From Ralstonia pickettii (GTDB taxonomy: Bacteria > Pseudomonadota > Gammaproteobacteria > Burkholderiales > Burkholderiaceae): 64,000 nt of DNA. Both the position numbers and the translations under genes were made by a program. The stretch lies in the NCBI RefSeq assembly GCF_001699815.1, contig NZ_MCGB01000087.1:1-64000 (forward strand). Direction: 5' to 3'. Below are positions 1 to 64,000 of this stretch, in pieces. The notes below the pieces were generated by a model, which made no database searches, had not been told where the DNA came from, and was given only the letters and a program-made list of their open reading frames with translations. Position 1 is the stretch's first letter; every line of letters begins with the position of its first letter.

Positions 1-53
1 AAATTCGCCCAAGCAACTTGACAGCCCCCGGCCTTCCCCATCACTATCGCGAA

Positions 54-146
54 ATGCATTCTCAGCAGACCACCCTCCGTACCGCTCCTGCCCGCACCCT
101 CTCGTGCGTGCGCGGTCTGCTATCCGCTTCCCTACTACGCGTGTAA
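54..146 (+). CDS. Probable leucine leader peptide (leuL-like) upstream of leuA
   Basis: A 30-codon open frame runs from ATG at 54 to TAA at 144-146. It contains six leucine codons, and four lie in its last nine sense codons (positions 117-137: CTG CTA, then CTA CTA). CTA is a rare codon in DNA this GC-rich, so its use three times at the end of a short leader is not expected by chance. The final codons and the stop lie inside a hairpin (135-141 with 148-154). This is the layout of a transcription-attenuation leader, in which ribosome stalling on scarce Leu-tRNA controls leuA. No strong Shine-Dalgarno sequence is visible. It is inferred from codon content, position and pairing only. Confidence 0.6.
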
Positions 147-328
147 GCGCGTAGACCTCTCTTTCCCCTCGTTCCGGTGTTTGACCGGTCCGTGCCGTAA
201 GCGGCGACGGGCCTTGAGTGTGGCGCAGTTTGTGCGCCGAATCGTTGGAGCCTCTCATGCACGCCTCGATCCCGCTTTCGCTACGACTACCGACCGGTTG
301 CCAGACCACGCGCCCGTGGCTGTCTGGC
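64..328 (+). promoter_or_regulatory. Candidate leuA attenuator with mutually exclusive RNA pairings
   Basis: Segment 114-120 (GGTCTGC) can pair with 65-71 (GCAGACC) or, with one G-U pair, with 151-157 (GTAGACC). A third hairpin, CTACGCG at 135-141 with CGCGTAG at 148-154, competes with the second option and overlaps the leader's CTA codons and stop. Downstream hairpins follow: GCCG/CGGC inside CCGT/ACGG near 190-211, GGCGCA/TGCGCC at 222-227 and 233-238, and an imperfect stem at 300-328. None is followed by a clear T-run, so the terminator form is not assigned. The 280 bases from the leader stop to leuA hold no other supported gene. Confidence 0.45.
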
Positions 329-426
329 CGCCACATCCCGAACCCGATTCCGGCCACCCCGGACGCCGCCCGCGCGGCCGTCCCCGTTGCACGAAACCGA
401 TCTCGATCTCACAGGACGCACACACC

Positions 427-2139
427 ATGTTGAAGAACCCCGCCACCAAGTACCGCCCCTTCCCCGCCATCGCCCTCGCCGATCGCACCTGGCCCAACAA
501 GACCATCACCCGTGCCCCGATCTGGATGAGCACGGATCTGCGTGACGGCAACCAGGCCCTGTTCGAGCCCATGAACGCCGAGCGCAAGATGCGCATGTTC
601 AAGATGCTCGTGCAGATCGGCTTCAAGGAAATCGAAGCCGCTTTCCCCGCCGCCTCCCAAACCGATTTTGATTTTGTGCGCGAGCTGATCGAAGGCGGAC
701 ACATCCCCGACGGCGTGGCCATCGAAGTCCTCACGCAGGCGCGCGAAGACCTGATTCGCCGCACGATGGAATCGCTGCGCGGCGCCAAACGCGCCATCAT
801 CCACGTCTACAACGCAACGGCGCCGGTGTTCCGCCGCACGGTGTTCAACACCGACCGCGACGGCGTCAAGCGCATTGCCGTGCAAAGCGCCAGGCTGATC
901 CGCGAGATTGCGGAAACGATGCCCGAGACGCAGTGGACGTACCAATACAGCCCGGAAGTCTTCAGCGGCACGGAACTGGATTTCGCGCTGGAGGTTTGCA
1001 ACGCGGTGACCGAAGTCTGGGAGCCGACGCCCGAGCACAAGATCATCTTCAATCTGCCGGCCACGGTGGAAATGGCCACGCCAAACATCTACGCCGACCA
1101 GATCGAATGGATGCATCGCAACCTCGCGCGCCGTGATTCGATCATCCTCTCCGTGCATCCGCACAACGACCGCGGCACGGCCGTGGCAGCCGCTGAGCTG
1201 GCCGTGATGGCCGGCGCCGATCGCGTGGAAGGTTGCCTGTTCGGCAATGGCGAGCGCACCGGCAACGTGGACCTCGTCACGCTTGCGTTGAACCTGTACT
1301 CGCAAGGCGTGGATCCGGAACTGGATTTCTCGCACATCAATGACGTGGCACGGACCTGCGAAGACTGCACGCAACTGCCGGTGCATCCGCGCCATCCGTA
1401 CGTCGGCGATCTGGTGTTCACGGCATTCTCGGGCTCGCACCAGGATGCGATCAAGAAAGGCTTTGCGGTGCAGAAGCCCGATGCGCTGTGGGAAATGCCT
1501 TACCTGCCGATCGACCCCGCCGACGTGGGCCGCACGTATGACTCGATCATTCGCGTGAACAGCCAGTCGGGCAAGGGCGGCATCGCCTATCTGCTGGAAT
1601 CCGGCTATGGCGTGGCCATGCCGCGCCGCCTGCAGGTGGAGTTCAGCAGCACCGTTCAGCAGCTGACCGATGAGAGCGGCCGCGAAGCCACGGGCGCCGA
1701 CATCTGGGCGCTCTTCCAGCAGACGTATCTGCGCGGCGATGGCGTGATCGGCTACGTATCGCACCGCCTGACCGAGCGGGACGACGGCAGTCAGCACATC
1801 CGCCTGGTGGTGAACATTGCTGACCGCGAGCACATCTGCGAAGGCGCCGGCAACGGGCCGCTGGATGCGCTGGTGCACGCGCTGTCGCACGTGCTGACGG
1901 CCCCCGTGTCGATCCATCACTACGAAGAGCGCGCGCTGGGCCAGGGCGCCAATGCCGATGCCATCGCGTTTGCAGAAATGGCCGCGCAGGGCGTGGCGGG
2001 CAGCGTCTTCGGCGTGGGCGTCGATGCCAACCTGACAACGGCGTCGATTCGCGCCGTGGTGGGCGGCGTCAATCGACTCATCGCACGTGCCGGCAACGGC
2101 ATGCTGCGCAGCGGCAAGAGCGAGGCACAAGCGGTGTAA
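427..2139 (+). CDS. leuA: 2-isopropylmalate synthase
   Basis: This enzyme catalyses the first committed step of leucine synthesis, condensing acetyl-CoA with 2-oxoisovalerate. The 570-residue product is the long LeuA form. Its N-terminal TIM-barrel carries the HMGL-like signature around [18 protein letters not shown], with the metal-binding HPHND motif near residue 240 and [11 protein letters not shown] shortly after. The C-terminal third is the LeuA allosteric dimer domain that gives leucine feedback inhibition. The ATG at 427 has AGGA at 413-416. The frame stays open further upstream, but that part is arginine/proline-rich and lies in the leader, so it is not counted as coding. The leader at 54-146 suggests attenuation control. 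Confidence 0.95.
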
Positions 2140-2193
2140 CGCGCAAGTCGGGCTCACGCAGTGGAGCGCGAGTTGCTAAATTGGAGAGACGAC

Positions 2194-2212
2194 GCCCGGG
2201 CCGCGCCCGGGC
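2194..2212 (+). terminator. GC hairpin after leuA, possible terminator
   Basis: GCCCGGG at 2194-2200 and CCCGGGC at 2206-2212 form a perfect 7-bp stem with a 5-base loop, 55 bases after the leuA stop. No T-run follows, so it may be a weak or Rho-assisted terminator, or a processing barrier ahead of the next gene. Confidence 0.3.
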
Positions 2213-2266
2213 TCATCCCTTCCCAAGCGCGCCAGCGTGCACATCCACTGCCACAGGAGAACCGAC

Positions 2267-2653
2267 ATGACCACTCGTCCGACCGCGAAAGAGAATGCCA
2301 AGCGTTTTGCCAGTGTGATCCAGGCGCTGCAGGCATGCGAGGCCGCTTGCACTCATTGCGCGACGGAATCCGGCAAGAATGGCCACGCTGAAGCCATGGC
2401 GCGCTGCATCAGCGCGTGCACGGATTGCGCCGAATACTGCGCCCTCACGCGCAAATTCCTGGAGCGCAACAGCGAATTCGCAGAATTGCTTCTGGAAGAC
2501 TGCGCCGAGATCTGTTCCCAATGCGCGGAAGAATGCGATCATCACGGCCAAGGCCATTGCAGCGGCTGTGCAACGGCCTGCCGCGCCTGCCTGGACGCCT
2601 GCTTGAAAGTCGCCGGCGTCGAAGCCATCACCGCCGAGCCGACTGTCTTCTGA
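2267..2653 (+). CDS. Cys-rich four-helix-bundle copper-binding protein (DUF326/Csp-like)
   Basis: The product is 128 residues with 16 cysteines spread over four helical segments in CxxxC, CxxC and CxxxCxxC spacing (for example CEAACTHC, CTDCAEYC, CAEICSQCAEEC, CSGCATACRACLDAC). This is the pattern of the Csp/DUF326 copper-storage family, in which cysteines line the core of a four-helix bundle and bind many Cu(I) ions. There is no signal peptide, so it resembles the cytosolic Csp3 type. The ATG at 2267 follows AGGAGA at 2255-2260. The next gene, a CadR-type regulator, begins 17 bases after this stop and is probably on the same transcript. Bound metal is inferred from family; the neighbouring genes point to Cd, Zn or Pb. 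Confidence 0.85.
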   Translation: MTTRPTAKENAKRFASVIQALQACEAACTHCATESGKNGHAEAMARCISACTDCAEYCALTRKFLERNSEFAELLLEDCAEICSQCAEECDHHGQGHCSGCATACRACLDACLKVAGVEAITAEPTVF

Positions 2654-2670
2654 TTGTTTTTTCAACGCGT

Positions 2671-3147
2671 ATGAAAATTGGCGAACTCGCCCAGCGCACG
2701 GGCATCAGCATTGAGACCATCCGCTTCTATGAAGCGCAGGGCCTGCTGCCCCCGGCTGCGCGCGCCGCCAATAACTATCGCGTCTACACCCCGGAGCATG
2801 TCGAGCAGTTGGCCTTCATTGCGAAGTGCCGGTCGCTCGACATGGCGCACACCGAAATCCGCCGTCTGCTCGAACTGCAGGCCAACCCGCAGGCCTCGTG
2901 CGAAGAGATCAACAACCTGCTGGACGAGCACCTGCGCCACGTTGAAGCGCGTATCGCCGAGCTGACCGACCTGAAGGGCCAGATCGAGGCGATCGGGCAA
3001 CGCTGCACGACGGCCGCGTCCGTGGCTGAGTGCGGCGTGCTGCAATCGCTGCACGAAGAGCCCGTCGCCGCCCATCCTCAAGGCCACAGTCACGAACATG
3101 GCGAGGGCGAACACGCGCACCGGCATATTCGCGGCGTGCATCGCTGA
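2671..3147 (+). CDS. cadR: MerR-family metal-responsive regulator, CadR/PbrR type
   Basis: The 158-residue protein starts with the MerR winged helix-turn-helix (MKIGELAQRTGIS, then ETIRFYEAQGLLPP), followed by the coiled-coil dimerisation helix. Cys77, Cys112 and Cys121 sit where CadR/PbrR proteins place their three metal-binding cysteines. The C-terminus is histidine-rich (about residues 135-157), also typical of CadR. It should bind Cd, Pb or Zn and untwist a promoter with a 19-bp spacer, and exactly such a promoter precedes the ATPase gene at 5694-5724. Unusually, regulator and ATPase are tail to tail rather than divergent. No convincing Shine-Dalgarno sequence precedes the ATG. About 170 bases to the ATPase stop hold no gene. 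Confidence 0.87.
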   Translation: MKIGELAQRTGISIETIRFYEAQGLLPPAARAANNYRVYTPEHVEQLAFIAKCRSLDMAHTEIRRLLELQANPQASCEEINNLLDEHLRHVEARIAELTDLKGQIEAIGQRCTTAASVAECGVLQSLHEEPVAAHPQGHSHEHGEGEHAHRHIRGVHR

Positions 3148-3317
3148 GCGATGTGCAGATTCTGGACGCTCGCCGGTACCTGCCTAGCGCAATAGAGAAC
3201 GCCACCCCGGCGTGATCGCATGGGAGCAGACGATTCCGGCCGGCGAAAGCGCGCGCTGCTCGGCTGACGACCTCATCGCCTGTCTGGGCTGATCGAGTGA
3301 CCTCGCGCGCCGGCACA

Positions 3318-5687
3318 TCAGGCGCGCACGCGCATCACCCGCAGGCCGTTGAACACCACCAGCAGGCTCGCGCCCACATCGGCAAAGATGGCCATCCACA
3401 ACGTCGCGTCGCCCATCACGGCCAGCGCCAGAAACACGGCCTTGATGCCGAGTGCCAGCACGATGTTCTGACGCAGCACGGCCACCGTACGGCGGCTGAT
3501 GCGGATGAAGCTCGCGAGCTTGCGCGGGTCGTCGTCCATGATGGCCACGTCGGCAGCTTCCAGCGCGGTGGCGGTACCGGCGGCGCCCATGGCGAAACCG
3601 ATGTCGGCGCGCGCCAGCGCCGGCGCGTCGTTGATGCCGTCGCCGACCATGCCGACCAAGCCGTGTTGGGTAGCAAGCTCGCCCACCACGCGCTGCTTAT
3701 CGGCGGGGAGCTGCTCTGCGTGCACGTTGTCGATGCCGACCGTCTTGGCGATGGCCTGCGCGGCACGGCGGTCGTCGCCGGTGAGCATGACGGGCATCAC
3801 GCCCAGAGAACGCAGCTCGGCGATGGCCTCGGCGCTTTCGGCGCGCTCGCGGTCCCGCACGCCAAAGAGCGCCACGGCGCCGTTCGCATCGCATAGCGTG
3901 ACGGCAGACATGCCTTCGGCTTGCAACGACTCTGCAGCGGCCCGCCAGACGGAGGTATCGAAGCCTCGCTCTGCAACAAGCGCCGCGTTGCCCAGATGCC
4001 AACGCACGCCGCCCAGCGTGCCCGCCACACCGCGGCCCGGCAGCACCGACAAGTTTTCCACTGAATTCGCATCGACCGCGCCGTGCGCCGCAGCGGCCTG
4101 CACGATGGCTACGGCAATCGGGTGCGTGGTGTTGGCATCGAGCGCCGCGGCCACTGCCAGCGCATGCAACTGTGTCGCGTCGGTCGCGGCGTTCAGATCC
4201 GCGACGGCGCGGCGTGCGCCGTCGGGCAACATCACCGCGTCGAGCAGCGGCCGGCCTGCGGTGAGCGTGCCGGTCTTGTCCAGCGCCAGCGCGCGCAGGC
4301 GCCGGCCGCTTTCCAGATACACGCCGCCCTTGACGACGATGCCACGGCGTGCGGCGGCAGCCAGGCCGCTGACCACCGTGACCGGCGTGGAGATCACCAA
4401 CGCGCACGGGCAGGCAATCACCAGCAGCACGAGTGCGCGATAGGTCCACGCCAGCCAACCGTCGGCCGTGACCAGCGGGCCGATGACGGCCACCGCCAAC
4501 GCCAGCAACATCATCGCGGGCGTGTAGATGGAAGAGAACTTGTCGACAAAGCGCTGCGTGGGCGCACGCTGCGATTGCGCTTGCTGGATGGCCCCGGCGA
4601 TACGCGCCAGCGTACTATCCGCAGCCAGCGCCGTGGCTTGCGCCTCGACCAAGCCGTCGGTGACGATCGTGCCGGCAAGGATGGTGTCTCCAATGGCTTT
4701 TTCCACCGGCAGGCTTTCGCCCGTGACCGGCGATTCGTCCAGCGCGGCGCGGCCGCTCACGATGCGCGCGTCGACTGGCACGCGGCTGCCGGTGCGCACA
4801 CGCAGGCGCGCGCCAACGAAAACGCTGTCGACCGCCACATCGCGCCAGCCGCCCGCGCCATCGGCCAACTCTGCGGTGTCCGGCGCGATGGCGGTCAGGG
4901 CGCGTACGGCATCGCGGGCACGCACCAGCGCGCGCGCTTCGATGGCTTCGGCCACGGCAAACAGAAAGATCACCATGGCGGCTTCGGCCCACTTGCCGAT
5001 CAGCAGCGCGCCGATGACGGCCACCGCCATCAGGAAGTTGATATTGAACGTGAGCGCGCGCACGGCAATCCAGCCCTTGCGCAGCGTGGGACCGCCGGCC
5101 AATGCGATGGAAGCCAGTGCCAACGCCAACACCGGCCAGGCGTGATCGCCCAGCGACCAGGCGATGGCTTCCGCACCGAAGGCAGTCACGCCGCCGATAC
5201 CGAGCAGCCACGTGCGGCGCGAGATCCGGGTGGGCTCCGCAGATGCTGCGGACAGGCGCTCGCGCTGTTCAAGCACCTCGCCATCCATGCCGATGGCCCG
5301 CAGCGCCTCCAGGAAGGGCGCCACATCGTCAACGGTGTGGTGGATGGTGAGATGGCGCTCGAGCAAATTGAAATCCAGCGCGACGACGCCATCCGCGCTA
5401 CCCAGCCTGGCGCGGATCATGCGCTCTTCGGTGGGGCAATCCATCTGCTCGATGCGCACGACGGTGCGGCCGGTGGCGGCTGCGCGTGCCGCCGCATTGG
5501 CGGGCGCCGCAACTTCGGGCGCGTGGCCGTGATCATGAACGTGATGGTCGTGATCGTGATGATCATGCGCAGGTTGGGTGGTGTCCCTGGCGACCGGTTG
5601 TGCGTGACCGCAGCAACCCCCACAGCCGGAGGCTTCCGGCTTGGCGTGGTCGTGGACAGGCAGGCTGGAGGCGAGATCAGGTTTCAT
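3318..5687 (-). CDS. cadA: Cd/Zn/Pb-exporting P1B-type ATPase
   Basis: This is a 789-residue heavy-metal efflux pump of the inner membrane. An N-terminal His/Cys-rich tail (GCGGCC near 21-26 and many HDH repeats at 41-55) precedes a heavy-metal-associated domain with the MDCPTEE motif (Cys84), typical of Zn/Cd/Pb pumps. Then come the TGES actuator loop (322-325), the CPC transport motif (426-428), the phosphorylated Asp470 in DKTGTLT, and the GDGINDAPALA hinge. The ATG at 5687 is preferred over an in-frame TTG at 5699, because that TTG overlaps the -10 element. The predicted transcription start is at or next to this ATG, so the mRNA may be leaderless. Confidence 0.92.
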   Translation of the reverse strand: MKPDLASSLPVHDHAKPEASGCGGCCGHAQPVARDTTQPAHDHHDHDHHVHDHGHAPEVAAPANAAARAAATGRTVVRIEQMDCPTEERMIRARLGSADGVVALDFNLLERHLTIHHTVDDVAPFLEALRAIGMDGEVLEQRERLSAASAEPTRISRRTWLLGIGGVTAFGAEAIAWSLGDHAWPVLALALASIALAGGPTLRKGWIAVRALTFNINFLMAVAVIGALLIGKWAEAAMVIFLFAVAEAIEARALVRARDAVRALTAIAPDTAELADGAGGWRDVAVDSVFVGARLRVRTGSRVPVDARIVSGRAALDESPVTGESLPVEKAIGDTILAGTIVTDGLVEAQATALAADSTLARIAGAIQQAQSQRAPTQRFVDKFSSIYTPAMMLLALAVAVIGPLVTADGWLAWTYRALVLLVIACPCALVISTPVTVVSGLAAAARRGIVVKGGVYLESGRRLRALALDKTGTLTAGRPLLDAVMLPDGARRAVADLNAATDATQLHALAVAAALDANTTHPIAVAIVQAAAAHGAVDANSVENLSVLPGRGVAGTLGGVRWHLGNAALVAERGFDTSVWRAAAESLQAEGMSAVTLCDANGAVALFGVRDRERAESAEAIAELRSLGVMPVMLTGDDRRAAQAIAKTVGIDNVHAEQLPADKQRVVGELATQHGLVGMVGDGINDAPALARADIGFAMGAAGTATALEAADVAIMDDDPRKLASFIRISRRTVAVLRQNIVLALGIKAVFLALAVMGDATLWMAIFADVGASLLVVFNGLRVMRVRA

Positions 5688-5693
5688 GCCGCC

Positions 5694-5724
5694 ATTCAAA
5701 ACCCTGAAGAAGCCTCAGGGTCAA
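5694..5724 (-). promoter_or_regulatory. CadR-type promoter and operator of the metal ATPase
   Basis: Read on the minus strand, TTGACC at 5724-5719 is separated by exactly 19 bp from TTGAAT at 5699-5694. The long spacer carries the perfect dyad ACCCTGA-N7-TCAGGGT (5701-5721). MerR-family metal promoters have 19-20 bp spacers with ACCCT/AGGGT arms, and this copy is close to the known cadA and pbrA operators. The cognate regulator is almost certainly the product of 2671-3147, acting from the far end of the ATPase gene. Confidence 0.85.
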
Positions 5725-5743
5725 GCCCCACGTTCCGGCATCG

Positions 5744-6292
5744 CTAGATAAGGTCTTTCGTCCACTTTGTGACGATGGCGCGGGCTTCCGGCCATTCACC
5801 CAAACCCGATTCGGCGTTGATATGGCCGCGCGCACCCATATCGACGGGCTCCGCTCCCCACACTTCGGCTTGGCCGTGGCTCCAGCCAGCGTCGCTGAAC
5901 GGATCGTTGGTACTGAACACGAGCACAGCGGGAAACGGCAAACGCTGCTGCGGAATGGGCCGAAAATCCGCCAACTCCGACGGCATGTCAGCGCGATCGA
6001 GCTGCGGCGGCGCAACCAGCAAAGCGCCGCGCACGCGCACTGCACGGGCCGAGGTGGCCGCCCAATGCGCCGTCAGCACGCAACCGAGGCTGTGCGCCAC
6101 CAATACGACGTCGCCAGGGGCTGCGCTCACTTCGGCCTCCAGCGCAGCCATCCAATCCGCACGCTTCGGCGCACACCAGTCGCGCTGTTCGACACGGCGA
6201 TCACCATGCCGGCGTTCCCAACACGATTGCCAATGCTCGGGGCCGGAGTTCTGCCAGCCGGGCAGGATCAGGACGGTCGGGGTAGCGCTCAC
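5744..6292 (-). CDS. Small alpha/beta hydrolase, RBBP9/YdeN family
   Basis: The 182-residue product matches the RBBP9/YdeN serine-hydrolase family: an N-terminal ILPGWQNSGPEHWQ segment, the nucleophile Ser in AHSLGC, the acid in STNDPF and the catalytic His in GHINAESG. Members are cytosolic and their natural substrates are mostly unknown. I chose the GTG at 6292 because GGAGA sits just upstream at proper spacing. The frame extends to a GTG at 6367 without ribosome-binding support. The gene lies just upstream of the cadA promoter, in the same direction. Confidence 0.8.
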   Translation of the reverse strand: MSATPTVLILPGWQNSGPEHWQSCWERRHGDRRVEQRDWCAPKRADWMAALEAEVSAAPGDVVLVAHSLGCVLTAHWAATSARAVRVRGALLVAPPQLDRADMPSELADFRPIPQQRLPFPAVLVFSTNDPFSDAGWSHGQAEVWGAEPVDMGARGHINAESGLGEWPEARAIVTKWTKDLI

Positions 6293-6488
6293 GGTGTCTC
6301 CGGCAGTGAATGGCGGATTGGAATGCGAGACATTCTGCCGGGATTTGGCGGGCGGCGTCGGCGCCACTCATCGGCGAATCCGCACAATCAATCCAAATAT
6401 TCTGTTTCACAGGCAGATCACCAACTTCTACAGTCGCTCTTAAATCCCGCCAACAGGGGTTCCGAATCCAAAAAACTCGGAGGAGACC

Positions 6489-7787
6489 ATGCTCGCACTG
6501 CTCGGGCTGCTGACCATCGTCGCGCTGTTTGTCGTCATCCTGACCAAACGCATGTCGCCGCTGGTCGCGCTCATCGCCATTCCCGTCATCGCCGCGCTCG
6601 TAGGCGGGTTCGGGCTCAACACCAGCAAGTTCATCATCGGCGGCATCAAAGACGTCGCGCCCGTGGCGGGGATGTTCATCTTCGCCATCCTGTACTTCGG
6701 CATCGTGACCGACGCCGGCATGCTGGACCCGATCATCGACCGCATCCTGCGCACCGTGGGCAGCCGTCCGCCGCGCATCGTGGTGGGTTCTGCCCTGCTG
6801 GCGCTGCTGATTCACCTGGACGGCTCGGGCGCGGTGGCGTTCCTCATCACCATTCCGGCAATGCTGCCGCTTTATGACCGCCTCGGCATGGACCGCCGCA
6901 TCCTGGCGTGCGTGACGTCGATGGCGTGCGGCGTGAACTTCCTGCCGTGGACGGGGCCGATGATCCGCGCCTCGGCCTCGCTGCATATGCCCGTCACGGA
7001 CATCTTCAACCCGCTGATCCCGGTGCAGATTGCCGGGCTCGTTTTCGTGTTCGCGTGCGCATGGCTGCTCGGCAAGCGTGAAGAGAAGCGCCTGGGCCTG
7101 GCCAACCACGCCGGCGGCACGCAGGTCGTCGCGCGCCCCCTGACGGATGCAGAGCAGGCGTTGCGCCGCCCGCGCAATTTCTGGATCAACCTCATCCTCA
7201 CCGTCGTGGTGATGGGCGTGATGGTGAGCGGCAAGGTGGACCCGGTGGTGATGTTCATGCTGGGCGTGGTGGCCGCGCTGCTGATCAACTACCCGAACGT
7301 CGATCAGCAACGCCAGCGCGTGGACGCCCACGCCAAGGCCGCGCTGATGATGGCGAGCATCCTGCTGGCGGCAGGCGTGTTCACCGGCATCATGAGCAAA
7401 TCCGGCATGCTCACCGCCATGGCGAAGACGGCGGTCGATTTCATTCCGCCCGGCATGGCGCACCACATCCCAGTGGTGCTGGGCGTGCTGTCGATGCCGC
7501 TGTCGCTGCTGTTCGATCCGGATTCGTTCTACTTCGGTGTGCTGCCCGTCGTGGCCGAAGCGTCGAAGATGCTGGGCGTTGCGCCGGTGCATGTGGCACA
7601 GGCCGCCGTGCTCGGCCAGATGACCACCGGCTTTCCGGTCAGCCCGCTCACACCGGCGACCTTTCTCGTGGTCGGCCTGTGCGGTATCGAACTGGCAGAC
7701 CACCAGAAATTCTCGATCCCCTTCCTGTTCGGTGCCTCGCTGCTGATGACCGCAGTGGCCGTGGTGCTGGGCGTGCTTCCGTGGTGA
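6489..7787 (+). CDS. CitMHS-type citrate/divalent-metal:proton symporter
   Basis: This is a 432-residue polytopic membrane protein with about 11-12 hydrophobic segments. The N-terminal region (TKRMSPLVALIAIPVIAAL) and the LIHLDGSGAVAFLITIPAMLPLY segment near 100-125 resemble the CitMHS family, which takes up metal-citrate or related carboxylates. GGAGGAGA directly precedes the ATG. The next two genes follow at 4 and 1 bases, so the transporter is co-transcribed with the AtuA-like pair. The substrate is therefore probably a carboxylate handled by those enzymes; plain citrate is not certain. Confidence 0.82.
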   Translation: MLALLGLLTIVALFVVILTKRMSPLVALIAIPVIAALVGGFGLNTSKFIIGGIKDVAPVAGMFIFAILYFGIVTDAGMLDPIIDRILRTVGSRPPRIVVGSALLALLIHLDGSGAVAFLITIPAMLPLYDRLGMDRRILACVTSMACGVNFLPWTGPMIRASASLHMPVTDIFNPLIPVQIAGLVFVFACAWLLGKREEKRLGLANHAGGTQVVARPLTDAEQALRRPRNFWINLILTVVVMGVMVSGKVDPVVMFMLGVVAALLINYPNVDQQRQRVDAHAKAALMMASILLAAGVFTGIMSKSGMLTAMAKTAVDFIPPGMAHHIPVVLGVLSMPLSLLFDPDSFYFGVLPVVAEASKMLGVAPVHVAQAAVLGQMTTGFPVSPLTPATFLVVGLCGIELADHQKFSIPFLFGASLLMTAVAVVLGVLPW

Positions 7788-7791
7788 TGGC

Positions 7792-9147
7792 ATGAAGACC
7801 AAGGTGAAAACACTGCGCATCGGCGGCGGCGCCGGTTATTCGGGCGACCGCATCGAACCGGCGCTGGAATTGGCCGAGCACGGCGACATCGACGTGCTGA
7901 TGTTCGAATGCCTGGCCGAGCGCACCATTGCGCTCGCACAGCAGGTGCGACGCAAAGATCCGTCGCATGGCTACGACCCGCTGCTCGAAGCGCGCATGCG
8001 GGCAGTACTGCCGGCCTGCGCGGCACGCGGCATCCGCATCGTCACCAACATGGGCGCGGCCAACCCGCAGGCGGCGGCGGAGCGCACGCGCGACATCGCC
8101 CGCGAGCTGGGCCTCAAGCTGCGCGTGGCGGCCGTGACGGGCGACGACGTGTTCGACCTGCTGCAAGCCCGCGGCCAGGACTTCACGCTGATGGATGGCG
8201 GCGCGCCAGTCGCATCGCTGCACACGCGCATGGTGTCGGCCAATGCGTACCTCGGCGCGCAGGGCATTGTCGATGCGCTGGCGCAGGGCGCGGACGTCGT
8301 CATCACCGGGCGCGTGGCCGATCCGGCGCTGGCGCTTGGGCCGCTCATCCATGCGTTTGGATGGCGCATGGACGACTGGCACCGCCTGGGCTGCGGCACG
8401 CTGGCCGGCCATCTGCTTGAATGCGCCGGACAAATCACCGGCGGCTACTTTGCCGACCCCGGCATCAAGGACGTACCTAACCTCGCACGCCTGGGCTTCC
8501 CCATTGGCGAGGTGGGTGAAGACGGCTCGGTGCGCATCACCAAAGTCGCCACGGCAGGCGGCCTTGTCACCGAAGCCACGTGCAAGGAGCAGTTGCTGTA
8601 CGAGATCCACGACCCGGCGCGCTACCTCACGCCTGACGTGGTAGCGGACTTCTCCAACGTGCGCATGCACGCCGACGGCAAAGACCGCGTCGTCATTGAA
8701 GGGGCCACCGGCACACCGCGCACGGGCCAGTTGAAGGTTTCGATCGGCTATCTCGACAGCTATATCGGTGAAGGCCAGATCAGCTATGCCGGCCCCAACG
8801 CGGTGGCCCGCGGCAAGCTGGCGCTCGACATCGTGCGCGAGCGGCTTGCGCTCACCGGCGTACAGATGACGGAAACGCGCTTCGAGCTGATTGGCGTGGA
8901 TGCGCTGCATGGCGCAGCCCTTTCCCGCACCGATGCCGAACCGTACGAAGTGCGCGTGCGCGTGGCCGCGCGCACTGAGTCGATGGCCGAAGCCATCCGC
9001 ATCGGCAACGAAGTGGAAACGCTGCTGACCTGCGGCCCATCCGGCGGCGGCGGAGCAACGAAAGGCGCACGCGAGATCATCGCCGTGGCGTCGACGTTGA
9101 TTCCTGCTGAACTCGCCCCGCACGCCGTGCACATCCTGGAGAGCTGA
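7792..9147 (+). CDS. AtuA-family (DUF1446) protein
   Basis: The 451-residue protein matches the AtuA/DUF1446 family, recognised by its N-terminal glycine-rich IGGGAGYSGDRIEPALELA segment and a CGPSGGGGATKGAR motif near the C-terminus. AtuA was named from acyclic terpene utilisation in Pseudomonas, but its reaction is not known and most homologs lie in carboxylate or acyl-CoA clusters. It sits 4 bases after the transporter and 1 base before its small partner, so the three are one operon. With no terpene genes nearby, a role in hydroxy- or tricarboxylic acid breakdown is more likely. Confidence 0.82.
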   Translation: MKTKVKTLRIGGGAGYSGDRIEPALELAEHGDIDVLMFECLAERTIALAQQVRRKDPSHGYDPLLEARMRAVLPACAARGIRIVTNMGAANPQAAAERTRDIARELGLKLRVAAVTGDDVFDLLQARGQDFTLMDGGAPVASLHTRMVSANAYLGAQGIVDALAQGADVVITGRVADPALALGPLIHAFGWRMDDWHRLGCGTLAGHLLECAGQITGGYFADPGIKDVPNLARLGFPIGEVGEDGSVRITKVATAGGLVTEATCKEQLLYEIHDPARYLTPDVVADFSNVRMHADGKDRVVIEGATGTPRTGQLKVSIGYLDSYIGEGQISYAGPNAVARGKLALDIVRERLALTGVQMTETRFELIGVDALHGAALSRTDAEPYEVRVRVAARTESMAEAIRIGNEVETLLTCGPSGGGGATKGAREIIAVASTLIPAELAPHAVHILES

Positions 9148-9148
9148 C

Positions 9149-9469
9149 ATGCCCCGCACCCTCCGCGATCTCGCCCACACCCGCGCCGGCGACAAGGGCG
9201 ACATCTCGTGCATCTCCGTCATCGCCCTTCGTCCGGAATGCGCCGAAGAATTTGCCATGCTCGAACAACACGTGACGGCCGAGCACGTGCGCGCGCATTT
9301 CGCTGAACTCGTCCACGGCGAAGTCGAGCGCTACGTGCTCCCGCAACTGGGCGCGCTGAACTTCGTGCTGCACGGCGCGCTGGCCGGCGGCGTGACGCGA
9401 TCGCTGGCGCTGGATGCGCATGGCAAATCGCTGTCCAGCGCGCTGCTCACGCTGGAGATTCCAGGCTAA
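9149..9469 (+). CDS. AtuA-associated small protein (ferredoxin-like fold)
   Basis: The 106-residue product starts TLRDLAHTRAGDKGDISCISV, the signature of the small domain that accompanies AtuA proteins, sometimes as a C-terminal fusion. Here it is a separate gene one base after the AtuA stop. Its invariant HTRAGDKGD segment suggests a subunit or substrate-binding role. The exact function is unknown. Confidence 0.78.
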   Translation: MPRTLRDLAHTRAGDKGDISCISVIALRPECAEEFAMLEQHVTAEHVRAHFAELVHGEVERYVLPQLGALNFVLHGALAGGVTRSLALDAHGKSLSSALLTLEIPG

Positions 9470-9495
9470 GCTGGCGCATCACGCCCGGCATCGCC

Positions 9496-10395
9496 ATGAA
9501 CCTCTCCGTCAAACAGCTCCGCGCCTTTGCCGCGCTGCGCGCGCACAAGAACTTCACGCAGGCGGCACAGACATGCCACTTGTCGCAATCGGCTTTCAGC
9601 GCGCTGATCCAGAACCTGGAGGCCGATGCCGGCGTGCGCCTGTTCGACCGCAATACGCGCCATGTTGAACTGACCCCAGAGGGCGAAGCCTTTGCGGAAT
9701 CGGCGCTGCGCCTGCTGGCCGATTTCGAGGCGACGTTTTCCGAGCTGCGCGATCGCGCCTCGGCACGCACCGGACGCGTGACGGTGGCCGCGCTGCCGTC
9801 GATTGCCGCGGGCATCCTGCCGGGTGTGCTGGCCGCGTTCTCCGCGCAGCATCCGGGCATTCAGCTGGCGCTGCACGATCAACTGTCCGACCCCTGCATC
9901 GACATGGTCCGGCGCGGGGCGGCGGACTTCGCCATCGCGGCCATGGGCGCCGACATGGCGGGCCTAGCCGCCCAGCAGTTCTGCACCGACGACTTCCACC
10001 TCGTCTGCCATCAGGAGCACCCGCTTTCGCGCAAGCCGGCGCTGGCCGTGGGGGATCTTATCGATACGCCGTTCATCCACCTTGCGCGCAACACGAGCAT
10101 CCGGCAGTACCTCGATGCGGCGCTGCACCCAACCAAGCTGCGCAGCGGCATGGAAGTCGAGCACCTGGCCACGGCGGCCGCGCTGGTGGCGGCCAACCTC
10201 GGCATCACCGTCATTCCGGCGCTGGCGTTGTTCCAGTTCCGCCTGCCCGAGCTGGTGGTGCGGCAGCTGCCACTGCCGGGGCTGGTGCGCACGCTGTATG
10301 TCATCCGGCGCGACGGGCGCAGCCTGTCGGTCGCGGCCCAGGGGTTGCTGGACTTGCTGCTGGCGCACCCCGTGCGCACGACGGCGCCCGTTTGA
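9496..10395 (+). CDS. LysR-family transcriptional regulator
   Basis: The 299-residue protein has an N-terminal winged helix-turn-helix (LRAFAALRAHKNFTQAAQTCHLSQSAFS split across residues 7-34) and a periplasmic-binding-like effector domain from about residue 90. It starts 26 bases after the AtuA-associated gene on the same strand, so it is likely the local regulator of the transporter-AtuA operon and may be co-transcribed with it. LysR genes are more often divergent from their targets. The effector is unknown. Confidence 0.87.
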   Translation: MNLSVKQLRAFAALRAHKNFTQAAQTCHLSQSAFSALIQNLEADAGVRLFDRNTRHVELTPEGEAFAESALRLLADFEATFSELRDRASARTGRVTVAALPSIAAGILPGVLAAFSAQHPGIQLALHDQLSDPCIDMVRRGAADFAIAAMGADMAGLAAQQFCTDDFHLVCHQEHPLSRKPALAVGDLIDTPFIHLARNTSIRQYLDAALHPTKLRSGMEVEHLATAAALVAANLGITVIPALALFQFRLPELVVRQLPLPGLVRTLYVIRRDGRSLSVAAQGLLDLLLAHPVRTTAPV

Positions 10396-10486
10396 CGCTG
10401 CACAACCCGGGCACATCCGGGGTGCAGCATCGCCCACCTGCGCTGCTACAGTGTGGCATTCCCATTCCGATTCTGCGGAGCGCCCC

Positions 10487-10954
10487 ATGCATCAACGCAT
10501 TCTTGCCGCTTTCGACGGCACCCATGAATCCCACTTGGCGGTGGAAGAAGCGGCCGCCCTCGCCCGTGCGTTCAACGGCCGGGTCCGGATCGTCTGGGCG
10601 ATCGGCTCGCCGGCCATGCCGGAATCGCGCGAAATCTACAGCGTCGACACGTTGCGCGAAGAGGCCCACCGGACGGCCAGCGCATCGCTGGTCGAACTGC
10701 AGCGCCAGTTCGACGCAGACGGCACCGCTGCTGAAACCGGCGTGCTGATGCTCGACGCCACCGATGACGATATCGGCAACGCGCTCGAGCACGAAGCCGA
10801 ACGCTGGCAAGCCGACACCATCGTTGTAGGCTCCCAAGGCAAGCACGGGCTCGCGCGCCTTCTACTGGGCAGTGTGGCCGAGCGAACGACGCGCCTGTCG
10901 CACCGTACCGTTGTCGTGGTACGCGGCCAGCACCCTCAACATGCTGCCGGCTGA
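10487..10954 (+). CDS. Universal stress protein, UspA family
   Basis: The 155-residue single-domain UspA protein begins ILAAFDGTHESHLAVEEA and ends with the nucleotide-binding pattern GxxGxxxxxxxxxGS (GSQGKHGLARLLLGS) followed by VVVVR. This glycine pattern marks the ATP-binding class. Such proteins accumulate in the cytosol under starvation or oxidative stress. The gene stands alone between a LysR gene and the operator region at 10971. ATG at 10487 follows GCGGAG. Confidence 0.9.
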   Translation: MHQRILAAFDGTHESHLAVEEAAALARAFNGRVRIVWAIGSPAMPESREIYSVDTLREEAHRTASASLVELQRQFDADGTAAETGVLMLDATDDDIGNALEHEAERWQADTIVVGSQGKHGLARLLLGSVAERTTRLSHRTVVVVRGQHPQHAAG

Positions 10955-10970
10955 AGTCGAATAGCTCCAC

Positions 10971-11040
10971 TATGCAACCTGTTGCATAGAAAAAGTTGAC
11001 TGTGCTATGTTGCGTCCCACGTTAATGCAATCCGTTGCAC
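10971..11040 (+). promoter_or_regulatory. Promoter flanked by two TGCAA-N4-TTGCA operators
   Basis: Positions 10971-10988 read TATGCAACCTGTTGCATA, a perfect palindrome. A second copy, TGCAATCCGTTGCA, lies at 11026-11039. Both share TGCAA-N4-TTGCA with centres 53 bp apart. Between them is a good -35 (TTGACT at 10996-11001) and a weaker -10 (GTTAAT at 11021-11026). A dimeric repressor bound at both sites would bracket the promoter of the NTF2-like/nitronate monooxygenase pair. The PadR gene at the far end of the pair is the nearest candidate repressor. Confidence 0.65.
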
Positions 11041-11059
11041 TTTCTGCTCAGGAGCCAGC

Positions 11060-11503
11060 ATGCCGCAGCCGATTCCCCAGACACTGAACGCGCCCGCGCA
11101 GGCCACGCTCGAGGCCTGGCATGCCATGCTCGAGAGCGGCAACATGGACGATCTCGACCGGCTGTTCGCCGATGAAGTGGTCTTCCGCTCACCCGTGGCG
11201 CACACGCCTTACCCGGGCCGCACGGCGACCACGCTGGTGCTTCGCACCGTCAACACCGTCTTTGAAGACTTCAAATACCACCGCAGCTTCGTCACCGGCG
11301 ACGGCGCCAGCGTGGTGCTGGAATTCAGTGCCAACGTGAGCGGCAAGGCCCTCAAGGGCATTGACATGGTGCGCTTCAACGCTGAAGGCAAGATCGTCGA
11401 GTTTGAAGTCATGGTGCGCCCGGCCAGCGGCCTGCAGGCCCTCGGCGCGGCCATGGGCGCCAAGCTGGGCGACAAGCTCGCGCTGCTCAAGGCCGAAGCC
11501 TGA
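11060..11503 (+). CDS. NTF2/SnoaL-like protein
   Basis: The 147-residue protein has the NTF2-like alpha+beta barrel pattern: an N-terminal helix with LEAWHAMLESGNMDDLDRLF, then strands with VVFRSPV, VLEFSA and MVRFNAEGKIVEFEVMVRP. Family members are small enzymes or ligand-binding proteins, and no catalytic residues can be assigned from sequence alone. It is first in a two-gene unit with a nitronate monooxygenase and sits under the double palindrome. AGGAG precedes the ATG. Confidence 0.75.
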   Translation: MPQPIPQTLNAPAQATLEAWHAMLESGNMDDLDRLFADEVVFRSPVAHTPYPGRTATTLVLRTVNTVFEDFKYHRSFVTGDGASVVLEFSANVSGKALKGIDMVRFNAEGKIVEFEVMVRPASGLQALGAAMGAKLGDKLALLKAEA

Positions 11504-11557
11504 CACCCGCTCGCGCCCTTCCCCTCATTCCATAACGATTCCAACGGAGACTGCCAT

Positions 11558-12562
11558 ATGTCGCTGCCGCCAATTCTGCAAAACCGCCTGTCCGTGCCCG
11601 TAGTGGGTTCGCCGCTGTTCATCATTTCCAACCCCGACCTCGTGATCGCGCAGTGCAAGGCGGGCGTGGTTGGCTCGTTCCCGGCGCTCAACGCACGCCC
11701 GGCCGAGCTGCTGGAAACGTGGCTACAGCGCATCACCACGGAGCTGGCCGAATACGACGCCCAGCACCCTGACAAGCCGTCGGCGCCATTTGCCGTCAAC
11801 CAGATCGTGCACAAGTCGAACGACCGCCTGGAGCACGACCTGGAGCTGTGCGTGAAGTACAAGGTGCCCATCGTCATCACGTCGCTGGGCGCGCGTGAAG
11901 ACGTGAACCAGGCGGTGCACAGCTACGGCGGCATCGTGCTGCACGACGTCATCAACAATAAATTCGCCAAGAAGGCGATCGAGAAAGGCGCCGATGGCCT
12001 GATCGCCGTGGCGGCGGGCGCAGGTGGCCATGCGGGCACAACCTCGCCGTTTGCGCTGATCCACGAAATTCGCGAATGGTTCGATGGCCCGCTGCTGCTG
12101 TCGGGCGCCATCGCCAACGGCAACGCCATCCTGGCGGCGCTGGCGGCCGGCGCTGATCTGGCCTATGTCGGATCCGCATTCATCGCCACCGAAGAAGCGA
12201 ATGCGATCGAGGGCTACAAGCAAGCGATCGTGGAAAGCACCGCCAGCGATATCGTCTACACGAACCTGTTCACCGGCGTGCACGGCAACTACCTGCGCAA
12301 GAGCATCGAAGGCGCCGGCCTGGACCCGGACGCTCTGCCGGAATCGGACCCGAGCAAGATGAACTTCGGCTCGGGCGGCGGCGCAAAGGCCAAGGCGTGG
12401 AAAGACATCTGGGGCGCCGGCCAGGGCGTGGGCGCGGTCAAGCGCGTGGTGCCGGCGGCGGAACTCGTCAAGCGCTTTGCCGAGGAGTTCGAGGTGGCAC
12501 GCCGGCGCCTGAACAACATCGAAGCGCTGCGCACCGCGGCCGATAGTAAGGCGACGGCTTAA
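11558..12562 (+). CDS. Nitronate monooxygenase (2-nitropropane dioxygenase family)
   Basis: This is a 334-residue FMN-dependent TIM-barrel enzyme. Recognisable parts are the N-terminal VPVVGSPLFIISNP flavin segment, the AGAGGHAGT loop near residues 150-158 that contacts FMN and carries the catalytic His, and GAIANGNAILAALAAGADLAYVGSAF, which forms the phosphate-binding end. Family members oxidise alkyl nitronates such as propionate-3-nitronate; others are broader flavin oxidases. It follows the NTF2-like gene by 54 bases, and its stop is 3 bases from that of the convergent PadR gene. Confidence 0.88.
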   Translation: MSLPPILQNRLSVPVVGSPLFIISNPDLVIAQCKAGVVGSFPALNARPAELLETWLQRITTELAEYDAQHPDKPSAPFAVNQIVHKSNDRLEHDLELCVKYKVPIVITSLGAREDVNQAVHSYGGIVLHDVINNKFAKKAIEKGADGLIAVAAGAGGHAGTTSPFALIHEIREWFDGPLLLSGAIANGNAILAALAAGADLAYVGSAFIATEEANAIEGYKQAIVESTASDIVYTNLFTGVHGNYLRKSIEGAGLDPDALPESDPSKMNFGSGGGAKAKAWKDIWGAGQGVGAVKRVVPAAELVKRFAEEFEVARRRLNNIEALRTAADSKATA

Positions 12563-12565
12563 GGC

Positions 12566-13102
12566 TTACGCGGTCACTGAGGCTGGCTCCAGCAACGGCA
12601 GCACATCGTCTGCCCACGCGAGCCAGCCTTCTTCGTAAACGATGCCGCGCTGCAGCACCGCGTGCTGCAACTGCTGCGCACGCGTGAGATCGGGCCGCGC
12701 AAAATCGCGCTGCTCGATTTCGCGGAAGGTGTTCAGCCGCGTGCGGTGCTGCTCGATCAGGCGCTGCATCTCGTCGGCAAAACCGAGCGGGCCGATCACG
12801 GCGTCGGCACGCAGCTTCACCAGCACTTCTTCGCGGTTGTCCGACGACACGGTCGGCTCCAGCACCCAGCGCGCGAGTTCGTCCCGGCCCGGCGGCAGGA
12901 CGGTATACGTCTTCTTGCGGCTGTCTTCCTCTTCTTCCATGCTCACCCAGCCGGCTTCGGCCATGCGCCCGAGTTCGCGGTAGATCTGCTGATGCGTGGC
13001 GCTCCAGAAATATCCCATCGACTTGTCAAAGCGTCGAGCAAGCTCGTAGCCCGACGAGGGCTTTTCCAGCAGGGATGTCAGCAGTGCGTGTTGGATGGAC
13101 AT
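12566..13102 (-). CDS. PadR-family transcriptional regulator
   Basis: The 178-residue protein has the PadR winged helix at its N-terminus (LLEKPSSGYELARRF, then THQQIYRELGRMAEAGWV) and the C-terminal helical dimerisation domain of the Vir_act_alpha_C type. PadR proteins are mostly repressors released by small aromatic or toxic compounds. The gene converges with the NTF2/nitronate monooxygenase pair and is the best candidate to bind its twin palindromes. No copy of that palindrome is seen upstream of this gene itself. The 179 bases between its start and the next stop show no further gene. Confidence 0.87.
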   Translation of the reverse strand: MSIQHALLTSLLEKPSSGYELARRFDKSMGYFWSATHQQIYRELGRMAEAGWVSMEEEEDSRKKTYTVLPPGRDELARWVLEPTVSSDNREEVLVKLRADAVIGPLGFADEMQRLIEQHRTRLNTFREIEQRDFARPDLTRAQQLQHAVLQRGIVYEEGWLAWADDVLPLLEPASVTA

Positions 13103-13281
13103 GGGCAGAGATAACGTCAGTTTTGTTTGGCGTCGACCGGGTTTTGAGCACCGCTGACCCGATCCAACCGATTCGATCTGCGAACTCTACAGAAGCCCGG
13201 TGGATGCGTCATGCCCTGCTTGGCCACCGTTGGTTTGGTGCCGAACTCGCGCGCTTCTGTGCTGTGCGAAAGCGTTGCGTC

Positions 13282-14202
13282 TCACTCGGCTGCCTGCGTT
13301 GGCATGAAGTCTTGTGCCGCCTTCACCAGCCATGTCCGCAGCGCCTGGAGCGGCGGATAGTCAGCGCGGCTGGTGGGCCAGGCGAGGTAGTAGCGCTCGG
13401 CACTTTCCATCTCGGGCACATGCGGCAGCGCCTGCACCAGATCGCCCTGCTGCAGCTCGTGGGTAATCAGAAAACGCGGCAGTAACGCCACGCCCAGCCC
13501 CGCGACGGCCGCTTGTGCGGCGGTGGCAAATTGGTCGAACAGCATGCCTTGGGGTTCTGCACCCGCCACGTGATGGCTTGCCAGCCAGCGCGGCCAGGCA
13601 TCGGGGCGGGAGGCCAGATGCAACAGCGGCGCATGCAGCAGATCGCGCGGCTGCGCAAAGTCGTAGCGGGCCAGCAGCGCCGGGCTGCAAGCGGGGACGA
13701 CGGTTTCGCTCATCAGCAGGGCGAGTTCCGCCCCCGGCCAGTGCGGCGTACCGAAATGGATCGCCGCATCCACCGCTTCAAGTTGAAAGTCGAACTGCGA
13801 CAACCGCGTCGTCAGATTGATGGTGATGCCGGGGTGCTGGTCAAAAAACGCCGGCAGGCGCGGCGCCAGCCAACGGGTGCCGAAGGTCGGGAGGATGGCC
13901 AGATTCAGACTGCCGCCCTGCGGATTGGCTCGGAACCCCACCGTGGCGCTCGAGATGCGCATCAACGCGCCGCGGATTTCCTCCGCATACGCCTGGCCCG
14001 CTGCGCTCAGGCGCACGGTCTGGCGTTCACGCACGAACAGTTCTGCGCCAAGACGCTCTTCCAGCGCGCGAATCTGGCGACTGACGGCACTTTGCGTCAG
14101 GTGCAGCTCGGCGGCGGCGGCCGTGAAGCTCTGGTGGCGCGCGGCGGCCTCGAACGCGCATAGCAAGGACATCGGCGGCAGGAAGCGGCGGGACAGGAAC
14201 AT
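13282..14202 (-). CDS. LysR-family regulator, GcvA-like
   Basis: This LysR protein (306 residues from the chosen ATG) has a typical GcvA-like N-terminus, RFLPPMSLLCAFEAAARHQ, with the helix-turn-helix around TAAAAELHLTQSAVSRQI. The C-terminal effector domain follows. An upstream ATG at 14244 would add 14 residues, but it lies inside the palindrome at 14242-14258, so the start at 14202 is preferred; neither has a good Shine-Dalgarno sequence. It is divergent from hglS and probably controls the 2-aminoadipate degradation genes, its effector perhaps being 2-aminoadipate or 2-oxoadipate (inference). Confidence 0.85.
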   Translation of the reverse strand: MFLSRRFLPPMSLLCAFEAAARHQSFTAAAAELHLTQSAVSRQIRALEERLGAELFVRERQTVRLSAAGQAYAEEIRGALMRISSATVGFRANPQGGSLNLAILPTFGTRWLAPRLPAFFDQHPGITINLTTRLSQFDFQLEAVDAAIHFGTPHWPGAELALLMSETVVPACSPALLARYDFAQPRDLLHAPLLHLASRPDAWPRWLASHHVAGAEPQGMLFDQFATAAQAAVAGLGVALLPRFLITHELQQGDLVQALPHVPEMESAERYYLAWPTSRADYPPLQALRTWLVKAAQDFMPTQAAE

Positions 14203-14241
14203 GGGAGCGTGTGAGCTGTGCGGTGCGGAAGTCGCAACGTT

Positions 14242-14258
14242 CATTCTGTTTTGGAATG
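14242..14258. promoter_or_regulatory. LysR-type operator between LysR gene and hglS
   Basis: CATTC-N7-GAATG is a 17-bp interrupted palindrome containing a T-N11-A LysR box. It lies in the divergent region, about 80 bases before the hglS start and overlapping the upstream alternative start of the LysR gene, where an autorepression and activation site is expected. Confidence 0.5.
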
Positions 14259-14338
14259 ACCTACGCCAGGATTATCGTTTGACCAGCCTTCATTCGTCAC
14301 CCTAGCATCGCTTCACCGCTGCCAAATCCAACTCAGTC

Positions 14339-15748
14339 ATGAGCAATGCGCATCAACTCCCCGCGTCGAACTTCATCCACGCAAATGAAATCCGCTCGCG
14401 CTTTTCGCGCGCCATGTCGGCCATGTACCGCGAGGAGGTGCCGCAATACGGCACGCTGGTCGAGCTGGTGGCAGACATCAACGCCGGCACGCTGGACGCC
14501 CAGCCCGCGTTGCGCGCGCAGATGGCGCAGTCGGGTGAACTGGATCGGCTGGATATCGAGCGCCACGGCGCCATCCGTGTCGGCACGGCGGCCGAGCTGG
14601 CCACGCTGCGCCGGCTGTTTGCCGTCATGGGCATGGAACCGGTGGGTTACTACGATCTGTCGGTGGCCGGCGTGCCCGTGCATTCGACGGCGTTTCGCCC
14701 TGTAACCGATGCCGCGTTGCTGGCCAACCCGTTTCGCGTGTTCACCTCGCTGCTGCGGCTTGAGTTGATTGCCGACGCCACCCTGCGCGAGAAGGCCGCT
14801 GCCATCCTGGCGCGCCGGCAGATCTTTACCCCGCGCGTGCTCGAATTGATCGCCCAATGCGAAGCCGACGGCGGCCTGGCCAACGCAGATGCCGACGCGT
14901 TCGTACGCGAAGCGCTGGAGACCTTCCGCTGGCATAGCACCGCCACGGTTGACGCCGAGACGTATCGCGCGCTGCAAGCCGCTCACCGCCTGGTGGCGGA
15001 CGTGGTGTGCTTCCGCGGCCCCCACATCAACCACCTGACACCGCGCACCCTCGACATCGACGCCGCACAGGCCGCCATGCCCACACGCGGCATGGACGCC
15101 AAGGATGTGGTGGAAGGTCCGCCGCGCCGCGACTGCCCCATCCTGCTGCGCCAGACCAGCTTCAAGGCGCTGCAGGAAGCGGTGCGCTTTACCGACGATG
15201 CAGGCGCCCACACGGCACGCTTTGGCGAAATCGAGCAGCGCGGCGTGGCCCTCACGCGCAAGGGCCGCGCGCTCTACGACCAACTGCTGGCGGAGGTGCG
15301 CAGCATGGGCAATGCCGGCAGTGCCGCACCCAACTACGGAAGCCGGTTAGCCCAGGCGTTCAGCGCCTTTCCCGACAGCCATGACGCGTTGCGTGCGCAA
15401 GGCCTGGCGTTCTATCGCTACACGCTCACGCCGTCGGGCCATGCACAGGCCGACGCAGCCACGGCAGCCGACGCTTCGTTGGATGAACTCCTGGCCAAAG
15501 GCTGGGTGCAATCCAACCCCATCACGTATGAAGATTTCTTGCCGGTGAGCGCGGCGGGCATCTTCCAGTCCAACCTGGGCGGCGAAGAACAGAAGCAGTA
15601 CCAGGCCCACGCCGCACAGCAGGCGTTTGAGGCCGCGCTGGGTGCACGCGTGCATGACGAAATCGCGCTGTACGAGGCAGCGCAGCAGCGCTCCATCGAT
15701 CAGGTGCGCGCCGTGCTGCGCGGCACGCCCGTGGTGGATGCCGCATGA
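14339..15748 (+). CDS. hglS: 2-oxoadipate dioxygenase/decarboxylase (YdcJ/DUF1338, HglS family)
   Basis: The 469-residue protein matches the YdcJ/DUF1338 family, shown in Pseudomonas putida (HglS) to be an Fe(II) enzyme turning 2-oxoadipate into D-2-hydroxyglutarate with O2. Candidate metal ligands of its VOC-like fold are His76 in IERHGAIR, His232 in GPHINHLTPR and a Glu in FGEIEQRG near 297-299; the spacing agrees with the family as I remember it. The aminotransferase behind it makes 2-oxoadipate and the FAD dehydrogenase after that consumes D-2-hydroxyglutarate, so the operon order explains the function. Its stop overlaps the next ATG (ATGA). Confidence 0.88.
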   Translation: MSNAHQLPASNFIHANEIRSRFSRAMSAMYREEVPQYGTLVELVADINAGTLDAQPALRAQMAQSGELDRLDIERHGAIRVGTAAELATLRRLFAVMGMEPVGYYDLSVAGVPVHSTAFRPVTDAALLANPFRVFTSLLRLELIADATLREKAAAILARRQIFTPRVLELIAQCEADGGLANADADAFVREALETFRWHSTATVDAETYRALQAAHRLVADVVCFRGPHINHLTPRTLDIDAAQAAMPTRGMDAKDVVEGPPRRDCPILLRQTSFKALQEAVRFTDDAGAHTARFGEIEQRGVALTRKGRALYDQLLAEVRSMGNAGSAAPNYGSRLAQAFSAFPDSHDALRAQGLAFYRYTLTPSGHAQADAATAADASLDELLAKGWVQSNPITYEDFLPVSAAGIFQSNLGGEEQKQYQAHAAQQAFEAALGARVHDEIALYEAAQQRSIDQVRAVLRGTPVVDAA

Positions 15749-16995
15749 CCGGCCCGCACACGCCAGCCGCCATGCCGGGCTTTGCCGCCCCGTTCGCGAA
15801 CCCTGCCGGCTCGCCCATCCGTGAACTGTTTCCGTACCTCAGCCAGCCGGGGATGATCTCGCTGGCGGGCGGCTATCCGTCGCCGAGCCTGTTCGACGCT
15901 GAAGGCCTGGCGCACGCCGCCGGCCAAGCCATGACGGGCGATACGCAGGCCTTGCAGTACGGCGCGACTGAAGGACTGCCCGTCCTCCGCACGGCGCTCG
16001 CCGCATTGATGGACGCACGCGGCATCCAGGCCAGCACCGAACAGATGATGGTCACCACCGGCTCGCAGCAAGCCTTCGACCTGCTGGTGCGGGCGTTGAT
16101 CGAACCGGGGGATACGGTGCTGGTGGAAGTGCCGGCCTACCCTGCCACGCTGCAAGCCTTGCGCCTGGCGCAGGCCCGCATCGTTCCGATACCGATGGAC
16201 GAACACGGCCTGCAGACCGATGCACTGGCCGACCTGCTGCATCAACTGCCTGCCACGCAGCGCCCCAAGCTGCTCTACACCGTCCCGAATTTTTCCAACC
16301 CGCGCGGCACGCTGCTCGCCGCCCAGCGGCGCGAAGCCCTGGTGCAGCTGGCCTGCGCGCACGGCTTCTGGGTGGTGGAAGACGATCCCTACGGCGAGCT
16401 GCGCTTTGATACGGCAGAGGGCGACGCCGCTGCCATGCCACCCACGCTGCGCGCAGTGGGCGATCGGCAGGCCGTGGGCGGCACGAACCCGGTGGTGTAT
16501 CTCTCCAGCCTTTCCAAGACCGTCGCACCTGCGCTGCGGATCGGCTGGATGCTGGCCGATGCCAGCCTGCTGCGCCGCTGTGCCATCGCCAAACAGACGG
16601 TGGATCTGTGTACGTCTCCGCTGGCGCAGATGGTGGCGGCCCACTATCTGGAAAGCGGCCGCTATCCGGCTACGGTGCAGCGCGCCCGCATCGAGTATCA
16701 GCGGCGCATGCAGGCGCTGGTGCAAGGCATCGCCACGCAGCTGGATGGCCGTATGCAGTGCACCGCGCCGGCGGGCGGCATGTTTGTCTGGGCCACGTTC
16801 GCGCCGTCAATCGACCCGCAAGCGCTCTTTGATGCCGCCGTATCGCAGCAGGTGCTGTATGTGCCCGGCAAGGCGTTCTACCCGGACAACGCGCAGCTCA
16901 ACACCATGCGCCTGTCGTTTGCCGCGCCCGAGGTGCCGCAGATCGAACAGGCCGTGCAGCGGCTGGCCGCAGCCGTGGCGCTGGCCATGCGTTAA
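15745..16995 (+). CDS. PLP aminotransferase, probable 2-aminoadipate transaminase
   Basis: The 416-residue class I/II aminotransferase is of the LysN/MocR-like type without the GntR domain. Visible are the N-terminal ISLAGGYPSPSLF, the cofactor segment YTVPNFSNPRG and the PLP-binding lysine in SSLSKTVAPALRIGW. These enzymes commonly act on 2-aminoadipate, lysine or aromatic amino acids. The start overlaps the hglS stop, so translation is coupled. The following enzymes degrade 2-oxoadipate, so 2-aminoadipate is the likely amino donor. The substrate is inferred from context, as the fold alone does not decide it. Confidence 0.85.
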   Translation: MTGPHTPAAMPGFAAPFANPAGSPIRELFPYLSQPGMISLAGGYPSPSLFDAEGLAHAAGQAMTGDTQALQYGATEGLPVLRTALAALMDARGIQASTEQMMVTTGSQQAFDLLVRALIEPGDTVLVEVPAYPATLQALRLAQARIVPIPMDEHGLQTDALADLLHQLPATQRPKLLYTVPNFSNPRGTLLAAQRREALVQLACAHGFWVVEDDPYGELRFDTAEGDAAAMPPTLRAVGDRQAVGGTNPVVYLSSLSKTVAPALRIGWMLADASLLRRCAIAKQTVDLCTSPLAQMVAAHYLESGRYPATVQRARIEYQRRMQALVQGIATQLDGRMQCTAPAGGMFVWATFAPSIDPQALFDAAVSQQVLYVPGKAFYPDNAQLNTMRLSFAAPEVPQIEQAVQRLAAAVALAMR

Positions 16996-17032
16996 CGCCT
17001 CCTCAGAAAGAGACAACCTTCATCGCATTGCC

Positions 17033-18472
17033 ATGACACCCGACAACCTGATTCCGGCCTTGCACGACATCGTGGGGGCCGCCAATGTTCTGACCGGCGA
17101 CGACTGCGCCGAATACGAATCCGATTGGCGCCAGCGCGTGCGCGGCAAGGCGCTGTGCGTGGTGCGGCCCGGCTGCACGGCCGAAGTGGCCGCGGTCGTG
17201 CGCGCGTGCGCACAAGCCGGTGTGTCCATCGTGCCGCAGGGTGGCAATACGGGCCTGGTGGAAGGCTCGGTGCCCGATGCCAGCGGCGGGCAAATCATCC
17301 TGAGCCTGCGCCGCATGCAGACCGTGCGCGCCATCGACGCCGCCAACATGACGATGACGGTGGACGCCGGTTGCGTACTCCAGTCGCTGCAGGACGTGGC
17401 AAGCGAGGCCGGCATGCTGTTCCCGCTGAGCCTGGGTGCGGAAGGCAGTTGCACGATCGGCGGCAACCTGGCGACCAACGCGGGCGGCACGCAGGTGCTG
17501 CGCTATGGCAACGCGCGCGAGCTATGCCTGGGGCTGGAAGTTGTGCTGGCCGACGGGCAAGTCTGGGAGAACCTGCAAGGCCTGCGCAAGGACAACACCG
17601 GCTATGACCTGCGCAATCTGTTCATCGGTAGCGAGGGCACGCTGGGCATCATCACGGCGGCCACGCTGCGGCTGTATCCGCAACCGGCCGCGCAATTGAC
17701 GGCGTGGGCTGCGGCGCCGTCGCTGCAAGCCGCCACAGCATTGCTGGCGTTGTCGCACCGGCATCTGTCTGCGGCGCTCACGGGTTTTGAGGTCATGAGC
17801 CAGGAAGGGCTCAGGCTGGTCGACACGCACTATCCGCATCTGCGCGTGCCGATGTGGCGCGAAACAATGTGGTGCGTGCTGCTGGAAGCGTCCGACAGTG
17901 AATCCGAGGCGCATGCCCGCGCGCAGTTTGAACACCTGTTGGAAACCGCGATGGAAGACGGCATCGTGACCGACGCGATCATTGCCGAAAACATCCGGCA
18001 GGCGCACGACCTGTGGCACATCCGCGAAAGCATCACCCTGGCCCAGGCAGCCGAAGGACCCAACATCAAACACGATGTCTCGGTGCCGATCTCACGCATT
18101 CCCGAGTTCGTGGCGCAGACCGATGCGCAACTGCAGGCGCTGGCGCCCGGGCTGCGGCTCATCAACTTCGGGCACCTGGGTGATGGGAACCTGCACTACA
18201 ACGTGCAGGCTCCGGCGGGGGCGGACGCTGCAGCGTTCGTTGCCGCGCATGAGGCTGCGATCGGCGATGCGGTGTACCGGTCCGTCCACCGCTTTGGCGG
18301 TTCGATCTCGGCTGAACATGGCATCGGCGCGCTCAAGCGCGATCACCTTCCGCACTACAAGGCGCCGGTCGCCCTGCAGTTGATGCAGACCATCAAGCAG
18401 GCGCTCGACCCGCAATGCCTGCTGAACCCGGGGCGCGTGCTCGAACGGCCGCGGGGTCAGATGGCGCGATAG
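17033..18472 (+). CDS. FAD-binding dehydrogenase, probable D-2-hydroxyglutarate dehydrogenase
   Basis: The 479-residue flavoprotein is of the vanillyl-alcohol-oxidase/GlcD family. The N-terminal FAD-binding domain shows CVVRPGCTAEVAAVVRAC and VPQGGNTGLVEGSVP, then TNAGGTQVLRYG and GSEGTLGIITAATLR. The C-terminal domain has the metal/substrate motif FGHLGDGNLHYNV and EHGIGALK. It resembles D2HGDH and would oxidise D-2-hydroxyglutarate to 2-oxoglutarate, passing electrons to the respiratory chain through ETF or quinone. D-lactate or glycolate activity is the main alternative, but the position behind hglS favours D-2-hydroxyglutarate. Its 3-prime end overlaps the convergent IclR gene by 16 bases. 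Confidence 0.87.
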   Translation: MTPDNLIPALHDIVGAANVLTGDDCAEYESDWRQRVRGKALCVVRPGCTAEVAAVVRACAQAGVSIVPQGGNTGLVEGSVPDASGGQIILSLRRMQTVRAIDAANMTMTVDAGCVLQSLQDVASEAGMLFPLSLGAEGSCTIGGNLATNAGGTQVLRYGNARELCLGLEVVLADGQVWENLQGLRKDNTGYDLRNLFIGSEGTLGIITAATLRLYPQPAAQLTAWAAAPSLQAATALLALSHRHLSAALTGFEVMSQEGLRLVDTHYPHLRVPMWRETMWCVLLEASDSESEAHARAQFEHLLETAMEDGIVTDAIIAENIRQAHDLWHIRESITLAQAAEGPNIKHDVSVPISRIPEFVAQTDAQLQALAPGLRLINFGHLGDGNLHYNVQAPAGADAAAFVAAHEAAIGDAVYRSVHRFGGSISAEHGIGALKRDHLPHYKAPVALQLMQTIKQALDPQCLLNPGRVLERPRGQMAR

Positions 18473-19299
18473 GTATCGCTCACGGCCATTGATTGCATGG
18501 GGCGACGCAGCGTCGGATCAAACGGATTGATCTGCGTGGTCAGCCGATTGGCCTCGCGCAGCAGCATGTCGTAGACGATGGGCAGGCGATCGGCGCTCAG
18601 GCGGTTGGCGAGCGTACCGACGGAAAGCGCGGCGACGACGTTGCCATTGCGATCGAACACGGGCACGGCAATACCAGCCATGCCTTCAAGCAGCCCGTCC
18701 GTTTTGGCGCTGTAGCCGCGCTCGCGTGCCTTCCTGACCTCGGAGCGCAGATAGACCTCGTCGTAGACGCTGTAGTGCCGGATGCGCGGCAGGTTGTAGC
18801 GCAGCACTTCCTCCTGCTCGGCGTCGGGCAGGTGCGCGAGGATCACCAGCGCGCCCTGGCCGACGCCGAGTTCGATCCGGCCGCCCACATCGCCGGTGAA
18901 GGTGCGAATGGGGTACTGCCCTTCCACGCGATCCAGGCACACCGCATCGAAGCCCGAGCGCACCAGCAGCAGCACCGTGTCGCCCAGGCTGGCATTCAGC
19001 CGCAGCAAGGCCGGCCGGGCGACGGAGCGCAAGTCGTTCACCGCGCCCGCCTGGGCCGCCAGGCAGAAGAGGTCCAGGCTCAGCCGGTACAGCTTGTTCT
19101 GCTGGTCCTGCTCGACCATGCCTTCCTGCGTGAGCCCCTGCAGCAGGCGGTGGGTGGTGGCGGGGGTCATCCCCAGCGTCTTGGCCAGGTAGGTGACGCG
19201 CACACCTTGGTGCTGCTGCTCCGCCATGGTGCGCAGGATCTGGAAGGTGCGGTGCATGGCGCTGCGCTGATGCGCGTCGTCTTCGGAATCGACAGACAT
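18457..19299 (-). CDS. IclR-family transcriptional regulator
   Basis: The 280-residue protein has the IclR N-terminal winged helix (FQILRTMAEQQHQGVRVTYLA, then TPATTHRLLQGLTQEGMV across residues 20-65) and the C-terminal effector domain with GLLEGMAGIAVPVFDRNGNV. It is divergent from the ABC importer/dehydrogenase operon. The 19-bp palindrome at 19335-19353 in the shared upstream region fits an IclR binding site, so it most likely represses that operon until substrate is present. The 3-prime end overlaps the preceding convergent dehydrogenase gene. Confidence 0.88.
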   Translation of the reverse strand: MSVDSEDDAHQRSAMHRTFQILRTMAEQQHQGVRVTYLAKTLGMTPATTHRLLQGLTQEGMVEQDQQNKLYRLSLDLFCLAAQAGAVNDLRSVARPALLRLNASLGDTVLLLVRSGFDAVCLDRVEGQYPIRTFTGDVGGRIELGVGQGALVILAHLPDAEQEEVLRYNLPRIRHYSVYDEVYLRSEVRKARERGYSAKTDGLLEGMAGIAVPVFDRNGNVVAALSVGTLANRLSADRLPIVYDMLLREANRLTTQINPFDPTLRRPMQSMAVSDTYRAI

Positions 19300-19334
19300 A
19301 AAGCTGGAATGGACTGAATTTGGTGGATCGATTG

Positions 19335-19353
19335 TATTCCGATGAACGGAATA
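19335..19353. promoter_or_regulatory. Palindromic operator, probable IclR site
   Basis: TATTCCGATGAACGGAATA has perfect 7-bp arms around a 5-bp centre. It lies 36 bp before the IclR start and 133 bp before the ABC ATPase start. IclR-family operators are often TTCCG/CGGAA-like palindromes of this size. The surrounding 130 bases are AT-rich compared with the window, as expected of a divergent promoter region. Confidence 0.6.
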
Positions 19354-19485
19354 AATACGAGAAAAATTCCAATTACAGCGTATACACCTAGGCGTAGTCG
19401 ACGTTTTGGCACACCTGTTGCAATAGCATATCCATATTGTTCAATTGGAAGAGTCGGCGACGCCCCCAGTCGCAAAGGATCACCG

Positions 19486-20550
19486 ATGAGTTTTCTGCGC
19501 CTGAACCATGTCTCCAAGCAGTACGGCGACCTGCGGGTCGTTCAGGACTTCAACCTGAACGTGCATAAGGGCGAGTTCGTCTCGCTGCTGGGCCCATCGG
19601 GCTGCGGCAAGACGACGACGCTGCAGATGATTGCGGGCTTCGCGGAGGTGACGGAAGGCTCGATCGAGCTGGACGACAAGGACATCACCCGCGCCAAGGC
19701 CAACGCGCGCGGCCTGGGGATCGTGTTCCAGACCTACGCGCTGTTCCCGCACATGACGGTGCGCGAGAACGTGGAGTTCGGGCTGGAGATGCGCAAGTGC
19801 CCGGCAGCGGAACGCCGCGAGCGCGCCATGCAGACGCTGGCGCTCGTGCATCTGGACAAACATATCGATCGCTACCCGCGTGAGCTGTCGGGCGGCCAAC
19901 GCCAGCGCGTGGCCCTGGCACGCGCGCTGGTCATCAAACCGCCGGTGCTGCTGCTGGACGAGCCGCTGTCGAACCTGGACGCCAAGCTGCGCGAAGAGAT
20001 GCAGTTCGAGCTGCGTGAAATCCAGCGCAAGGTCGGCACGACCACCATCATGGTCACCCACGACCAGGCCGAAGCCATGTCGATCAGCGACCGCGTGGTC
20101 GTCATGGAGGCAGGCCGCATCACGCAGGTGGATACGCCGCTGGCGGTGTATGAGCATCCGAGCAATGCATTCATCTCCACCTTTGTCGGCAAGGCCAATC
20201 TGCTGCATGCAGCAGTGGTATCCGGCGCCAATGGCGAACTTCGCGCCTCGGTCGGGGCCGTGGAGCTGGCGCTGCCACCGGGCACGCCGGCGGGCAGCAA
20301 GGTCGTACTGGCGCTGCGCCCCGAAAAAATGACGTGCAACGCCGACGGCAACGGCCGCTGCGAAGGCCGCGTGACCGAACGCTTCTTCCTCGGCAACCAG
20401 TGGATGTACACCGTCGACACGCCGCTGGGCGCGATGCTGGTATCCGCCGTGAACGATGGCGACGCCCCGCGCGAAGTGGGCCAGACCGTGGGCGTGGATT
20501 GGCAAGACCGCTATGTGCGCGTGATCGGCACCGAGGGCAACGCAGCATGA
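19486..20550 (+). CDS. ABC importer ATP-binding protein, PotA-like
   Basis: The 354-residue ATPase is of the spermidine/putrescine/opine importer class. Walker A is LLGPSGCGKTTT, the signature ELSGGQRQRVALARAL, and Walker B VLLLDEPLSNLDA, followed by the switch His in MVTHDQAEAM. The C-terminal TOBE domain (about 280-350) is present. The frame is open upstream to 19342, but that part crosses the IclR palindrome, and the ATG at 19486 begins the family-typical N-terminus MSFLRLNHVSKQYG. The stop overlaps the permease start by ATGA. Confidence 0.92.
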   Translation: MSFLRLNHVSKQYGDLRVVQDFNLNVHKGEFVSLLGPSGCGKTTTLQMIAGFAEVTEGSIELDDKDITRAKANARGLGIVFQTYALFPHMTVRENVEFGLEMRKCPAAERRERAMQTLALVHLDKHIDRYPRELSGGQRQRVALARALVIKPPVLLLDEPLSNLDAKLREEMQFELREIQRKVGTTTIMVTHDQAEAMSISDRVVVMEAGRITQVDTPLAVYEHPSNAFISTFVGKANLLHAAVVSGANGELRASVGAVELALPPGTPAGSKVVLALRPEKMTCNADGNGRCEGRVTERFFLGNQWMYTVDTPLGAMLVSAVNDGDAPREVGQTVGVDWQDRYVRVIGTEGNAA

Positions 20551-21404
20551 GCCGCAGACCGATCTGGGTGCCGTGGAGCATGACCGGCCCGGCGCTGGCG
20601 CTCTTCGGCGTGATGTTGTTCGTGCCGCTGGCGCTGAGCGTGATGCTGTCGTTCAACGCGTTCGACGCCGACAAAGGCCCCATTGCGGGCACCTTCACGT
20701 TTGCGCACTACCTGCACGTGGTGCAAGACCCGTACTACTACGAAATCTTCTGGCGCACGCTGCGCGTGTCGGCGGTCGTGACGCTGATCTGCATCCTGAT
20801 CGGCGCGCCCGAGGCCTACATCCTCAGCCGGATGCGCAAGCCCTGGCGCTCGATCTTTCTGCTCGTCATCCTGGCGCCGCTGCTGATCTCGGTCGTGGTG
20901 CGCGCATTCGGCTGGAGCATGCTGCTCGGGCCCGAAGGCTTGATCAACGCCGCGTTCAAGGCCGTTGGCATCGGCCCGGTCAAGCTGCTGTACAACGAGA
21001 CGGCCGTGGTGATTGCGCTGGTGCACGTGATGTTGCCGTTCATGGTGATTCCTGTGTGGACGTCACTGCAAAAGCTCGACCCGTGGGTGGAAAACGCCGC
21101 GCTGTCGTTGTCCGCCTCGCATTTCACGACGTTGCGCCGCGTGGTGCTGCCGCAGGTCATGCCGGGCATCCTGTCGGGCAGCCTCATCGTGTTCGGCCTT
21201 GCGGCCAGCTCATTCGCCATTCCGGGGCTGCTTGGCGGGCGCCGCGTGAAGATGGTCGCCACGCTCATCTACGACGAATACCTGAACGAACTGAACTGGC
21301 CGCTGGGCGCTGCCATTGCGCTGATCCTGCTGGCGGCCAACCTCGTCATCATGCTCGGCTGGAACCGCATGATCGAAGGCCGCTACAAGAAGACGTTGGG
21401 CTGA
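20547..21404 (+). CDS. ABC importer permease, PotB-like
   Basis: The 285-residue inner-membrane protein has about six membrane segments, starting with ALALFGVMLFVPLALSVML. The cytoplasmic EAA loop that docks the ATPase is seen at ENAALSLSASHFTTLRRVVLP. It is translationally coupled to the ATPase by an ATGA overlap and pairs with the permease that follows. Confidence 0.9.
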   Translation: MSRRPIWVPWSMTGPALALFGVMLFVPLALSVMLSFNAFDADKGPIAGTFTFAHYLHVVQDPYYYEIFWRTLRVSAVVTLICILIGAPEAYILSRMRKPWRSIFLLVILAPLLISVVVRAFGWSMLLGPEGLINAAFKAVGIGPVKLLYNETAVVIALVHVMLPFMVIPVWTSLQKLDPWVENAALSLSASHFTTLRRVVLPQVMPGILSGSLIVFGLAASSFAIPGLLGGRRVKMVATLIYDEYLNELNWPLGAAIALILLAANLVIMLGWNRMIEGRYKKTLG

Positions 21405-21414
21405 AGGAGCGCAC

Positions 21415-22209
21415 ATGCAAAAGAACGGACCGCTCGCGCTCATCTTCAACGCGCTCGTCATCACCTTCATGCTGGCACCGCTGGTGATCGTGTGCATCGT
21501 CGCCTTCACGCCCGAAGAAACGCTCACGCTGCCCACCAGCCATTTCTCGCTGCGCTGGTTCGACCAGGTGCTGCATCACCCCGACTTCGTGCAGTCGTTC
21601 TGGAACAGCCTCTGGCTGGGCCTGGCGGCGGCCACGCTGTCGACCGCACTGGCGGTGCCGGCGGCCATGGCCATCGTCCGCTTCCGCGCCCCGGGCCTGC
21701 AGTATCTGCAAGGCGTGTTTCTGTCGCCGCTGATCATTCCGCACCTGGTGCTGGGCGTGGCGCTGCTGCGCATGTTCTCGCTGGTGGGCGGGCAAGGCAG
21801 CTTCGGCTGGCTGATCTTCGCGCACGCGCTGATCGTCACGCCGTACACGATGCGGCTGGTGATGGCGGCGCTGGTGGGCTTTGACCACTCGGTCGAGCAC
21901 GCCGCCTATTCGCTGGGTGCGAGCAGCTTCACGGTGTTCCGCCGCATGACGCTGCCGATGATCCTGCCGGGCATCACGGGCGGTTGGCTGCTGGCCTTCA
22001 TCAACAGCTTTGATGAACTGACGATGTCGATCTTCGTGGTGTCGCCCGCCACCGTCACGCTGCCGGTGCGCATGTACATGTACGCCACGGAATCGCTTGA
22101 CCCGATGATGGCCGCCGTCTCGGCGCTGATCGTCTTCCTCACGCTCGCGCTGATGCTGCTGCTGGACAAGGTCTATGGCCTCGACCGAATTCTGATCGGC
22201 AAGCATTGA
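21415..22209 (+). CDS. ABC importer permease, PotC-like
   Basis: The 264-residue second permease has about six membrane segments and an EAA loop at EHAAYSLGASSFTVFRRMTLP. AAGGAG precedes its ATG, 10 bases after the first permease stop. With the preceding genes it forms a heterodimeric PotBC-type channel. PotABCD-class importers also carry opines, amino-acid derivatives and quaternary amines, so the class does not fix the substrate. Confidence 0.9.
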   Translation: MQKNGPLALIFNALVITFMLAPLVIVCIVAFTPEETLTLPTSHFSLRWFDQVLHHPDFVQSFWNSLWLGLAAATLSTALAVPAAMAIVRFRAPGLQYLQGVFLSPLIIPHLVLGVALLRMFSLVGGQGSFGWLIFAHALIVTPYTMRLVMAALVGFDHSVEHAAYSLGASSFTVFRRMTLPMILPGITGGWLLAFINSFDELTMSIFVVSPATVTLPVRMYMYATESLDPMMAAVSALIVFLTLALMLLLDKVYGLDRILIGKH

Positions 22210-22222
22210 GACAGGGACCACG

Positions 22223-22549
22223 ATGAATGCTCCTGCAAACCGCTCTGCCCGCGCGCAGCTCCAGCGCCTCAAAGAGCGCAATCGCCCCACAGTGGCCTTC
22301 GTGCTAGACGGGCAGCCCGCTGAAGCCCTTGCCGGGGACACCGTCCTGACGGCCGTGCTTACGCAAATACGCCAGTTGCGCATCAATGAATTCAGCCAGC
22401 AGCCGCGCGCGGGTTTCTGCCTGATGGGCGCATGCCAGGACTGCTGGGTGCGCCTGGCCGATGGCAAATCGCTGCGTGCCTGCCAGACCATGATCGAACC
22501 CGGCATGCACATCTGCACGCAGCCGGCCGGCAACCAGGGGGCCGCGTGA
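22223..22549 (+). CDS. [2Fe-2S] subunit of a three-component amine dehydrogenase (HcnA-like)
   Basis: This 108-residue plant-type ferredoxin subunit has cysteines in GFCLMGACQDC and a distal RACQ, the usual CxxxxCxxC...C cluster ligands. It resembles HcnA of hydrogen cyanide synthase and the small subunits of opine, sarcosine and D-hydroxyproline dehydrogenases, which shuttle electrons between two flavins. The next two genes encode the matching flavoprotein subunits and its stop overlaps the next start (TGATG). Confidence 0.85.
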   Translation: MNAPANRSARAQLQRLKERNRPTVAFVLDGQPAEALAGDTVLTAVLTQIRQLRINEFSQQPRAGFCLMGACQDCWVRLADGKSLRACQTMIEPGMHICTQPAGNQGAA

Positions 22550-23979
22550 TGACGCAACCCGCCCCCACGCTGCAGCGGCAGTCGCAAGAGGATCTGCCGC
22601 CCGTCGTCATCGGTGCCGGGCCGGCAGGTGTGCGTGCGGCGCAGACGCTGCTGGCGCACGGGCTCAAACCCATCGTGCTGGACGAAGCTCCGCGCGCCGG
22701 CGGCCAGATTTATCGCCGCCAGCCAGATGGCTTCGCCCGGAGTGCCGCAGATCTGTACGGCACCGAAGCCGAACGTGCGCAGGCAATACACGCCACCTTC
22801 GACCGCCTCCAATCCCAGATCGATTACCACCCGCAGACCCTGGTCTGGAATGCCCAGCCCGATCTGCTCGACCTGCTGCATGTGCCGACGCGCGCGGTCA
22901 GTAGCCTGCCGTGGCGCGATGTGATTGTCGCGACCGGCGCCACCGACCGCGTGCTGCCCGTCCCGGGTTGGACGCTGCCCGGCGTCTATACGCTGGGCGG
23001 TGCGCAAGTCGCGCTCAAATACCAGGGCTGTGCGATTGGCGATGCCGTGGTGTTTGCCGGCACCGGCCCGCTGCTGTATCTGGTGGCCTGCCAGTACGCG
23101 AAGGCCGGCGCGAATGTCGTGGCGGTGCTCGACACCGCACCGGCCTCCGCGCGCTACAAGGCGGCACCGGCCATGCTGGGCCAGCCCGCCGTCATGGCCA
23201 AGGGGTTGGCGCTGGTCGCCTGGCTCAAGCTGCACGGCATTCCCATGCACCACGGCGTGCGACTGCTGTGCGCCGAAGGCAATGCGGCGATCGAACAACT
23301 CGTGTGGCAAGACAGCGCCGGCCGCGAGCAGCGCACCGCATGCTCCGCGGTGGGCATGGGTTACGCGCTGCGGCCCGAAACGCAACTCGCCGATCTGCTG
23401 GGCTGCGCGTTCGAGTTTTCGGCGCTGCACCGCTGCCATGTACCGCGCATTGATGCGATGCGGCGCAGCTCCGTCGCGGGCGTCTATCTGGCAGGCGATG
23501 GCGCGGGCATCATGGGCGCCGACGCAGCCGAGTACTCCGGCGAATTGGCCGCGCTCGCCCTGTTGCAGGATCGGCAAATCACCGTCGACGCCGATCGCTT
23601 GGCCGCGCTGCGCCAGCGCCTGCAGAAGATCGAGCGGTTCCGCCACGCGCTGGAAGTCGCCTTCCCGTTTCCCGATGACTGGGCCGCGCACGCCGGCGAC
23701 GACCTGGTGGTGTGCCGCTGCGAAAACGTCACCGCCGGCACCCTTCGCCAGACGGCCGCCGAATGCGGCGTGCATGAACTGAATCGGCTGAAGGCACTGT
23801 GCCGGGTCGGCATGGGCCGCTGCCAGGGCCGGATGTGCGGCGCAGCGGCAGCCGAAATCCTGGCGCAAGCGCAGTCCGTTCCGCTGGCACAGGTGGGCCG
23901 GTTGCGCGGGCAGGCACCGATCAAGCCGCTGCCGCTGGATGTGACCGAGGTGATCGAACCGGAGGACCACCATGCGTGA
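22549..23979 (+). CDS. FAD/NAD(P)-type flavoprotein subunit (HcnB/opine oxidase A-like)
   Basis: The 476-residue flavoprotein has an N-terminal dinucleotide fold VVIGAGPAGVRAAQTLL and a second VVFAGTGPLLYLVACQYA region. Its C-terminus carries a BFD-like [2Fe-2S] domain with cysteines in VVCRCENVT and LCRVGMGRCQGRMCG. This is the alpha subunit layout of HcnB, OoxA and D-hydroxyproline dehydrogenase. It should pass electrons from the amine-oxidising subunit that follows to the respiratory chain. It overlaps both neighbours by a few bases, so the three subunits are made together. Confidence 0.87.
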   Translation: MTQPAPTLQRQSQEDLPPVVIGAGPAGVRAAQTLLAHGLKPIVLDEAPRAGGQIYRRQPDGFARSAADLYGTEAERAQAIHATFDRLQSQIDYHPQTLVWNAQPDLLDLLHVPTRAVSSLPWRDVIVATGATDRVLPVPGWTLPGVYTLGGAQVALKYQGCAIGDAVVFAGTGPLLYLVACQYAKAGANVVAVLDTAPASARYKAAPAMLGQPAVMAKGLALVAWLKLHGIPMHHGVRLLCAEGNAAIEQLVWQDSAGREQRTACSAVGMGYALRPETQLADLLGCAFEFSALHRCHVPRIDAMRRSSVAGVYLAGDGAGIMGADAAEYSGELAALALLQDRQITVDADRLAALRQRLQKIERFRHALEVAFPFPDDWAAHAGDDLVVCRCENVTAGTLRQTAAECGVHELNRLKALCRVGMGRCQGRMCGAAAAEILAQAQSVPLAQVGRLRGQAPIKPLPLDVTEVIEPEDHHA

Positions 23980-25105
23980 GCAGCTTGCATGCGACGTGGC
24001 CATCATCGGCGGCGGCATCATGGGCAGCGCCACGGCGCTGTTCCTGCGGCGGCGCGGGCTGACCGTCACCTTGCTCGAACGCGACCTGTGCGGCTCACGC
24101 TCCAGCGGCGTCAATTTTGGCGGTGTGCGGCGCCAGGGCCGCTCCATCGAGCAGCTGCCGCTGGCCCAGCGTTCGCACCAGATCTGGGGGCGCCTGACCG
24201 AGCTGATCGGTACCGAGGCCGAGTACGAGCGCAGCGGGCACTTCAAGATCGCGCGCAGCGTGGCCGACATGGAATCGCTGGCCAGCTATGCAGCGCGCAG
24301 CGAGGGTTTTGGCCTGGGGCTGCAGCTCATCGAAGGCCGGGCTGCGCTGCAGAAAGTTTTTCCGATGGGCGGCGAGCAGATCGTCGGCGGCTCGCTGTGC
24401 CCGGAAGATGGACAAGCCAATCCGCGCCTGCTGTCGCCCGCGTTCGCTCGCGCCGCGCAGGCTGCCGGCGCCGATGTGCGCGAGCACGCGCCGGTGCAAT
24501 CGGTCGAGCACGATGGTGCGCGCTTCGTCGTCCATGCTCGTCAACATGACCGCGATCTGGAGGTCAAAGCCTCCGCGCTGGTCAACTGCGCCGGAGCCTG
24601 GGCAGCCCAGTTTGCCGCGCAATGGGGCGAGCCCGTGCCCATGTTCACCATCCCGCCCACGATGGGCGTGACCGAACCGCTGCCGTTCTTCCTGCCCTGG
24701 AGCCTGGGCGTGGAAGGCGGCGGCATCTACTGCCGCCAGGTGCGGCGCGGCAATGTGGTGTTCGGCGGCGGGCGCGGCTACGTGCTGGACGACCAGCGAG
24801 CACGCTCGTCGCACGTGGCGATCCTGCGCCAGCTGCCGCAGTTGGCTGCCCTGCTGCCGCAACTCACGGGCGCCCACATCATCCGCACCTGGAGCGGCAC
24901 GGAAGGCAATCTGCCCGACGACCAGCCCGTGATTGGCCCCAGTGCCCGCCGCCCTGGCCTGTTCCACGCCTTCGGCTTTGCCGGCGCCGGCTTCCAACTC
25001 GGCCCCGGCGTGGGCGATGTCATGGCCGAGCTGATTGCCGAAGGCCGCACCACCACGCCGATCGAGCCCTTTTCCATCCAACGCTTTCTGCCACCCGCAG
25101 CTTGA
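23972..25105 (+). CDS. FAD-dependent amine/imino-acid dehydrogenase catalytic subunit (DAO family, HcnC-like)
   Basis: The 377-residue D-amino-acid-oxidase-fold protein has the N-terminal FAD motif VAIIGGGIMGSATALFLRRR and the conserved NFGGVRRQGRS segment. The C-terminal GFAGAGFQLGPGVGDVMAEL closes the flavin site. This subunit oxidises the C-N bond of the substrate. With the two subunits before it, it forms an HcnABC/OoxAB-type complex. The ALDH7 enzyme in the same operon handles 2-aminoadipate semialdehyde or its cyclic imine, so pipecolate or an N6-substituted lysine is the probable substrate (inference). GGAGG precedes the ATG. Confidence 0.87.
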   Translation: MREQLACDVAIIGGGIMGSATALFLRRRGLTVTLLERDLCGSRSSGVNFGGVRRQGRSIEQLPLAQRSHQIWGRLTELIGTEAEYERSGHFKIARSVADMESLASYAARSEGFGLGLQLIEGRAALQKVFPMGGEQIVGGSLCPEDGQANPRLLSPAFARAAQAAGADVREHAPVQSVEHDGARFVVHARQHDRDLEVKASALVNCAGAWAAQFAAQWGEPVPMFTIPPTMGVTEPLPFFLPWSLGVEGGGIYCRQVRRGNVVFGGGRGYVLDDQRARSSHVAILRQLPQLAALLPQLTGAHIIRTWSGTEGNLPDDQPVIGPSARRPGLFHAFGFAGAGFQLGPGVGDVMAELIAEGRTTTPIEPFSIQRFLPPAA

Positions 25106-25131
25106 TGCACTTGATGCCCCAGGAGACCACC

Positions 25132-26197
25132 ATGCTTGTGAAACACGCGAAAACATCGTTCACGTCCATCATTGCTGCGGCTGCCGGAACCGCGCTGCTC
25201 GCCGCCGGCGCCGCCCATGCGGAAACCAAGACGCTGTACATCGGCATGAACGGCGGCAACATGGAACGCACATACACGCAGTTCGTGTTCCCGCCGTTCG
25301 AGAAGGCCAACAACGTCAAGGTCGTCGTCGTGCCGGGCACCTCGACCGACATCCTCGCCAAGGCGCAGGCGACCAAAGGCAAGGCTCAGATGCACGTGAT
25401 GACGCTGGACGACGGTGTCATGTTCCGCGCCATCGGCATGGGGGCTGTGCGAAAAGCTCAAGCCCACGGCCAACCTGTCGGCCGTGCCCGCCATTGCGCA
25501 CCTCAAGGGGGACTACGCGGTGGGCCTGTCGATGGGGCTGACCGGCCTCGCCTACAGCACCAAGATCTTCGCCGACAAGGGCTGGACGCCGCCCACCTCG
25601 TGGGGCGATCTGGCTGACCCGAAATACAAGGGCAAGGTGGTCGTGCAATCCATGCCGGCTTCGTCGTTCGGGCTGGACGCTTTCCTGATGTTCAACCGGC
25701 TGAAGGGCGGCACCGAAAAGAACGTCGACCCGGCTTTCAAGGCATGGCCCACGACCATCGGCCCGAACGTGGTCGAGTACATCCCCAACTCGTCGAAGGT
25801 GGTGGAGATGATGCAGGCGGGTGATGCGGCGCTGTTCCCCTACACGCTCACGCAGGTGGAGCTGATGAAATCGAAGGGCATCCCCATGGAATTTGTCGCA
25901 CCCAAGGAAGGCGCTGTCGTTCTGCTGACGGCGCAGTGCGTGCTGGCCAACAACCCGGATGCCGAGCTGGCGCAGAAGCTCGCGGACTACCTGATCAGCC
26001 CCGAGGCGCAGGCACTCGCCATGGAAAACGGCTCCTACAATCCAGTTAACCCCAAGGCCCCGCTCAAGGGCAAGGCGGCGGAAGAGCAGAACAAGATGAA
26101 CACCATCCTGAAGACGGCCGTTGCGCTGGACTGGGACGTGATCAACGCCGAGCGCCCGGAATGGAGCAAGCGCTGGAACCGCATCGTCGAGCGTTGA
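25132..26197 (+). pseudogene. ABC importer substrate-binding protein, frameshifted
   Basis: This is the PotD-like periplasmic binding protein of the importer. It starts MLVKHAKTSF with a clear signal peptide ending near AAHA, then KTLYIGMNGGNMERTY. The frame is right up to FRAIGMG; after a run of five G at 25440-25444 the natural sequence LCEKLKPTANLSAVP continues in another frame and runs intact to RWNRIVER at 26197. One G fewer would restore a roughly 354-residue protein. It is either a single-base error in a homopolymer or a real, possibly recent, inactivation. Codon use on both sides is normal. AGGAG precedes the start. Confidence 0.85.
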
Positions 26198-26263
26198 GCG
26201 TCAGCACCGCCGCACCGCAACAGTTTTTCGATTGAACACGAGAGAACAGCAAGGATTCGCGCC

Positions 26264-27796
26264 ATGTCAGATTCCCGAACACGATTGCAGACCGTACTGA
26301 AGGCCCTCGGCCTGAACCTGAAGGCCTATGAAGGCACGGACTGGACGAGCCGCGCCCCGCGCGATGGCACGGTATTGGCGACCGTGAAATCGCATACCGC
26401 CAGCCAGGCCGAGGCGGCCATCCAGAGTGCGCATCAGGCGTATCTGGCGTGGCGTACCGTGCCGGCGCCCGTACGCGGTGAACTGGTGCGCCGCCTGGGC
26501 GAGGTACTGCGCACGCACAAGGCGGCGCTGGGCGAACTGGTATCGCTGGAAGCGGGCAAGATCACCTCCGAGGGCCTGGGCGAAGTGCAGGAGATGATCG
26601 ACATCTGCGACTTCGCCGTCGGTCTGTCGCGGCAACTGCATGGCCTGACCATCGCCAGCGAGCGCCCTGGGCACCGGATGATGGAAACGTGGCATCCGAT
26701 GGGCGTGGTGGGCATCATCTCGGCGTTCAATTTTCCGGTGGCGGTGTGGTCGTGGAACGCCGCGCTCGCCCTGGTGTGCGGCAACGCCATCGTGTGGAAG
26801 CCGTCGGAGAAAACGCCGCTCACCGCCATTGCATGCCAGCACCTGATGCAACAGGTGGTCGACGCGTTCAATGCCGAGAAGCCCGGGGCCATTCCTGCCG
26901 GACTGAGCCAACTGCTGATCGGCGGGCGCGACGTGGGCGAAGCGCTGGTGGCCAGCCACCTCGTGCCGGTGGTCAGCGCCACGGGCTCGACGCGCATGGG
27001 CCGCCAGGTGGGCGTGAAGGTGGCGGAGCGCTTCGGCCGCTCGATCCTGGAGCTGGGCGGCAACAACGCGATGATCGTCACCCCTTCGGCGGATCTGGAA
27101 CTGGCCGCGCGCGCCATCACCTTTGCCGCCGTCGGCACGGCAGGCCAACGCTGCACCTCGCTGCGGCGTTTGATCGTGCACCGCTCGGTGGCCGATACGC
27201 TGCTGGCTCGCCTGGAAAAGATCTACCAGAGCATCGCCATTGGCGACCCGCTGGCTGACGGCACGCTGGTCGGCCCGTTGATCGACCAGGCTGCCTTCGA
27301 CGGCATGCAACAGGCACTCGCGCAGGCTCGCGCTGAAGGCGGCGAAGTGCTGGGCGGCGAGCGCGTGCGCGAAGACCTCGGCGCCGACGCCTGGTACGTG
27401 CGTCCTGCGCTGGTCAAGATGCCGAAGCCGACCAAGGTGATGGAAAGCGAGACCTTCGCACCGATCCTCTATGTCGTGACGTACGACGGCGACACCGAAC
27501 AGGCCATCGCGATCCAGAACGGCGTGCCGCAGGGCCTGTCGTCTGCCATCTTCACGGCAAGCCTGAGCGATGCCGAGCGCTTCATGTCGTCGGCCGGCAG
27601 CGACTGCGGCATCGCCAACGTCAACATCGGCACGTCGGGCGCCGAGATCGGCGGCGCATTCGGCGGCGAGAAGGAAACCGGCGGCGGCCGCGAATCCGGC
27701 TCGGACGCGTGGAAGGGCTACATGCGCCGCGCCACCAACACCGTCAACTACAGCGGCGCGCTGCCGCTGGCGCAGGGCGTTCGATTCGACGTTTGA
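26264..27796 (+). CDS. ALDH7-family 2-aminoadipate 6-semialdehyde/piperideine-6-carboxylate dehydrogenase
   Basis: The 510-residue aldehyde dehydrogenase closely resembles antiquitin (ALDH7A1) and bacterial AmaB/Pcd. The shared C-terminal blocks GTAGQRCTSLRR, GSDCGIANVNIGTSGAEIGG and GGGRESGSDAWKGYMRR are characteristic of that family. Catalytic residues are visible: Asn156, Lys179, Glu263 and Cys297. It oxidises 2-aminoadipate 6-semialdehyde, in equilibrium with cyclic P6C, to 2-aminoadipate using NAD. That product is the substrate of the aminotransferase at 15745, linking this operon to hglS. It is the last gene of the importer/dehydrogenase operon. Confidence 0.9.
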   Translation: MSDSRTRLQTVLKALGLNLKAYEGTDWTSRAPRDGTVLATVKSHTASQAEAAIQSAHQAYLAWRTVPAPVRGELVRRLGEVLRTHKAALGELVSLEAGKITSEGLGEVQEMIDICDFAVGLSRQLHGLTIASERPGHRMMETWHPMGVVGIISAFNFPVAVWSWNAALALVCGNAIVWKPSEKTPLTAIACQHLMQQVVDAFNAEKPGAIPAGLSQLLIGGRDVGEALVASHLVPVVSATGSTRMGRQVGVKVAERFGRSILELGGNNAMIVTPSADLELAARAITFAAVGTAGQRCTSLRRLIVHRSVADTLLARLEKIYQSIAIGDPLADGTLVGPLIDQAAFDGMQQALAQARAEGGEVLGGERVREDLGADAWYVRPALVKMPKPTKVMESETFAPILYVVTYDGDTEQAIAIQNGVPQGLSSAIFTASLSDAERFMSSAGSDCGIANVNIGTSGAEIGGAFGGEKETGGGRESGSDAWKGYMRRATNTVNYSGALPLAQGVRFDV

Positions 27797-27821
27797 TCAG
27801 CGCCTGATCGATGGGATATTC

Positions 27822-27850
27822 GGGCGGCGGCGCCAGATGCACCGCCGCCC
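27822..27850 (+). terminator. GC hairpin after the ALDH7 gene
   Basis: GGGCGGCGG at 27822-27830 pairs perfectly with CCGCCGCCC at 27842-27850, about 25 bases after the stop and just before the convergent hydrolase stop. No T-run follows on either strand, so its strength is uncertain. It could serve both convergent genes. Confidence 0.4.
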
Positions 27851-27867
27851 TGATGGTCAACGCGCGC

Positions 27868-29133
27868 TCAACGCGCCGCGCCGCCTACATCGGTGATCGC
27901 GCTGTAGACCAGCGTGCGCAATTGCCGGCGCACAGGGTAGGCGGACGAAGGTAGCACCTGTGTCAGGAACAGGCCGATCAGATCCTCCTGCGGATCCACC
28001 CAGAAGAAGGTGCCGGCCGCGCCGCCCCAGAAGAAATCGCCCGTGCTGCCGGGAATCAACGTGGCGGCCTGCGAGATCGTGGTCGCGAAGCCCAGTCCGA
28101 ACCCGACGCCGTCATACGCGGCCTCGCTGAACATCGAAGGCGACGACAGGCTAGACATGTCGCGCCCGCCCGGCAGATGGTTGGCAGTCATCAGCGCCAG
28201 CGTTTTCGGCGCCAGCAGGCGAACCCCATCCAGCTCGCCGCCCTGCAGCAGCATGCGCGAAAAACGCAGGTAGTCCGCCGCCGTGGAAACCAGACCACCG
28301 CCGCCTGAGATGAAGCTGGGCGGCTTCAGGTAGGGGCTGGTGCGCGGATCGTCCTGCAAGACCGGTCCACGTTCAGACACCGCCTTCGAGCCCAGCGCGC
28401 CCACGGCATAGCACGCGCAGAAGCGCGATGCTTTCTCCTCCGGCACATGGAAGGCGGTATCGACCATGCCCAGCGGATCGAAAATCCGTTCCTTCAGGAA
28501 GGTCTCGAACGGCATGCCGCTGATCTTGCCGACGAGGTAGCCGAGCACGTCGGTGGAAACGGAGTAGTTCCAAGCCTCACCGGGCGAGAACTCCAGCGGC
28601 ACGCCGGCCAGCTTTTCGATCATCTCGTCGAGCGTGCCATCGGTCGCGATATCGCCCAGCTTCAGCCGGCGGTACGCGGCGTCGACATTCGTGTTCTGGT
28701 GGAAGCCATAGGTCAGGCCCGAGGTGTGCCGCAGCAGGTCGACCATGCGCATGGCACGTTTGACCGGCCGCGACTGGAAGCCTTCCATGAAGCCGCCGGC
28801 GTGCACGCCCAGGTTCGCCCATGCGGGGATGAATTTGCTGACCGGATCGTCCAGCGCGACCTTGCATTCTTCCACCAGCATCATGAACGCCACCGACGTG
28901 ATCGGCTTCGTCATGGAGTAGATGCGGAAGATCGAATCTTCGGCCAGCGGCACCTGACGCTCGCGGTCGGCCAGGCCCAGCACGGAGTTCAACGCAAGCT
29001 CGCCGCGCCGCCACACCTGGGTGAGCGCACCGGGCAGCTTGCCGGTCGCAATGTAGGCGTCATCGATAAAGCGCTCGACCCGTTCGAGCCGATCGCGGGA
29101 CATCCCCTGCGTTTGCGTGCCTTGCCTGTCCAT
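27868..29133 (-). CDS. Beta-lactamase-fold serine hydrolase
   Basis: The 421-residue protein belongs to the class C beta-lactamase/EstB esterase group. The SxxK motif is SMTK at residues 73-76 and a tyrosine motif follows in WNYSVSTDVLG. The conserved HTSGLTYGF block is also present. There is no signal peptide, so it is more likely a cytosolic esterase or peptidase-like hydrolase than a resistance enzyme. The ATG at 29133 follows AAGGAGA. A divergent LysR gene at 29292 may regulate it. Confidence 0.86.
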   Translation of the reverse strand: MDRQGTQTQGMSRDRLERVERFIDDAYIATGKLPGALTQVWRRGELALNSVLGLADRERQVPLAEDSIFRIYSMTKPITSVAFMMLVEECKVALDDPVSKFIPAWANLGVHAGGFMEGFQSRPVKRAMRMVDLLRHTSGLTYGFHQNTNVDAAYRRLKLGDIATDGTLDEMIEKLAGVPLEFSPGEAWNYSVSTDVLGYLVGKISGMPFETFLKERIFDPLGMVDTAFHVPEEKASRFCACYAVGALGSKAVSERGPVLQDDPRTSPYLKPPSFISGGGGLVSTAADYLRFSRMLLQGGELDGVRLLAPKTLALMTANHLPGGRDMSSLSSPSMFSEAAYDGVGFGLGFATTISQAATLIPGSTGDFFWGGAAGTFFWVDPQEDLIGLFLTQVLPSSAYPVRRQLRTLVYSAITDVGGAAR

Positions 29134-29291
29134 GCTTTCTCCTTGCATTGATCCCGACTCCGATCCAGCCTGCGCCGATTCTGACGCGCGCAGCCCGCCC
29201 AGCGACACTGTACAGCGCCGAATCATTGGCCGCGAGAGCGCCCTGCCAGCGCCTATGCTTCAATGCAGTTCGACCGCAACCCCGTCCCAAC

Positions 29292-30209
29292 ATGAAGCGC
29301 TTCGACGACCTGTACCTCTTCACGCGCGTGGTGGAAGCCGGTGGCTTTTCCGCTGCCGAGCGCGCCACGGGCATTCCCAAGTCACGCCTGAGCCGTCGCA
29401 TTGCCGAATTGGAGGTGCAGCTCGGCACGCGGCTGCTGCAGCGCTCAAGCCATCGCGTATCGGTCACGCCGGTGGGCGAGGCGATATATCGGCATGCGCG
29501 CGACATGGCCGATGCGTCGGCAGCCATTGAAGCGCTGGCCGGCGCGGCACGCAGTGAACCGGCTGGCGTCCTGCGCGTCGGCACGTCGACGCTACTGGCA
29601 GAAACGCTGGTGGCCGGCTGGCTGGCCGAATTTGCCGATGCACATCCGAAGCTGCGCATCGAACTGGACTTGTCGAACACGTACGTCGACCTGATCGAGC
29701 AGCGCATTGACGTGGCGATCCGCGCGGCCACGGGGCCACTGCCCTCGCGCGACGTGGTAGCGCGGCATCTCGCGGTCTCGCCGCGCGTGCTGGTGGCAAG
29801 TCCCGCGTTGCTTGCCCGCGTGGGTGAACCCGACACGCCGGCCGCGCTGGAAGACTTTTCCTGCCTGGGGCAAGGCTCGCTCACCCGCAGCCGCGATTGG
29901 GTACTGCACGATGCGCGCGGGCACCGGCGGTCGCTGCCGATTCGCCCGCGCTTTGCCAGCGACAACATCATCGCCCTGCGCGAAGCTGCCATCGCAGGGC
30001 TCGGGCTGGCCATCCTGCCGCAGCATTGCTGTCATGCCGCGCTCGGCAGCGGCAGCCTGCGTACGGTGCTGCGGGGTTGGACACCCGAGCCGGCCGACCT
30101 GCACGCACTCTATCCATCGCGTGCAGGCGTACCGCCGTCGGTGAAGGCGCTGGTGGCGTTCCTGCGCGAGCGCTTTGCCGCGGAAGCCACCATGCAACCG
30201 TTGACCTGA
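29292..30209 (+). CDS. LysR-family transcriptional regulator
   Basis: The 305-residue LysR protein begins MKRFDDLYLFTRVVEAGGF, with a helix-turn-helix near AAERATGIPKSRLSRRIAEL and the effector domain from about residue 90. The N-terminus is of the DsdC/CrgA-like subgroup. It is divergent from the serine hydrolase gene (158 bases between starts) and convergent with the alpha/beta hydrolase that follows. Its target is not shown by the sequence; the divergent hydrolase is the first candidate. Confidence 0.87.
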   Translation: MKRFDDLYLFTRVVEAGGFSAAERATGIPKSRLSRRIAELEVQLGTRLLQRSSHRVSVTPVGEAIYRHARDMADASAAIEALAGAARSEPAGVLRVGTSTLLAETLVAGWLAEFADAHPKLRIELDLSNTYVDLIEQRIDVAIRAATGPLPSRDVVARHLAVSPRVLVASPALLARVGEPDTPAALEDFSCLGQGSLTRSRDWVLHDARGHRRSLPIRPRFASDNIIALREAAIAGLGLAILPQHCCHAALGSGSLRTVLRGWTPEPADLHALYPSRAGVPPSVKALVAFLRERFAAEATMQPLT

Positions 30210-30217
30210 ACCGCGCG

Positions 30218-31126
30218 TTACTTCACCACGCGGCCAAGAAAGTCGAGCATGCGCGCACCAATTTCCGCATGGTGCGTCTCCAGCGCAAAGTGGCCGCTAT
30301 CGACAAAGTGGACCTCCGCATCGGGCAGGTCGCGCTTGAAGGCCTCCGCGCCGGGCGGAATGAAAATGGTGTCATTGCGACCCCATACCGCGAGCAGCGG
30401 CGGACGATGCGCGCGGAAGTACGCATGCAGCGCCGGATACAGCGCCACGTTGCTCGCGTAATCCAGGAACAGATCCATCTGGATGTCGAGCTGGCCCGGA
30501 CGGCTCAGGAAATATTGATCGAGCAGATAGCCATCCGGCGCGACGCGCGTCGGGTCGGGCACACCATCCAGGTATTGCCACTGCGTCATCTCGTCTGAAA
30601 CGATCGGATGCAGCTCACGGCGATGCGCTTCGTCCGGGTTGTCCCAATACGCCTTGACTGGCGCCCACGGACCTTCGCCCAGCCCTTCCTCATAGCCGTT
30701 GCCGTTTTGCGTGACGATGGCGCTGATGCGCTCCGGGTGCGCCATCGCCAGGCGCCAGCCGACCGGCGCGCCGTAGTCGAACACATAGATGGCGTAGCGC
30801 GACAGGCCGACCGCCTGCGTAAAGCCGTCCACCACATGCGCGAGGTTGTCGAACGTGTAGCGGAAATCGCTCGGCACCTGCGTCAGGCCAAAGCCGGGAA
30901 AGTCCGGCGCCACCACGTGATAGCGCCCGGCTAACTGCGGAATCAGGTTGCGGAACATATGCGATGCGCTCGGAAAGCCATGCAGCAACAGCACGGTCGG
31001 GGCATCGCTTGGGCCGGCCTCCCGATGGAACACGCGCACACCTTCGACATCCACCGTGCGATGACGCACAGCGGTGGGGGCATACGCATCGACAGCCAGA
31101 TCAGCGGTTCGGGCAGGGGCGTTCAT
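30218..31126 (-). CDS. Alpha/beta hydrolase, epoxide-hydrolase/haloalkane-dehalogenase type
   Basis: This is a 302-residue alpha/beta-fold enzyme. The oxyanion segment HGFPSASHMFR is at 49-59 and the nucleophile elbow VFDYGAPVGW carries Asp117, which marks an epoxide hydrolase or dehalogenase rather than an esterase. The charge-relay acid is in WGRNDTIF and the His in DSGHFALETH. The substrate is unknown. The AT-rich upstream region contains a TGGTTAC motif shared with the next gene pair, suggesting common control. Confidence 0.85.
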   Translation of the reverse strand: MNAPARTADLAVDAYAPTAVRHRTVDVEGVRVFHREAGPSDAPTVLLLHGFPSASHMFRNLIPQLAGRYHVVAPDFPGFGLTQVPSDFRYTFDNLAHVVDGFTQAVGLSRYAIYVFDYGAPVGWRLAMAHPERISAIVTQNGNGYEEGLGEGPWAPVKAYWDNPDEAHRRELHPIVSDEMTQWQYLDGVPDPTRVAPDGYLLDQYFLSRPGQLDIQMDLFLDYASNVALYPALHAYFRAHRPPLLAVWGRNDTIFIPPGAEAFKRDLPDAEVHFVDSGHFALETHHAEIGARMLDFLGRVVK

Positions 31127-31170
31127 GGCAAGGCTCCGGATGGGTTTCGAGAAAGAGCAACGAAACCATC

Positions 31171-31203
31171 GTAACCATGTAAATACTATTTTTCAAGTTA
31201 CAT
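31171..31203. promoter_or_regulatory. AT-rich promoter region with paired inverted half-sites
   Basis: Upstream of the hydrolase gene, GTAAC at 31171-31175 and GTTAC at 31197-31201 are inverted, and ATGTAA at 31177-31182 mirrors TTACAT at 31198-31203. The minus strand reads TGGTTACGAT, close to TGGTTACAAT at 32481-32490 upstream of the CGNR gene. This suggests binding sites for a shared regulator. Confidence 0.4.
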
Positions 31204-31240
31204 AAAATTTTCACATCGCTCGCATGACGATTTGAGATGC

Positions 31241-31272
31241 GAAACAAAACGGGCACGCCGTCTGGCGTGCCC
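31241..31272 (-). terminator. Intrinsic terminator of the nitronate monooxygenase gene
   Basis: GGGCACGCC at 31251-31259 and GGCGTGCCC at 31264-31272 form a perfect 9-bp stem with a 4-base loop. On the minus strand it is followed by GTTTTGTTTC, a good U-rich tail. It lies 28 bases beyond the stop of the gene at 31300. Confidence 0.85.
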
Positions 31273-31299
31273 GCGCGGGAAACAATGCAGCAGGAAAAC

Positions 31300-32370
31300 T
31301 CAGGTGAGCCGCTCGAGCGCCTGGGCGGCAATGCGCCGCGTGATGGCTTCGGCCGAGTCTTCCGTGGCCAGCCGGCCCGCTTGGCCGGACCACAGGTTGA
31401 TGAAATCGCCTGAGCCGGTCGGCTCCGTCTTGGCGCGCAGCGGCGCCAACGCGCCGCCGGCTGTCGGGAAGGCCGGCGCAAACGTGCTCATCGGGCCAAT
31501 CTCACGCATCAGCCGGTTGACGATGCCGCGCGCCGGTCGGCCGGTAAACAGGTTGGTGAGCGCGGTGTCGGCGTCTGTAGCCTGCTTGAGCGCCGCGCGA
31601 TGAATGGCCGATGTCTTGGCCTCCGGCGACAGCATGTAGGCCGTGCCGATCTGCACCGCCGATGCCCCCAGCGCCAACGCCGCCACCACACCGCGCGCAT
31701 CGCCGATGCCGCCGGCCGCAATGACCGGCACCTTCACCGCATCGGCCACCTGCGGCACCAGCGCGAACGTGCCGACCTGCGATTCGATCGTCTTGGCGAG
31801 GAACATGCCGCGATGGCCGCCTGCCTCGTTGCCCATGGCGATGATGGCGTCTACGCCGCGCGCTTCCAGCCAGCGCGCCTCTTCCACCGTGGTGGCGGCG
31901 GAGATGATCTTCGCCCCCGTGGCCTTCACGCGGGCCTGCAACTCCGGCGCGGGCAACCCGAAGTGAAAGCTCACCACCTCCGGCCTCAGTTCCTCAACCA
32001 GCGCGCACGTTGTCTCGTCAAACGGCGCGCGGTTTGCGGCCGGCGCTTGCGCATTCAGGTCGATACCGAACTCGGCGTAGTACGGCGCCAGATGGGCTCG
32101 CCATCTGGCATCGCGCTCGGGATCCGGCTGCGGCGGCGTGTGGCAGAAGAAGTTCAGGTTGACGGGGCCACGCACGGCCGCCCGAAACTGCCCGACCTGC
32201 TGCCGGATCTGTTCGACGCTGAGCATCGCACACGGCAACGAACCAAGCCCGCCGCCACGCGCCACGGCAATCGCCAGCTCCACGCCCGCCACCCCCGCCA
32301 TCGGCCCCAATACGATGGGCACTTCGATATTGAACAACGCCAGCACGCGTGCATCGGGCCATGCGCTCAT
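31300..32370 (-). CDS. Nitronate monooxygenase family flavoprotein (second copy type)
   Basis: The 356-residue FMN TIM-barrel protein starts near ARVLALFNIEVPIVLGPMAG, with AMGNEAGGHRGMF carrying the catalytic His and AAGGIGDARGVVAALALGAS in the phosphate-binding part. It is a class I nitronate monooxygenase, distant in sequence from the one at 11558. The start at 32370 was chosen for a GGAG at correct spacing; ATG at 32403 and GTG at 32445 are alternatives without it. It is divergent from the CGNR regulator gene, with a palindrome in between. Confidence 0.85.
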   Translation of the reverse strand: MSAWPDARVLALFNIEVPIVLGPMAGVAGVELAIAVARGGGLGSLPCAMLSVEQIRQQVGQFRAAVRGPVNLNFFCHTPPQPDPERDARWRAHLAPYYAEFGIDLNAQAPAANRAPFDETTCALVEELRPEVVSFHFGLPAPELQARVKATGAKIISAATTVEEARWLEARGVDAIIAMGNEAGGHRGMFLAKTIESQVGTFALVPQVADAVKVPVIAAGGIGDARGVVAALALGASAVQIGTAYMLSPEAKTSAIHRAALKQATDADTALTNLFTGRPARGIVNRLMREIGPMSTFAPAFPTAGGALAPLRAKTEPTGSGDFINLWSGQAGRLATEDSAEAITRRIAAQALERLT

Positions 32371-32456
32371 GATCATCTCCGGCAAGTTACTTGGATCAGA
32401 CATGGTAATGCGGCGGCTTTTCACCGGATTGATCCGTTGAAACACGCGTGCAACGC

Positions 32457-32497
32457 GTAACTGTCATAGCCTATTAAATTGGTTACAATTCAACCAA
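32457..32497. promoter_or_regulatory. Divergent operator region, CGNR gene and nitronate monooxygenase
   Basis: TTGGTT at 32479-32484 and AACCAA at 32492-32497 flank 7 bases as a perfect interrupted palindrome. GTAAC at 32457-32461 and GTTAC at 32482-32486 form a wider inverted pair like that at 31171. The palindrome ends 20 bases before the CGNR start, where autoregulation is expected. Confidence 0.5.
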
Positions 32498-32517
32498 CTG
32501 TCTTTTTGAAAATCGCC

Positions 32518-33099
32518 ATGCCCGCACTCGCAGCTGCCACCGATGCTCCCCTGCTGATCGCCGACGATCCGGTGCTGGACATGCTCAATACCGTGGCCAA
32601 CGTCAACGGCCAGCCCCACGATTTCTGGCAGAGCGACGTCGATGTCTCCGATTGGCTGGTGCGCGCCGGCTGGCTCGCGGAGCCTGTGGCAGGCCGTTAT
32701 CCGCCTGGCGTGCTGCTGGCCGTGGCGCGGCACCTGCGCGAAGTGATTCGCACCTTGGTGGAGGCACGCAAGTCGGGCCGTGCGGCCAGCGCCGATGCGC
32801 TGAATGTGTTCCTGCGGCAGGCGCCAAGCCATCCCGTGCTGGTGTGGGAAAACGGCACCCCGCGCGTCGAACGCCTGCGCCCCAACGATTCGGTCGAGCA
32901 ATGTCTGGCGCCGCTGGCCGAAGCCGCTGCGCATCTGCTCGCCGAGGGCGATTTCCAGCTCGTGCGCGTGTGCGAACACCCCGAATGCACGCTGTGGTTT
33001 TACGACCGCACCAAGTCGCACAAGCGCCGCTGGTGCAGCATGGCCGTCTGCGGCAACCGGCATAAGGTGGCCGAATACCGCAAACGCCAGCAGGGCTGA
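32518..33099 (+). CDS. CGNR zinc-finger (ABATE-domain) regulator
   Basis: The 193-residue protein has an N-terminal ABATE-like domain (LDMLNTVANVNGQPHDFW) and a C-terminal CGNR zinc finger: CEHPEC, then WCSMAVCGNRHK, giving four cysteine ligands. These are putative stress-linked DNA-binding regulators common in Actinobacteria and Proteobacteria. The ATG at 32518 is chosen because the upstream TTG at 32479 lies inside the operator palindrome. It is likely the regulator of the divergent nitronate monooxygenase and perhaps of the SDR that follows. Confidence 0.85.
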   Translation: MPALAAATDAPLLIADDPVLDMLNTVANVNGQPHDFWQSDVDVSDWLVRAGWLAEPVAGRYPPGVLLAVARHLREVIRTLVEARKSGRAASADALNVFLRQAPSHPVLVWENGTPRVERLRPNDSVEQCLAPLAEAAAHLLAEGDFQLVRVCEHPECTLWFYDRTKSHKRRWCSMAVCGNRHKVAEYRKRQQG

Positions 33100-33216
33100 T
33101 CGCGGCCCCGGTCGTTCCAATGCTGGAACGCCGCGTCGCGGCCGAACGGGCTGCGCACAAGCCCGCTCGTTCGTAACCTGTTCTCCGGAAACATCGCACC
33201 CATTCAGGAGAACAGC

Positions 33217-33987
33217 ATGTCCGCAACTCAAACCACCCAGTCCACGCCCCAACGCCTGGCAGGCCGCACCGCCATCGTTACCGGAGGCTCGCGCGGCATC
33301 GGCGCCGCCGTGGCGCATCGACTGGTCGCCGACGGCGCCCGCGTGGCCGTGGTCTATCGCAGCAACGCCGCAGAAGCCGACGCCGTGGTCAACAGCATCC
33401 GCAGCACCGGCGGCCAAGCCATTGCCGTGCAGGCCGACGTGAGCGATGCCACTTCCGTCGACGCGATGGTGAGCACCGTGCGCGAGGCCTTCGGCGCCAT
33501 CGACATCCTCGTCAACAATGCCGGCATTCTGGAAAACCAGCCGGTCGGCAGCATCGATCTCGCATCGTTCGACGCGCAGTTCCGCACCAATGCCTTCTCG
33601 ACGATTCTCGTCACGCAAGCGGTGCTGCCGCATGTGCCGGCGCGCGGCGGGCATATCGTGAACGTGTCTTCCAGCCTGGTGTACCGGCCCCGCGCAGGGC
33701 TGGCGGTGTACGCGGCAAGCAAGGCCGCCGTCAGCGCCCTCACCCACGCGTTTGCCGTAGAACTGGGCCCGCGCAACATCACCGTCAACGCCGTGGCACC
33801 GGCGCTTACACGCACTGACATGACCGCCCCGATTCCCGATGAAGTCAAAGCGCGCATGCGCGAATCGACACCGATGGGACGCCTGGCCGAACCGGACGAT
33901 ATCGCCGACGCCATCGCCTTCCTGGCCTCGGACGACGGCCGCTGGATTACCGGCCGCACCTTGATGACCGACGGCGGCTTCATCTGA
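33217..33987 (+). CDS. Short-chain dehydrogenase/reductase
   Basis: The 256-residue classical SDR has the nucleotide motif TGGSRGIGAAV at about 22-32, NNAG in the core, the catalytic Ser in VNVSSSLVY and Tyr/Lys in VYAASKAAV. The C-terminus WITGRTLMTDGGF is typical of FabG-like 3-oxoacyl or alcohol reductases. AGGAGA precedes the ATG. The specific substrate is not evident. It follows the CGNR gene by 117 bases. Confidence 0.88.
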   Translation: MSATQTTQSTPQRLAGRTAIVTGGSRGIGAAVAHRLVADGARVAVVYRSNAAEADAVVNSIRSTGGQAIAVQADVSDATSVDAMVSTVREAFGAIDILVNNAGILENQPVGSIDLASFDAQFRTNAFSTILVTQAVLPHVPARGGHIVNVSSSLVYRPRAGLAVYAASKAAVSALTHAFAVELGPRNITVNAVAPALTRTDMTAPIPDEVKARMRESTPMGRLAEPDDIADAIAFLASDDGRWITGRTLMTDGGFI

Positions 33988-34059
33988 GAAGTACCCACCC
34001 AGAACACGCGCCGCGCCGCCAACTCCTGCACGCAGAGGGTGTGGCCGTACCCTGCCCTA

Positions 34060-34242
34060 GATGGCGCCTTGGATTTTTGTCACGGGGAGGCAAAAGAGGG
34101 GAGACTGTCTGAGCGCAGCGAGTTTGCCTCCCCTCCCTCCCGTGACACAAATCCAAGGGGAAGTCGCCATCTCGGGCGCGCCTTTCATTGCCTACCTTTC
34201 TTTGGCAAGACAAAGAAAGTAGGTCGTCCCCTGCAGGGGACG
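34060..34242. repeat. Compound intergenic inverted-repeat element
   Basis: The left arm at 34060-34085 and right arm at 34139-34171 share GATGGCG/CGCCATC, CCTTGGATTT/AAATCCAAGG and GTCACGGG/CCCGTGAC. Inside, GGGAGGCAAA at 34085-34094 pairs with TTTGCCTCCC at 34123-34132. A second hairpin (CTTTCTTTG at 34196-34204 with CAAAGAAAG at 34211-34219) and a perfect 18-bp palindrome CGTCCCCTGCAGGGGACG (34225-34242) follow. It resembles dispersed intergenic repeats of Ralstonia and relatives that carry the CAAAGAAAGTAGG hairpin. The stretch 33988-34309 holds no gene. Confidence 0.8.
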
Positions 34243-34309
34243 AAACCCAACACAAACCAGCACTAACAAGCCGCGCCCGAAGACAAACACGAGCGCAGCG
34301 CCCAACAAT

Positions 34310-35221
34310 TTACTCGGCCGACCGCTTCACAAGCCGATAAAGAAACTCCCGCCCGTCATACAACCGTGCAATCTCGATACGCTCATCCAGACCATGCGTG
34401 CGCAGGTCAGCCGGCTCGGTAAACAACCCCGACACGCCATACATCGGAATGCCCGCATTGCGCATGAACCGGCTGTCGGTCGCGCCCGTGCTCATCGCCG
34501 GAATCACCGGCACATTCCACATCTGCTGCGTCAGCGCTTCCACCGTCTTCATCAAGTCGCCGTTGAGCGGCGACGCGGGACTCGCCAGCGGCTTGTTGAC
34601 GTAACGCACGCTGATCTTCTCGTTGCTGATCACCTGCTTCAGCTGACGATCGATATCCGCCAGATCATCGTGCGGCAGGATGCGGCAATTGACGGTCGCC
34701 TTGGCCGATTGCGGCAGCGCGTTCTCGGCGTGGCCGGCGTTGACCATGGTCGCCACGCACGTCGTGCGCAACTGTGCGTTGTAGAACGGAATGGCCGAGA
34801 GCCGATCGATCGCGGCCTGGTCCGGCTTGCCGGTGCCCACCGAACGCATATCGTCCGCCAGTTGCCCCGTGGCCAGAGGCGCGCTGCGGGCAAAGTAAGT
34901 CTGCGTGACGTCGACCAGCTTGACGGGAAACTGATACGCCCCCAGCCGATCCAGCGCGGCTGACAACGCATAGATCGGGTTTGTCTTCGTGGGCACCGCG
35001 CTGTGGCCGCCCACGTCACGCACTTCCAGCTCGTACGTCGAGTACATCTTCTCGGCCACCTGAATGCGGTGGAGCACCGGCTTGCCGTTGCGCAACTCGC
35101 CACCGCCGCCTTCGTTGATGCCGAACTCGGCCTTCACCAGCTCGGGCTTGTTGCTGACGATCTTTAACTCCATTCCGAGGGTTTCCCCGAAGAACAAAGC
35201 CTCGTGCCACTCTTGGCTCAC
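34310..35221 (-). pseudogene. M20/M25/M40 peptidase, N-terminal part missing
   Basis: The 303 residues correspond to the C-terminal three-fifths of an M20-family zinc peptidase: FGINEGGGGELRNGKP, the dimerisation lid around VRDVGGHSAVPTKTNP, and the C-terminal region with MSTGATDSRFMRNAGIP. Family members are about 480-500 residues, and the missing N-terminal part carries the first zinc His, the bridging Asp and the catalytic Glu pair. The surviving frame begins at a GTG overlapping the stop of the GNAT gene, so an N-terminal deletion fused it to unrelated sequence near 35175-35221. It cannot be an active peptidase. Confidence 0.8.
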
Positions 35222-35715
35222 GCCTGCATGCGCACCATCAACGCGTTATCGAGCAAGACACCGCGCACCGTCACTGCCTGGCGTGCGATCACTTCAAACC
35301 CATTGCAGGCAAAGAAGGGCTCGGCGCTCAAGCTCACGTGCGCTTGCACACGCGGCATGTCGCGCTGCGCTGCCAACCCGAAGATGTGGCTCATGAGTTG
35401 TTGCCCGATGCCTTGTCGCGCATGGTCGCCGGATACGAAGAAGTGATCGATCTATCCATTCGCCTGCAAATCGGCATAAGCGACGGGCTGCGCGTCGAGT
35501 TCCGCCACGAACGGCTGGATGCGGCGGATGCGCTCATGCCACTGGGCGACGTCGTAGTCGGTAGGTGCCCAGGCTTCGCATTGCTCGGGGGCGTACCGGC
35601 GAGCGGCGATGCCGTGCACAGCGCAATGGAAGACGGCGTGCAAGAGCGGCTCGTCGCCAGGTCTGAAGGCGCGGATGACAACGGGCGAGTGCTGAAGCGG
35701 TGCGTTCATGATCAT
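35218..35715 (-). pseudogene. GNAT acetyltransferase with an in-frame amber codon
   Basis: Reading continuously from 35715 gives a GNAT protein: VIRAFRPGDEPLLHAVFH, then VAYADLQANG, a TAG at 35454-35452, and in the same frame IDHFFVSGDHARQGIGQQLM, the acetyl-CoA-binding motif, continuing to a proper stop at 35218-35220. Without the TAG (a Tyr codon by family expectation) it would be 165 residues. The first half alone (87 residues) lacks the CoA site. Its start overlaps the phospholipase stop by ATGA, so it was once co-translated. A suppressor or sequencing error would restore it. Confidence 0.8.
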
Positions 35716-37118
35716 TGCCCCGCATGCGGCAGATCCATCGACGCCAGCACATCCTTGATGTGCTGCGCTGCCTGCTGGGCATTCTGTGCGGCGGGCACGG
35801 GCGGCTGTTGATCGGTCGACAAGTTGCGCACGTGGTCATCAATGCTGATACCGGTACCCAGCGGCGCCAGCATCGCCGCCGATTCGTGCATTGCCCATTG
35901 GAAGTCGTTGAGCGGTGCGTTGCGTGCCGCCTGCAAACCGGCCGGGTTCGCTGCCATGGTACGGGCGACGACGGGCTCGCGGTTGTCGTCGGGCACGCTC
36001 AGCTCCAACACGTGGCCAAGGTCGGGCGCGCTGGCATCGCGCGCGGTAAGCGGCGTCTGGATGTTGTAGCGCACGCGCAGCGTCTTGATGATGGCGGTGT
36101 GATCGTACGGCTGCGCCACGGTCGAGCGGAAGATCGTGCCCTTGGCAATCCACGGCGACACCACTACCGCCGGCACGCGCACGCCCAGCCGGTCGAACGC
36201 GAAGAGTTGCCCCGGTTGCGGCGGGCTGGGCGGCACCACGGCAGGCGGCGGCACGTGGTCGAAGCAGCCACCGTGCTCGTCAAAGGTGATGACGAGCAGG
36301 GTCTGATGCCACTGCGGCGAACTGCGCAGCGCGTTGTACACCTGCGCGACCAGCGCATCGCCGTAGCCGACATCGTGCGGCGGATGCATATCGTTGGGCC
36401 AGTCGAGATCCGCAAAGTAACGTGGCTCGATAAAGCTGTACGAGGGCAGCTTTCCGCTGGACGCATCGTCGAGAAAATCGTCGAACAGGTGAAAGTGATC
36501 CAGGTGCAGCCATAGCCGCGTCAGCGTGAGCGACTGCGCGAAGTCGTGGTAATAGACAGCCCAATCGTCGGGCACCACGCCGTCAAGCGCATTGAACAGC
36601 GTCGGCATCAAGTACGGAAAGTGCACCGGCGAGTTGTTCGGATAACCGTGCGCGGTGCCGGTGTGCACAAAGAACCGGTTGGGCCACGTCTGGCACGGCG
36701 CCGAGGCAAACCACGCATCGCACACGGCGTAGTTGCGCGCCAGCGTGCTCAGTGCTGGCACTTGGTCCGCCGTGAAGAAATGCATGATGTCGCGCGGGTC
36801 GCCACCGTTCTTGGCGTAGTTGGTGGTGAAACCCTGCATGGTGGGCGTCTGCCCCAGCGGCATCTGCTGGCCGAAGAGCTGCTGGTTGATGTCGGTGAAG
36901 AGTTCGCCCGGGTCGGGGTTGGGCAGCGTCATCACGTTGGGCGGTGCGGGCGTCGTCCACACGCGGATGGCCTGGCCGCCGCCATCCGGGTTGGTCTCTT
37001 CGCCCGACAGCCCGTCGAACTCCGCGCTCTTTGAATACAGCGTGCCGAACAGGTTGTCGAACGACCGGTTCTCCAACATCAGCACGACCACGTGCTCGAT
37101 TGCATTCAAGCCTGCCAT
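35712..37118 (-). CDS. Phospholipase C/acid phosphatase family phosphoesterase
   Basis: The 468-residue protein has the N-terminal signature IEHVVVLMLENRSFDNLFG, which contributes the first metal ligands, and the ITFDEHGGCFDHVPPP block with further Asp/His ligands. This is the AcpA/PlcH-like branch. Unlike secreted phospholipases C it has no Tat or Sec signal peptide, so it would act in the cytosol or leave by another route. The ATG at 37118 follows GAGGGGG; the frame extends to 37157 without support. The GNAT gene starts within its stop codon. Confidence 0.85.
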   Translation of the reverse strand: MAGLNAIEHVVVLMLENRSFDNLFGTLYSKSAEFDGLSGEETNPDGGGQAIRVWTTPAPPNVMTLPNPDPGELFTDINQQLFGQQMPLGQTPTMQGFTTNYAKNGGDPRDIMHFFTADQVPALSTLARNYAVCDAWFASAPCQTWPNRFFVHTGTAHGYPNNSPVHFPYLMPTLFNALDGVVPDDWAVYYHDFAQSLTLTRLWLHLDHFHLFDDFLDDASSGKLPSYSFIEPRYFADLDWPNDMHPPHDVGYGDALVAQVYNALRSSPQWHQTLLVITFDEHGGCFDHVPPPAVVPPSPPQPGQLFAFDRLGVRVPAVVVSPWIAKGTIFRSTVAQPYDHTAIIKTLRVRYNIQTPLTARDASAPDLGHVLELSVPDDNREPVVARTMAANPAGLQAARNAPLNDFQWAMHESAAMLAPLGTGISIDDHVRNLSTDQQPPVPAAQNAQQAAQHIKDVLASMDLPHAGQ

Positions 37119-37193
37119 GGTGGCCCCCTCGTTTCGTTGCGTTGTTCTGCGGGGCACTATAGGAAGAAACGAGGGGATTGGCGTTGCGCGCGT

Positions 37194-38453
37194 CTACTGA
37201 CGTACCGCCGGCAGCACTCGCCATGCAATCAGCGCGCTGCCGGCCGCCACCAGCCACACCACCGGCCACGACGACCACGCCAACACCTGCGGCAGGCACA
37301 GCGACGTCAGCCCGAGTGCCGCAAACGCGCCCGTGTTGCCGAGCCCCAGCGCCGTGCCGGCGCGCTGCGCACCGGCCAGCGTGGCCAATTCGGTATAGCC
37401 CACGCCATGCCACGCTGATACGCAGATGCCGCCCGCCACCACGGCCGCCACCAGCGCAACGCGCATGACCGACAGATCGATCGACAGCGCCGACGTCATC
37501 CACGCCACGCCGGCCAGCCCAACGAACAGCGCAACGCTCAACCGCGCACACGCGAGCAGATAGGCGCGGCGATTGCCGTGGCGGTCGGTCCAGCGCCCGC
37601 TCCATACGCGCATGACGGCCGCCCCGCCCTGCACCGCTGCCATGGTCAGGCTGAGTGTGAGCACATTGGCGTGTGCGAAGTCGCGCAGGAACACCGTGGC
37701 AAAAGCAACCACCGCGCCTTGCGGCACGCACAGCAGCCCAATGGCCAGGGCCATGCGCAACAGCGTTGGATCGCGCAGCGGGCCAGTGCCCCCGGGCGGG
37801 GCTGCTTGCGCAACCGCATTCACCGTGTCCGGCGCGTCATGCACCCACAGCCACGTCAGTACCGCAGTCAACGCACATGCCGCCGCCAGCACGCCATAGA
37901 CGGCGGCAAACCCGGCGTGCGCGGCGATAGTCGGCAGCACGAGCGCGCCAATGCCGCCGCCCAGCGGTACGGCGGTCTGGCGGATGCTCATGGCCAGCCC
38001 GCGCTCGCCTTCGCGAAACCAGCCCATGACGGCGCGGCCGCTCGATCCGTTCACGCTGCCGCCCAGCAGGCCGACGCTGAGCATGCCGCCCACCAGCCAC
38101 GCAAGCGGCGGCACGTTGCCATGCAGCGGCACCACGCAACATGCCATCACGAACAGTGCCATCGCGGTCAGCCCAAGCCCCGTCAGCAGCACCGTGCGAT
38201 CGCCCCAGCGGTCGGTCAGCAAACCCCAGGGCAACTCGCTGATGGCGATGCCGAGCCCCAGCGCGCCCAACGCCACGCCCAGCTCCGCATTGCCTAGGTG
38301 ATACGCCGAGCGGATGAACACGGCAGTCGTCGGGATGCCCGAAAACGCGGCCGAAAAACTTGCATTGGCCGCCACACCCACGCCCAGCACCTTCCAGCGG
38401 TGATGGCGCGACATGGGCGTCGACGTGGCCGGCAAGCCCATCGCGGTTGTCAT
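37194..38453 (-). CDS. MFS transporter
   Basis: The 419-residue protein has 12 predicted membrane segments in two halves, with an MFS loop 2-3 motif GLLTDRWGDRTVLL and a related repeat GRWTDRHGNRR in the second half. GGAGA precedes ATG 38453. It is divergent from the GlxA-type regulator, which may control it. The substrate cannot be told from sequence. Confidence 0.88.
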   Translation of the reverse strand: MTTAMGLPATSTPMSRHHRWKVLGVGVAANASFSAAFSGIPTTAVFIRSAYHLGNAELGVALGALGLGIAISELPWGLLTDRWGDRTVLLTGLGLTAMALFVMACCVVPLHGNVPPLAWLVGGMLSVGLLGGSVNGSSGRAVMGWFREGERGLAMSIRQTAVPLGGGIGALVLPTIAAHAGFAAVYGVLAAACALTAVLTWLWVHDAPDTVNAVAQAAPPGGTGPLRDPTLLRMALAIGLLCVPQGAVVAFATVFLRDFAHANVLTLSLTMAAVQGGAAVMRVWSGRWTDRHGNRRAYLLACARLSVALFVGLAGVAWMTSALSIDLSVMRVALVAAVVAGGICVSAWHGVGYTELATLAGAQRAGTALGLGNTGAFAALGLTSLCLPQVLAWSSWPVVWLVAAGSALIAWRVLPAVRQ

Positions 38454-38542
38454 GATCGTCTCTCCAGAAATGCGTTTGACAGCAGCAGTCTGGCGGAGCA
38501 ACATCAGGCCTAAATGACTTTAATCCCTCATTTCAAGACATC

Positions 38543-39514
38543 ATGCGCAGAATTGGCTTTTTGGTGTTTCCGGGCTGCAGCCTGCTCGATTTCACCGGCC
38601 CGCTGACAGCCTTTGACGTGGCGAACCGGCTCGCGGCCCAGCCGGAGTACCGGATCGACGTGCTGTCCGAAGGCGGCGCGCAGGTGCAGAGCGCGCCCGG
38701 CCTCGTCATGCAGACGCAGGGCCTGGACGATCCGGCCTTCGATACGTTGGTCATCTCGGGCGGCAACGGCCCGCGCGAAGATGCGTTCTCGCCGCGGCTG
38801 ATCGCCTTCGTGCGGGAAGCGGCAGACCACTCGCGGCGCATGACGAGCGTGTGTTCCGGCGCGTTTGCGCTGGCGGCGGCAGGCCTGCTCGATGGCCGCC
38901 GCGCCACCACACATTGGCGCATGGCAGCGCTGCTGCAGCGGCGCTATCCGCGCGTGCAGGTGCAGAGCGACCACATCTTCACCCACGACGGGCCGGTGTG
39001 GACGTCGGCCGGCATCTCGTCGGGCATCGACCTGGCGCTGGCGCTCATCGAAGAAGACCTGGGCGTCGACTTGTCACGCGCCGTGGCCCGCGAGCTGGTG
39101 GTCTATCACCGGCGCCCCGGCGGGCAGTCGCAATTCTCCACCTTGCTGGAGCTGGACCCGGCATCGAGCCGCATCGCGCGCGCGCTGGGCTATGCGCGCG
39201 AGCACCTTCACGAAGCCCTGGACGTCGACCGGCTGGCCGAAGTTGCCCATCTGAGCCGCCGCCAGTTCGACCGCGCCTTTGTGGCCGAAACCGGCCAGAC
39301 GCCCGCCAAGGCCATCGAAAAGCTCCGTGCCGAAATCGCGCGGCCGCGCGTGGAAGCGGGTGACGAATCGCTGGAACAAGTCGCGCGCGCCGTGGGCTTT
39401 GCCGACCCCGAACGCATGCGGCGGGCGTTCATCCGCGTGTTCGGCCAGCCGCCGCAATCGGTGCGGCGCTCGGGGCGGTCAGGACGACCGGGGCACACAC
39501 GCCTGGTGGCCTAG
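38543..39514 (+). CDS. GlxA-family regulator (DJ-1/PfpI plus AraC domains)
   Basis: The 323-residue protein has an N-terminal DJ-1/PfpI-like sensor domain (RRIGFLVFPGCSLLDFTGPL, nucleophile-elbow Cys in VCSGAF) and a C-terminal AraC double helix-turn-helix from about residue 215, including VDRLAEVAHLSRRQFDRAF and ARAVGFADPERMRRAF. GlxA proteins sense amino-acid or amine derivatives. It is divergent from the MFS transporter gene, 89 bases between starts, suggesting they form a regulator/exporter pair. Confidence 0.89.
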   Translation: MRRIGFLVFPGCSLLDFTGPLTAFDVANRLAAQPEYRIDVLSEGGAQVQSAPGLVMQTQGLDDPAFDTLVISGGNGPREDAFSPRLIAFVREAADHSRRMTSVCSGAFALAAAGLLDGRRATTHWRMAALLQRRYPRVQVQSDHIFTHDGPVWTSAGISSGIDLALALIEEDLGVDLSRAVARELVVYHRRPGGQSQFSTLLELDPASSRIARALGYAREHLHEALDVDRLAEVAHLSRRQFDRAFVAETGQTPAKAIEKLRAEIARPRVEAGDESLEQVARAVGFADPERMRRAFIRVFGQPPQSVRRSGRSGRPGHTRLVA

Positions 39515-39577
39515 CGCGCCGCGCCATGCATCCGCTACCCTGGCGCGCCTGAAATCCGTAGCCTCGCATTCGCACCG

Positions 39578-40243
39578 ATGTCCGACAATCCAGTCTTGCC
39601 CCTGCTCTACAGCTATCGCCGATGCCCCTACGCCATGCGTGCGCGCCTGGCTATGCTGCAAGCCAATCGACGCTTCCAGACGTTCGAGATCGTCATGCGC
39701 GACAAGCCTGCCGAACTGCTGGCGCTGTCTCCCAAAGGCACCGTTCCCGTCTTGCGTTTGACCGATGGCAGCGTGCTGGAAGAAAGCCTCGACATCATGC
39801 GCTGGGCCTTCGAAGCACGCGACCCGGAAGGCTGGTGGAGCCGCGCGCAATCCGACGACAACCTCGCCCTGCTGCGCACCAACGACGGCGAATTCAAACG
39901 CCAGCTCGATCGCTACAAGTACCCCGATCGCTATCCGCAAGAGGCAACGCCGCGCGAGACGGCGCGTGCCCGGGCAACAGAAACGCTGCTGATGCCGCTG
40001 GAATCGCGCTTGCTAGATCAACGCTATCTTGGCGGCCCAACGCCGTGCGCGACGGATCTGGCGATCTTTCCGTTCGTGCGGCAGTTTGCGGCGGTGGAGC
40101 CGGACTGGTTTGCCCGCCAGCCGCTGCCCGCAGTACAGGCCTGGCTGGCCGGGTGGCTCACCAGCCACCTGTTCGAGGTCTGCATGACGAAGCAACCCGT
40201 GCAGGCCATTGCCGTGTTTCCCGAGTATCAGCATCTGGATTGA
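39578..40243 (+). CDS. Glutathione S-transferase family protein
   Basis: The 221-residue protein has an N-terminal thioredoxin-like domain beginning PLLYSYRRCPYAMRARLAM, with Cys16 in a CPYA motif, and the cis-Pro/glutathione segment KGTVPVLRL followed by LEESLDIMRW. The C-terminal helical GST domain follows. The CPYA motif places it near the omega/GrxB-like GSTs, which use Cys rather than Ser or Tyr. The substrate is unknown. It stands apart from its neighbours. Confidence 0.85.
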   Translation: MSDNPVLPLLYSYRRCPYAMRARLAMLQANRRFQTFEIVMRDKPAELLALSPKGTVPVLRLTDGSVLEESLDIMRWAFEARDPEGWWSRAQSDDNLALLRTNDGEFKRQLDRYKYPDRYPQEATPRETARARATETLLMPLESRLLDQRYLGGPTPCATDLAIFPFVRQFAAVEPDWFARQPLPAVQAWLAGWLTSHLFEVCMTKQPVQAIAVFPEYQHLD

Positions 40244-40291
40244 TCCAGTGACCGACTGACCGACTGATCCACCGATGGAGGCGTGTAAGCA

Positions 40292-41152
40292 ATGGACGAA
40301 CCACAGACAGCATCCCCCGACAGCACCGCAGCACGCGTCGCGTTGTGGCGCGCCTTGCACATGCACAGCGATGCACCGCCGCACGTGCTGGAAGACGCAG
40401 TAGGCTTGAAGCTGCTCGCCCCGGAGCCCGGCTGGCAACGACGCGGCGACATGGACCCGCAGTTCACGCGTCCGTTTCGCGCGTCCATTGTGGCGCGCGC
40501 ACGTTTTATCGAAGACCTCGTCATCGAACAAGCGGGCCGTGGCTTGAGCCAGTACGTGATTCTCGGGGCGGGGCTGGACAGCTTTGCGCAACGCCGACCC
40601 GATGTGGCATCGCGCATGACGGTGTTTGAAGTCGATCAGCCCGGCCCGCAGGCCTGGAAGCGCCAGCGTCTGCAAGCGCTGGGCTTCGGCATTCCGCGTT
40701 GGCTGCGCTTCGTGCCGGTGGATTTCGAGGCGCGCGAATCCTGGCAGGATGCGCTGGGCGCAGCCGGGTTTGATACGCGCAGGCCGGCCATCGTGGTCTC
40801 CACGGGTGTGAGCATGTATCTGTCGAAGGAAGCCAATGCGGCGACGCTGCGGCAGGTGGCGTCGATGGCGCCGGGATCGATGCTGGCGATGACATTCCTG
40901 CTGCCGCTGGAGATGGCGGACCCGGACGTCCGCCCCGGCCTTGAGATGGCGGAGAAAGGTGCACGCGCGAGCGGCACACCATTCATCAGCTTCTTCACGC
41001 CGCCAGAGATGCTCGCGCTGGCCCGCGAAAACGGCTTTCGCGATGCCCAGCACATTTCGGCTGACACATTGACGGAACGCTATTTCTCCGGCCGGACCGA
41101 TGGCCTGCGCCCGCCGCGCAACGCAGAAGAATTGCTGCTGGCGACGGTTTAG
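40292..41152 (+). CDS. Class I SAM-dependent methyltransferase, leucine carboxyl methyltransferase family
   Basis: The 286-residue protein carries the SAM-binding motif YVILGAGLDSFAQR at about 88-101 and the acidic FEVDQP at 112-117, followed by STGVSMYLS. This is the bacterial LCM (TIGR00027-type) group, common in Mycobacteria and Proteobacteria and of unknown substrate. The preceding 48 bases contain short CCGACTGA-type repeats just before the start. Confidence 0.85.
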   Translation: MDEPQTASPDSTAARVALWRALHMHSDAPPHVLEDAVGLKLLAPEPGWQRRGDMDPQFTRPFRASIVARARFIEDLVIEQAGRGLSQYVILGAGLDSFAQRRPDVASRMTVFEVDQPGPQAWKRQRLQALGFGIPRWLRFVPVDFEARESWQDALGAAGFDTRRPAIVVSTGVSMYLSKEANAATLRQVASMAPGSMLAMTFLLPLEMADPDVRPGLEMAEKGARASGTPFISFFTPPEMLALARENGFRDAQHISADTLTERYFSGRTDGLRPPRNAEELLLATV

Positions 41153-41164
41153 CCGCGCACGCGC

Positions 41165-41497
41165 CTACCGCTCGCGCAGCGGCCCGGGCAGCGCTTTCAG
41201 GCCGATCCACAGCACCCCGATGACTACGTTGACTGGCACGCTCAACGCGCTGGGCACATAGAACAGCACCGACAGCCCCGGCGTGTTGAGCCCCAGCTCC
41301 AGTACGCCGCCCAGCGTGTAGCAGAGCAATCCGCACCACAGCCAGCGTCGCATATAGGCCAGCAGCCAGTGCGCGTGCGCCTGGTTGAAACGCCAAGCGG
41401 CCGACCGTTCGAACAGGTTGCCGCGGCTGGCATCCTTGAACAGCCAGCCGAAGAAGAAGTAGCGGTACAGCAGCGTGCGAAAGGCGAGCTCTTGCAT
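41165..41497 (-). CDS. Small membrane protein of unknown function
   Basis: The 110-residue product has an aromatic N-terminus (RTLLYRYFFFGWLFKDASRG), then about two to three membrane segments around WLWCGLLCYTLGGVLELGL and VPVNVVIGVLWIGL. GAGGGAG precedes ATG 41497. I do not recognise the family. Its stop is 13 bases from the convergent methyltransferase stop. Confidence 0.65.
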   Translation of the reverse strand: MQELAFRTLLYRYFFFGWLFKDASRGNLFERSAAWRFNQAHAHWLLAYMRRWLWCGLLCYTLGGVLELGLNTPGLSVLFYVPSALSVPVNVVIGVLWIGLKALPGPLRER

Positions 41498-41545
41498 GAT
41501 GGCTCCCTCGGCCAAACGAGCTTCAGGCAAGCAAGTTTGGCTCCA

Positions 41546-41592
41546 AAATCGCGCGGGCGCCATGCCCTGCAGCGCCGGGTTGAGCATGGCGC
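41546..41592 (-). terminator. Possible terminator of the chemosensory operon
   Basis: GCGCCATGC at 41557-41565 pairs perfectly with GCATGGCGC at 41584-41592, with an 18-base loop. On the minus strand a short ATTTT tract follows. It lies 24 bases beyond the CheY stop. The long loop and short T-run make it a weak candidate. Confidence 0.45.
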
Positions 41593-41615
41593 ACCCGGCT
41601 GCGCTGCCTCGCCTC

Positions 41616-41981
41616 TCAGCTTGCCAGCTTCTTGAACGTCTCAAGCACCGCGTCGCCCTTGAACGGCTTGACGATCCAGCCCTTCACGCCGGCGGCCTTG
41701 CCACGGTCTTTCATGGCAGGGCTGCTTTCGGTGGTGAGCATGATGACGTTGACCGTCTTGTTGCCCAGCTCGCCGCGCACCTTCTCAACCATGGTCAAAC
41801 CGTCCATGTTGGGCATGTTCACGTCACTGATGACGAGCTTGACGCCGGGGTTGGCCTTGATCTTGGCCAGGCCGTCCTTGCCGTCCACGGCGGTATCCAC
41901 CGCCAGACCGTGCTTCTTCAGAAAGCCGGCCACCTCATCACGGACGGTGCTCGAATCGTCGACAACCAGAATCTTGCTCAT
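41616..41981 (-). CDS. CheY-like single-domain response regulator
   Basis: The 121-residue receiver domain has the acidic pair Asp8/Asp9, phosphoacceptor Asp53 in ISDVNMPNMDG, the switch Thr83 in MLTTESS and Lys105 in VKPFKG. No output domain is attached, so it acts like CheY by binding a motor or target protein. It is the last gene of the four-gene unit that starts with the membrane CheA-like kinase at 45656, its likely phosphodonor. It is 29 bases after the CheC/CheX-like gene. Confidence 0.92.
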   Translation of the reverse strand: MSKILVVDDSSTVRDEVAGFLKKHGLAVDTAVDGKDGLAKIKANPGVKLVISDVNMPNMDGLTMVEKVRGELGNKTVNVIMLTTESSPAMKDRGKAAGVKGWIVKPFKGDAVLETFKKLAS

Positions 41982-42010
41982 GACGCTTTCCTCGTTCTCA
42001 AACTTCCAAA

Positions 42011-42544
42011 TCAAAACAATTCCAGCTCGCCACCGGATTCCACTTCGTCGCTCACATCGGCCACGAAATCCAGGGGAGCATGGGCACACACGCACACGGT
42101 GGCGTCCACGCGCACCGTGTCGTTGATGGTGACCGCGTAGGTGGCCACGTAGCCTGGCTTGAGCACATCCAGATACGGCAGGCAGCGCGCGCTCACCACA
42201 TAGGGCGTGGACATGCCAAGGTCGGGAAACACCTGCAGCAGTTCCTGGTTCAGTGCGCCGCAGCACAGGTTGCCGATTTCCAGACGCGCTTCTTCAAAAG
42301 AACGCCCGGCGCCTTCGCCCGTGAAGTACGTGCGCGTGGCGTCGGATTCATCAAATCGCAGCACCAACAGAAGACGGAAGGCGATGGACGAGATGGTGAG
42401 GATCAGCGCCTCTTCGCCGTTGATGGAGTCGCCTTCGGCTGCGGTGCCGATCTGGCACATGTCTTCGGCCTGCCGCACAAGCCGCGTACGCGCGGCCTTG
42501 CGGAAGATGCGATCGAAACTCTCTTGTGCGTTGCTGCGGATCAC
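42011..42544 (-). CDS. CheC/CheX-like protein
   Basis: The 177-residue protein contains a segment EARLEIGNLCCGALNQEL with the ExxN spacing used by CheC/CheX phosphatases to dephosphorylate CheY, followed by a ready-made strand region LGMSTPYVVSARCLPYL. Overall similarity is faint, so the family call rests on this motif and on being just before cheY in the operon. Only one ExxN motif is evident, as in CheX. It would end signalling by removing phosphate from the CheY at 41616. Confidence 0.6.
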   Translation of the reverse strand: MIRSNAQESFDRIFRKAARTRLVRQAEDMCQIGTAAEGDSINGEEALILTISSIAFRLLLVLRFDESDATRTYFTGEGAGRSFEEARLEIGNLCCGALNQELLQVFPDLGMSTPYVVSARCLPYLDVLKPGYVATYAVTINDTVRVDATVCVCAHAPLDFVADVSDEVESGGELELF

Positions 42545-42555
42545 GTCAGACCTGC

Positions 42556-43275
42556 CTAGTGAAGCTGGTGTTGAAACTGGCTCGCCAGCGCCTCGACGCT
42601 CGACAGCGATGCAGTGATCATCTTGCCGCCCGCCTGGATGTCCTGAAACGTGGCGGTGGTGGTCAGATCATTCAGGTGCAGGCTGTTGCGATAGCTCTTT
42701 GACAATTCTTCCGAACGCGCAGCCAGCGAACGCACCTCACTGGCCACCACCGCAAAACCGCGGCCCGCCGTCCCCGCACGCGCCGCCTCGATGGACGCGT
42801 TGAGCGAGACGATCACCACATGCCGGACGATGGACTGCAGTTCCTCGTTCTTCGCGTGCATGTCGTGGTTCTGCTCCATGAGCGAGATCATCTGCTCGTG
42901 CCAGCGCTCAAACGTCAGCGCCAGGCCGCGCAGGCGCACCGCTTCTTCGGCAATCTGCCCCGCGCGGCTCGCCCAGTGCTCCTTGGCAGCCGTGGCCGAC
43001 TGCAGTTCGGTACGCAGTTGTTCGATGACCTCCAGCTGATCGGCAGCGGCATCGCGCATCTGGCCGACCGTGGTTTCCAGTGCAGCAACTTCCTGCATGC
43101 CCGTTTCGACCAGCGCGGCGTGCTTCGAAAGATCCGCTGACAGATCAGCAATGCGGCGATCGGCATCGCCCAAGGTGCGCACGAGCGCATTCACCTTCCG
43201 CTGCCGGATCATCCACATCAGCACACCGGCAACCAAGCCGCCAGCGATGACGGCCATAACAATCGTCCCCATCAC
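42556..43275 (-). CDS. Short MCP-like signalling protein
   Basis: The 239-residue protein has one N-terminal membrane segment (about 4-22), a long coiled coil, and a shortened chemoreceptor tip: [20 protein letters not shown] followed by [18 protein letters not shown], the hairpin that binds CheA/CheW in chemoreceptors. It lacks a periplasmic sensor domain and HAMP, so it cannot be a normal receptor. It may be the scaffold linking the kinase encoded just upstream, whose stop overlaps this start (ATGA). The remaining C-terminal helix is brief. Confidence 0.82.
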
Positions 43276-45656
43276 GATGCTTCCTTATCAAGATCCACGC
43301 GTACTGCCGGTGCCGCGCCGAGCGTCGTGTTCACGCTGTCAACGGCAAAGCGTTCGGGCAGGCACACCACCGTCTGGAACTGGCGGAACGCTGCGCCCTT
43401 GTGCTCGTCGGTGAAGCGCAGCTCAATGCGGCCATGCTCGCGCTTGAGGAACTCCAGCACGGCATCCATGCCAACGCCGCGCCCTGACACTTCCGTCACC
43501 TTGTCGGCAGTCGAGAAACCCGGGCGGAAGATGCACTGCGCGATGTCTTCGTCGGTGGCGTGCTGGTCTGCGCCAATCCAGCCGCGCTCCACGGCGATAC
43601 TGCGGATGCGCTCGAGCGCCAGGCCGCGGCCGTCATCGCACAGGGTGATCTGCAGCATGCCCTGGTCAACACCAACTTCGATGTCGACCTTGCCTGCGGC
43701 CGGCTTGCCGTGGGCGATACGCTCTTCGGCCGGTTCGATGCCGTGGTCGATGGAGTTGCGAAGCAGGTGCATGAACACGTTCTGCAGGATGCCGCGCGCC
43801 TCGGCGCGTACACGGTAGCCGTTGTCGTCGATGCGCACAGCCACCGGCTCCTTGCCCAGCTCCTGCGCCAGCGACGGTAGCGATTGCAGCGCGCCGGACA
43901 ACAGCGTGTCCACCGTCTCGCTGCCCAGCAGGCGCAGCAGTTGATGGACGGAATCGCGCATCGCCAGGAGTTCGTGCAGGTTACCCGGGTTGGCCGATTC
44001 CACCAGGCGCAGGCTTTCCTGAATGCGTGCCATCACATCGGGCGCGGCATGCGTGGCATTGCCCTGCGCCGCGTCCCCCTTGCGGCCCAGCTTCACCTCG
44101 TTGATGCGGGCGTAGTTCTCGATGGCCTCGCGCACGCGCGACAGCTCTTGCATCAGCCAGTCCTGATCCCAAGCGTGCTCGCTGTCGGGTTCGCGCAGCG
44201 CGTGGTAGGTCTGCTCGGTCTCGTGCACCACGTTGGTCAGGTGCTGCAGGTTGTATGTGCGCGCGTTGCCCTTGATGGTGTGCATGTTGCGGAACAGCGC
44301 CGCAATGGCTGCGCTGTCCGCCTGCGAATACTGGCGGATGATCCGTTCGTTCTCGTGCACGAAGGTCGTAGAGCTGTCGATGAAGTGCTGGAACTTCTCC
44401 TGGCTCACCGCCAGGATCTCGCCAATCATCTCCAGGTTGCGGCGCTGCTCGCTGGCCTCGGCGGCCAGCTTGCGCAGTTCGGTCACATCGCGCACGCACA
44501 GCATCAGGCGCAGGATCGTGTCGCTCTCATCGGTGATGGCCGACCACGACAGGTCGAGCGTCTTCACGCGCCCATCCGGCATGAGCTTTTCCACCTCGCT
44601 CGCCAGCAGATGCTGGTTGAACGCGAAGTTGATGATGTCCTGCCCGAGGCAGGCATCGACCGCCGCTTCCACCTGCGACAGCGTATCGGCGCCCAGGCTG
44701 GTATCGGCAAAGATCAGCTCCATCAACTTGCGGCCCGCGATCTCCTGCGTCTCAAAGATCGATTCGAGGTAGACCGAGTATTCCTCGTGCACCACACCGC
44801 CATCCACCACGGTCAGGATGCCCTGCTGCATGTTCTGCAGCATCGCCTGGATGTCGGCCGTCTTCTGCTTGAGCAGCGCGGCGTTCTCCTGGATCTTCTC
44901 GATCATCTGGTTGAACGCGACGACCGAGTGGCCGATCTCGTCCATGCGTCCCACCGGCACACGGCGCGTGAAATCCTGGCTGCTGGCGATCTCGCTCATT
45001 TCGGCCTGCATGCGCGTGAGCGGCCGGGTGATCTGGCGATACAGCAGCATGCCGATGGCGGTGAGCAGGACGACCGCCACGCCGCTCACCACGCCAATGG
45101 TGGTGGCCGTGCTCGCAAGCTTGCCATTCAGGCCGGCAATGGCTTCATCCTTTTCGCGGTTCTTCTCGATGCGCAGCGTCTCGACAATCTTTTCCAGCAC
45201 GTCGCGGTAGCTGGCCACGTTGGCAAACAGGAAGGCCTGTGCCAACTCGTCCTTGCCCGCGAGCTTCATGTCGGTGGTCTGCTGGATGGCGTCGACGTAG
45301 CTGTCGACGGCCTCTTTGGCCTGGGCAACCAGACCTTCCTGCGCGTGGCTGTTGGCGCGTTTGGCCTGTACATCCAATGCCGCACGCAGGGCGGCTTCTT
45401 TCGCCTTCAGGTCGTCCTTGGCCTGCGCGACGATGTTGGCGTCCGGTGCATACACCAACACCATCGTCGCCAACTGCACGTCCTTGACGAGCGATACCAG
45501 GTCGGCCGACGCCAGCGCGCTCGGCACCACACCTTCGGTCACCTGGCGGACCTCTGCAGCGCTGCTGCGGGTCTGGTAGACCGCGTATCCGCCGATGGCC
45601 GCCAGCGCGACAAACATCAACACCACCAGCAATGTAATGCGATGACGAATGGTCAT
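43272..45656 (-). CDS. Membrane-bound CheA-like hybrid sensor kinase (4HB-HAMP-Hpt-HATPase)
   Basis: The 794-residue protein has membrane segment 1 (about 8-26), a periplasmic four-helix-bundle MCP-type sensor (to about 180), membrane segment 2 (185-206), HAMP (about 207-260), a PAS-like region (270-395), an Hpt domain with the phosphorylatable His459 in HTIKGNAR, and a CheA-type ATPase: N-box [10 protein letters not shown] (630-639), G1 DDGRG (674-678), FRPGFS and G2 GRGVGM (725-730). No CheW-like regulatory domain is present, which separates it from true CheA. ATG 45656 is chosen over a frame extension to 45707. It heads the operon with MCP-like, CheC/CheX-like and CheY genes. Confidence 0.9.
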
Positions 45657-45903
45657 TTGAAATTCTCTCGATTCAACCGCTCCCCCTGAAAGAAGGGGGC
45701 GGTCCAATATGCTTTCCTAAACATCGGAGACGTAATTATTGAAGTCGGAAGATGACCACTCGATGACTGCCACATCAACCATCCGGGCATTTCGGCATTG
45801 CGTTTCCGATGATGATGGGGTTGCGGCGCGTATCCGCTCGCCACTTCGTTACCAGCGGAATCGTTTGGCACCCCTACTCAAGTGGGGAATTGTGCGAAAG
45901 CGC

Positions 45904-45930
45904 TAAAGTTATTTTCCCAGTCGCCGTTAA
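45904..45930 (+). promoter_or_regulatory. Sigma-28 (FliA)-like promoter in an AT-rich gap
   Basis: TAAAGTTA at 45904-45911, an 11-base spacer, and GCCGTTAA at 45923-45930 match the flagellar sigma-28 consensus TAAAGTTT-N11-GCCGATAA at 14 of 16 positions with the exact spacing. It points to the plus strand, toward the DUF1801 gene 192 bases away, not into the chemosensory operon. The 466-base gap 45657-46122 otherwise holds an AT-rich island (about 45905-46015) and a CCCCCT/AGGGGG hairpin at 45682-45699 in the kinase leader, and no gene. Confidence 0.5.
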
Positions 45931-46122
45931 TTAATTGCCTTTTTATTTTTCTTTTTTATTTCGCGAATGATTCTTTCGCGTTGATTCCAAAAATAGAAAA
46001 AAGGTATTTCTCAGTTTCCCGGCATGCAGCCTGATGGGGCGTCTCGCCCACTGTTGCGAATTGGCTACCGGCCCATGTTCCTGCCAGAATGTTTTGCTTG
46101 GCCCCTCCACCGAGGCAGACAC

Positions 46123-46518
46123 ATGAAGAAAAGCACGCAGGACACCGCCACACCCGCATCCGAGCTGATCGACGCACGCATTGCAGAGCTGGACGACTGG
46201 CGCGGCGAGATGCTCGCCCGCCTGCGCGCCGTCATCAGCGCGGCCGACCCCGACGTGGTGGAAGAATGGAAATGGAGCGTGCCCGTGTGGTCGCACGATG
46301 GCCTGATCTGCACCGGCGAGGCCTATAAGCAGACGGTCAAGATGACGTTCGCCAAGGGCGCCTCCGTGCCTGACCCGTCTGGCCTCTTCAATTCCAGCCT
46401 GGACGGCAACACGCGCCGCGCCATCGACTTCCGCGAGGGCGACAAGGTGAACGAAAAAGCGTTGAAAGCGCTCATCCAGGCGGCCATTGCCGTGAACCAG
46501 GCCGGCGCCAAGCGTTGA
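46123..46518 (+). CDS. DUF1801 (YdhG-like) domain protein
   Basis: The 131-residue protein carries the DUF1801 signature: an N-terminal IDARIAELDDWRGEMLARLR helix, then EEWKWSVPVWSHDGLICTG and a VKMTFAKGASVPDPSGLFN segment. Family members are small cytosolic proteins of unknown function, some linked to iron or stress. The ATG at 46123 begins the family-typical region; the open frame upstream is not supported. A sigma-28-like promoter lies upstream. Confidence 0.82.
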   Translation: MKKSTQDTATPASELIDARIAELDDWRGEMLARLRAVISAADPDVVEEWKWSVPVWSHDGLICTGEAYKQTVKMTFAKGASVPDPSGLFNSSLDGNTRRAIDFREGDKVNEKALKALIQAAIAVNQAGAKR

Positions 46519-46595
46519 AGAACGTGCAAGCTCGCGCGGGTCGGTCCGGAGCCGTTAACATACGGCCCGCCTGATCAACCAACGGAGCAACCGCA

Positions 46596-46925
46596 GTGAT
46601 TCAACCGACCAGCGTATTCAAGGACAACCTCGCCCAACTGCCCGCCATTGACGGCATCGAGCGCATCGATCTGGTCGACGGCCAGGGCGCCGTGGTCGCC
46701 GACATCGAAAACAAGCCGGGCAAACAAGGTTCGGTGGCGGTGTACCACTACCTGCAGCAGGCGTTCGACCAGCTTGATGCCAAGGCCGCCGAGCACGGCC
46801 TCGCCGTGTTTGCCGAGCACACCATCGACGCGCGCAACCGCCCCGGCGCCCACCCGAATGTGGACCGCCTGCTGTCCATCGCGGCCGGTGAACCCGCACT
46901 GCGCATCAACGTCGTGAAGGCCTGA
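46596..46925 (+). CDS. DUF2322 family protein
   Basis: The 109-residue protein matches the DUF2322 family of beta- and gammaproteobacteria (FKDNLAQLPAIDGIERIDLV, then a C-terminal HPNVDRLLSI). No catalytic motif can be named. It is 77 bases after the DUF1801 gene and 159 bases before the glutamate dehydrogenase; the ATG has GGAG about 10 bases upstream. Confidence 0.8.
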   Translation: MIQPTSVFKDNLAQLPAIDGIERIDLVDGQGAVVADIENKPGKQGSVAVYHYLQQAFDQLDAKAAEHGLAVFAEHTIDARNRPGAHPNVDRLLSIAAGEPALRINVVKA

Positions 46926-47084
46926 CGACGCATCGCTGATGCCCGCTACAAGTAGCGGGTGAACCACCCGTTTTCTCGCTGCACCGCACACAGCCGCATC
47001 AACAAAGTGGAGCGCCGCCGACGCGGATTGCCAGCCATGGGCACGCGGCGTAGCATGAGGCAGCCCTTCTTCGGGAGCCGCCTC

Positions 47085-50000
47085 ATGTCTGCCCAGCACG
47101 AAGACAAGGTCCGCCAGCACATGGCGGATGCCGTGGCCCTGGCGCGCGAACGTGCGCCCGATATTGCCGACCTGTTCGAGCCGTTCCTGCGGCACTACTA
47201 CGGTCTGGCAGACCCCGAAGACGTGATCTCGCGCAGCGTGGCCGACCTCTACGGCGCAGCGATGGCGCACTGGCAGCTGGGTCAGAAATTCGTGTCGGGG
47301 CAACCGCGCGTACGCGTCTACAACCCGAGCCTCGAACAGCACGGCTGGTACTGCAGCCACACGGTCGTTGAAATCGTCAACGACGACATGCCGTTCCTGT
47401 TCGACTCCGTGACAATGGAGATCAACCGGCAGGGGCTGGCGCTGCATTCCGCCTTCCACCCGGTCTACCGCGTACAGCGCGATGGCGCAGGCATGCGCGT
47501 GGCGGTCGAGGCCGGCGGCGGCGTACAGCGCCCGGCGGCACTCGCGGGCGACATGCCCGACACGCCCGCCGATGCGGACAAAGAAGCTCACGGCGTTGCT
47601 CGCTTCGAGTCGGCCATCCACATCGAGGTCGACCGGTTCTCCGAGGCGGACCGCCTGCAGGCTTTGCACGACGGCCTGATGCGTGTGCTGGGCGACGTGC
47701 GCGCCGCGGTGGAAGACTGGAATCCCATGCAGGCTGCCGCCCAGACCGCCATCGACGCGCTGGCCGCACGTGCCGCACAGCCCTCGACCGGCGACGTGGA
47801 ACGCGCCGAGATTGCCGAAACACAGGCCTTCCTCAGTTGGATGCTCGAGCGGCACTTCACCTTCCTTGGCTACCGTGACTACGAACTGATTACGCAAGAC
47901 GATGGCCATTACCTGCGCGGCATACCCGGCACAGGCCTGGGCGTGCTGCGTGAAGCGCTGCGCGACACCTCCACGCCGGACACGACGCGCCTGGCACCGG
48001 GGGCCGCAAAATTCATCGACGCGCCCGAGCCCATCTTCCTCACCAAGGCCAATTCGCGGGCGACCGTGCACCGGCCCGGGTATCTCGACTACATCGGCAT
48101 CAAGCTGTTCGACGCGCAGGGGCGTGTCTGTGGGCAGCGGCGTTTCCTGGGCATGTACACGTCGAACGTCTACATGGTCCCGGCCGAGGACATTCCGCTG
48201 GTGCGCCGCAAGGTGGCCGACGTCATCCGACGCACGGGCTTCCTTCCCGACGGACATCTGGCCAAGACACTGGTCACGATCCTGGAGCAATACCCCCGCG
48301 ACGAACTGTTTCAGATAGACGCCGAAGCGCTGCACGACATCGCACTGGGCATCCTGCGGTTGCAGGAGCGCCAGCGCACGCGCCTTTTCGTGCGGCGCGA
48401 TCCGTTTGACCGCTTCGTGTCGTGCCTCGTGTTTGTGCCGCGCGAGAAGTTCAACACCGACCTGCGCGTGCGCATCCAGGGCCTGCTGCAGGCGGCGTAT
48501 CGCGGCACCGCCGTGGAGTTCACGCCGCAGCTGTCGGAGTCGATGCTGGCGCGCATCCATATCACCGTGCGCACCCAGCCGGGCAACGTGCCCGAGGTGG
48601 ACGTGGCCGAGTTGGAAGACCGCATCGTGCAGGCCGCCCGGCGCTGGCAGGACGACCTGGCCGACGCGCTGCTCGAACGCGGCGGTGAAGAGCGGGGCAA
48701 CCGCCTGTTGCGCCGCTATGCCAGCGCGTTTCCCGCCGGTTTCCGCGAGGACTATGCCGCACGCCTGGCCGTGCGCGACATCGAACTGATGGAGCCGCTG
48801 CTCGCCGCCAATGCGGCGGATAACCTGCTGACCATGCAGCTCTACCGGCCGCTCGAAGCGCCGCCCGGTGCACTGCGTTTCAAGATCTACCGCGCCGGCC
48901 AGCCGACTTCGCTGTCGCACAGCCTGCCGATGCTTGAACACCTGGGCGTGCGCGTCAACGAAGAGCGGCCCTACTGCATCGAACCCGCCGACGCCGCCCC
49001 CATCTGGATGCACGACTTCGGCATGGAGACCATCGACGGCAGCGAAGTCGATCTGGACGAAGCCCGTGCACGCTTTGAAGACGCATTCGCGCGCATCTGG
49101 AGCGGCGAGCTGGAGAACGACGATCTCAACCGCCTCGTGCTGCAGGCTGGTCTGACCTGGCGCGAGGTGCGCATCCTGCGCGCGTATGCGCGCTACATCC
49201 GCCAGATCGGTTCGACCTTCAGCAACGCGTATATGGAAAGCGCGCTGAACGGCAATCCTTCGATTGCGCGGGCGCTGGTGCGGCTGTTCCTGGTGCGCTT
49301 CGACCCCACGCTTGCCGAGGCCGAGCGCTCGCGTGCGAGCGAAACGCTGCGCAAGCAGATCGACGAGGCGCTCGAAGACGTACCCAACCTGGATGAAGAC
49401 CGCATCCTGCGGCAGTTCCTGGGCGTGCTGGAAGCCACGCTGCGCACGAACTACTTCCAGAGCCCGCCGGACACGGCACACGGCCAGGGACAGGGGCAGC
49501 CCAAGCCGTATCTCTCGTTCAAATTCGACCCGGCGCGCGTGCCCGGCCTGCCCGAGCCCAAGCCGATGTTCGAAATCTGGGTGTATTCACCGCGCGTGGA
49601 AGGCGTGCACCTGCGCGGCGGCAAGGTCGCGCGCGGCGGCTTGCGCTGGTCTGACCGGCGCGAGGATTTCCGCACCGAGGTGCTGGGCCTGGTCAAGGCC
49701 CAGATGGTCAAGAACACGGTGATTGTGCCGGTGGGTTCCAAGGGCGGCTTTGTCGTCAAGCAACCGCCGCCGGCCGCCGACCGCGATGCGTATCTGGCCG
49801 AGGGCGTGGCGTGCTACCAGACCTTCCTGCGCGGGCTGCTCGACCTGACCGACAACTACGTCGACGGCCGCGTCGTGCCGCCGCGCGATGTCGTGCGCTA
49901 TGACGAAGACGACCCCTACCTGGTCGTTGCCGCCGACAAGGGCACGGCCACCTTCTCCGACTACGCCAACGCCATCTCGGCCGAATACGGCTTCTGGCTG

Positions 50001-52019
50001 GGCGATGCGTTCGCCTCCGGCGGCTCGGTGGGCTACGACCACAAGAAAATGGCCATCACCGCGCGTGGCGCATGGGAATCGGTCAAGCGCCACTTCAGCG
50101 AGATGGGCGTCGATACGCAGACGCAGGACTTCACCGTCGTGGGCGTGGGCGACATGTCGGGCGATGTGTTCGGCAACGGCATGCTGCTCTCGCGCCATAT
50201 CCGCCTGCTCGCGGCGTTCGACCATCGCCACATCTTTCTCGACCCGTCGCCCGATGCCGCCACGAGCTTTGCAGAGCGCGAGCGCCTGTTCAACCTGCCG
50301 CGTTCAAGCTGGGCCGATTACGAGCGGGCGCTGATCAGCCCCGGCGGCGGCATCTTCCCGCGCACGGTCAAGTCGATTGCGCTCACCCCAGAAGTGCGCG
50401 CCATGCTGGACGTAACGGCGACCGAGATGGCACCGAACGACCTGCTGCACGCCATCCTCAAGGCGCCCGCCGATCTGCTCTACAACGGCGGCATCGGCAC
50501 GTACATCAAGGCCAGCACCGAAACGCATGCCCAGGTGGGCGACCGCGCCAACGATGGCCTGCGTGTGAACGGCGCCGAGCTGCGCTGCAAGGTCGTGGCC
50601 GAGGGCGGCAACCTGGGCTGCACGCAACTCGGCCGCATCGAGTACGCGCAGCATGGCGGGCGCATCAACACCGATGCCATCGACAACTCGGCCGGGGTGG
50701 ACTGCTCCGATCACGAAGTCAACATCAAGATCCTGCTGGGCCTGGTCGTGGCCGACGGCGAGATGACGCTCAAGCAACGCAACACGCTGCTGGCCGAGAT
50801 GACCGACGAGGTGGGCGAACTGGTGCTGCGCGACAACTACTTCCAGACGCAAGCGCTGTCACTGGCGCGTACGCGCACGGCGCTGTGGCTCGACCCGGAA
50901 GCACGGCTGATGCGGCATCTGGAACGCAGCGGTCGCCTGAACCGTGCGATCGAATTCCTGCCCGCCGATGAAGAGATCGACGCCCGCCGGGCCAGCGGCG
51001 GTGGTTTGACCACGCCCGAACGCGCGGTGCTGATGGCCTACAGCAAGATGTGGCTGTACGACGTGCTGCTAGGCAGCGATCTGCCCGATCAACCGTTCGT
51101 GGCCGATGGTTTGCCGGCGTACTTTCCACGGCCCCTGCACACGCGCTGCGCCACGTCGATCCCCCGGCACACGCTGCGGCGCGAGATCCTGGCGACGATG
51201 CATGCGAACGCGCTCGTCAACCGAGCCGGCGTGACGTTCGTGCACCGGATGGCCGAAGAAACCGGCGCGGAACCGCTTGCAGTGGTGTGGGCAAGCCTTG
51301 TTGCGCGCGCTGTCTACCGGCTCGACGGGCTCTGGGAAGAAGTCGATGCCCTCGATGCGCAGGTGCCGCACGAGACGCAAACCGCCCTGTTCACCTCACT
51401 CGCGCAACTGCACGAGCGCGCCACCCTGTGGTTCCTGCGGCGGCGCGTGTCGGACGTGCCGACCGCGGTGGAACGGTTCCGGGCTGCGGTGGATGCGCTC
51501 GCTCCCGAAATCAGCGCGCTGCAAACGGAGGAATCCGCGCAGGCCGCCGCGCAACAGCAGCAGGTGTTCAGCGAAGCCGGTGTGCCGGAAACGCTGGCGC
51601 GTGTGGCGACCGGTGTGCCGGCGCGCGTGTCGTTGCTCGACATTGCCGAAGTTGCAACCACCCGCGGCTGCGATGCACGGCTCGCCGCCCGCGTGTACTT
51701 TGCCCTCGACCAGCCGCTGGGTTACGGATGGCTGCAAGGCGGCATCCTCGGCCTGCCGACGCAAACGCATTGGCAGATGCTGGCGCGTGCAACGCTGCTC
51801 GAAGAACTGGGGCAACTGCGACGGCGGCTTACGCAGTCGGTGTTGCAAGATGCGGCGCCCGGCGCAAGCGCCGACGCCCTCATCGAGACCTGGCGGGCAA
51901 CACGGCAGGAAGCGCTGGCGCGCTATAACCGCGTCATCGCCGACCAGGTGGCTACCGGCTCGCCTGACCTGGCGATGCTGTCGGTGGGGCTCCGGGCACT
52001 GGCCGAGGTCGATGCCTGA
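47085..52019 (+). CDS. NAD-specific glutamate dehydrogenase, large (GDH-180) type
   Basis: The 1,644-residue enzyme belongs to the GDH-180 class, which oxidatively deaminates glutamate to 2-oxoglutarate and ammonia with NAD. The N-terminal half holds regulatory ACT-like domains. The catalytic block near the middle includes RGGKVARGGLRWSDRREDFR, VPVGSKGGFVVKQ with the catalytic Lys, GVGDMSGDVFGNGM for NAD binding, and GGNLGCTQLGR. ATG 47085 is preceded by GGGAG and starts MSAQHEDKVRQH; the frame is open back to 46959 but that part is basic and unlike the family. It can feed the 2-oxoglutarate pool that the 2-aminoadipate pathway also supplies. Confidence 0.93.
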   Translation: MSAQHEDKVRQHMADAVALARERAPDIADLFEPFLRHYYGLADPEDVISRSVADLYGAAMAHWQLGQKFVSGQPRVRVYNPSLEQHGWYCSHTVVEIVNDDMPFLFDSVTMEINRQGLALHSAFHPVYRVQRDGAGMRVAVEAGGGVQRPAALAGDMPDTPADADKEAHGVARFESAIHIEVDRFSEADRLQALHDGLMRVLGDVRAAVEDWNPMQAAAQTAIDALAARAAQPSTGDVERAEIAETQAFLSWMLERHFTFLGYRDYELITQDDGHYLRGIPGTGLGVLREALRDTSTPDTTRLAPGAAKFIDAPEPIFLTKANSRATVHRPGYLDYIGIKLFDAQGRVCGQRRFLGMYTSNVYMVPAEDIPLVRRKVADVIRRTGFLPDGHLAKTLVTILEQYPRDELFQIDAEALHDIALGILRLQERQRTRLFVRRDPFDRFVSCLVFVPREKFNTDLRVRIQGLLQAAYRGTAVEFTPQLSESMLARIHITVRTQPGNVPEVDVAELEDRIVQAARRWQDDLADALLERGGEERGNRLLRRYASAFPAGFREDYAARLAVRDIELMEPLLAANAADNLLTMQLYRPLEAPPGALRFKIYRAGQPTSLSHSLPMLEHLGVRVNEERPYCIEPADAAPIWMHDFGMETIDGSEVDLDEARARFEDAFARIWSGELENDDLNRLVLQAGLTWREVRILRAYARYIRQIGSTFSNAYMESALNGNPSIARALVRLFLVRFDPTLAEAERSRASETLRKQIDEALEDVPNLDEDRILRQFLGVLEATLRTNYFQSPPDTAHGQGQGQPKPYLSFKFDPARVPGLPEPKPMFEIWVYSPRVEGVHLRGGKVARGGLRWSDRREDFRTEVLGLVKAQMVKNTVIVPVGSKGGFVVKQPPPAADRDAYLAEGVACYQTFLRGLLDLTDNYVDGRVVPPRDVVRYDEDDPYLVVAADKGTATFSDYANAISAEYGFWLGDAFASGGSVGYDHKKMAITARGAWESVKRHFSEMGVDTQTQDFTVVGVGDMSGDVFGNGMLLSRHIRLLAAFDHRHIFLDPSPDAATSFAERERLFNLPRSSWADYERALISPGGGIFPRTVKSIALTPEVRAMLDVTATEMAPNDLLHAILKAPADLLYNGGIGTYIKASTETHAQVGDRANDGLRVNGAELRCKVVAEGGNLGCTQLGRIEYAQHGGRINTDAIDNSAGVDCSDHEVNIKILLGLVVADGEMTLKQRNTLLAEMTDEVGELVLRDNYFQTQALSLARTRTALWLDPEARLMRHLERSGRLNRAIEFLPADEEIDARRASGGGLTTPERAVLMAYSKMWLYDVLLGSDLPDQPFVADGLPAYFPRPLHTRCATSIPRHTLRREILATMHANALVNRAGVTFVHRMAEETGAEPLAVVWASLVARAVYRLDGLWEEVDALDAQVPHETQTALFTSLAQLHERATLWFLRRRVSDVPTAVERFRAAVDALAPEISALQTEESAQAAAQQQQVFSEAGVPETLARVATGVPARVSLLDIAEVATTRGCDARLAARVYFALDQPLGYGWLQGGILGLPTQTHWQMLARATLLEELGQLRRRLTQSVLQDAAPGASADALIETWRATRQEALARYNRVIADQVATGSPDLAMLSVGLRALAEVDA

Positions 52020-52028
52020 TGCAGTCCG

Positions 52029-53279
52029 CTATCGGGCGCGTGCCAGTGCCGCATTGACGCGCACCGGCGGCGTGTCGTGCGAAAACGGCGGCTGCACAAC
52101 GAAGGCATCCACCACGCCGGGCTCGAAGAACAGGCAGTACGTCGAGCCGCCGTACTGGAAGAAGCCAAGCTCCTCGCCCTTGCGTACATGCTGGCCCGGC
52201 GTCACGTCGACCATGCACGACGACACCTCGGCCATGCCGATGAACACGCAACCCACGGTGCCCATGTCCGGGTCGTCGCAGGCGATGGTGATGATGGCGC
52301 GGGCGGCCATGGCCGCGCTGTAGCCTTGCGAATCGTTCAGCCCTTCCGGGTCGGCGCCCTCGGATTCCACGCACGAGTAGTACGTGCCGTCCACATGATA
52401 GGTATCAACGATGGTACCGGCGACGGGCGCGTGCCAGCGGTGGTAGTTGTAGGCGCTCAGGAACGCCTGATACACGCTGCCGCCGGCGTAGCGTTCCGCC
52501 AACTGCGCCTTGTCCGGCCCGAAGATGTCGCGCAATGAGTACGGTTGCGCCTTGATCCAGAACGCATCTTCATAGCGTGTGTCGTGGCTGATGTTGTAGG
52601 GCGCTGCCTCGCAGGCGCTGACGATCAGCTTGTTGTCGTCCTCGCCCGCGACCGGCCGCACGCCGGCACGAAAGCGGCGCGTGAAGAAGTCGTTCCACGA
52701 GGTGAAGCCCCAATACGGCAGCGACGGATCACACAGAAACTGCTCCATGCCGATACGCCGTGTCGCTTCGGGGCTGAACCAGCCGTCCGGCTCGTGCGTG
52801 TTCAGGTACGCACGCGAATGCGGGCCGCCGAGGAAAGCGCTCCAGCCATTGAGCACCGCCTTGAGCGCATCGTTGAAGCGTCGATCACGGAACAGCGCAT
52901 AACCGGAAGGCATGCACATCGGCCAGTCGAGCAACGCGTTGAGCGGACAGATCACCAGGGCTTTTTGGCTGAAGCGCGGCGCGCACGTGACGATGTGGTC
53001 GATGGCAAGCAGCAATTCTGAGCTGTCCTTGTAGCCAAGTTCGTATCCGAGGTCCGTCGCTTCGTCGATGGCCCGAGCAAGGTGCATGCGCAATGCGGGC
53101 TCGCCATCGATCAGGCTGGCGAGTACGCGCACGGCAGCCACCGAGGGTGTCTTTGACGGACGTGACAGTGCTTGTGCGACAAGCTCGGTGCGAAACGCCG
53201 CCAGCTGCGCCTCGCCTTCGGGCAACCAGTGGCCGAGCCGGCGGCGCCGGTCCAACAGAACATTCGATACTGCTTTCAA
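52029..53279 (-). CDS. Phosphatidylserine-decarboxylase-fold pyruvoyl decarboxylase (PsiD-like)
   Basis: The 416-residue protein has an N-terminal PSD-associated domain (about 1-150) and a C-terminal decarboxylase domain with the self-cleavage site GGST (in FFQYGGSTYC), where the Ser becomes the pyruvoyl cofactor. This two-domain layout is that of PsiD, the fungal L-tryptophan decarboxylase, and of related bacterial proteins; ordinary bacterial PSD enzymes are shorter and membrane-bound. The substrate is open: phosphatidylserine or an aromatic amino acid. The start is a TTG at 53279 with AAGGAGG 7 bases before it, the only supported start in the frame. Confidence 0.82.
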   Translation of the reverse strand: MKAVSNVLLDRRRRLGHWLPEGEAQLAAFRTELVAQALSRPSKTPSVAAVRVLASLIDGEPALRMHLARAIDEATDLGYELGYKDSSELLLAIDHIVTCAPRFSQKALVICPLNALLDWPMCMPSGYALFRDRRFNDALKAVLNGWSAFLGGPHSRAYLNTHEPDGWFSPEATRRIGMEQFLCDPSLPYWGFTSWNDFFTRRFRAGVRPVAGEDDNKLIVSACEAAPYNISHDTRYEDAFWIKAQPYSLRDIFGPDKAQLAERYAGGSVYQAFLSAYNYHRWHAPVAGTIVDTYHVDGTYYSCVESEGADPEGLNDSQGYSAAMAARAIITIACDDPDMGTVGCVFIGMAEVSSCMVDVTPGQHVRKGEELGFFQYGGSTYCLFFEPGVVDAFVVQPPFSHDTPPVRVNAALARAR

Positions 53280-53292
53280 AGAAGAGGCCTCC

Positions 53293-53868
53293 TTAAACCC
53301 GCCGCTGCCCCGCAAGCAGAGGCCGAGCGCGCCGTTGCCGCAGGCAACGCACCAGCTCTTCCGCATACGGCAACAACTCAAGCACCACGAAAACCGACAC
53401 GACGGCCGCCACGTAGCCCCACGGCAGGGGCGGATCTTTCCAGCGCAGCGAAAAATCGGGCGATACAGACCCCATACCGAACAAGCCGAGCACCTCATCC
53501 CAATGCAACAGCACGACAACGGACAGGGCCATGAGCGGGATCATCTCCAGAAAGCTGTGCACGTGCTGCTCGAACGGCTTCACGGTGCGATGCGCCACGG
53601 CATAGCTGACGTCCCACATTGCAGTGGCCTGATGCACGACATAGGCAACGGTCATTGCCACCAGCACCAGGGCATTGATCCGCAGGAACAAGGCCGCCAG
53701 CACAGGCACGCCCATCTCGGCGAGCATCAGCAGGTGCAGCATCGATTCCTTGGCGCCGGAGGTTCTTTCAATGCGCGTGGCCCGGTGGCAGCACCAGTCG
53801 GCCACCCCGGCCGCCACCCATAACGGGATCAGGAAGTACATCAGGTACGACTCAAATGGCTCGCGCAT
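53293..53868 (-). CDS. Membrane protein of unknown function, His-rich
   Basis: The 191-residue protein has about four to five membrane segments, with a C-terminal cytosolic basic tail. Histidines recur at helix ends: CCHRATRIE, MLHLLML, VVHQATAMW, AHRTVKPFEQHVHSF. The spacing hints at a metal site, but no known family was recognised. It is 13 bases upstream of the PsiD-like gene and co-directional, so the two are probably co-transcribed. The ATG at 53868 is chosen over a longer frame lacking membrane character. Confidence 0.68.
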   Translation of the reverse strand: MREPFESYLMYFLIPLWVAAGVADWCCHRATRIERTSGAKESMLHLLMLAEMGVPVLAALFLRINALVLVAMTVAYVVHQATAMWDVSYAVAHRTVKPFEQHVHSFLEMIPLMALSVVVLLHWDEVLGLFGMGSVSPDFSLRWKDPPLPWGYVAAVVSVFVVLELLPYAEELVRCLRQRRARPLLAGQRRV

Positions 53869-54055
53869 GGGCCGGCTCCACGGAGATTGCGATACACATG
53901 TGCAGGCCGAGACCCCACGCAACCCGCGTTCCAGCAGCGGCGGTGGCATTGACGTTGCTGAGAATTCCTCCCGCAGGATTCCCGCCGATGAAAGCGCCGC
54001 CGCCCACCTCCCCGAGCCCGATGAGACCGACCCGCACCAGCCGGCGTCGCTTGGC

Positions 54056-54232
54056 GATGCACGCGCACGCCTGCAAGACCACTTCAACAGGCCGGTGCGA
54101 CATGAAGGGCGTACGGTGTTGGCAACTTGGCATCCTTCCTACGCACTTCGCGCCCCGGACCCGGCCGCGCGCGCCTATCTCGACATCGTGACTGCCCTCA
54201 AAGATGCGCGGCGGCTGGCCGCCGGCAAGTAG
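54056..54232 (+). pseudogene. C-terminal remnant of a UdgX-like uracil-DNA glycosylase
   Basis: A 58-residue stretch ends ATWHPSYALRAPDPAARAYL followed by an alanine-rich helix. The HPSxxLR motif is the uracil-recognition loop of family 4/5/UdgX glycosylases, and the following residues align with UdgX C-termini. Everything before it (Fe-S cysteines and catalytic motif A) is absent, so it is a degraded fragment. No good start is seen. It lies in a 420-base gap between the membrane protein and a secreted protein. Confidence 0.55.
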
Positions 54233-54290
54233 CCGCACGGGCCCGCGAGTTGCGTCGGTGGCACCGACACTGACACTTCACGAGAGGACG

Positions 54291-54674
54291 ATGATGCATC
54301 GCACCACCTATCCGGCACGTGCATTGTGCGCGGCGGCCGCAATGTTCATGTCACTGGGCGGCGGCGCGGTATTCGCACAAGCAACGGGCGGCCAATCCGG
54401 CAGCAGCGACAACGCACGCGCAGCCCGCGCAGACAGCACCACCGCGACTGGCACCACGAGCCGTACCGACAGTCTCACGGGGCGTGATGCCACACGCAAC
54501 CACACCCGCAACGACCGCGCCAATCCTTCCGGCGAATACGTACCGCGCACGGGTTCCACTTCGCATCAAGACAGGAATGGCAACGTGGTCAAGGACAGAT
54601 CAACCGGCGGCAGCCCACAGGGGCGGGAGCGGCCGCCGGCCAGCCCGGCGAACACGCCTGCAACGCAGCCTTGA
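54291..54674 (+). CDS. Small secreted Ser/Thr/Gly-rich protein
   Basis: The 127-residue protein has a Sec signal peptide (about 1-29, cleavage near VFAQA), then a low-complexity, polar, disordered body with many Ser, Thr, Arg, Asn and Gly residues. GAGAGGAC precedes tandem ATG codons at 54291 and 54294. No domain is recognised. It is likely periplasmic or surface exposed. Confidence 0.6.
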   Translation: MMHRTTYPARALCAAAAMFMSLGGGAVFAQATGGQSGSSDNARAARADSTTATGTTSRTDSLTGRDATRNHTRNDRANPSGEYVPRTGSTSHQDRNGNVVKDRSTGGSPQGRERPPASPANTPATQP

Positions 54675-54707
54675 AGCGACACGTACCGCGCCACGCAGGA
54701 GCACTTC

Positions 54708-54901
54708 ATGAACAATGAAAATCCCATCCCTGGCACGCCGCCCGCGCCCGCCGCACCCGGCGACGAAGCGCGCCCGGAGCGCCCGGCAGCGGCGAAGCGA
54801 TCTGCCCGGAGTGCAACGGGACGGGCCAACGCGACGACGGCAGCCCGTGCCCGTCTTGCGAGGGCAGCGGCAAGATCATTCAGGGGATTGGCGGAGGGTG
54901 A
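54708..54901 (+). pseudogene. Small DnaJ-type zinc-finger protein, frameshifted
   Basis: Starting MNNENPIPGTPPAP, the frame drifts, and from about 54790 a second frame gives EAICPECNGTG, then SPCPSCEGSGKII, the two CxxCxGxG units of a DnaJ-like zinc finger, ending at TGA 54899-54901. One missing or two extra bases between about 54770 and 54790, in a GCGCCC-rich tract, separate the halves. Intact it would be about 64 residues. It is a pseudogene or sequencing artefact. The 145 bases after it hold nothing. Confidence 0.55.
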
Positions 54902-55046
54902 GCACCAACCTCCTCGGCGTGTGCGCGCGATGCGCGACAGACTCGGGATACTGCGTTACTTGATGAAGCTGAGCTGCTTGTTGATGCGTTCAAGCACGGG
55001 GGCGCTTCCAATTGGCGTGTGGGAAAGAGCTGAGGTGAAGGCCGGT

Positions 55047-56348
55047 TTAGTGAGCCACGGCCTGCGCTGCAGCCGCCTTCGACTTCTGCGTGCATGACAT
55101 CACCAGCGTGAGCACAGCCGAGAGCATGAGCAGGCCGGCGACGAAATAGAGTCCGCCTGCGAAGCTACCGGTTCGGTCTTTGATCCAGCCGATCATCGCG
55201 GGGCCAAAGAAACCGCCAAGGTTGCCGATTGAGTTGATGGTGGCGATGCCAGTGGCGGCGGCCGCCCCGGACAGGAACATCGTGGGCATGCTCCAGAGCG
55301 GCGGCTTGGCGCAGCTAATCCCGACGTTCACAAGCGTGAGTGCCGCAATGAGGCCAATCACACCGCTGGCACTGCCGGCCACCACCAGACCCACGGCGGC
55401 AGCCACGCACGCAATCACGACGTGCCACGTACGTTCCCCACTCCGATCGGAATGGCGAGACCAGAAGACCATCGCGACCACCGAGACAATTGGCGGAATG
55501 GCGTTCAGCAGACCAACCCTCATGGACGACATGCCCAACTGCTTGATGATCTGGGGCGCCCAGATGCCGAGCGTGTAGAGGCCGGCGGAGGTGCCGAAAT
55601 AGATCAGCGCCAACGCGATCACCCGCAGATCAGCCAGGCCACGGAGAATGCTGTGATTGGCGCTCGCTGTGTTGCTGCTGGATTCCTCGTGCATGACTTT
55701 GACCAGCCAGGCGCGTTCGTCTTCTTTCAGCCAGGACGCCTGTTCCGGGCGATCCGTCATGTAGAAGAACACCACCACGCCGAGAATGAATGCCGGAATG
55801 GCTTCGAGAATGAACATCCACTGCCAGCCGGCCAGCCCCATCACACCTTGCATTTCCAGCAATGCGGCAGATATCGGCGAGCCCAGTGCGGTGGACAGTG
55901 GCGCGGCAGCCATGAAGAATGCGGTGACCCCTGCCCGGTGACGCGCCGGAAACCAATAGCTGAGATACAGGATGATGCCGGGGAAGAATCCAGCCTCTGC
56001 GGCGCCAAGCAGGAACCGGATGATGTAGAAGCTGGTTGCCCCCTGGACAAAGGCCATCGCTGCCGAGATGATCCCCCACGTGACCATGACGCGGGCAATC
56101 CAAATGCGCGCCCCGATCTTGTGCAGCACGATGTTGGAGGGCACTTCAAACAGGAAATAGCCCCAGAAGAAAATGCCCGCTCCAAAGCCAAGAATCGACG
56201 CCGTAAAGCCGAGGTCCGCCTTCATCGTCAGGGCTGCAAAGCCGATGTTCACCCGGTCGATGTAGGCGATGAAGTACAGCAGCATGATGAACGGCACGAT
56301 GCGCCAACTGATCTTGCGCAGCGTACGCTTTTCGATATCTAGTTCCAT
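55047..56348 (-). CDS. ttuB: MFS transporter, probable tartrate transporter
   Basis: The 433-residue anion:cation symporter family protein has 12 membrane segments. The family motif is at YIDRVNIGFAALTMKADLGF, with GAAEAGFFPGIILYLSYWFP near segment 4. Members carry tartrate, phthalate, glucarate or related acids. It is in line with pyruvate kinase, glycerate kinase and tartrate dehydrogenase, matching the transporter of ttu operons. The preceding 100 bases separate it from the pyruvate kinase stop. Confidence 0.82.
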   Translation of the reverse strand: MELDIEKRTLRKISWRIVPFIMLLYFIAYIDRVNIGFAALTMKADLGFTASILGFGAGIFFWGYFLFEVPSNIVLHKIGARIWIARVMVTWGIISAAMAFVQGATSFYIIRFLLGAAEAGFFPGIILYLSYWFPARHRAGVTAFFMAAAPLSTALGSPISAALLEMQGVMGLAGWQWMFILEAIPAFILGVVVFFYMTDRPEQASWLKEDERAWLVKVMHEESSSNTASANHSILRGLADLRVIALALIYFGTSAGLYTLGIWAPQIIKQLGMSSMRVGLLNAIPPIVSVVAMVFWSRHSDRSGERTWHVVIACVAAAVGLVVAGSASGVIGLIAALTLVNVGISCAKPPLWSMPTMFLSGAAAATGIATINSIGNLGGFFGPAMIGWIKDRTGSFAGGLYFVAGLLMLSAVLTLVMSCTQKSKAAAAQAVAH

Positions 56349-56448
56349 TTTTGTCTCCTTGGTGCTCCATACAATCCCAAGCTCGGTGCGGGCTCTTTCT
56401 TTATCGAGTTCTCATCGCACTTCGCTGGTCACGTTCCTGCATGCTTCA

Positions 56449-57867
56449 TCACTGAACCTGCGCGATGCGCAGTAGGTTGGTCGTGCCGGCGACCGTGAAG
56501 GGCAGCCCCGCAGAGATCACGATGGACTGGCCACGCTCGCCGAAGTGCTCGTCGAGGACGGTCCGGCTGGCCAGCTCTGTCATCTCCAGCACGTCGACCA
56601 CTTCGTGGCACAACACCGCATGCACGCCCCAGGCAAGCGCCAGCCGGCGCGCAGTGGCCATGCGTGGCGTCATGCCGAGGATCGGCACTTCGGGGCGCTC
56701 CCGCGCCATGCGCAGCGCGGAGTATCCGGAGCTGGTGTAGGCGACGGTGGCGGGCACCTTGAGCAGCCCCGCCACATGCCGCACCGCATAGCCGATGGCA
56801 TCAGCGGCGTCTGCGCGCGGAGGCGTATGGTAGGCCTGGATGGCGTCGTGATAGAGCGGATCGGATTCGGTCCGTCGGATGATGCTGTCCATCATCGTCA
56901 CGGCTTCAATCGGATAGCGGCCGGATGCCGATTCCGCCGACAACATGACCGCATCAGCGCCATCGTAGACAGCGGTAGCAACGTCGGATGCCTCGGCGCG
57001 CGTGGGCACCGGAGCCGTGATCATCGACTCGAGCATCTGCGTGGCAACGATCACCGGTTTGCCCGCCTTGCGGCAAACACGCACGATCTGCTTCTGGATG
57101 GAAGGCACCTGCTCGGCAGGCATCTCCACGCCAAGGTCACCGCGGGCCACCATCACGGCATCCGCTTCGTCAATGATCGCTTCCAGGCTTTGAATGGCGG
57201 CAGGCTTCTCGAGCTTGGCGACGATGCTGGCGCGCCCTTGGACGATCGCCTTGAGCTCCCGGATGTCTTCGGGCCGCTGGACGAACGACAGCGCAATCCA
57301 GTCGATGCCGAGTGTCAGACCGAAATCGAGGTCGCGGCGGTCCTTCTCGGTCAACGCCGACAGAGGCAGCACGACGCCCGGCACGTTCACACCTTTGCGA
57401 TCCGACAACGTGCCGCCGTTGACAACGGTGGTGTCTGCAAAATCAGCGCCGCAGGTGTCTACGCGCAACCGGATCTTGCCGTCGTCGAGTAGCAGCTCCG
57501 TGCCCTTGTGCAGAGCGGCGAAGATCTCCGGGTGCGGCATGCCGACACGCTGGTGCGAGCCGGGTGCATCGCGGTCGAGATCGAGTCGGAATGCATCGCC
57601 GGAAGTCAGTTTGACGGGACCATTCTCGAAGGTACCGATGCGCAGCTTCGGACCCTGCAGGTCCAGCAGGACACCGATGGGCCGGCCGCGCTCGCGCTCG
57701 ATCACGCGGATCGTATCCAGGCGCCGCCGGTGGTCGTCGTGTGTGCCATGGCTGAAGTTCAGCCGGAAGACATCGGCCCCCGCCTCGAACAGGGCATCAA
57801 TAACCTCCGGGGTGGTACTCGCCGGGCCCAGGGTGGCGACGATCTTCGCGTTGCGCAGGCGTCTCAT
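56449..57867 (-). CDS. ttuE: Pyruvate kinase (ttu operon type)
   Basis: The 472-residue protein has the N-terminal KIVATLGPAS motif, GPKLRIGTF, the active-site block VMVARGDLGVEMPAEQVP and the C-terminal allosteric domain. It converts PEP to pyruvate with ATP formation. It overlaps the glycerate kinase start by ATGA, so it is co-translated. In tartrate operons an extra pyruvate kinase (TtuE) drains carbon from glycerate via phosphoglycerate. Confidence 0.93.
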   Translation of the reverse strand: MRRLRNAKIVATLGPASTTPEVIDALFEAGADVFRLNFSHGTHDDHRRRLDTIRVIERERGRPIGVLLDLQGPKLRIGTFENGPVKLTSGDAFRLDLDRDAPGSHQRVGMPHPEIFAALHKGTELLLDDGKIRLRVDTCGADFADTTVVNGGTLSDRKGVNVPGVVLPLSALTEKDRRDLDFGLTLGIDWIALSFVQRPEDIRELKAIVQGRASIVAKLEKPAAIQSLEAIIDEADAVMVARGDLGVEMPAEQVPSIQKQIVRVCRKAGKPVIVATQMLESMITAPVPTRAEASDVATAVYDGADAVMLSAESASGRYPIEAVTMMDSIIRRTESDPLYHDAIQAYHTPPRADAADAIGYAVRHVAGLLKVPATVAYTSSGYSALRMARERPEVPILGMTPRMATARRLALAWGVHAVLCHEVVDVLEMTELASRTVLDEHFGERGQSIVISAGLPFTVAGTTNLLRIAQVQ

Positions 57868-59162
57868 GGGAGTTGCTCCAGATCAGGCGCGATCAGGATC
57901 GCGCGGAAGTCGTTCACGTTGGTCATCGTGGGGCCGGTCACAACCGCGTCGCCCAGCGCCTCGAAGAAGCCGTGTCCATCGTTGCAAGCCAGCGCGTCCT
58001 GCGCACGGAGGCCGAGCTGCCAGGCGCGCTGCAATGTGTCCGGTGTGACGATGGCGCCGGCGATCTCCTCCAACCCATCGACGCCATCGGTATCGCCCGC
58101 AATCGCGTGAACCCCAGGCTGCCCGCGCAATGCGAGCGCGAGTGACAAGAGGAATTCAACATTGCGCCCGCCCCTGCCCTTGCCGCGAACGGTGACCGTT
58201 GTCTCGCCGCCCGAGAGCAACACGCACGGGACCGGGAACGGTTCAGCGTGGCGCGCCACCTCCAGTGCCATGCTGCCTAACACCTTGCCGACGTCGCGCG
58301 CTTCACCTTCGATGGCGTCACCCAGAACGTATGCGGCGAAGCCGGCTTCGCGGGCCACACGCGCGGCAGCCTGTAACGCCATGCGTGGTGTAGCGATCAA
58401 CCGGGTTTCGATGCGCGGCAGGCGTGTGTCGCCCGGCTTGATGGTCTCCGCGTCTTTAGAGGTGAGGACATTGCGCACCGGCGGAGGGATCGCAATGTCG
58501 TAACGGCGGATGATGTCGAGCGCATCGGTCAGCGTGGACGTATCGGGAACGGTAGGCCCGGACGCGATATCGACCGGATCATCGCCTGGCACGTCGGACA
58601 GCAGCAGATTGCAGACGCGCGCCGGATAACAGGCCGCAGCCAGGCGTCCGCCCTTGATGGCAGAAAGATGGCGCCGCACGCAGTTCATTTCGGTGATGGT
58701 CGCGCCGGAGGCCAGCAGCGCACGGTTCACGGCCTGCTTGTCGGCAAGCGAAATACCCGGCAGGGGTAGCGGCAGGAGTGATGAGCCGCCGCCCGAGATC
58801 AGGCAGACCACCAGGTCATCCTCCGTGAGCCCCGACACCAGGTCGAGCATCTCGCGGGCGGCCAGAAGGCCAGCGGCGTCCGGCACGGGATGTGCCGCTT
58901 CGACAATGCGAATCTGTTTGCACGGGACGGCATATCCGTAACGCGTCACGACAAGCCCGTTCACCGATGTGCCCCACGCCTGTTCGAAAACGTGCGCCAT
59001 CGCGGCCGACGCCTTCCCCGCTCCAATCACGATCGTGCGGCCTTTCGGGCGTTCCGGCAGATACGTGGGCAACGTCAGTGCCGGCTGCGCGGCGGCGATA
59101 GCAGCGTCAAACATATCGCGCAGCAGCTTGCGGGCGGTGTCGTCGCGCATGTCATGTCTCAT
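57864..59162 (-). CDS. ttuD: Glycerate 2-kinase/hydroxypyruvate reductase family (MOFRL)
   Basis: The 432-residue MOFRL-type glycerate kinase has the N-terminal IVIGAGKASAAMA, GGGSSLLPLPLPG and the C-terminal LSGGETTVTVRGKGRGGRN blocks. It phosphorylates D-glycerate to 2-phosphoglycerate; earlier papers called TtuD a hydroxypyruvate reductase. Two candidate starts (59162 and 59150) lack strong ribosome sites. It stands between tartrate dehydrogenase and pyruvate kinase. Confidence 0.9.
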   Translation of the reverse strand: MRHDMRDDTARKLLRDMFDAAIAAAQPALTLPTYLPERPKGRTIVIGAGKASAAMAHVFEQAWGTSVNGLVVTRYGYAVPCKQIRIVEAAHPVPDAAGLLAAREMLDLVSGLTEDDLVVCLISGGGSSLLPLPLPGISLADKQAVNRALLASGATITEMNCVRRHLSAIKGGRLAAACYPARVCNLLLSDVPGDDPVDIASGPTVPDTSTLTDALDIIRRYDIAIPPPVRNVLTSKDAETIKPGDTRLPRIETRLIATPRMALQAAARVAREAGFAAYVLGDAIEGEARDVGKVLGSMALEVARHAEPFPVPCVLLSGGETTVTVRGKGRGGRNVEFLLSLALALRGQPGVHAIAGDTDGVDGLEEIAGAIVTPDTLQRAWQLGLRAQDALACNDGHGFFEALGDAVVTGPTMTNVNDFRAILIAPDLEQLP

Positions 59163-59270
59163 CGGGTTAGCCAGCAGCGCGCTGGCGCAGAGATGGCACT
59201 GCGGGATGCCGAGCTTGCCGGGTGCGCTTTACCACCGAGCAGGCACAAGGCTCGCCGAACACGCGTCGAG

Positions 59271-59369
59271 TCATTGCTGTCTCCTATCTGCCTTGTAGTT
59301 GACACACGCCTGCAGCTCTTTTTCGTCTGCTTCAGTGATTACGTGCTTTTCGTGCGGGGACGGTCTCAT
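59271..59369 (-). CDS. Possible 32-residue small protein in the ttu operon
   Basis: Between ttuC and ttuD an ATG at 59369 with AGGAGG at good spacing opens a 32-residue frame (MRPSPHEKHVITEADEK and on) to TGA at 59271. The good ribosome site is the only evidence; there is no recognised family. The 234-base gap may also be only operon spacer with this as an accidental frame. Confidence 0.3.
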   Translation of the reverse strand: MRPSPHEKHVITEADEKELQACVNYKADRRQQ

Positions 59370-59396
59370 GGGCGAGCCTCCTGGCCCGCCCCGCTG

Positions 59397-60485
59397 TCAT
59401 GCGGCTTTGGCTGTTCGGTTCGTAGCGAGGTATTGGCAGACGGCCTGGGTCACCTGCGCAGTGGTCGCCTTGCCCCCCAAATCGCCGGTGTGCAGTGCCG
59501 GGTTGCCGGTCACCGCTTCAATGGCAGCCATGACCTGACGCGCGGCCTCGGTCTCGCCGAGGTGTTCAAGCAGCATCACGACCGACCAGAAGGTGCCGAC
59601 TGGATTGGCCAGCCCCTTGCCCATGATGTCGAAGGCCGAACCGTGGATCGGCTCGAACATGGACGGGTACCGGCGCTCCGGATCGATGTTTCCGGTGGGC
59701 GCGATACCCAGGCTGCCGGCCAGCGCGGCGGCCAGATCACTCAGGATGTCGGCGTGCAGGTTGGTTGCAACGATGGTGTCGAGCGTGGCCGGGCGGTTGA
59801 CCATGCGCGCGGTGGCGGCGTCCACGAGTTCCTTGTCCCACTTCACGTCTGGGAATTCCTTGGCAATCTGCACGGCGATTTCGTCCCACATCACCATGGC
59901 ATGGCGCTGGGCGTTGGACTTGGTGATGACAGTCAGGAGCTTGCGCGGACGCGACTGCGCCAGCTTGAAGGCGAAGCGCATGATCCGTTCGACACCGGCT
60001 CGGGTCATCATCGACACGTCGGTGGCAGCCTCGATCGGGTGGCCCTGGTGCACACGACCGCCCACGCCGGCGTATTCGCCTTCGGAGTTTTCACGAACGA
60101 TCACCCAGTCGAGATCCTTCGGGCCGCAGCGCTTTAGCGGCGCGTCGATGCCGGGCAGGATCCGTGTCGGGCGCACGTTGGCGTACTGATCGAAACCCTG
60201 GCAGATCTTCAGGCGCAGCCCCCACAGCGTGATGTGGTCGGGAATCTGCGCGTCACCGGCCGAGCCGAACAGGATGGCGTCCTTGTCGCGCAGGGCGTCC
60301 AGGCCGTCCTCCGGCATCATCGCGCCATGCTGGCGGTAATAGTCACCGCCCCACTCGAAGTTCTCGAACTCGAAGCCGAAGCCGGCGCCCGCGGCAGCCA
60401 GCGCTTCCATGACTTCCCGACCGGCCGGCACGACCTCCTTCCCAATGCCGTCGCCTGGGATGGTTGCAATACGGTATGTCTTCAT
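59397..60485 (-). CDS. ttuC: Tartrate dehydrogenase/decarboxylase family
   Basis: The 362-residue enzyme is of the isocitrate/isopropylmalate dehydrogenase family, TtuC/DmlA branch, opening YRIATIPGDGIGKEVVPAGR. It oxidises tartrate to oxaloglycolate or decarboxylates it to D-glycerate, and can also use D-malate. AGGAGA precedes ATG 60485; the upstream in-frame part to 60554 is dropped. It is first in the operon and divergent from the LysR regulator. Confidence 0.9.
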   Translation of the reverse strand: MKTYRIATIPGDGIGKEVVPAGREVMEALAAAGAGFGFEFENFEWGGDYYRQHGAMMPEDGLDALRDKDAILFGSAGDAQIPDHITLWGLRLKICQGFDQYANVRPTRILPGIDAPLKRCGPKDLDWVIVRENSEGEYAGVGGRVHQGHPIEAATDVSMMTRAGVERIMRFAFKLAQSRPRKLLTVITKSNAQRHAMVMWDEIAVQIAKEFPDVKWDKELVDAATARMVNRPATLDTIVATNLHADILSDLAAALAGSLGIAPTGNIDPERRYPSMFEPIHGSAFDIMGKGLANPVGTFWSVVMLLEHLGETEAARQVMAAIEAVTGNPALHTGDLGGKATTAQVTQAVCQYLATNRTAKAA

Positions 60486-60574
60486 GGGGTGTCTCCTGAA
60501 TGGAACCGGCGGTGCGTCGCCGTGGGGTGTGCAGCGATTCTCAGGCGTGGACACGGTTGCTGATCGGCTCTAAA

Positions 60575-60591
60575 GTTAATCCATTCTTAAC
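60575..60591. promoter_or_regulatory. LysR-type operator between ttuC and ttuA
   Basis: GTTAATCCATTCTTAAC is a 17-bp interrupted palindrome with the T-N11-A LysR pattern, followed by another half-site GAGTTAA at 60595-60601. It is central in the 126-base divergent region, so it fits TtuA control of both directions. Confidence 0.6.
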
Positions 60592-60611
60592 TATGAGTTA
60601 AAGGTAAAACG

Positions 60612-61535
60612 GTGTCGGCTCCTGGCGTCCAACCTGCAGAACTCGGCTTTTTCGTAGCGCTGGCGACCGCCGGCAGCCTGAGCGCGGCGGCGCGTAATCT
60701 GGGCATCACCACGCCCGCAGTCAGCAAGCGCCTGGCGCAGATGGAAGCGCGCATCGGCATGCCCCTCGTGACGCGCACGACCCGGCGCATGAGCCTCACC
60801 CCGGAAGGCGAGGTCCTCCTGGAACGTGCGCGTCGCATCCTGGGCGAGATCGACGACCTGGACCAACTGCTCACACAGGCCAAGGGCCGCCCCAGCGGCC
60901 TGCTCCGCGTCAACGCCACGCTCGGCTTCGGGCGCATGCACATCGCGCCGGCCATCTCGGAGTATGTAAAGGCGTATCCAGACGTGGACGTGCAACTGCA
61001 ACTCTCTGCCGACCCGCCCCCACTGAATGAGGACCTGTTTGATGTGTGTGTGCGCTTTGGCGAGCCACCCGATGCACGCATCGTCGCGCGCAAGGTGGCA
61101 TCCAACCGGCGCCTGCTCTGCGCGTCGCCCGCCTACCTGCGCGAGCGCGGAACGCCCACAACGCCGGCCGAGCTGGCGCGCCATAACTGCATCGGTATCC
61201 GCCAGGGCAGCGATGCCTATGGTGTGTGGAGGCTGGCATCCGGCAAAGGTGCCAAGCGCCGGACCGAAACCGTGCACGTGCGCGGCAATCTCACCACCAA
61301 TGACGGCGAGATCGCGGTGAACTGGGCGCTGGAGGGGCACGGCATTGTCATGCGCGCCGAATGGGATATCGAGCGCTATCTCAAGAGCGGCCGGCTCGTG
61401 CAGGTGTTGCCGCAATACGCAACGCCCGAGGCGGACGTCTATGCGGTGTACCACCAACGCCATCAGCTTTCATCTCGCATCCGGCTGTTCGTGGATTTTC
61501 TGATGGGCAGGTTCGAAAAGACCCGTATGGGATGA
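60612..61535 (+). CDS. ttuA: LysR-family regulator of the tartrate operon
   Basis: The 307-residue LysR protein has a helix-turn-helix in LSAAARNLGITTPAVSKRLAQ and an effector domain from about residue 90. The start is GTG at 60612. It is divergent from ttuC, as TtuA is in Agrobacterium ttu clusters, and probably activates the operon with tartrate. The name rests on context. Confidence 0.82.
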   Translation: MSAPGVQPAELGFFVALATAGSLSAAARNLGITTPAVSKRLAQMEARIGMPLVTRTTRRMSLTPEGEVLLERARRILGEIDDLDQLLTQAKGRPSGLLRVNATLGFGRMHIAPAISEYVKAYPDVDVQLQLSADPPPLNEDLFDVCVRFGEPPDARIVARKVASNRRLLCASPAYLRERGTPTTPAELARHNCIGIRQGSDAYGVWRLASGKGAKRRTETVHVRGNLTTNDGEIAVNWALEGHGIVMRAEWDIERYLKSGRLVQVLPQYATPEADVYAVYHQRHQLSSRIRLFVDFLMGRFEKTRMG

Positions 61536-61542
61536 CGCTCGA

Positions 61543-61797
61543 TCACCGATGTTCCATATCTTCGTGGACGTCGTGCGCACGCTCGCGTGCCTCGTGCTCA
61601 CGGAGCTTCAGGGCTTCGCGGTCACGCCGGATGTTGCGATGCTCGGCACGGAGTTCACGGTGCGCCTCGCGGCGCTCCATGCGTTCGGCACGTTCATGAC
61701 CATGGTCTTCCGGATGTGTTGGCGGCATGGGCTGCGCAAGGGCAGCAGTACCGGCGACTGCAAACAACGCAGCGAGCAAGGTGTGTTTGGTTTTCAT
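61543..61797 (-). CDS. Small secreted charged helical protein
   Basis: The 84-residue protein has a signal peptide (MKTKHTLLAALFAVAGTAALA) and a mature part made almost entirely of Arg, Glu, His and Ala, likely one long helix (RAERMERREAHRELRAEHR). It is periplasmic by prediction; no domain is recognised. AGAGGAG precedes ATG 61797. The 238 bases behind it show nothing further. Confidence 0.68.
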   Translation of the reverse strand: MKTKHTLLAALFAVAGTAALAQPMPPTHPEDHGHERAERMERREAHRELRAEHRNIRRDREALKLREHEARERAHDVHEDMEHR

Positions 61798-62035
61798 GGG
61801 GTGGCTCCTCTTGAGTTGTCATGCGTGCCTACCCCCGACGGCTGGTGCGTCGAAATTTCAGGATAGGCCTCTGCAATTCAGCAAGAAGCCGGCCCCGTGG
61901 CGCGCAGGCGCGCGCATAAGCTGCGCCCGGGCCACCGACGGTGTGTTTCTGTTTGTATCGACCGCAGGCACGTCACTTGACGCCTGGACTTTGCGCCCAG
62001 GCGGCGACTGGCTGCACTGCCATGAGGAGGATGGC

Positions 62036-62266
62036 CTAGTGAGACACGGCGACCGTTCGGCGGCCGCTGGTGCGAACGTGTCCGGATGCCTTGAGTAGCG
62101 CGTAGCCCTGGAGAGTCACCCGGGCATAGCAATGATCCGGGCCACGGCGCTCCAGCGTCACGAGCTGACGTTCGATGAGCGCTTCGACGTCGGCGCGGTC
62201 GAGGTCGTCGGATTCGGCACCATCGTTGACGAGAAGCAAGACAGCAAATTCATGGGGACTCAGCAC
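62036..62266 (-). CDS. Small hypothetical protein, winged-helix-like
   Basis: The 76-residue protein from GTG 62266 (SD GGAG) starts VLSPHEFAVLLLVNDG and includes DRADVEALIERQLVTLER, which suggests a small winged-helix or MarR-like fold. A longer start at GTG 62299 adds 11 residues. No family is recognised with confidence. Confidence 0.55.
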   Translation of the reverse strand: MLSPHEFAVLLLVNDGAESDDLDRADVEALIERQLVTLERRGPDHCYARVTLQGYALLKASGHVRTSGRRTVAVSH

Positions 62267-62593
62267 AGTCGGCTCCAGCTTGTCTGTTGGCCGTCGCACG
62301 CAATCGGTGCGGGTGGGCGGGCGTGGTTTTCACTGACACCATGAGCACTGCAAGAGCCGCCGAGAACACCGGGAGAGAGCAGCTGGGTTTGCAGGAGAAG
62401 CCAGCATAGGCACGTGCGCAGCCGCATTCAAGAGGGCAAATCCCGTGCGTCGTGCGAGGAGATCTGCGACCCCTTGGTCGATGGTGGTCCGCCAACCGTT
62501 TGCCGTGCCGTACAGCGCACAGGCGGCAACGATTGCGCATTGCAGAAAAGTCCGCCCTCCTCCGTTTGCGCTAAGTCAATTGCACAAAAGAAT

Positions 62594-62623
62594 GCGCCCC
62601 GGTGACTCGCATCACCGGGGCGC
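62594..62623 (-). terminator. Terminator hairpin downstream of pgaD
   Basis: GCGCCCCGGTGA at 62594-62605 and TCACCGGGGCGC at 62612-62623 form a perfect 12-bp stem with a 6-base loop, followed on the minus strand by ATTCTTTTG. It lies 25 bases beyond the pgaD stop and should end the pga operon. The stretch 62300-62593 holds no gene that I can support. Confidence 0.75.
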
Positions 62624-62647
62624 TGAGCACTGCGCTCTGGGTTGACC

Positions 62648-63658
62648 TTACACGTCGTCGGCGACGACGTTGGCGCGGCGGCCAAAGCCATGCAGCGGGT
62701 CAACGCGTTCGACGCGCTGGAGTCGCGCGTAGGGGTCGTCCAATTGTGCATGCGCACCAAATGCATGGAGTGCGCGATGGCGTTCCGTGGCACGGTCCGC
62801 TGCCTGCACTGCAGCACGGCCATGCACCACGGCGGTCACGCTGCCGTAATGGCGGGCCATGCCGGGCCGAATCGCGTACGTCTGCGCCGGCGAGTCGGGC
62901 GATTGCGGCTCGACCCAATCGCTGCGGCCCAGGCGGCCGCGATAGCCAAACCGGTGGAAGCCCGCGGCATCGGCTGTCACCGCATCCACAGCCTTCACGA
63001 AGTCGCGCGGTTGCTGTGCAGGCGCATCAACGCGTGCCAGCGAGGGCTCTTCGCGGTCGAGGTTCTTCAGAACGATCGCCTCGCCGACAGGGCGGGAGCC
63101 GAGCACCGGCTCGTCCGGGTTGTATTCCGGGCTGCGGGTAAACGGCGTGGGCGGTGTGGCGGTGCCGGCAGGTGCGGGGCGGCCCGCCCACTCCTGCCAC
63201 GAGCGCACGTGGGTGATATCGCCGTCATCGTCGTGGTCGACCACCAGCAGGCGCGTATTGCGCGGACGCTGCCAGGCGGGTTGCTGCTGCCCATGCAGCC
63301 CCCCACGCGACGCGCGAGCGGCAGCACCGGCGGAGGCAGCCGGCGCTGCCGGCGCACGGGCGATCTTGCGGCGAATGGCGCGGTCCAGCCGCGACAGCAC
63401 CATCCACACCACGAGCACCCCGCCCATGCCGGCGATGATGTTGCCGTACATGCGCAGTTGCTCGAACGGCAGGCCGCTCGGGCCCACGCTGCTGATGGAG
63501 TAGCCCACGTACAGGCCCAGCAGGCCCCAGATCGAGATCACGAGCACCGGCCGGAAGATGCGGAACCACAGCACGTGGTGCAAGGTACCGACGACACCCT
63601 TGTCCGAAAACGACTGTCGGATCGAGTTTCGCGAAACATCAATGACGAGCATGGTCAT
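62648..63658 (-). CDS. pgaD: PgaD-like membrane protein with a long C-terminal extension
   Basis: The first roughly 100 residues hold two membrane segments (about 36-56 and 70-90), the layout of PgaD, which partners PgaC in poly-beta-1,6-N-acetylglucosamine synthesis. PgaD proteins are normally about 140-180 residues; this one has 336, the extra 230 being Ala/Pro/Arg-rich and low in structure. Its ATG overlaps the pgaC stop (ATGA), which supports the name more than the sequence does. The extension is unexplained. Confidence 0.65.
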   Translation of the reverse strand: MTMLVIDVSRNSIRQSFSDKGVVGTLHHVLWFRIFRPVLVISIWGLLGLYVGYSISSVGPSGLPFEQLRMYGNIIAGMGGVLVVWMVLSRLDRAIRRKIARAPAAPAASAGAAARASRGGLHGQQQPAWQRPRNTRLLVVDHDDDGDITHVRSWQEWAGRPAPAGTATPPTPFTRSPEYNPDEPVLGSRPVGEAIVLKNLDREEPSLARVDAPAQQPRDFVKAVDAVTADAAGFHRFGYRGRLGRSDWVEPQSPDSPAQTYAIRPGMARHYGSVTAVVHGRAAVQAADRATERHRALHAFGAHAQLDDPYARLQRVERVDPLHGFGRRANVVADDV

Positions 63659-64000
63659 GGCGAATTCCCCTGTTGTTGTTGGATGCCCCGGTCAGGGCTG
63701 GTCCAGCGGGCACGGGCACGCGTACGCTGGAAGGCGACGGCCGGAAAGCCGACCACCGTGGTGACAAGGTTCAGGATCCAGAACGCAACCGGATACCAGA
63801 CCGTGTCGATGAAATAGCGCAGGATGTTGTCGTCGTAGCGGCGATCGATAAAGCAACCAACCAGCAACTGCAGCACACAGGTGATGAAGAGCAGCGTGCC
63901 GTGCCAGCGCGGGAGCGCTTCCATACGCCATTCGGGCGGCAGGGTAATGAAGAAACCGAGCACCGACCACGTGATGACGATCAGCATGTTGTACGCCCAC
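63655..64000 (-). CDS. pgaC: Poly-beta-1,6-GlcNAc synthase (C-terminal part; continues past the window)
   Basis: About 114 residues of the C-terminus are present, with membrane segments and the closing WYPVAFWILNLVTTVVGFP, RARWTSPDRGI pattern of PgaC/IcaA glycosyltransferases. The catalytic domain lies beyond 64000 and the frame is open to the edge. With pgaD it forms the exopolysaccharide synthase used in biofilm. Confidence 0.85.
   Translation of the reverse strand, partial: WAYNMLIVITWSVLGFFITLPPEWRMEALPRWHGTLLFITCVLQLLVGCFIDRRYDDNILRYFIDTVWYPVAFWILNLVTTVVGFPAVAFQRTRARARWTSPDRGIQQQQGNSP

Follow-up and report, generated by a model that had tools for sequence, protein, structure and literature searches.

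Among the closest known counterparts of the locus reported here is the Pseudomonas pipecolate/2-aminoadipate route, which comprises AmaA, AmaB, a 2-aminoadipate transaminase, HglS, and a D-2-hydroxyglutarate dehydrogenase (D2HGDH). Two groups of multisubunit flavoenzymes are also relevant, one of which contains the heteromeric D-hydroxyproline dehydrogenase and the archaeal L-proline dehydrogenase that we take to be the protein solved as 1y56. The other is the flavin-containing opine dehydrogenase OdhABC, which has a gamma-alpha-beta architecture, a C-A-B gene order, an Arg-X-Trp motif in beta, and a linked importer (PMC4575208).

We analyzed a window of 64,000 nucleotides from Ralstonia pickettii (contig NZ_MCGB01000087.1) and found a cluster that has the piperideine-6-carboxylate (P6C) dehydrogenase and HglS of the Pseudomonas route, with its intermediates in the same order, but contains a heterotrimeric dehydrogenase and a polyamine/opine-type importer, an aminotransferase from another family, and a D2HGDH-like enzyme of 479 aa. 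The dehydrogenase has all the listed features of OdhABC but is tied to ALDH7/HGLS genes; its beta subunit is probably nearest to the type-2 beta of OdhABC. The best solved relative of beta is 1y56_B (122 bits), whereas the separate gamma subunit and a presumed six-membered or open-chain substrate set the complex apart from the archaeal L-proline and D-hydroxyproline dehydrogenases. The pathway itself is already known. Our literature search found no paper on a "pipecolate dehydrogenase" or on carboxymethyllysine catabolism in Pseudomonas via 2-aminoadipate, and nothing in the titles and abstracts of the matches listed joined the complex to pipecolate, nor did the accessible part of PMC9007349 contain anything on pipecolate. 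The cluster connects an orphan, widespread transporter-dehydrogenase unit with the 2-oxoadipate pathway and reduces its candidate substrates to a short list.

Gene content of the cluster

The original prediction placed a lysine-derivative catabolic cluster at 14339..27796, with all steps within 14 kb under a LysR and an IclR. A survey of open reading frames and profiles in the window bore out the gene content, and every named gene except that of the ABC substrate-binding protein (SBP) was present as an open reading frame. The range itself was too narrow, as the block begins with the LysR gene, which lies outside it. The features are as follows:

13282..14244 (-), LysR regulator, divergent from hglS (LysR_substrate and HTH_1)
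14339..15748 (+), HglS, 2-oxoadipate dioxygenase/decarboxylase (NF049974)
15745..16995 (+), class I/II aminotransferase, LysN/KAT-II-like, proposed 2-aminoadipate transaminase, not of the AmaC family (PF00155)
17033..18472 (+), FAD-linked D2HGDH-like enzyme (FAD_binding_4 and FAD-oxidase_C)
18457..19299 (-), IclR regulator, divergent from the importer operon (HTH_IclR and IclR_C)
19486..20550 (+), ABC transporter ATPase, PotA/PhnT2-like (ABC_tran and TOBE_2)
20547..21404 (+), ABC permease 1 (BPD_transp_1)
21415..22209 (+), ABC permease 2 (BPD_transp_1)
22223..22549 (+), gamma subunit, 2Fe-2S protein, HcnA/OdhC-like (Fer2_4, 76 bits)
22549..23979 (+), alpha subunit, FAD/Fer2_BFD protein, HcnB/OdhA-like (Pyr_redox_2, Fer2_BFD; 1vrq_A, 1y56_A)
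23972..25105 (+), beta subunit, DAO-family catalytic flavoprotein, OdhB/HcnC/L-ProDH-beta-like (DAO, 245 bits)
25132..26197 (+), SBP, frame broken in the assembly (two open reading frames)
26264..27796 (+), ALDH7/P6C dehydrogenase (NF050084)

The D2HGDH-like and IclR genes are convergent and overlap by 16 bases (18457-18472). For the ATPase, whose best NCBIfam matches (PhnT2, 371.5 bits; PotA, 368.2 bits) both fall under the cut-off, the start at 19486 was chosen, and a longer frame runs from 19342. The two SBP frames, 25132-25617 and 25415-26197, are in different registers. A promoter and terminator scan returned 2 promoter-like sites (1.6 expected) and 6 terminator-like sites (8.5 expected), and Rfam gave no match within the window at gathering scores.

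Enzyme families and conserved residues

The assignments of gene content, protein families, and HglS residues given here, like the conservation and co-occurrence described below, are read from sequence. Two enzymes score above curated cut-offs: HglS (NF049974, 741.6 bits versus 550) and ALDH7 (NF050084, 813.8 bits versus 730). HglS keeps the metal triad His70, His226, and Glu294 as well as the substrate-binding Arg74 in an alignment to 6w1g, the triad and arginine used for this comparison being those named in the accessible text of PMC7286885. The genome has a single HGLS gene, and the ALDH7 of the window is its sole P6C dehydrogenase above the NF050084 cut-off.

The aminotransferase had been predicted to be a homolog of AmaC, which we rejected: it belongs to a different family, and a BLASTP comparison with a Pseudomonas member of the 2-aminoadipate transaminase family NF049976 gave no meaningful similarity. 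Nothing encoded in the genome reaches the cut-off of that model, the best score (446.8 bits versus 650) coming from another locus. Among the named solved relatives of the aminotransferase are kynurenine/aminoadipate aminotransferase and a 2-aminoadipate transaminase (2egy, 228 bits). The D2HGDH-like enzyme fails the YdiJ model (NF049975, 98.1 bits versus 1350) and instead resembles 3pm9, a "putative oxidoreductase" (460 bits), and the mitochondrial D2HGDH 6lpn (332 bits).

The three dehydrogenase subunits carry the motifs set out in PMC4575208, namely a 2Fe-2S gamma, an alpha with FAD and BFD domains, and a DAO-type beta with Arg-X-Trp. The gamma motif reads C-X4-C-X2-C-X12-C, and Arg305-X-Trp307 of beta is conserved in all 24 aligned rows; the C-X-C and C-X4-C pairs of alpha are 33 residues apart, compared to the 15-20 printed in PMC4575208. 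The complex is therefore a heterotrimer of the opine/L-proline-dehydrogenase type, and synteny and co-occurrence, described below, back its candidacy as the oxidase acting first in the block. Beta is not AmaA (NF050086, 57 bits versus a cut-off of 600).

Conservation and co-occurrence in relatives

The order of genes from HglS to ALDH7 is kept in seven of the eight closest named loci (beta 94-99% identical; seven titled Ralstonia and one "Burkholderiaceae bacterium 26"), the eighth, L056, having no aminotransferase or D2HGDH gene. This shared order shows the arrangement to be more than chance, and the predicted cluster is confirmed. Further afield, the IclR-ABC-gamma-alpha-beta-SBP unit recurs across the best 80 of 551 named relatives, with IclR present in 75 of the 80 loci and an ALDH7-like gene (at least 58% identity) inside the locus in 45, in three layouts; open reading frames in the fetched loci were called with a basic script that misplaced some of the starts. 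Further linked assemblies are L037/L161, and in the Polaromonas loci L066, L068, and L074 a short HGLS gene and an aminotransferase gene adjoin the unit.

We also carried out the search for conserved co-occurrence that had been suggested, in a family sample of 150 genomes in which beta was counted at 350 bits or more. Reduced genomes, not all of which have a listed size, confound the whole-family contrast between beta and ALDH7 (60/60 versus 44/90), and we therefore relied on a table of ALDH7 carriers and on a within-genus shuffle. All 60 beta-positive genomes carry ALDH7 and 55 carry HGLS, while HGLS occurs in 22 of the 44 ALDH7 carriers with no beta of at least 350 bits. Within genera, the complex and HGLS genes co-vary even when unlinked: in a shuffle that left out the two genera with linked genes, the observed count was reached in 3.5e-5 of draws. 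In the same-genus genome G024, window positions 13104-26008 (LysR through SBP) are absent as a single block, the LysR gene being lost along with the rest. The ALDH7 linkage, the within-genus HGLS co-variation, and this block loss make the link to 2-aminoadipate/2-oxoadipate breakdown well supported, and the predicted block for breaking down a lysine derivative, with 2-oxoglutarate as its end product, is backed by synteny and co-occurrence. Several observations count against the import-and-degrade explanation set out below: G024 retains ALDH7, g10 contributes five genomes with beta and no HGLS, and g3 contributes 12 with HGLS and ALDH7 but no beta of at least 350 bits.

The claim that the steps are scattered elsewhere proved over-stated, as comparable clusters exist in other genomes. 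In the Pseudomonas regions fetched, ALDH7 adjoins HglS and a 2-aminoadipate transaminase at L170, and AmaA (744 bits) and a LysR at L169, whose genome also has the gamma-alpha-beta complex. The same-family L158 cluster holds a LysR, a short HGLS, an ALDH7, an oxidase, an aminotransferase, and a FAD-linked gene of about 1000 aa whose product is just 22% identical to the window D2HGDH-like enzyme. The short HGLS clade in such clusters offers a second testable prediction. Several Acidovorax, Rhodoferax, and Comamonas loci also have a single-subunit DAO oxidase beside ALDH7 in genomes with the complex. The proposal that the complex stands in place of AmaA therefore fails as a general rule, and two Rhizobacter isolates that carry the complex but no ALDH7 also speak against a simple replacement. 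In this genome the best NF050086 match (102.8 bits versus 600) leaves no AmaA above the cut-off. Since several genomes with the complex pair ALDH7 with AmaA or a further DAO oxidase, the complex is not necessarily the L-pipecolate oxidase.

Proposed pathway and substrate

We consider it probable that the locus is an import-and-degrade block for a lysine-derived amine. We infer the following reactions for this strain, along with the electron route and regulation by LysR and IclR. The polyamine/opine-type ABC importer would bring in a lysine-derived secondary amine, which the gamma-alpha-beta dehydrogenase, using FAD, probably FMN, and 2Fe-2S centers, would oxidize to P6C/2-aminoadipate semialdehyde, passing electrons to the respiratory chain. 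ALDH7 would then yield 2-aminoadipate, the aminotransferase 2-oxoadipate, HglS D-2-hydroxyglutarate, and the D2HGDH-like enzyme 2-oxoglutarate. The block is presumably substrate-induced.

We tentatively place pipecolate first among the substrates, because oxidation of a ring C-N bond would parallel the reaction of archaeal L-proline dehydrogenase, the closest solved relative of beta. A D-lysine route fed by DpkA, which we take to be an Ldh_2 family member, was rejected, as no Ldh_2 match was found in the genome at E ≤ 0.001; other reductases are possible. Given this result and the lack of an AmaA above cut-off, it is plausible that the cell imports the substrate and does not make it itself. 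ProC can form L-pipecolate from P6C and oxidizes L-pipecolate slowly, according to the accessible part of PMC12899673.

The main alternative to pipecolate is an N6-substituted lysine. The reading that an opine-like compound of this kind (saccharopine or an N6-carboxyalkyl-lysine) enters through an opine importer is a version of the import-and-degrade explanation in which the substrate differs from pipecolate; it is possible but unlikely. The complex would cut the epsilon C-N bond to give 2-aminoadipate semialdehyde and an amino acid. The SBP of L053, an intact relative, weakly matches solved iron, PLP, polyamine, and agropine binders, both the architecture and the C-A-B arrangement that has been reported for B. 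thailandensis fit flavin opine dehydrogenases, and the coexistence of complex and AmaA in Pseudomonas argues against L-pipecolate as the substrate there. Against this, described opine catabolism yields a keto acid and L-arginine, with no side-chain aldehyde (PMC4575208), and no gene in the block is evident for handling the released amine. Its broader form, a widespread proteobacterial system for opine-like lysine derivatives (saccharopine, glycation products of the carboxymethyl-lysine type) whose dehydrogenase would free 2-aminoadipate semialdehyde directly, is somewhat more doubtful.

Less likely again is that the complex acts on an amine with no relation to lysine, for instance octopine, D-hydroxyproline, or a different N-alkyl amino acid, and is only a neighbor of a separate 2-aminoadipate pathway. 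The type-2 enzyme that Watanabe et al. assayed acted on octopine (Km, 19.5 mM; PMC4575208), octopine being the substrate of BjOpnDH2, and on plasmids of Ensifer and Azospirillum the unit occurs by itself within 12 kb. ALDH7 is missing from the fetched stretch in 35 of the 80 loci; 27 of these genomes hold one elsewhere, and eight (two Rhizobacter isolates and six MAGs) have no NF050084 match at E ≤ 1e-150. The octopine result, the plasmids, the eight genomes with no NF050084 match, and the broken SBP frame all count against the import-and-degrade explanation, and the ALDH7 of G024 likewise fits the non-lysine reading. That reading is opposed by the three ALDH7 layouts, by the co-variation with unlinked HGLS, and by the SBP paralogue in the ALDH7 cluster of Herbaspirillum L177, where a protein 51% identical to the window SBP is encoded between ALDH7 and the aminotransferase.

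Finally, decay of the cluster to a non-functional state in this strain is improbable: the SBP frame is broken here yet open in 13/13 compared genus loci (11 distinct genomes), and G024 does without the block, but the assembly is a 113-contig draft in which indel errors are a fair guess, since an M20 peptidase frame (34310-35221) matches just the C-terminal part of its profile, and the remaining genes of the block are all open.

Gene organization of the block

In the genome holding the window (5.24 Mb in 113 contigs), open reading frames and profile matches resolved the block into two divergent gene groups in succession.

13282-14244, - strand: left group, LysR gene, divergent from hglS
14339-18472, opposite LysR: left group, hglS, aminotransferase gene and D2HGDH-like gene
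18457-19299, - strand: right group, IclR gene, divergent from the importer genes
19486-27796, opposite IclR: right group, in order, ABC ATPase, two permeases, gamma, alpha, beta, substrate-binding protein (SBP) and ALDH7 genes

The SBP gene of the window is split over two frames (25132-25617 and 25415-26197), and a single open frame of ~350 codons was found in 13/13 genus loci compared (11 genomes, as two pairs share contigs). Because the profile of the M20 peptidase ORF at 34310-35221 is also covered in its C-terminal part only, perhaps through a second frame break of the draft, a draft indel error is a fair guess for the SBP break. The ORF at 35712-37157 partially matched models for phospholipase C/acid phosphatase.

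Enzymes of the proposed lysine route

HglS scored above the cut-off of its equivalog model (741.6 vs 550 bits) and, when aligned to 6w1g, was found to retain His70, Arg74, His226, Glu294, Val402, and Ser403, the residues named in PMC7286885. ALDH7, the piperideine-6-carboxylate (P6C) dehydrogenase, likewise exceeded the NF050084 cut-off (813.8 vs 730 bits). The aminotransferase is of class I/II, with solved relatives including 2-aminoadipate transaminase (2egy) and kynurenine/aminoadipate aminotransferase. Against a Pseudomonas protein of NF049976, BLASTP gave it no meaningful match (best E 0.13); we take this 2-aminoadipate transaminase family, from its name, to be that of AmaC. If so, the AmaC label of the original prediction is wrong by family, and the enzyme may catalyze the same reaction as AmaC despite belonging to a different family. 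The D2HGDH-like enzyme is similar to 3pm9 and to the mitochondrial D2HGDH but not to YdiJ, whose model it matches far below cut-off (98 vs 1350 bits); the genome carries a second homologue (58% identity) at another site. The description of the homologous steps as scattered in P. putida is only partly right, as amaA, amaB, a LysR gene, and hglS are presumably neighbors in KT2440.

The gamma-alpha-beta dehydrogenase

The three-subunit complex, originally proposed to be of the HcnABC/opine-oxidase type, shares the architecture of the flavin opine dehydrogenases of Watanabe et al. (PMC4575208): a 2Fe-2S gamma subunit, an FAD/BFD alpha subunit, and a DAO beta subunit with Arg-X-Trp. The same paper gives a C-A-B gene order for B. 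thailandensis, which the window shares, and places the beta subunits of type 2 close to the archaeal L-proline dehydrogenase.

Among the best 80 of 551 named loci, the eight closest named relatives of beta have 94-99% identity; seven belong to Ralstonia and the eighth to 'Burkholderiaceae bacterium 26', so the window is probably Ralstonia-like. A 42-row tree placed the window's beta with those of Ralstonia L056, Acidovorax Leaf160, and Comamonas (100/100), within a mostly Comamonadaceae clade and apart from the module-B rows of its own family, a position that suggests horizontal gain. The best solved relative of beta is 1y56_B, labeled 'sarcosine oxidase' in the PDB; we take 1y56 to be the L-proline dehydrogenase complex. 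In four loci (L047, L048, L049, and L051), two beta-like genes surround alpha with a similar importer adjoining, resembling the B1-C-A-B2 layout reported for Bradyrhizobium.

Conservation and linkage among relatives

The search with a beta alignment confirmed at least 551 named loci, of which the best 80, some on short contigs, were analyzed. Within these 80, the IclR gene was present in 75, the ABC ATPase in 76, each permease in 77, gamma in 77, alpha in 79, and SBP in all 80. An ALDH7-like gene (≥58% identity) lay within 45/80 loci (20 downstream on the same strand, 24 upstream on the opposite strand, and 1 downstream on the opposite strand), and full HglS, the aminotransferase, and D2HGDH were found in 9, 11, and 8 (one at 34% only), respectively. 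Of the 35 loci without ALDH7, 27 belong to genomes carrying it elsewhere (E≤1e-150); the eight genomes with no ALDH7 at this threshold comprise six MAGs as well as the two Rhizobacter isolates of L069 and L089. In control genomes, NF050084 was above cut-off in 1/14 and HGLS in 2/14.

Fuller linkage takes several forms. One same-family genome (L037/L161) holds LysR, a short HGLS (a ~340-aa relative of HglS), aminotransferase, ALDH7, importer, gamma-alpha-beta, and SBP genes in a single stretch. In Polaromonas L066, L068, and L074, aminotransferase and short HGLS genes adjoin the unit running from IclR and importer to SBP, with ALDH7 inside the locus in L066 and L074 and a D2HGDH-like gene also in L068. 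The Herbaspirillum L177 cluster combines short HGLS, D2HGDH-like, LysR, ALDH7, and aminotransferase genes with an SBP 51% identical to that of the window over 250 residues. Acidovorax Leaf160 (L060) has the Ralstonia gene order without a recognizable D2HGDH gene, and in Variovorax ginsengisoli L180, HglS (68%) and aminotransferase (61%) genes lie opposite ALDH7, distant from the unit. In Ralstonia SET104 (L056:1930-5400), neither the aminotransferase gene nor the D2HGDH gene is present in the interval from hglS to iclR. The pathway itself is known; among the open-licence literature matches listed, no pairing of it with this importer and heterotrimer was found.

Co-occurrence and natural loss

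In a sample of 150 family genomes, which overlaps the 80 named loci, beta (counted at ≥350 bits) occurred in 60, accompanied by ALDH7 in 60/60 and an HGLS gene in 55/60. Because the sample contains reduced genomes, the raw beta-ALDH7 contrast is unsafe. Among the 104 ALDH7 carriers, HGLS was present in 55/60 with beta versus 22/44 without it (Fisher 2.4e-6), genus g3 supplying 12 of those 22. When HGLS was shuffled within genera, the observed count was reached in 0 of 200,000 draws for all genera and, once g1 and g10 were excluded, in a fraction of 3.5e-5; no other genera had beta and HGLS within 20 kb on one contig. As members of one genus are related, such fractions are not clean probabilities. 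The search for conserved co-occurrence proposed originally thus found the complex and HGLS co-varying within genera even without g1 and g10.

The same-genus genome G024 matches the window at 10001-13103 and from 26009 on, with ~930 bases between. Since ~190 bases of the SBP 3' end remain, the direction points to loss of the block in G024. The absent stretch spans LysR to SBP and behaves as one unit; ALDH7 is present, and has some use without this block.

Candidate substrates and other oxidases beside ALDH7

The sequence data show families, residues, synteny, and co-variation, and all reactions in the window's strain are predicted: the complex would oxidize a substrate to P6C or its open form, with ALDH7 acting next. 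Because ALDH7 follows, the chemistry favors a substrate yielding one of these forms. By analogy, pipecolate would fit the likeness to L-proline dehydrogenase, and an N6-substituted lysine would fit an opine-type enzyme with an importer. No Ldh_2 match was found in the genome, which speaks against a supply of substrate from D-lysine through a reductase of the DpkA type.

The complex had been proposed to stand in place of AmaA. In Pseudomonas L169, AmaA (744 vs 600 bits) adjoins ALDH7 in a genome that also holds the complex, and four more Pseudomonas regions (L171-L174) carry an ORF in a similar position. Another DAO-family oxidase adjoins ALDH7 in three loci of the 80 analyzed (L067, L116, and L130), in 4/18 regions of a further set (L176, L181, L183, and L184; one of the two Comamonas regions in this set is without it), and in 3/16 regions of the short-HGLS set (L152, L153, and L158). 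Some carriers therefore have the complex as a second entrance, perhaps serving another isomer or derivative. Single-subunit DAO oxidases adjoining ALDH7 occur in Comamonadaceae and some same-family genomes. Model scores ruled out AmaA identity for L130:13963-15147, L176:7463-8647, and L183:10315-11505, and such proteins are candidate alternative pipecolate oxidases.

Short HGLS proteins

Short HGLS proteins adjoin ALDH7 in 14/16 regions, mostly chosen for such proximity; examples with ALDH7, aminotransferase, and LysR genes adjoining include L037:18103-19122, L068:2462-3493, and L146:6948-7973. Neither of the two scanned matched an NCBIfam model under the limits applied, and the L037 protein matches Pfam HGLS at 83 bits. 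Six aligned proteins retain residues matching the iron triad and Arg74, and the group is predicted to comprise 2-oxoadipate enzymes.
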